From: a bacterium
GTDB lineage: Bacteria; JAHJDO01
Assembly (NCBI GenBank): GCA_030652805.1
Contig: JAUSPT010000084.1
Coordinates: 1 to 19,564 of the forward strand
DNA length: 19,564 nt
Direction: 5' to 3'
Part shown: positions 1-19,564 of the stretch, piece by piece
How positions within the stretch are numbered: position 1 is the first letter of the stretch
How the letters are laid out: the number at the start of each line of letters is the position of its first letter
Position numbers and translations under genes: made by a program
Notes under the pieces: model-generated
Database searches by the model: none
What the model was told of the DNA's origin: nothing
The model's input: only the letters and a program-made list of their open reading frames with translations

Positions 1-88
1 AGGAGTTATCCACAATATGCACATAATTAACAAAAAGAAAAAGTTTGATCAAAAAGAAAAATTTACTACTACTAATCTTAACAAAATA

Positions 89-129
89 GGACATTTCTAA
101 ATGTTTTAAAAGCGGACATTTCTAAATGT
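89..129. repeat. Two identical palindromic operator-like repeats upstream of the fur-like gene
   Basis: The 16-base sequence GGACATTTCTAAATGT occurs twice, at 89-104 and 114-129, with 25 bp from start to start. Inside each copy ACATTT-CT-AAATGT is a perfect inverted repeat (91-104 and 116-129). The pair lies just upstream of the predicted -35 element at 144-149, a common position for regulator-binding sites. The sequence differs from the Fur-like box at 178-192, so a second regulator is possible. Dyad symmetry and exact duplication are seen directly; operator function is inferred. Confidence 0.6.
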
Positions 130-143
130 GGTTGACAAAACTC

Positions 144-172
144 TTGACAAGATATTTTTAAAGGTATATATT
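144..172 (+). promoter_or_regulatory. Sigma70-type promoter of the fur-like gene
   Basis: A consensus -35 TTGACA (144-149) is separated by exactly 17 bp from a -10 TATATT (167-172). Transcription would start near 179, about 30 bases before the ATG at 210. A second TTGACA at 132-137 has no good -10 at the right distance and is not favoured. The promoter would drive the Fur-family gene and, if no terminator intervenes, much of the downstream array. Confidence 0.7.
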
Positions 173-177
173 GAAAA

Positions 178-192
178 TGGAAATCGTTTCCA
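178..192. promoter_or_regulatory. Candidate Fur-family box overlapping the transcription start
   Basis: TGGAAAT-C-GTTTCCA is an inverted repeat of the 7-1-7 form typical of Fur-family operators, with one mismatched pair. It covers the predicted start site and ends just before the Shine-Dalgarno AAGGAG, so a bound protein would block transcription. Autoregulation by the Fur-family protein encoded directly downstream is the simplest reading. The symmetry is seen; the identity of the regulator is inferred. Confidence 0.5.
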
Positions 193-209
193 ATAAGGAG
201 TAACATTTT

Positions 210-686
210 ATGCCGATGTCTCGTGGCTTTAGCCCAATGTGGTGGCATGGAAGATTTAGAGGGTACGGTTATAGGGTAACTGTACCAAGAGAAGCTATAC
301 TTGATATGCTCTCCAAATCTGATAAGCATTTGAGCGCAGAAGATATATACATGAAAGTCCACACTCGTTATCCTGCTATAGGATTGACAACAATTTACAG
401 AACTTTGGAGCTTTTGATTAATATGGGCTTGATATTTAAATTTGATTTTGGAGATGGCAGGGCAAGATATGAATTGGCAGAAGGTCCTAGAGGAAGAAAA
501 CACCACCATCATTTAATATGTACAAATTGCAATAGAGTTATTGATTATACGGACTTCATAGATGATGAGATAGAACTTCTTGAGCGGACTGAAAAAGAGC
601 TTTCAAAGAAATATAATTTTAAAATAACAAATCATCTTATTCAGTTTTATGGGTTATGTGAAAAATGTCAAAAGAAGAGGAGGTGA
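210..686 (+). CDS. Fur/PerR-family metal- or peroxide-responsive repressor
   Basis: This 158-residue protein has the Fur layout: an N-terminal winged helix (about 20-92, including the recognition-helix motif LTTIYRTLELL near 59-69) and a C-terminal metal and dimerisation domain. The latter has HHHH at 98-101, CTNC (C104, C107) and CEKC (C150, C153), the paired CxxC structural zinc site of the family. The extra N-terminal stretch rich in Trp, Gly and Arg (1-20) is unusual. The ATG follows AAGGAG at good spacing and a clear promoter. The gene opens the plus-strand array and its end carries the ribosome-binding site of the next gene. Whether it senses Fe, Zn, Ni or peroxide cannot be decided from sequence, so no symbol is given. 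As a first gene next to Fe-S functions, an iron or peroxide sensor is the likeliest role. Confidence 0.92.
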   Translation: MPMSRGFSPMWWHGRFRGYGYRVTVPREAILDMLSKSDKHLSAEDIYMKVHTRYPAIGLTTIYRTLELLINMGLIFKFDFGDGRARYELAEGPRGRKHHHHLICTNCNRVIDYTDFIDDEIELLERTEKELSKKYNFKITNHLIQFYGLCEKCQKKRR

Positions 687-691
687 TTAAA

Positions 692-1048
692 ATGCCAGGT
701 GGAGACGGAACAGGTCCAGGAGGAATGGGTCCAATGACAGGCAGAGCAGCAGGTTACTGCGCTGGTTACTCAGTGCCGGGTTATATGAATCCAATCGCAG
801 GAAGAGGCCGCTTCGGTTATGACCTTGGTTTGGGTGGAGGTCGTGGTTTCGGCAGAGGTCGCGGCTTGGGACGAGGTTTTGGACTGCGTGGAGCTGCTTA
901 TGGTGGAGGCTATCCATATGCTCAGGAGATTACTCCTCAACAGGAAACAGATATGCTGAAAGAGCAGTCTAAAGCTATAGGAGAAGAACTGGAGGCCATT
1001 AATAAGCGAATCAGCGAGTTGAAATCAGCAGCCAAGGAGAGTAAATAG
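692..1048 (+). CDS. DUF5320-type glycine-rich small protein
   Basis: The 118-residue product begins MPGGDGTGPGGMGPMTGR, the hallmark opening of DUF5320 proteins, whose function is unknown. A Gly/Arg/Phe/Tyr-rich low-complexity middle follows (about 20-80). The last 35 residues are charged and predicted helical or coiled-coil. I place the start at 692 rather than at the in-frame ATG at 665: the very strong SD AGGAGGTGA (678-686) is correctly spaced only for 692, and the family signature begins exactly there. That SD is formed by the last two Arg codons and stop codon of the preceding gene, which suggests tight coupling. A paralogue with the same opening lies at 6744. Members are often near NifX-like and MinD-ferredoxin genes of anaerobes, as here. 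Confidence 0.8.
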   Translation: MPGGDGTGPGGMGPMTGRAAGYCAGYSVPGYMNPIAGRGRFGYDLGLGGGRGFGRGRGLGRGFGLRGAAYGGGYPYAQEITPQQETDMLKEQSKAIGEELEAINKRISELKSAAKESK

Positions 1049-1062
1049 CTGATTGAGGAAGG

Positions 1063-1103
1063 TAAGTAGGGATAGATATATTATCGGTGTCTATCCCTGC
1101 TTA
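1063..1103 (+). other. Strong RNA hairpin between the DUF5320 and DUF89 genes
   Basis: Bases 1063-1076 pair with 1090-1103 as a 14-bp stem with one G-U wobble; two or three further weak pairs are possible inside the 13-base loop. The stem follows the DUF5320 stop codon by 14 bases. No T-run follows, so it is not a canonical intrinsic terminator. It may mark an RNA processing or stability boundary after a highly translated small gene, or an attenuator before DUF89. Confidence 0.6.
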
Positions 1104-1130
1104 TGTCAAATTAAGAAAGGATAGTGTGTT

Positions 1131-1163
1131 ATGCCTACTTATGAATATGAGTATTTAATATGA
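1131..1163 (+). CDS. Putative ten-codon leader peptide with an FmdB-like start
   Basis: ATG at 1131 is preceded by AAGAAAGG (1113-1120) and encodes [10 protein letters not shown], ending in TGA at 1161-1163. The stop overlaps the ATG of the DUF89 gene as ATGA, so ribosomes finishing the peptide could re-initiate. MPTYEYE is the characteristic opening of the FmdB-type zinc-ribbon family, but the first CxxC that should follow is absent. It may be a remnant of an fmdB-like gene retained as a coupling leader, or chance. Confidence 0.35.
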   Translation: MPTYEYEYLI

Positions 1164-2038
1164 AAACCTATTTAGATTGTATTCCCTGCTTTTTTAGACA
1201 AGCTCTTGATATGACAAGAATCACAGGTGTGGACGAAACTACACAAAAGAAAGTATTAAATGAGGTCTCTAAATTAATTCCCGATTTTCCATTGGATGCA
1301 AGTCCACCCAAAATGGGGAGGGAAATATATCGGATTGTAAAGGGAATAACAGGCAAAGATGACCCTTTTAAAAAGATTAAACAAAAAAGCAATAAACTAG
1401 TTTTAGATATTTACCTGAAGTTAAAGGAAAAGATTAGAAGTTCAGATGATAAGCTTTTAGCAGCGGTAGAGTTAGCCATTGCTGGTAATGTGATAGATTA
1501 TGGAGTCAAGAACTCTCTGGATATTGACAAAGAGATAGAAAAGATTCTTGCCAAAGATTTTGCTGGATATAGAAAGGGTTCTAAATGCAACTTTGATTAT
1601 CAGGAATTTAAGGATGTATTGAATAATGCTGGATCTGTTCTCTATCTGGGGGATAATGCTGGAGAGATTGTTTTTGACAAACTTCTAATTGAAGAATTAA
1701 TCAAAATCTCATCAGATATAAAGATTGTCTACGCAGTAAGAGATAAGCCGGTTATTAATGATGTTTTGATAGAGGATGCTGTCAGCTGTGGTTTAGATAA
1801 AATAGTAGATGTCATATCAAGCGGCTGTGATGCTCCGGGTACTATTCTGGATCTTTGTTCAAAAGACTTTCTTGAGCTTTATAAGAATGCAGAACTAGTT
1901 ATTAGCAAAGGTCAGGGAAATTTTGAGACATTAGCAGATGGGAACAGAGCGATATTTTTTCTATTTAAAGTGAAATGTCCAGTGATTGCAAGTCACACTG
2001 GTTTTAATCTGGGTGATATAGTTCTTAAAAAGGTATAA
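1160..2038 (+). CDS. DUF89 (ARMT1-like) metal-dependent damage-control phosphatase
   Basis: The 292-residue protein matches the prokaryotic DUF89 type. It has the N-terminal CIPC motif (C7, C10), a helical N-terminal part (to about 150), the metal/active-site segment GDNAGE (about 164-169) and a C-terminal motif [10 protein letters not shown] near 249-258. Family members are metal-dependent phosphatases thought to remove damaged or harmful phospho-metabolites; the substrate here is unknown. The ATG lies inside an ATGA overlap with the short leader ORF. The downstream Mrp gene starts 2 bases after the stop, so the two are very likely co-transcribed and coupled. Length fits the family and no key motif is missing. 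Confidence 0.85.
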
Positions 2039-2040
2039 TT

Positions 2041-2883
2041 ATGAGAGAAAAAACAACTCAAGAAATACAGCAGGAAAAAAGATTAAAGGATAATATGAAC
2101 AGGATAAAGCATAAGTTAATTGTCATCAGCGGAAAAGGAGGAGTTGGGAAAACCACAGTAGCAGTTAACCTTGCTTATGGCTTAGCAATGAGTGGGCACA
2201 AGGTTGGAATATTAGATGTGGATATTCATGGCCCGAATATCGCTAAGATGCTGGGTGTTGAGGGATCAAAATTAGCTGGCTCTCAATCAGGATGGATAGA
2301 GCCAATAGAAGTTTTACCCAATCTTAAGGCAGTGAGTATAGCATTTATGATTGACAGCCCTGATAAGCCTATTATTTGGCGGGGACCGCTTAAAATGATT
2401 ACAATTAAACAATTTCTGAGCGATGTAAACTGGGGTAAACTTGATTATCTTATAATAGATTCTCCTCCAGGAACGGGAGACGAACCCTTAAGTGTTTGCC
2501 AGCTTATACCTGATATAGACGGAGCTATAATTGTTACTACACCGCAGGATGTGGCGATTTTAGATTCAAGGAAGAGTGTTTTATTTGCACAGACATTAAA
2601 AATGAAGGTTATTGGAATAATTGAGAATATGAGCGGATTTATTTGTCCACATTGCAAGGAAAGGACAGATCTGTTTAAATCAGGTGGAGGAGAGAAGTCT
2701 GCAAAAGAGTTAAAAGTACCATTTCTGGGAAGAATCCCTATAGAGCCGGAAATAGTAGCATCAGGAGATTCAGGCAATCCTTATATACATTTTCAAAAAA
2801 ATACAGATACAGCTAAAATTATAAAAACAATATCTCGAAAGATAGAAGAATTTGTATCTGGAAAAGCAGCTGAGCGGGAGTAA
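2041..2883 (+). CDS. mrp: Mrp/NBP35-family Fe-S cluster carrier P-loop ATPase
   Basis: This 280-residue protein has the deviant Walker A motif GKGGVGKT (31-38), DVDIHGPN (59-66), a switch-II-like segment [11 protein letters not shown] (137-147) and CPHC (C202, C205). The CPHC is the paired CxxC that bridges a [4Fe-4S] cluster in Mrp/ApbC/NBP35 dimers. Such proteins carry or insert Fe-S clusters. No N-terminal MIP18/DUF59 domain is present and no ORP domain is attached; in Desulfovibrio a related Mrp is fused to an ORP domain. The start has only a weak SD (AAAAAGG within the DUF89 tail), consistent with coupling. A methyltransferase starts 3 bases after the stop. Confidence 0.92.
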
Positions 2884-2886
2884 TTT

Positions 2887-3498
2887 TTGGAAGCGAAATT
2901 GTTAGAAAATCATAAAAGATATTTAGAAAGAATAAACTTTTATAAAGACTTCGGCTATGATGTTGAAGAGGAAAGAAAGTTTATCATAGAAAAAGCATGT
3001 CCTCTTTATGGTGGTATATTAGAGGTGGGAACGGGTAAGGGATATTTTGCTATTGAACTCGCCAAAGAGAGATATAATTTTACTAGTATAGATATTTCTG
3101 ATGAGGAACAGGGATTCGCCAGACTCAATATAAAATATTTTGGCTTTGAAAAATATGTGGATTTCAGAATAGAGAATGCCGAAGGTCTAAGTTTTAAAGA
3201 TTGCAGCTTTGATATAATATTTTCTATTAACACAATACATCACCTTATTCACCCGATTAAAGCCATAGATGAGCTAATAAGGATAGTTAGTTTTGAAGGG
3301 AAGATTGTCCTAAGTGATTTTAATGAGGCAGGTTTAGAAGTGGTAGATAAGATTCACGCCAGCGAAGGAAGAAAACATGAAGCAGGTCAAACGAATTTAT
3401 CAGAGATAGCTATTTATTTGAAAAGCAAAGGATTTAATGTTCAAAAAGATAAAACTACGTTCCATAATATTGTTATAGCATATCAACAAACCATATAA
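2887..3498 (+). CDS. Class I SAM-dependent methyltransferase, substrate unknown
   Basis: The 203-residue protein shows the Rossmann methyltransferase signature: motif I LEVGTGKGYFA (about 45-55), an acidic strand-2 end (SIDIS, about 70-74) and motif IV/V region FDIIFSINTIHHL (about 108-120). It starts with TTG at 2887, preceded by GGGAG at 2876-2880 with 6-base spacing; no in-frame ATG fits better. The closest general class is small-molecule methyltransferases of the UbiE type. Placement directly after Mrp suggests an accessory role in the cluster module, but the substrate cannot be read from the sequence. A second, only distantly similar methyltransferase is at 4215. Confidence 0.8.
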   Translation: MEAKLLENHKRYLERINFYKDFGYDVEEERKFIIEKACPLYGGILEVGTGKGYFAIELAKERYNFTSIDISDEEQGFARLNIKYFGFEKYVDFRIENAEGLSFKDCSFDIIFSINTIHHLIHPIKAIDELIRIVSFEGKIVLSDFNEAGLEVVDKIHASEGRKHEAGQTNLSEIAIYLKSKGFNVQKDKTTFHNIVIAYQQTI

Positions 3499-3523
3499 TT
3501 TTAATGGATAAGTAAAGCATAGC

Positions 3524-3907
3524 ATGCAGGATTTAGTTAAAGATTTTTTAAAACAGAGGCGTTTTGCGGTAGTGGGCTCGTTTAGGAATGAGTCTAAATA
3601 TGCCTATCAGATTCTAAAAACATTAAAAAAAAGAAAGTATAAGGTTTATCCAGTTAACCCTCATCTTAAGGAAGTTGATAACCTAATTTGTTATCCCAGC
3701 GTTAAAGATATTCCTATAGTTTGCGATGTTGCTAATATAATTACTCCGCCAAAGATAACTGAGAGAATCGTTCAAGAATGCAAAGAGAAAGGAATCACTA
3801 GAGTATGGCTTCAGCCGGGGGCTGAAAGCCATGAAGCTATAAAATTTTGCCAAGAGAATGACATTAAAGTTATTCATGGTCTTTGCGTTATGTTTGAAAA
3901 AATTTAG
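3524..3907 (+). CDS. CoA-binding (YccU-type) Rossmann-domain protein
   Basis: The 127-residue protein is a stand-alone CoA-binding domain of the YccU family. It has an N-terminal nucleotide-binding strand and loop (FAVVGSFRNESKYAY, about 14-28), VYPVNPH near 43-49, a segment on inter-domain strands (VANIITPP, about 71-78) and the conserved WLQPGAE (about 95-101) near the C-terminus. Length is normal for the family, whose physiological role is poorly known. The ATG at 3524 has no strong SD nearby. It sits between the Mrp/methyltransferase pair and the J-domain gene with short gaps (25 and 18 bases), so it is part of the same array. Confidence 0.8.
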   Translation: MQDLVKDFLKQRRFAVVGSFRNESKYAYQILKTLKKRKYKVYPVNPHLKEVDNLICYPSVKDIPIVCDVANIITPPKITERIVQECKEKGITRVWLQPGAESHEAIKFCQENDIKVIHGLCVMFEKI

Positions 3908-3925
3908 TTTCTCAGGAGTGAAGAA

Positions 3926-4237
3926 ATGGCAGATTTTAAACAGATTGACGGAGCGCGAAAATTACTGGGATTGGAAGAATGTGCAACTTTGAAAGAGATA
4001 AAGAATGCGTATAGAAAACTTGCCTTTAAACACCATCCTGATAAATGCAAGGATGAAGAGAAAAAAAGGTGCGAGGAGATGTTTAAAAAGATAACTCATG
4101 CCAATGATATTATGATGAGCTATTGCGCTGGATATAAATATTCTTTTAAAGAAGAGGATGTAACAAAAGGGACAGCAGATAAAGAATTTTATGAGCACTT
4201 GAGGAGATTTTACGATGGATGGTTTGGGAATAAATAG
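3926..4237 (+). CDS. Small J-domain protein
   Basis: The 103-residue protein consists of a J domain at about 10-70 containing the essential HPD tripeptide (HHPDK, near 37-41) and a short C-terminal tail rich in aromatic and charged residues. It lacks the Gly/Phe, zinc-finger and client-binding regions of full DnaJ. It would stimulate an Hsp70 partner. Because IscU-like, Mrp and other Fe-S proteins are encoded in the same array, a specialised co-chaperone role in cluster transfer, analogous to HscB, is an attractive but unproven idea; the four-helix HscB C-terminal domain is absent. CAGGAGTG precedes the ATG. The 3' end overlaps the next gene by 23 bases. Confidence 0.85.
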   Translation: MADFKQIDGARKLLGLEECATLKEIKNAYRKLAFKHHPDKCKDEEKKRCEEMFKKITHANDIMMSYCAGYKYSFKEEDVTKGTADKEFYEHLRRFYDGWFGNK

Positions 4238-4862
4238 TATCTTTGATAGATATTATAAGAAATACGATGCTTGGTATGATAAGCATGAATTTGTCTATTT
4301 GTCAGAGCTTGAAGCTATTAAGAAAGTTTTACCAAATAAAGGTAAAGGGTTAGAAATCGGCGTAGGCACAGGAAGATTCGCATCTTCATTAGGAATTAAA
4401 TTTGGGATTGATTCTTCTAAAAAGATGCTTGCGATTGCCTCAAAAAGAGGAATAAATGTGAAATTGGGCAGGGGCGAGAAATTGCCTTATAAAGATTCGT
4501 TTTTTGACTACGTTGCCATTATAATCACATTATGTTTTGTCGACGATCCGCAGGAAGTTTTAGCGCAATCTTACAGAGTTTTAAAGGAAAACGGAAAGAT
4601 TGCAATCGGCATAGTAGATAAAAACAGCTTTTTAGGTAAATTTTATCAGAGAAAGGAAAGTATATTTTACAAACAGGCGAATTTTTTCAGTGTCGGGGAA
4701 GTGACAGATTTGCTTAAAGAGGCAGGATTCAAAAGATTCTCTTATTATCAAACAATATTTGAACTTCCAGATAAGATAAATTCAATTGAGAACCCGCAAG
4801 ATGGTTTTGGCAATGGCGGTTTTGTAGTAATATCAGGGAAAAAGATTACAGGAGAAAATTAA
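4215..4862 (+). CDS. Class I SAM-dependent methyltransferase (UbiE/Methyltransf_11 type)
   Basis: The 215-residue protein begins with the FDRYYKKYDAWYDKHEF segment common in this subgroup. It carries motif I LEIGVGTGRFA (about 45-55), FGIDSSKKML (about 62-71) and FFDYVAIIITLCFVDDP (about 97-113). The start at 4215 overlaps the J-domain gene by 23 bases, and GAGGAG at 4200-4205 is well placed. The overlap indicates translational coupling. The substrate is unknown. It lies directly before the double MinD-ferredoxin gene, whose start follows its stop by 12 bases. Confidence 0.82.
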   Translation: MDGLGINSIFDRYYKKYDAWYDKHEFVYLSELEAIKKVLPNKGKGLEIGVGTGRFASSLGIKFGIDSSKKMLAIASKRGINVKLGRGEKLPYKDSFFDYVAIIITLCFVDDPQEVLAQSYRVLKENGKIAIGIVDKNSFLGKFYQRKESIFYKQANFFSVGEVTDLLKEAGFKRFSYYQTIFELPDKINSIENPQDGFGNGGFVVISGKKITGEN

Positions 4863-4874
4863 AAGGAGCATATT

Positions 4875-6728
4875 ATGAATATAGCAATATCAAGTGGTAA
4901 GGGGGGAACAGGTAAAACTTTTGTCGCTACTAATATAGCAATTGCTTTTTCAAAAAAAGGAAAGAAGGTTTGTTATCTTGACTGTGATGTTGAAGAGCCG
5001 AATGGTCATCTTTTTCTCAAGCCTCGTATTGATAGAGAAGAAGATATCAGCTTACTGGCGCCTGTTGGGGTTGATAATGAGAAATGTATTAAATGCGGTA
5101 AGTGCCAGGATGCCTGTCGCTATAATGCAATAGCTGTAATAAAAGATAAGGTTCTATTCTTTCCTCAATTGTGTCATGTTTGCGGAGCCTGTAAGATTGT
5201 TTGTCCAGAGGATGCAATTATTGAAAAAGATAAGAAAATAGGGGTCCTGAAACATGGGAAAAGCGGCACAATAGATTTTCACTATGCGCTTCTTGAAACT
5301 GGTGAAGGAGGGATGTCTCCCAGATTGATTAAAAGAGTTAAAGAATGTGCTGGCAATGGAATAAATATACTTGATTCTTCTCCCGGGACTGCATGTCCTG
5401 TTGTGGAAACAGTAAAGGATGTTGATTTATGTGTGCTTGTTACAGATCCCACGCCTTTTGGGGTAAATGACCTGAAACTGGCTGTGGATATGTGCCGTAA
5501 GATAAATCGGGAACCGGTAGTCTTGGTTAACCGAGCTGAATATATGAACGATAATCTCAAAAAATACTGTAAGGAGCAGCAACTGGAACTTATAGGAGAG
5601 ATTCCGGATGACAGGAGAATAGCAGAAGTCTATTCTGTAGGGGATATAGTTGTGGAGAAACTGCCTCAATATAAAAAGCTATTTGAGGATATTGCTGAGA
5701 GGATAGAGAAACTGGCGCAGAAAAAGAGAGTTGTTAAAAAAATACGTCTCTCTGTAGAAAAAGAGGAAGAAAAAACAGATGATAAAAAAACAGAAAAAGC
5801 CAAGCCTGCATCTTTTTCTGCCGCAAATAAACCAAAGGAATTAGTTATTATAAGCGGAAAGGGAGGAACAGGAAAGACTTCTTTGGCAGCTTCTTTTGTT
5901 GCTCTGGCTAAAAAGACAATAATATCCGACTGTGATGTAGATGCAGCTGACCTGCATCTGCTTTTAGCTCCGCAAATTAAAAAAAGAGGGAATTTTAGCG
6001 GTGGTGTGACTGCAGAAATAGATCCAGAAAAGTGTACTGGTTGTAATAGGTGTAAGGATGCATGTCGGTTTTTTGCTATAGAAAGCTACAACAGCGAGTC
6101 TGGAAAAGAGTTATGCCGTATTGATCCTGTTGCTTGTGAAGGATGCGGCGTATGTTATCTTGTGTGTAAAGATTCAGCTGTAAAGGTAGAAGATGCTATT
6201 AATGGAGAGTGGTTTGTTTCAGAAACAAGATTTGGACCAATGACTCATGCAAAACTCGGAGTAGCTGAAGAGAATTCAGGAAGGCTGGTTACATTGGTAA
6301 GGAATAAGGCGGCCGAATCTGCCGCTGAGGTGGAGGAAAATAAGCTAATAATAGACGGCGCTCCGGGAACTGGTTGTCCTGTAATAGCCTCTATAACTGG
6401 TTCAGATTATGCCTTAATTGTTACAGAGCCGACTGTATCAGGTATTCATGATATGAAGCGCATTCTTGATGTGACAAGACACTTTGGAGTTACCTCAGGA
6501 ATTGTGGTAAATAAATATGACCTGAATATAGATATGACCGAGAAAATTAAAAATATAGCAAAAGACTATGATAGTGAATTCATTGGAACAATACCGTATG
6601 ATAAAAGGGTGACTGAAGCCCAGATGAAGGCATTATCCATTATTGAGTATACAGAAGACGGAGCCGTTGTAAAAAGCATAAAACAGATTTGGAAAAAGAT
6701 AAACTCTATTATTAACATAAATCAATAA
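4875..6728 (+). CDS. Double MinD-type P-loop ATPase with four [4Fe-4S] ferredoxin motifs (fusion of two tandem paralogues)
   Basis: The 617-residue protein contains two complete copies of a module that usually exists as two adjacent genes. Copy 1 (about 1-282) has Walker A GKGGTGKT (8-15) with two ferredoxin motifs, C71/C74/C77/C81 and C100/C103/C106/C110, inserted after the first strands. Copy 2 (about 323-617) has GKGGTGKT (328-335) with C387/C390/C393/C397 and C421/C424/C427/C431. A Lys/Glu-rich linker (about 285-322) joins them. All P-loop and cysteine residues are intact, so a pseudo-dimer with two ATP sites and up to four clusters is predicted. In the Desulfovibrio ORP locus two such ATPases are separate genes near Mrp and ORP. 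AAAAGGAG (4861-4868) precedes the ATG. Role: ATP-driven metal-cluster handling or redox coupling, inferred. Confidence 0.9.
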   Translation: MNIAISSGKGGTGKTFVATNIAIAFSKKGKKVCYLDCDVEEPNGHLFLKPRIDREEDISLLAPVGVDNEKCIKCGKCQDACRYNAIAVIKDKVLFFPQLCHVCGACKIVCPEDAIIEKDKKIGVLKHGKSGTIDFHYALLETGEGGMSPRLIKRVKECAGNGINILDSSPGTACPVVETVKDVDLCVLVTDPTPFGVNDLKLAVDMCRKINREPVVLVNRAEYMNDNLKKYCKEQQLELIGEIPDDRRIAEVYSVGDIVVEKLPQYKKLFEDIAERIEKLAQKKRVVKKIRLSVEKEEEKTDDKKTEKAKPASFSAANKPKELVIISGKGGTGKTSLAASFVALAKKTIISDCDVDAADLHLLLAPQIKKRGNFSGGVTAEIDPEKCTGCNRCKDACRFFAIESYNSESGKELCRIDPVACEGCGVCYLVCKDSAVKVEDAINGEWFVSETRFGPMTHAKLGVAEENSGRLVTLVRNKAAESAAEVEENKLIIDGAPGTGCPVIASITGSDYALIVTEPTVSGIHDMKRILDVTRHFGVTSGIVVNKYDLNIDMTEKIKNIAKDYDSEFIGTIPYDKRVTEAQMKALSIIEYTEDGAVVKSIKQIWKKINSIININQ

Positions 6729-6743
6729 CAAGGAGGTAATCAA

Positions 6744-6986
6744 ATGCCAAGAGGAGACGGAACAGGACCAGGAGGAATGGGCCCAGGAACAGGAAGAGGC
6801 AGGGGAGGTGGAGTCGGTGCAGGACAAGGCGGAGGACGCGGCAGAATGAGCGGCACACGTCCGGGAGCAGGTCCAAGCGGAAACTGTGTTTGTCCAAGCT
6901 GCGGGACAAAGGTCCCACATCAGGCAGGAGTCCCATGTTATAATGTCAACTGTCCCAAATGCGGGACAAAAATGGTCAGAGGATAG
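6744..6986 (+). CDS. DUF5320-like glycine-rich protein with a C-terminal zinc ribbon
   Basis: The 80-residue protein opens MPRGDGTGPGGMGPGTGR, nearly identical to the product encoded at 692. It has a Gly/Arg-rich stretch to about 45 and ends in a compact cysteine domain with C48, C50, C53, C65, C70 and C73 (CPSCG and CPKCG knuckles with His59 between). This should bind zinc or iron. A near-perfect SD, AAGGAGGTAATC, precedes the ATG, predicting strong translation. Local base composition is much richer in G than in neighbouring genes because of the Gly/Arg codons. The cytoplasmic role is unknown. Its position between the MinD-ferredoxin ATPase and thioredoxin suggests a partner or metal-binding accessory. 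Confidence 0.78.
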   Translation: MPRGDGTGPGGMGPGTGRGRGGGVGAGQGGGRGRMSGTRPGAGPSGNCVCPSCGTKVPHQAGVPCYNVNCPKCGTKMVRG

Positions 6987-7048
6987 ATTAAGAGTGACAA
7001 AAATTCTGCAAGTTAGACAAAAAATATTAAATAAAAAAGGGTATCAAA

Positions 7049-7366
7049 GTGGAAATCAAAGTAGATGATGCAAATTTTAAGCAGGAGGTATTAGAATCAG
7101 ATATTCCTGTCCTTGTGGATTTTTGGGCAGAGTGGTGCGGCCCATGCCGTATGATTGCTCCTGCAGTTGAGGAGATAGCTGAAGAATACAATGGTAAGTT
7201 AAAAGTCTGTAAAGTAAATGTTGATGAAGCTCCAGGAACATCTTCAGAATACGGCATTATGAGCATACCTACTTTAGCTATCTTTAAAGACGGTGCTGTA
7301 GTAGACAAGGTTATAGGTGTAGTTCCCAAGACAGAACTTGTTTCTAAAATTACGCCTTATATTTGA
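7049..7366 (+). CDS. Thioredoxin
   Basis: This 105-residue single-domain thioredoxin has the canonical active site WCGPC (C30, C33), the strand before it (LVDFWAE) and the cis-proline loop SIPT (Pro74). It would reduce protein disulfides, probably with a reductase encoded elsewhere or with the flavoprotein at 7869. The start is GTG at 7049, preceded by AAGGG at 7-base spacing; the first residues [10 protein letters not shown] align with normal thioredoxin N-termini. An extra Cys (C54) outside the active site is present. It begins a three-gene redox block. Confidence 0.93.
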
Positions 7367-7464
7367 TTGCAGAAACCATAGAGAAGTGTGTGGTGATAGG
7401 TAGTTACAAAATTTAGAGTAGAAGATAAACAGAATTAAACTATAAGAGCCAAAGGAGAAAGACA

Positions 7465-7839
7465 ATGGCAAAATTACCAGAAGCTGTCAGGAAAGCGATT
7501 GACAAACAGGATGTTTTCTCAGTTGCTACATGCAGTTCTGAAGGAGTTCCAAATGTTGTTTATGTTAGCTGGTTAAAAGTAATAGATGATGAAACTGTAT
7601 TAATATCAGATAATTATTTCAGTAAAACACGCAGCAATATTTTGAGTAATCCAAAGATGGCTTTTGTTGTTAGCGATAAGGATAAAGGTTCATTTCAAGT
7701 AAAGGGAAGTGTTGAGCGATTGACGGATGGTCCAATGTTTGAAGAAATGCAGGAGTGGGTTCGTGATGATTTGCCAAGGGTTGCGGCTGTTGTTTTGCAT
7801 GTGGCAGAAGTGTATAACGGAGCCAAACGGCTTATATAA
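7465..7839 (+). CDS. Pyridoxamine 5'-phosphate oxidase-like FMN-binding split-barrel protein
   Basis: The 124-residue protein matches the short PNPOx-like split-barrel family: FSVATCSSEGVPNVVYVSWL (about 18-37) forms the first hairpin, followed by LISDNYFSKTRSNILSNP (about 51-68) and a strand with FQVKGSVERL (about 77-86). Members bind FMN or related cofactors and reduce varied substrates; true PNPOx activity is unlikely at this length. AAAGGAGAAA (7451-7460) gives a strong start at 7465. The 98-base gap before it contains no clear promoter or terminator. It is followed after 29 bases by the flavin disulfide reductase, suggesting a joint redox function. Confidence 0.82.
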   Translation: MAKLPEAVRKAIDKQDVFSVATCSSEGVPNVVYVSWLKVIDDETVLISDNYFSKTRSNILSNPKMAFVVSDKDKGSFQVKGSVERLTDGPMFEEMQEWVRDDLPRVAAVVLHVAEVYNGAKRLI

Positions 7840-7868
7840 AAAGGTTAATAAAAAAAGAAAGGTTAATG

Positions 7869-9224
7869 ATGAAAACTTATGATGTGATTGTTATTGGCGG
7901 CAGCGCGGCAGGGATTCCTGCTGCTATTACGGCAAAGCGGCATTATCCGAATAAAAGCGTATTGCTTATACGTAAAGAGAATAAAGTATTAATACCGTGT
8001 GGCATTCCCTATATTTTTGGGACAGTCGGCACCCCTGACAAAAATCTCATACCTGATAAGGTACTTGAGCAGAATGGAATTAAGTTGCTCATCGACCCTG
8101 TTGTACATATAGACAATAAAAATTGTGTTGTTGAAACAAAAGCAGGTGAACAGGTGCGCTATAAAAAACTTGTTCTTGCTACTGGTTCTGAGCCAATGAT
8201 TCCTCCAATACCCGGTATTGATAAGGGGAATATTTTTTCTATAAAAAAGGATGTTACATATCTAAATGATATGATTCATGCAATGGAGCATGCTTCCGAT
8301 CTGGTAATAGTTGGATGCGGTTTTATTGGTGTAGAACTTGCAGAGGAGTGCAAAAAGAGAAAGGAAAACTTAAACATTACTATAGTTGAGATGATGCATC
8401 ATTGCTTACAATTGGTATATGATAAGGACTTTTGTTTAAAAGCTGAGGAAACACTTATTGCTCAGGGCGTTAATCTTATGGTAGACGAGAAAGTAGAGTC
8501 TTTTACGGGCAATGATAAGGTAGAAGGGATTAAATTAAAAAGTGGAAAAGAAATTAAGTCAGATATGGTGATCCTTGGTATTGGCGCTGTTTCTAATATT
8601 GGACTGGCGCAGGAAATCGGATTGGAAATAGGACCTGCAAGAGGTATCATGGTAAACCGCTATATGCAGACAAGTGATCCAAATATTTTTGCGTGCGGTG
8701 ACTGTACAGAAAAGGTTTCCTTCTTTGATGGAAAAGCTTCTACTCTCAAACTGGCGTCTATAGCTACAATGGAAGCGCGTATAGCAGGAGCCAATTTGTT
8801 TGCATCCAGCCGCTTGAATATGGGTGTTATAGGTGTATTCTCTACAACCTTAGGTGATTCTGCATTTGCAGCCGCCGGTCTGACTGAAGAACAGGCCCAA
8901 AAGCAGGGATATAATATTATTGTGGGAGAGAGCGAAGCAATAAACCGTCATCCTGGCGGTATGCCTGGCGCAGAGAATTTAAAGGTAAAATTAGTTTTTG
9001 AAGCAGGTACACAAATTATTTTAGGCGGGCAAATATGCGGAGCTAAGAGCGGCGGAGAACTTATCAATGCTATTAGCGCCTTTGTGCATCAACGAATGAC
9101 TGCTAATGATATAGCCACGTTTCAAATGGGAACTCATCCAGCTCTTACTGCATCTCCAATTGCTTATCAGTTGGTAAATGCAGCGGAGATTGCAATTAAA
9201 CAATTAAAAATGAAAAGGAGGTGA
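7869..9224 (+). CDS. CoA-disulfide reductase/NADH oxidase-like FAD-dependent oxidoreductase
   Basis: This is a two-dinucleotide-domain flavoprotein of 451 residues. The FAD motif is GGSAAG (10-15), a redox cysteine lies in the IPCGIPY loop (C44), ATGSEP is at 104-109, the NAD(P)H motif is GCGFIG (149-154) and the second FAD contact is ACGDC (276-279). A single active-site Cys at the CGLPY position is the mark of the CoADR/Nox/Npr group, which uses one cysteine with CoA or peroxide rather than a CxxxxC disulfide. It could reduce CoA disulfides, persulfides or oxygen; the exact substrate is uncertain. Two adjacent ATGs exist (7866 and 7869); GAAAGG (7857-7862) fits 7869 better. Its terminal Arg-Arg-stop codons supply the SD of the next gene. 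Confidence 0.88.
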   Translation: MKTYDVIVIGGSAAGIPAAITAKRHYPNKSVLLIRKENKVLIPCGIPYIFGTVGTPDKNLIPDKVLEQNGIKLLIDPVVHIDNKNCVVETKAGEQVRYKKLVLATGSEPMIPPIPGIDKGNIFSIKKDVTYLNDMIHAMEHASDLVIVGCGFIGVELAEECKKRKENLNITIVEMMHHCLQLVYDKDFCLKAEETLIAQGVNLMVDEKVESFTGNDKVEGIKLKSGKEIKSDMVILGIGAVSNIGLAQEIGLEIGPARGIMVNRYMQTSDPNIFACGDCTEKVSFFDGKASTLKLASIATMEARIAGANLFASSRLNMGVIGVFSTTLGDSAFAAAGLTEEQAQKQGYNIIVGESEAINRHPGGMPGAENLKVKLVFEAGTQIILGGQICGAKSGGELINAISAFVHQRMTANDIATFQMGTHPALTASPIAYQLVNAAEIAIKQLKMKRR

Positions 9225-9229
9225 TTAAG

Positions 9230-9619
9230 ATGCGTGTAGCGATTTCAACAGATGGAGATTCTGTCTCAGCTCATTTTGGAAGGTGTCCATCTTACACGAT
9301 TGTAGATATTGAAGATGGAAAGGTAATTAAGAAGGAGGTTGTTGACAATCCAGGGCATGTGCCTGGTGCTATACCTCAGTTTCTTCATGAAAAGGGAGTT
9401 GAGTGTATTATAGCCGGAGGAATGGGAGCAAGAGCTGTGGGCTTTTTTGATGAATTCGGTATTAAGCCAATTGTAGGTGTGCAGGGGAGAATAGATGAGA
9501 TCATTGAAAAACTAATCAAAGGCGAGCTTAAGGGAGGGGCAAGCTTGTGCAAGCCTAGTGCTGGCAAAGGATATGGCATAGACAAGACTCTATGTGATCA
9601 TCCAGATGAAAACAAATGA
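9230..9619 (+). CDS. NifX/NifB-type (dinitrogenase Fe-Mo cofactor biosynthesis family, ORP-like) protein, copy A
   Basis: The 129-residue protein belongs to the NifX/NafY/VnfX fold family, which includes the Mo-Cu orange protein (ORP) of Desulfovibrio. Visible marks are MRVAISTDG at the N-terminus, AHFGRCPSY (about 14-22), a Gly-rich loop GGMGARAVGFF (about 64-74) and a C-terminal tail with additional Cys and His (CDHPDE). Members bind metal clusters non-covalently or covalently and pass them on. The start is the ATG at 9230; the in-frame GTG at 9221 lies inside the SD AAAGGAGGTGA and is rejected. The stop overlaps an ATG at 9616, but the following gene probably begins at 9646. No nitrogenase genes are present, so a role in Fe-Mo cofactor is not implied. 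Confidence 0.85.
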   Translation: MRVAISTDGDSVSAHFGRCPSYTIVDIEDGKVIKKEVVDNPGHVPGAIPQFLHEKGVECIIAGGMGARAVGFFDEFGIKPIVGVQGRIDEIIEKLIKGELKGGASLCKPSAGKGYGIDKTLCDHPDENK

Positions 9620-9645
9620 ATGTAACCAACAAAGGAGATGAGATT

Positions 9646-10014
9646 ATGAAAATTTGTATAACTTCACAAGGAGATAATTTAGATTCGCAGGTTGACCCAA
9701 GGTTTGGGAGATGTCAGTATTTTATTATTACAGATACAGAAACTTCAGAGTTTGAAGCAGTTCAGAATCCGAATTTATCCGGTATGGGCGGAGTCGGCAT
9801 TCAGTCAGCTCAATTTATGGCAGAAAAACAGGTAAAGGCAGTTTTGACAGGGAATGTTGGCCCAAATGCTTTTCAAGGGTTACAAGCAGCAGGTGTAGAG
9901 ATAATAACGGGTGTATCCGGCAATATTAAAGAAGCGATAGAAAAATACAATAAAGGTGAACTTAAAGCAACTCAGGGACCAAGTGTAAATTCAAAATTTG
10001 GCACGGGGAAATAA
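9646..10014 (+). CDS. NifX/NifB-type (ORP-like) protein, copy B
   Basis: A second family member, 122 residues from ATG 9646, begins MKICITSQGDNLDSQVDPRF and has RFGRCQYF (about 18-25) and TGNVGPNAFQGL (about 72-83). AAAGGAGATGA at 9631-9641 is well spaced for 9646, so the upstream in-frame ATG at 9616, which would add ten unconserved residues, is not favoured. It differs clearly from copy A (a different N-terminal loop, with the acidic VDPRF insertion), so the two are diverged paralogues and may form a heterodimer or act in sequence. It precedes the IscU-type scaffold by 3 bases, suggesting cluster transfer between these products. Confidence 0.87.
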   Translation: MKICITSQGDNLDSQVDPRFGRCQYFIITDTETSEFEAVQNPNLSGMGGVGIQSAQFMAEKQVKAVLTGNVGPNAFQGLQAAGVEIITGVSGNIKEAIEKYNKGELKATQGPSVNSKFGTGK

Positions 10015-10017
10015 TAA

Positions 10018-10455
10018 ATGAGTAAAGATTTTAATCATCTCGTTGATAAATTACAGGAATGTGTGATTAAGGATGCAAGTAAGATTTATTCAGAGCAGGT
10101 AATTAAGCAGTTTACTCATCCACAGAATGTTGGGAGGATGAACGACCCGGACGGTGCCGCTACAATAAAAGGACCATGTGGAGATACAGTAGAGATTTAC
10201 CTGATAATAAAGAATGATGAAATTACAGAATCTCTGTTTTTTACTGATGGATGTGGTGCAACAATAGCTTGTGGGTCAATTACAACACGGTTAGCAAAAG
10301 GGAAAACTATTAATGAGGTGTTAAAAATTTCTCCTGCAGATATTATAGAGGAACTGGGTGGGCTTCCTGGGGAGAACTTACATTGTGCAATTCTGACAGT
10401 GAATACCCTGCATAAGGCAGTCGCAGATTATTTACTGAAGAAGAGTAATAGCTGA
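10018..10455 (+). CDS. IscU/NifU-N-type Fe-S cluster scaffold
   Basis: The 145-residue protein carries the IscU active-site set: GPCGD (C54, D56), the second cysteine in DGCGATIAC (C79) and the HC pair (H122, C123). These residues hold the nascent [2Fe-2S] cluster in IscU. An extra cysteine, C85, stands where IscU usually has Ser. The first 25 residues extend beyond the usual N-terminus and contain another Cys (C15). No NifU-type ferredoxin or C-terminal domain follows. No cysteine desulfurase is encoded in the window, so sulfur must come from elsewhere. It is the last gene of the first array, coupled closely to the ORP-like copy B gene. Confidence 0.88.
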   Translation: MSKDFNHLVDKLQECVIKDASKIYSEQVIKQFTHPQNVGRMNDPDGAATIKGPCGDTVEIYLIIKNDEITESLFFTDGCGATIACGSITTRLAKGKTINEVLKISPADIIEELGGLPGENLHCAILTVNTLHKAVADYLLKKSNS

Positions 10456-10505
10456 CTACGATTTTTCTTGAGTTTTAATATTAAATCAGTAAAACTATAC
10501 TATAT

Positions 10506-12317
10506 ATGACTAAAGAAGAAATAACAGCCCTTATATCGTCTTTTGTTAATCTGATATTAACAGTTATAAAGTTTTGTCTGGCTATATATACAGGCAGTAT
10601 AGCTTTGCTTGCTGAAGCATGGCACTCATTATCTGATATATTTTCGTCATTTATGGTTTTTGCTGCCATCAGGGCAGATAGAATAGGCAGTATATCAGAA
10701 GAAAGGGCAACTCAATCTCAGGAGATCTATCGCGACACAGGTTCTATTTTTAAAGATGAAGACTCACACCAAAAAGAAAAGCACTCATTAGCAGGTAAAC
10801 GGTTCTTCACTGGACTAGAGGAAAAAGTTGCTGTTGGAATAGGTCTTTTTCTTATTTTTGCATCATACAAGATTTTTATGAAAGTAATTCATCCTGAGAC
10901 TATTGCTATTCGAAATCCAGTTCCAGCAGCTTTGGTTATATTAATATTAGCTCTATTTTCATATCTTTTATTTAGATTTGAAGTATATGTTGGAGAAAAA
11001 AGCAAATCTCCGGGACTTGTAGCGGATGGTTATCACTCAAAAATAGATATGTTTGCTTCAATGCTGGTATCTGTGGCGCTTGTAAGCGAACACATCGGAT
11101 TTCGTATAGATAAGATAGCAGCCGTCGTTATTTGCGCAGCTATACTTATACATGCTCTACATGTGCTTACAAGAGCTTTAAAAGCATATATTCATCCGCA
11201 AGGAAAAACCTATCTAAAGGGTGCTCAACCGCACGAAGACATATTAGTGGTATTTATTAAGGAGAAGCTCCCTTTATTGATAAATCGTTTATATGACGCA
11301 TTATCTAGGAAATTGCATCTGACTGGCAATTATAATCAGAATAAAAAGATATTAAATAAGATCATAACAATTGTAGTTTTAATAATTGTTGCCGGTATAT
11401 ATTTTTCTTCAGGGATATATATGCTGAAGCCCTATGAAAAAGCAATTGTGGAGCGCTTTGGTAAACCCCTGAATATTACGAAACCTGTTTTGCCTGGTCT
11501 TCATTATGCGCTTCCTTTACCTATTGACAGGATTAACAGAGTGGATACTGAGAGAATAAGGCGAATAAGTATTGGCTATAAAGCTAGTAAAGACTATCAG
11601 TTAATATTATGGACAAATGTTCATTATAAAGAAGAACTGCCTTTTTTAACAGGAGAGAACAGTTTTCTAGGTCTAACTATGAATGTGCATTACAAAGTTA
11701 AAGATATATATGCCTTTTTATACAAAAATTCATCCCCAGAGGATTTAATGATGCAGCTTGCCAATACCGTATTGACGAACACTCTATCAAAAAGAGCCTT
11801 CTTTCCAACAATCACTGTTGACAGGGAAAGACTTGAAGAGGAAATTCTCGAAACTCTCCAGACGAAACTTGACGAATTTAAAACAGGAATATGGATAGAA
11901 GGCATACACTTTAGAGACATGCATCCTCCTACAGATATTGCTCCTGCTTTTGAGGATGTTGTAAGCGCTCAGGAGGATTATGAAACATACATTCATAAAG
12001 CAAAAGGCTATGAAAATAAAGTAATTCCTCATGCTAGAGCCACAAAGATTAAAATGAAAAACGAAGCCATTGCTTACAGAAATAATGTGCTGGCAAAGAG
12101 CAATGGAGAAGCTGGAAGGTTTCTCGATCAGCAGGCTGCATATAGAAAGCATCCTGATATTACGGAAACCCGTCTTTATATAGAAGGAATGGAAGAAATT
12201 CTACCTGACGTCCAGAAGTTTATTATATGTCCTAAAGAAGGAGAAAAGATTCCTGACATCTGGTTTTTCCAAGGTAATCAATCAGGGATTTCCACAATAA
12301 TTAGAGAGGAGAAATAA
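10506..12317 (+). CDS. Fusion of a cation diffusion facilitator (CDF) transporter with HflK (SPFH domain)
   Basis: This 603-residue protein joins two families. Residues 1-225 form a CDF transporter of about six membrane segments. HSLSD (H40, D44) in TM2 and HSKID (H177, D181) in TM5 supply the HxxxD pairs of the metal site, resembling zinc-type CDFs; a long His/Asp-containing loop (about 62-106) separates TM2 and TM3. The usual cytoplasmic C-terminal domain is missing, replaced by a linker (226-282). A seventh membrane segment (about 283-303) leads into an HflK domain (VERFGKPLN near 315-323, LPGLHYALPLPIDR near 329-342, then an SPFH coiled-coil to 603). Predicted topology fits both halves: CDF ends inside, HflK lies outside. 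No good SD precedes the ATG; TATACT sits at 10496-10501. Role: metal efflux coupled to a membrane scaffold, inferred. Confidence 0.85.
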   Translation: MTKEEITALISSFVNLILTVIKFCLAIYTGSIALLAEAWHSLSDIFSSFMVFAAIRADRIGSISEERATQSQEIYRDTGSIFKDEDSHQKEKHSLAGKRFFTGLEEKVAVGIGLFLIFASYKIFMKVIHPETIAIRNPVPAALVILILALFSYLLFRFEVYVGEKSKSPGLVADGYHSKIDMFASMLVSVALVSEHIGFRIDKIAAVVICAAILIHALHVLTRALKAYIHPQGKTYLKGAQPHEDILVVFIKEKLPLLINRLYDALSRKLHLTGNYNQNKKILNKIITIVVLIIVAGIYFSSGIYMLKPYEKAIVERFGKPLNITKPVLPGLHYALPLPIDRINRVDTERIRRISIGYKASKDYQLILWTNVHYKEELPFLTGENSFLGLTMNVHYKVKDIYAFLYKNSSPEDLMMQLANTVLTNTLSKRAFFPTITVDRERLEEEILETLQTKLDEFKTGIWIEGIHFRDMHPPTDIAPAFEDVVSAQEDYETYIHKAKGYENKVIPHARATKIKMKNEAIAYRNNVLAKSNGEAGRFLDQQAAYRKHPDITETRLYIEGMEEILPDVQKFIICPKEGEKIPDIWFFQGNQSGISTIIREEK

Positions 12318-12320
12318 CAA

Positions 12321-13214
12321 ATGAAAGCAGGAAATAGGTTTTTAATAATAATGCTTGTAGTTGTTGTAGGTCTATCATTTTTAGTCTTCTACAAGGTTGA
12401 TGAGAGAGAACATGTTATCATTACTCAGTTTGGACACCCTGTTAAAACTATCGGGAATCCGGGCCTTTACTATAAATGGCCTGACCCTGTTCAAACAGTT
12501 AACAGATTTGAAAAAAGACTAATGCTTTATAGAACCAGATTGATTGAATATCTTACACAGGATAAAAAAAATATAATTGTGCAGTGTTTTGTATGCTGGA
12601 GGATTGATAATCCGTTAGAATTTTTTCAGGCAGTTGGAAATAATATAAATGCCGCAAAAAAGATCGATGATATTATTTGCGCTCAGCTTGGAAGCGTTCT
12701 GGGTAATTATGAAATATCGTCAATAATATCAACAAAAAAAAATGCTGTAAAAATCAAGGAGATAGAGAAAACTATAACAAAGAATAGCAACAAAAAAACT
12801 ATAGATTCTTATGGCATTGAAATAAAAGAAATAGGGATATGTCGGCTTGCATTGCCTCAGGATAATGTTGAAAGCGTGTATAAAAGAATGAAGTCTGAAA
12901 GAGAATCAATTGCAAACAAATACCGCGCAGAAGGCAGAGAAAAGGCAGATATAATAAGATCTGAGGCTAATAAAATTCAGAGTGACATACTGTCTGAAGC
13001 CTATAAAGATGCTGAGATTATAAAGGGAGAGGGAGATGCCGCTGCTACAAAAATATATGCAGAAGCTTTTGAAAAGGATCCTGCGTTTTACAGGTTTATG
13101 AGAACTTTAGAATCTTACAAAAGGATAATTGATGACAAAACTACAGTTGTTCTCTCATCCAAATCCGATCTATTTAAGTATCTCAATAAAAAGACAAATG
13201 AGGATAGTAAATAG
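12321..13214 (+). CDS. hflC: HflC-type SPFH/prohibitin membrane protease modulator
   Basis: The 297-residue protein has one N-terminal membrane anchor (about 7-25) and an SPFH domain beginning VDEREHVIITQFGHPV (about 26-41). It also has the HflC signature in the coiled-coil, SERESIANKYRAEGREKAD (near 193-211) and GEGDAAATKIYAEAFEKDP (near 236-254), and ends with the L-S-S-K-S-DLFKYL segment typical of HflC. HflC pairs with HflK in a large membrane cage that regulates FtsH. A 3-base gap from the CDF-HflK fusion and a 1-base overlap with the next gene show co-translation. GAGAGGAGAAAT precedes its ATG. FtsH itself is not in the window. Confidence 0.92.
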   Translation: MKAGNRFLIIMLVVVVGLSFLVFYKVDEREHVIITQFGHPVKTIGNPGLYYKWPDPVQTVNRFEKRLMLYRTRLIEYLTQDKKNIIVQCFVCWRIDNPLEFFQAVGNNINAAKKIDDIICAQLGSVLGNYEISSIISTKKNAVKIKEIEKTITKNSNKKTIDSYGIEIKEIGICRLALPQDNVESVYKRMKSERESIANKYRAEGREKADIIRSEANKIQSDILSEAYKDAEIIKGEGDAAATKIYAEAFEKDPAFYRFMRTLESYKRIIDDKTTVVLSSKSDLFKYLNKKTNEDSK

Positions 13215-14188
13215 TGCATAAAGACCGCAAAAATCTTATTGAACTAAAAAAAGATGTTCTATCTGCCCTTGCGACAGATATACATAAGCTATATCGCTGG
13301 TTTGCTGTATTACTATTCGGAATATACATGCTATCGGGCATATATATTGTAAAGACAAATGAAGTTGGACTTGTCAAGCGATTTGGGAAAGTAATACGGG
13401 AGAATGTTGAGTCCGGCATTCATTATCGTATGCCATGGCCAATAGACGAAGTTGATAAGGTGAAGATCAAAGAAGTTATGAGAACAGAACTTTCGTTTTG
13501 GTCGGATAAGATAGATAAAGACACACTTCCGTCTTACTGCATAACAGGGGATAAAAATATAGTTCATCTTAAGATGATAATTAATTATCAAATAAAAGAG
13601 CCAAAGAAGTTTTTATATAGAATTTATAACTCAGATAAGATCCTTGAGAATTCCATGTATTCAGCCATAATCGAGGCAATTGCTAAAGTAAATGTTGATG
13701 ATGTTCTTACTACAGCTAAGTATAGATTTCAGCAGGATACTATGCGTTTATGTCAGGAAAGGTTGGATTTTCTGGGAACTGGTTTAGAGATAAAGTCAGT
13801 AGAACTTAAAAATATAGAGCCTCCATCAGAAGTTCTTCCAATGTTCAAAGATGTAGTCAACGCCAGAGAAGACGCTTCAACTATGATTCATGATGCAGAA
13901 TCATATTCTAACAAGATCATTCCAAATGCGCAGGCAGAGGCTGCAAAAACAATCAGTCAGGCGCAGGCGTATAAGATAAAGAAGACAGCCTATGCGCAGG
14001 GAGAGACAAATAAATTCCTGAAGATATTAGAGGAGTATAAGAAAGCAGAGGATATTACAGAGTTTAGGTTACATGTGGAGACGTTGGAGAAAGTCATGCC
14101 TAAAGCAAAAAAATATATCACTGATTCACACACAAATGGCAAGGAAATAGCAAATACCAAGTTTTTTATAAACTCTGAGGGCAAGTAA
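13214..14188 (+). CDS. hflK: HflK-type SPFH/prohibitin protein (second HflK of the operon)
   Basis: The 324-residue protein has a cytoplasmic N-terminus, one membrane segment (about 28-48) and an HflK-like SPFH domain: VGLVKRFGKVIRENVESGIHY (about 52-72) and PWPIDEVDKV (about 74-83). The helical C-terminal half has the IEPPSEVLPMFKDVVNARED segment (about 201-220) that typifies HflK. The start is GTG at 13214, whose G is also the last base of the hflC stop (TAGTG); AGGA lies 6-9 bases upstream. It resembles the HflK half of the fusion protein at 10506, so the operon encodes two different HflK partners and one HflC. Its stop is one base from the stop of the convergent TPR gene. Confidence 0.9.
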   Translation: MHKDRKNLIELKKDVLSALATDIHKLYRWFAVLLFGIYMLSGIYIVKTNEVGLVKRFGKVIRENVESGIHYRMPWPIDEVDKVKIKEVMRTELSFWSDKIDKDTLPSYCITGDKNIVHLKMIINYQIKEPKKFLYRIYNSDKILENSMYSAIIEAIAKVNVDDVLTTAKYRFQQDTMRLCQERLDFLGTGLEIKSVELKNIEPPSEVLPMFKDVVNAREDASTMIHDAESYSNKIIPNAQAEAAKTISQAQAYKIKKTAYAQGETNKFLKILEEYKKAEDITEFRLHVETLEKVMPKAKKYITDSHTNGKEIANTKFFINSEGK

Positions 14189-14189
14189 T

Positions 14190-15020
14190 CTATTCTTTTC
14201 CCCGTTCCCATTTATCTATAAAATTCTTAGCTTTCTTATTTTCTGGAAATAACCTGAGAACTTGTTTGTAACAATCTATTGCCTTTTGTGTATGTCCTTG
14301 AAATTTATGTGAGAAAGCAAGGAATCTGAGTATGCCTGCTTTATCATATTCATCCATTTTGGCCTGCGATTTGAGGGCCCTCTCAAAATAGTATTGAGCT
14401 TTTTTATAATCCTTTAACTTTGAAAAATAGACTATTCCCATTTCCTCAGATATTTGGTAGCTATCCGGATTATTTTTGATCCCCTCTGCCATAAATTTAA
14501 TCGCTTCATCTAATTTCCCAAGCCTGAACGCAAGCCAGTATCCTCCAACAGCGTACGCTCTCACATGATGGGGATTGAATATAGTTGCAAGCTTGAACCA
14601 TGGCATAAGCTCATCCTCTCTTTTGCTGTGCAAATGCTCTGTAATATTCGGCTTGAGATTGTATTCAAGCTTAGCAAATAATTTGTCTAATCTGTTATAT
14701 TTCAATTTATGTCTGTGCTCAATTTCTTTGTGATTATGTTCATGTTTGTGTTGTGTATGCCCTCCCATGTCTGCCTCTTCTAAAATATGACAATGTCCAT
14801 GTTCAGTTACTCCCTTATGAAGATATTCATCGGTTTTTAGCCATAATAGATCTGCGGAACCAGAAAAGACGCCACCTAAAATTTTACTTACAATTTCTCC
14901 ACCCGGAATAACAGAAGTGCTTTGGGCTGTATCCTCTGCAGAATAATGATATAGCTGGAGAGGGATTTGAAGCAGTATAACAGCAAGCAGTAATAGAATT
15001 AAAAATATAATTTTGGGCAT
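14190..15020 (-). CDS. Membrane-anchored TPR protein with a histidine-rich loop
   Basis: The 276-residue product has a single N-terminal hydrophobic segment (about 4-20, a signal anchor), a conserved-looking stretch to about 65, and a histidine-rich region with eleven His between 67 and 103 (runs such as HTQHKHEHNHKEIEHRH). TPR-like helices follow from about 137 to 270 (LGKLDEAIKFMAEGIKNNP, then DYKKAQYYFERALKS and GHTQKAIDCYKQVLRLFP). The His region could bind Ni, Zn or Co, fitting the nickel transporter genes upstream. The gene lies 30 bases downstream of the ABC-2 permease and is probably the last gene of that exporter unit, acting on the outer face of the membrane. The exact function is unknown. 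Confidence 0.8.
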   Translation of the reverse strand: MPKIIFLILLLLAVILLQIPLQLYHYSAEDTAQSTSVIPGGEIVSKILGGVFSGSADLLWLKTDEYLHKGVTEHGHCHILEEADMGGHTQHKHEHNHKEIEHRHKLKYNRLDKLFAKLEYNLKPNITEHLHSKREDELMPWFKLATIFNPHHVRAYAVGGYWLAFRLGKLDEAIKFMAEGIKNNPDSYQISEEMGIVYFSKLKDYKKAQYYFERALKSQAKMDEYDKAGILRFLAFSHKFQGHTQKAIDCYKQVLRLFPENKKAKNFIDKWERGKE

Positions 15021-15050
15021 AATCCCTTAATCCTTACCACTTAATCCTAG

Positions 15051-15818
15051 TTACAATTGCTTTCTCTGAAACTTCAATGTACCTATTAGTAGAAAGATAG
15101 ATATATAAACAAGAGCGTATATCATCACTGTTATTATTACCCATGCTGGTACCGGTGACCACTGATGAACTATCTTTTTTGATAAGTCAAAGTAATCAAG
15201 ATGAGGCAGAATATAATTAATAGACTTGAGAATCCAGGCCAGGAATGCTCCGCACTTATCAAGCACATCTGAGATAGCTTTGCCGATCCAATGTCCCAGA
15301 ATAAAATAAAGGATAGAAACCGTAACATTTGCGGCATTTGTCATAAAAGCTGACAGACATATAACAATAGAGGACATGAGCATTAACTGAAGAATATGCA
15401 GGAATATCCCCTGTATTAAAATACCCGATACACTACTCCCTTTAGAAAACAGGAGAATAATAAATATTCCCTCAAAAACCAAAAAACATAATATAGAAAT
15501 AATAGAGGTTCCAAGCCATTTTCCTATAATAAATTCAGATCTTTTTAGAGGTTTTGCCATTAACGGATAAATTGTGCGGCTGTTTAGCTCAGTGGGTACC
15601 TGTCTTGCTCCAACAACAACAGCGATAATTACAGTTATATAGGTAATGATGAGAAAGGATAATTCTATAAAATACTTTACTAACCCTGTCAGAGAGAAAA
15701 AACTTGCCATTGCAACTATGGACATCATTGCAATAGATAGAATAAATAAAACATATATTTCTTTCTTTCTAATAGATTCCTCAATTACATTTTTCGCAAT
15801 AATCCATGCAGCTCTCAT
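15051..15818 (-). CDS. ABC-2 type transporter permease
   Basis: The 255-residue protein has about six hydrophobic segments (near 24-45, 49-68, 105-126, 135-155, 165-185 and 226-248). The N-terminal motif AWIIAKNVIEESIRKKEIYVL and the LMAKPLKRSEFIIGKWLG amphipathic segment are typical of ABC-2/NosY-like permeases. It pairs with the ATPase encoded just upstream; their genes overlap by 4 bases (ATGA). Substrate is not predictable: relatives export drugs, lipids or polysaccharides, or help assemble copper enzymes (NosY). Proximity to metal genes and a His-rich TPR partner make a metal- or envelope-related role possible. Confidence 0.87.
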   Translation of the reverse strand: MRAAWIIAKNVIEESIRKKEIYVLFILSIAMMSIVAMASFFSLTGLVKYFIELSFLIITYITVIIAVVVGARQVPTELNSRTIYPLMAKPLKRSEFIIGKWLGTSIISILCFLVFEGIFIILLFSKGSSVSGILIQGIFLHILQLMLMSSIVICLSAFMTNAANVTVSILYFILGHWIGKAISDVLDKCGAFLAWILKSINYILPHLDYFDLSKKIVHQWSPVPAWVIITVMIYALVYISIFLLIGTLKFQRKQL

Positions 15819-16561
15819 GCTCTTTTATCCTTTATCATCCTGATGAAAATATCTTCCAATACAGTTTGCTTTGTATCAATTTTACCAACAATTTGGTCTA
15901 GCTTCTCAGTCTTTAGAATTTGTCCTCTGTCAATTATTCCCACTCTGTCACAAATCAGTTCTACTTCTGAAAGCTCATGTGAGCTAAAAAATATGGTTTT
16001 ACCTCTATTCTTGAGTTCTAAGATAATATCGCGTATTTCTCTTTTACCAATTGGATCAAGACCTGAATTAGGTTCATCCAGTATCAGAACTTCAGGATCA
16101 TTTATAATGGCTTGTGCAAGTCCAAGACGCTGGCTCATGCCTTTTGACAGGTTTCGGATAGGAGTATTTTTTTTCTCTGTTAATCCAACAGTTTCCAGAA
16201 CAGAATCTATTCTGTTGTTTAATATGGTTTTGTCTATACGAAATAATTTCCCGTACATTGCGAGAATCTTGAAAGGCGTAAGAAATGGATAATAATAAGC
16301 TATCTCTGGTAAATATCCAATTCTAAACCTGTTTTTTAATGAAGAGGACTTTTCAGCGAATATAAGTGCTTCTCCATTAGTAGGATGCATAAAACCTAAC
16401 AGGATATTGATAGTTGTTGTTTTTCCCGCGCCATTAGGTCCTATGAATCCAAATATTTCCCCCTTATAAGCAGACAGAGTTATACCTTTTAGGGCAACAG
16501 TTCTTTCTTTGCCTGTCCTGTACTCTGCATGAAGATTCCTGATTTCTATTATTGGTTCCAT
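15815..16561 (-). CDS. ABC transporter ATP-binding protein (CcmA/NosF type)
   Basis: The 248-residue ATPase contains Walker A GPNGAGKT (41-48), the signature LSKGMSQR (near 138-145), Walker B with LILDEPNSGLDP (near 158-169) and the H-loop SSHE. The short C-terminal tail is typical of ATPases serving ABC-2 permeases. The start overlaps no upstream gene; a promoter (minus strand, 16620 to 16592) lies in the 115-base space before it. It is translationally coupled to the permease by an ATGA overlap. Together with the permease and TPR gene it forms a separate exporter unit downstream of the Nik genes. Confidence 0.93.
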   Translation of the reverse strand: MEPIIEIRNLHAEYRTGKERTVALKGITLSAYKGEIFGFIGPNGAGKTTTINILLGFMHPTNGEALIFAEKSSSLKNRFRIGYLPEIAYYYPFLTPFKILAMYGKLFRIDKTILNNRIDSVLETVGLTEKKNTPIRNLSKGMSQRLGLAQAIINDPEVLILDEPNSGLDPIGKREIRDIILELKNRGKTIFFSSHELSEVELICDRVGIIDRGQILKTEKLDQIVGKIDTKQTVLEDIFIRMIKDKRA

Positions 16562-16591
16562 GGTTTTTAACTTTCGCCAAATCTGAATATA

Positions 16592-16620
16592 AACATACTG
16601 AAATTTTAGAATATTGTCAA
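16592..16620 (-). promoter_or_regulatory. Promoter of the ABC exporter unit
   Basis: On the minus strand TTGACA (16620-16615) and TATGTT (16597-16592) are separated by exactly 17 bp, about 30 bases before the ATPase start codon. This predicts that the ABC-TPR unit can be transcribed independently of the Nik genes. A short inverted repeat, CAAGG-N6-CCTTG (16643-16658), lies just upstream and could be an operator or the remnant of a terminator of the Nik unit; it lacks a T-run. Confidence 0.55.
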
Positions 16621-16676
16621 TTATCCATTATTTTACTTATGTCAAGGACATTACCTTGGGCTTTTCTTGTGTCATT

Positions 16677-17399
16677 CTACCTTAAAGATAGGGGTACTTC
16701 TAACCAGTGGGATTCCATAAGAGATTTATTACTTAGAATTTCTTTTGTACCTCCATAGGCGGCTATTTTGCCTTTATCCAGTACAACTACTTTATTGCAA
16801 ATATCTAAAATCAATTCTAGATCATGGCCAGAAATTATCTTGGTAACTCTTATACCTCTAAGTACTTCCATTAGATGTCGTCTTGACCTCGGGTCTAAAT
16901 TACTTGAAGGCTCATCTAAAACTAGAATTTCTGGGTTCATTGATAAAACAGTAGCTAAAGATATCCTCTTTTTTTCACCAAAACTTAGATGATGAGATAC
17001 CCTGTTAATTGAGTCTAACATATCTACTTCTTTCAAGGCTTTTTTGACAGATGAATTAATTTCTTCTTTTTCTTTTCCTATATTAACTAATCCAAAGGCA
17101 ACATCATCAAAAACAGTGGGCATAAAGAGTTGATCTTCTGGATCCTGGAAAACCAAGCCGACTTTACTTCTAATGAAATCTAAATTCTTATCAGTTATTT
17201 CTAATCCCATAATCTCTACTTTGCCACTTCCCCCTAAGATCCCATTTAAATGAAGAAGCAGAGTAGATTTTCCTGCACCATTTGGTCCAATCAAACCAAT
17301 AGATTCTCCTTCAAAGATGCTTAAGTCCACTCCTCGGAGCGCCTTCGTGCCGTCTGAATAGGTATATTTTAAGCCTTTTATTTTTATCATCTCTTTCAT
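16677..17399 (-). CDS. nikO: ECF-type nickel/cobalt transporter ATPase (NikO/CbiO)
   Basis: The 240-residue ATPase has Walker A GPNGAGKS (38-45), a Q-loop FQDPEDQLF, the ECF-style signature LSFGEKKR (near 128-135), Walker B ILVLDEPSSNLDP and H-loop SGHD. FQDPEDQLF together with LSFGxKKR is characteristic of CbiO/NikO/EcfA proteins. It powers metal uptake with NikQ, whose gene overlaps its start by 4 bases. A single ATPase gene, as here, is normal for nickel/cobalt ECF systems. Nickel rather than cobalt is inferred from the NikK and NikL neighbours. Confidence 0.9.
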   Translation of the reverse strand: MKEMIKIKGLKYTYSDGTKALRGVDLSIFEGESIGLIGPNGAGKSTLLLHLNGILGGSGKVEIMGLEITDKNLDFIRSKVGLVFQDPEDQLFMPTVFDDVAFGLVNIGKEKEEINSSVKKALKEVDMLDSINRVSHHLSFGEKKRISLATVLSMNPEILVLDEPSSNLDPRSRRHLMEVLRGIRVTKIISGHDLELILDICNKVVVLDKGKIAAYGGTKEILSNKSLMESHWLEVPLSLR

Positions 17400-18157
17400 A
17401 GCATGTGCCCTGTAAGATGTAACATGACTGCCATGATTATAATTAACGATGCCTTAAGAAAATCATTGTTTGAGAGTTTAAATTCATCCAGAGTCTTTAT
17501 GCTTCCCTTGTATCCTCTTGAGACCATGGCATTATACATTCGCTGTGTTCTTTCAAAAGCTCGAATAAACAGCATCCCTATCAAATTGCCTGTTATCTTC
17601 AGGGTATGGATATTTGTTCCTCTCTTAAACAATCTTGCTTTAGCAGCTGTTGACATTTTCGCTAGTTCTCCCAACAGGACAAAGATATAACGATATGTAA
17701 ACATAACTAGTTGAATTAATTTATTAGGGAATTTAAGTCTTTGAAGCGCCTTTATAGTCTTATGAAATTCCATTGTTCCAATCATAGGGAAAATAATCAT
17801 ACAAATACTTATTGCTCTTAAAGCTATTAAGGAAGAGAGTCTCAATCCCTCATGAGAAACACCTATAACACTCAGAATAATAGTCTTCTGACCGGGAACA
17901 GTCAAAGGCATAATAATAAAGAAAAATAGGACAGAAAGAATTACCCATCTTAAATGTTTTAGCACAAAAGAAAATGGAATCCTGGATAGAAAGAGAAGAA
18001 TTATAGCCAAAATGAGTCCTAAAGAAGCAGATAAGAGATTAGGAAGTAGAGCGATAGATAAAATCAAAAAAGAAAAGGAAATAAGCTTAACTCTTGGATC
18101 CCAGGAATGAAACACAGATTTAAGATGTGCGTATTTATCAATCTCTGGAAGATGCAT
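17396..18157 (-). CDS. nikQ: ECF-type nickel/cobalt transporter transmembrane component (NikQ/CbiQ)
   Basis: The 253-residue membrane protein has hydrophobic segments near 25-58, 70-87, 110-128, 148-165 and a C-terminal one. The N-terminal segment WDPRVKLISF (19-28) and the two cytoplasmic coupling motifs AAKARLFKRG (171-180) and AMVSRGYKG (210-218) identify the EcfT/CbiQ family; these motifs contact the ATPase. The start overlaps the end of the NikL gene by 20 bases, and the stop overlaps the NikO start, so the transporter genes are translated as one unit. Confidence 0.9.
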   Translation of the reverse strand: MHLPEIDKYAHLKSVFHSWDPRVKLISFSFLILSIALLPNLLSASLGLILAIILLFLSRIPFSFVLKHLRWVILSVLFFFIIMPLTVPGQKTIILSVIGVSHEGLRLSSLIALRAISICMIIFPMIGTMEFHKTIKALQRLKFPNKLIQLVMFTYRYIFVLLGELAKMSTAAKARLFKRGTNIHTLKITGNLIGMLFIRAFERTQRMYNAMVSRGYKGSIKTLDEFKLSNNDFLKASLIIIMAVMLHLTGHML

Positions 18158-18764
18158 TTTTTTTGTGGTTATCCTTATTTTTCCCGAGGAAGTATGCGAT
18201 AATTCCCATAATGCCCAAAATATATCCTATGCCACCTATTACCTCCCTGAAGGATACTTTCTTCTGCTGTGTCTTTGCGAGCTCCCTCATAATCGGCTTT
18301 AATTTTTTATCAAGAGAACTGTTGATAATCATTTCGATTTGGTCTAAATCAACTTGTGAGATCTCTTCGACTTCGGACTCTTTAGGTTTTGGCTCTTGCA
18401 GTCTTTGCTCAAGCTTTATTTCAGGCAATTCATCTTTTGAGAGGGCATATGAATTTTTATGACCCATGGAGGCAATAAGGACTATTTTTAAGTCGTCTTT
18501 CTTGGGAGGTTTAAAATTAAACTGTCCCTCTTTATTGCTCTTACCCTCCAGCAATCTTTTCCCCTGACTGTCGTACACCTCAATTAGACCGCCTTCTACC
18601 TTTCTTCCATCTGGGAAATAACTCTCGGTATAGACCGTATCACCTTCTACATACGCAAAAATATTTACCTTATGGGCAAAGGCAGAAGTAGTAAAGAGTG
18701 AAGAGTAAAGAGTGAAAAGCAGAAATATAATTTTGATTTTTGATTTTTGATTTTTGATTTTCAT
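18138..18764 (-). CDS. nikL: NikL-type accessory subunit of an ECF nickel transporter
   Basis: The 208-residue protein has a signal peptide (1-30, ending TTSAFA) followed by mature [12 protein letters not shown], a carboxypeptidase-regulatory-like beta domain (about 40-85) and GHKNSYAL (101-108). A charged helix (about 110-170) and a C-terminal membrane anchor (about 176-194) complete it. This layout matches the extracytoplasmic NikL/CbiL component. The ATG overlaps the stop of the NikK gene (ATGA). The signal peptide is encoded largely by two simple repeats (see separate entries), whose periods of 7 and 14 bases are not multiples of three, so gain or loss of a unit would abolish the protein. 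Function in transport is accessory; the mechanism is not read from sequence. Confidence 0.8.
18691..18718. repeat. 14-bp tandem repeat inside the NikL signal-peptide code
   Basis: GTAAAGAGTGAA occurs at 18691-18702 and 18705-18716, two copies with a 14-base period (plus-strand reading). On the coding strand it encodes about residues 17-25 of NikL, in the hydrophobic core of its signal peptide. The period is not a multiple of three. Confidence 0.7.
18731..18761. repeat. Heptanucleotide tandem repeat at the start of the NikL gene
   Basis: About four consecutive units of TGATTTT (plus strand; ATCAAAA on the coding strand) lie immediately after the NikL start codon; the G residues at 18735, 18742, 18749 and 18756 show the 7-base period. 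They encode the Lys/Ile/Asn n-region of the signal peptide. Slippage by one unit would shift the reading frame. Confidence 0.8.
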
Positions 18765-19441
18765 TTCATGTCTCTTGTCCTAACCCAATAAACAGCACCG
18801 ATTTCAATGGATTTATCTTTTCCGCCAGGGTCTTTCATTGTCCATGAAGCTTCATTCAGTGCAGCAAAACCCCACCAGCCGGCCTTGGGCATAGCGTATG
18901 AAAACACACCATTTGCATCAGCCTTGACTACCTGCGTGATATATGGATCAGCAGGAGGTTTTATCTTACCATCTTCGTTGTAATATTCCACTTCTACCTC
19001 TGCAAAAGGGACAGGTCTTCCCTTTACCTTTACCATCCCAGTGAATACATTTCCTGTCCAAAGTCCATATGGTCTAGTTAATGGCACAATCTCTGTCTCT
19101 AGCCCAATTTCTCCATCCCAGCCTTCTTCAAGTCCCAGTGCATTCACACATACCTTAGTATAGTGAATAATGTAACAGTCTTCTGCCGGCTCCCAGTACG
19201 GTTTGGGCTCGACATAAAATGTGTAGTCTCCAGGCCTCCTGATTTTATACATAGTTTCCCAGTAGGTAAAATCTTTCGTCTGGTCAATCCATCTTCCTTT
19301 CTTGGACTGGAGAGTCGGAAGCAGAGACACATTCTTGCCACCAACTCTTACTCCAAAGTTCACTGGTTTTTCCATTTCCATGTAATGCCCTTCCATTGGG
19401 TGAATGAACTTTATATCTAATTTAATGTATAGGAATTTCAA
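18761..19441 (-). CDS. nikK: NikK-type (DUF4198) nickel-transport accessory protein, N-terminus apparently missing
   Basis: The 226-residue reading frame matches DUF4198/Nik[10 protein letters not shown] (about 10-18), [11 protein letters not shown] (about 23-33), [21 protein letters not shown] (about 68-88), [13 protein letters not shown] and the conserved [21 protein letters not shown] (near 113-133). NikK proteins are extracytoplasmic and begin with a signal peptide and a His-containing mature N-terminus. Here the frame opens from TTG at 19441 straight into the conserved core, and a stop (TGA at 19456-19454) blocks any upstream extension. There is no signal peptide, so the product as it stands would stay in the cytoplasm. 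Either the 5' end is lost or frameshifted, or the gene is decaying. Its stop overlaps the NikL start. Confidence 0.7.
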
Positions 19442-19443
19442 TG

Positions 19444-19564
19444 TTAGCGATCGTCAATAATAATATCCTCTCCTGGAGCGAAAAAGTAGACATTTTTACC
19501 TTCAGTATGTTCAAAGATACGTTCCATTACTGTATTGGGGTCAAGATTCTTGATTTTAGGTTTA
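19444..19564 (-). CDS. 3' end of an unidentified gene, cut by the window edge
   Basis: An open frame enters from the window edge on the minus strand and ends at TAA 19446-19444. The visible 39 residues include [15 protein letters not shown] and [14 protein letters not shown]; they contain no membrane segment. I do not recognise the family. It ends 2 bases before the TTG of the NikK frame and is in a different frame. It could be a separate small protein or a displaced N-terminal part of NikK; the lack of a hydrophobic signal argues against the latter. It does not look like the NikM substrate component. Confidence 0.4.

Follow-up and report, generated by a model that had tools for sequence, protein, structure and literature searches.

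Why would a metal exporter and a subunit of a membrane-bound cage be encoded as one protein? This question was raised by a 19,564-nucleotide stretch of bacterial DNA (hereafter the window), in which a gene that we call K1 encodes a CDF exporter joined to HflK and is followed by genes for HflC and a second HflK (K2). CDF proteins export divalent ions. The E. coli assembly of HflK and HflC has 24 subunits, with the two proteins in alternation; it lies over the membrane around FtsH in a closed or nautilus-shaped form, and HflK and HflC govern FtsH access to membrane substrates (PMC12048511). The features of the cassette, all on the + strand, are as follows.

10506 to 12317, +: K1, the CDF-HflK fusion gene, 603 amino acids (Pfam, NCBIfam, AlphaFold2)
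10506 to 11207, +: YiiP-like CDF module with six transmembrane (TM) segments, residues 1–234 (PF01545; YiiP match)
10623 to 10637, +: metal-site pair H40/D44 in TM2 (aligned modules, sequence)
11034 to 11048, +: metal-site pair H177/D181 in TM5 (aligned modules, sequence)
11208 to 11330, +: Lys/Arg-rich linker in place of the CDF C-terminal domain, with a predicted helix at residues 246–269 (AlphaFold2, charge counts)
11331 to 11408, +: seventh TM helix, the HflK membrane anchor, residues 276–301 (AlphaFold2 and hydropathy)
11424 to 12008, +: SPFH/Band 7 domain of K1, residues 307–501 (Pfam; HflK fold)
11610 to 11624, +: W369-x3-H373 motif, specific to K1 (sequence comparison)
11922 to 11930, +: H473-P-P motif (sequence comparison)
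12321 to 13214, +: HflC of the cassette, 297 amino acids (TIGR01932, 200.9 bits; cut-off 134.4)
13214 to 14188, +: K2, the second HflK, GTG start, 324 amino acids (TIGR01933, 206.7 bits; cut-off 159.4)

The first-pass annotation had described K1 as a single uninterrupted frame. The 603-codon ORF indeed contains no internal stop, and both other frames are full of stops across codons 225–285, which leaves a single open frame across the junction. K1 scored above the cut-offs of Pfam Cation_efflux (PF01545; 75.1 bits, cut-off 26.6), Pfam Band_7 (PF01145; 68.0 bits, cut-off 23.6) and the full NCBIfam HflK model (TIGR01933; 190.4 bits, cut-off 159.4), in agreement with the annotated order of a CDF exporter, a membrane segment and an HflK-type SPFH domain. 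The full-length CDF model TIGR01297, which spans the C-terminal domain, gave 70.0 bits and thus fell below its cut-off of 82.35, as expected if that domain is missing, which had likewise been read from the sequence. An AlphaFold2 model of K1 was built on 16 related fusions (mean pLDDT 73, pTM 0.41) and contains six helices, the linker helix, the seventh membrane helix, the SPFH domain and a long helix. In this model, residues 1–234 adopt the six-TM fold of YiiP (8f6k; Z 22.1, rmsd 2.4 over 197 residues), bearing out the anticipated CDF fold. Residues 286–592 match E. coli HflK (7vhq; Z 17.0, 267 residues) in anchor helix, SPFH domain and long helix; the rmsd of 35 for this match probably reflects a different placement of the long helix.

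The same fusion is present in three other genomes of the genus at 79–83% identity, which excludes a frameshift or chimera, and the same in-frame junction recurs in independent genomes from many groups. The probability that two genes were joined artificially by a chimera or a missed frameshift is consequently negligible, and the concern that no other genome might share the fusion is dispelled. In a plasmid search, the matches listed covered the HflK half only, and none of them spanned 80% of the fusion.

To assess the metal site, conservation was counted over 23 aligned CDF-type modules, for which the mean column identity was 40%. D44 and H177 are retained in all 23, D181 in 22 and H40 in 21. 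The window's K1 has all of the transport-site ligands of TM2 and TM5, with both HxxxD pairs at the positions first annotated. The only losses of H40, in each case to Ala, occur in G002 and G003, two close relatives from the same genus as the window, and D181 is replaced by Asn in G275. We take the HDHD composition of the site to point to zinc, on the basis of general knowledge of the CDF family. K1 is the sole PF01545 protein found in the window's genome (95.6% complete), which fits a working exporter. Residues 1–234 are thus like YiiP, ZnT and FieF in fold and in the HxxxD/HxxxD metal site, but K1 differs from these CDF proteins in lacking the C-terminal domain, in being fused to HflK and in falling under the full-length CDF cut-off. 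The linker between the two membrane parts carries 11 Lys/Arg and 4 Asp/Glu residues. These positive-inside charges fit a cytoplasmic location and agree with a topology compatible with both halves of the protein, as had been predicted.

The genes for HflC and K2 follow directly after K1, as annotated, with gaps of +3 nt (K1 to HflC) and −1 nt (HflC to K2). The order K1-HflC-K2 on one strand with near-zero gaps was found at 33 loci in our gap table, and about 43 collinear, same-strand cassettes consisting of an exporter-HflK fusion, HflC and HflK were counted altogether. Order was scored in the complete loci read; some contigs stop within the cassette. Whether the HflC/HflK pair always accompanies the fusion was a question left by the first-pass annotation; it almost always does, the exceptions being G094 and a second copy in G367 (C10), which have neither neighbour. 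In the G381 cassette, HflC is read as two ORFs. Promoter and terminator scans returned sites no more numerous than in shuffled sequence.

A sample of 385 genomes across the domain was used to examine distribution. The fusion occurs in four of the five genomes examined from the window's phylum, and CDF-type fusions were also found outside it; the presence of fusions in other groups rules out a trait unique to the genus. A fusion profile run on whole small phyla separated fusions (about 500–780 bits) from ordinary HflK (310 bits) and identified carriers in the G138 group (7 of 8 genomes), the G222 group (5 of 8), the G028 and G290 groups (2 of 3 each) and the G039 group (2 of 7). Carriage is certain for seven or more groups, each treated as a phylum of its own, including the window's group and that of G236, whose fusion is of the SO_0444 type described below. 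The exporter-HflK cassette is real and widespread.

The exporter itself is not constant. Thirteen fused proteins carry, where the CDF would otherwise be, an unrelated Cu/Zn efflux transporter of the SO_0444 family (an ArsP_1 permease). ArsP_1 was detected in all of the first three fusions with a non-CDF N-terminal part, two of which scored 361 and 371 bits against NF033936, and all seven proteins tested against that model scored 348–375 bits (cut-off 300). These loci have the same order of fusion, HflC and HflK wherever the contig allowed, again except for the second G367 copy. Shewanella oneidensis needs SO_0444 when stressed by zinc or copper, as supported by complementation (PMC3219624); in Nitratiruptor, cadmium and copper induce a homologue that the authors regard as central to detoxification (PMC10092412). 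Unlike the CDF, this family is not part of the window's cassette, and a stand-alone copy is encoded elsewhere in the genome. The presence of two unrelated kinds of pump in the same place suggests that housing or controlling such an exporter is what the cage is for.

A third group of fusions (G231, G381, G260, G254, G117 and G340, with G276 and G152 alike) has an N-terminal part of six predicted helices from which the metal ligands are absent. No Pfam family scored above its cut-off on this part of three such proteins. An unknown transporter was considered and ruled out, as the group profile aligns over its full length with the CDF profile (hhalign, 97% probability, E 7.5e-11) and the predicted fold is YiiP-like (Z 20.5). 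The HflK half joins that of the CDF-type K1 proteins in one of two trees (100/100). From profile and predicted fold, the third group is best read as a CDF stripped of its transport site, which would mean that the module can be retained even where canonical transport is lost.

Two histidine motifs were found in the SPFH half. W-x3-H precedes the LTGD strand of the SPFH domain and occurs in all CDF-type K1 proteins that contain the region and in all seven divergent K1 proteins; this tally takes in the WDSLH and WQSYH variants, and the G210 protein is truncated. The motif was found in 0 of 35 K2 and 0 of 18 ordinary HflK sequences. HPP (H473) is shared by every CDF-type and divergent K1 protein read and by 6 of the 18 ordinary HflK proteins, and no K2 protein has it. 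The model confidence around residues 361–380 (pLDDT 46–55) is too low to place H373 and H473 in three dimensions. It is possible that WxxxH provides a hook by which the SPFH part takes over the sensing role of the lost C-terminal domain, as the first-pass annotation had speculated; none of the SO_0444-type fusions examined has the motif.

Two HflK trees, of 96 and 101 sequences, were used to place these proteins. Ordinary HflK forms one clade in both (99/99 and 99/98) that excludes K1 and K2. K2 forms a clade beside ordinary HflK in the tree of 96 sequences (96/83) and splits in two in that of 101, and K1 lies outside both ordinary HflK and K2 whichever exporter module it carries. The trees of K1 and K2 mirror each other, and across 35 cassettes the K1 and K2 distances are correlated (r 0.85, with 0 of 2000 permutations as high), although linked genes that descend together would be expected to show such co-variation anyway. 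K1, HflC and K2 resemble the FtsH modulators HflK and HflC of the SPFH family in the HflK fold, in gene adjacency and in passing or approaching their models, but differ in comprising three genes rather than two, in the exporter and WxxxH motif on K1, in the position of K1 and K2 outside the ordinary HflK clade and in co-existing with an ordinary pair.

That ordinary hflK-hflC pair is also encoded in the window's genome, which makes the cassette a second, specialised set. An M41 search for FtsH in 14 cassette genomes was positive in 12, the exceptions being G004 and G175. No recurring FtsH neighbour of the cassettes was recognised in the loci read, and FtsH in the window's genome lies elsewhere. 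With ordinary hflK-hflC and FtsH both located away from it, the cassette probably encodes a specialised cage and not the FtsH cage of the cell.

The window also contains DUF5320, an ARMT1-like phosphatase, a Fur-family regulator and the following genes upstream of K1.

2041 to 2883, +: Mrp/ApbC Fe-S carrier, nearest model MrpORP (373 bits; cut-off 450)
4875 to 6728, +: double MinD-type ATPase with ferredoxin inserts, Orp3/Orp4-like (neighbour)
9221 to 9619 and 9616 to 10014, +: two Orp8/NifX-like cofactor-binding proteins (PF02579)
10018 to 10455, +: NifU/IscU-type Fe-S scaffold protein, just upstream of K1 (PF01592)

Neighbours of this ORP type accompany the window's cassette and about nine others and are absent from most loci in the stretches read; in G175 they flank the cassette on both sides. 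Orp8-like, MinD-ferredoxin and Mrp proteins are shared with the Orange protein (ORP) genes of Desulfovibrio, as is a sigma-54/PAS regulator found among the ORP-type neighbours and known for Desulfovibrio ORP operons (PMC6345978). In contrast to the cassette surroundings, the Desulfovibrio genes as described in PMC6345978 include no HflK, and most cassettes have no ORP neighbours in the stretch read. In G002, the cassette begins 47 bp after a run of Fur, ZnuA, ZnuC, ZnuB, TonB-receptor, ExbB, ExbD and TonB genes, with the ExbB and ExbD names assigned from sequence reading only. A link between the cassette and its ORP-type or zinc-uptake neighbours is suggestive.

On balance we favour a reading in which K1, HflC and K2 form a dedicated HflKC-like assembly with a built-in divalent-metal exporter. 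The proposal builds on the architecture, the fold, the conserved metal site, the collinear cassette, the shared ancestry and the exchange of the CDF for a different metal exporter. That the cassette exports metal, which ion it carries, that its proteins co-assemble and how it is gated are what we infer. K1 would be one chain in which a six-helix CDF exporter with cytoplasmic N and C ends is followed by a short positive cytoplasmic linker, the anchor helix and a periplasmic SPFH domain. K1, HflC and K2 would co-assemble as an inner-membrane cage or patch, with exporters dotted over every cage that discharge Zn2+ or a comparable ion beside the compartment beneath the periplasmic hat, or directly into it. 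Cage assembly would replace the regulatory, dimerising C-terminal domain of the CDF itself. In lineages with such neighbours, the assembly would probably help to keep metals in balance around ORP-type (metal-cofactor) proteins and those of metal uptake. The first-pass annotation had placed the exporter in an HflK/C-type cage around FtsH. The cage part of that proposal is strengthened by the adjacent HflC-HflK pair and by the replacement of the exporter within the same cassette; the involvement of FtsH is doubtful, given the separate ordinary hflKC and the distant FtsH. A related arrangement is stomatin-aquaporin 1 (PDB 9zd2), where the entry title indicates an SPFH assembly associated with a membrane transport protein, except that the partner there is a separate protein and in K1 is a covalent part of the subunit.

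The fused exporter may instead serve as a regulator or metal sensor of an FtsH-HflK/C-type protease complex, with metal binding altering cage opening or substrate choice. Such a role would suit the control that HflK/C exert over FtsH substrates (PMC12048511), the presence of FtsH in most cassette genomes tested and the clade that has kept the cassette and the CDF fold without metal ligands. We nevertheless consider it unlikely: the transport site is strongly conserved in most members, the swap for an unrelated exporter favours export as such, and the separate hflKC, the lack of a recognised recurring FtsH neighbour and the two genomes in which no FtsH was found all weigh against it. Less probable still is that the CDF or SO_0444 part is a mere membrane anchor or position marker for a functional SPFH scaffold. 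The divergent type without a metal site and the H40A substitution in two genus members would be accommodated, but anchoring would not preserve four polar intramembrane ligands, and HflK already has its own anchor helix. A stronger form of the dedicated assembly can also be considered, tentatively, as its probability is only slightly above that of the sensor: the SPFH cage would be a metal-export compartment, in which several exporters per ring fill an enclosed periplasmic space, the WxxxH and HPP histidines of K1 or neighbouring proteins receive the ions, exporter families are interchangeable and the exporter of one clade is now non-transporting.

No published description of an exporter-HflK fusion was found in the open-licence literature searched. 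The component families are all known; as far as that literature shows, the combination, its two-exporter form and the degenerate branch are new. What purpose SPFH cages serve is for the most part unsettled, and proposals have mostly been drawn from indirect effects. In these cassettes, a metal exporter has become in the course of evolution a covalently attached cargo of one cage subunit, and exporters from two unrelated families have been attached in this way, which makes the housing or control of a transporter directly testable as a cage function. For CDF exporters that lack the usual C-terminal domain, this would be a new mode of regulation.

The cassette comprises the exporter-HflK fusion, HflC and a second HflK. 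An extra HflC-like gene was found near the SO_0444-type cassette, whose exporter part is a Cu/Zn permease, at three loci (L154, 11679-12587; L156, 4991-5899; L157, 10763-11677). A second copy of the SO_0444-HflK fusion in G367 (L155, G367:C10) has neither HflC nor the second HflK within the 15 kb read around it. The HflC of the G381 cassette (L057, 1326-2253) is broken into two ORFs, which is a frameshift in either the gene or the assembly. In G002, a congener of the window's genome, the CDF carries H40A at a metal-site ligand, and genes for Fur, ZnuA, ZnuC, ZnuB, a TonB receptor, ExbB, ExbD (these last two named from sequence reading) and TonB lie directly upstream of the cassette (L066, 5328-12578).

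The window's own genome also encodes a stand-alone SO_0444/ArsP_1-type permease (L161, G000:C71, 4647-5690) and the ordinary hflK-hflC pair at two places (L067, G000:C62; L068, G000:C54), one cut by a contig end; the two hflK-hflC places reflect either genuine duplication or an artefact of assembly. The cassette is flanked in the window by the following genes:

210-10455: cluster of ORP-type (orange protein complex) genes, upstream, with a fused double MinD-ferredoxin ATPase, two NifX/Orp8-like proteins, Mrp, an IscU-type scaffold, DUF5320 and Fur
14190-15020 (-): TPR protein
16677-19441 (-): CbiQ (PF02361), CbiO-like ATPase and DUF4198 protein

The TPR gene is convergent with the cassette, with 1 nt between their ends. 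Its product has a hydrophobic segment at the N terminus as well as a His-rich stretch (GHCHILEEADMGGHTQHKHEHNHKEIEHRHK), and is possibly a metal-binding neighbour of the cassette. The CbiQ, CbiO-like and DUF4198 genes, which share the window with the exporter cassette, probably encode ECF cobalt/nickel uptake.
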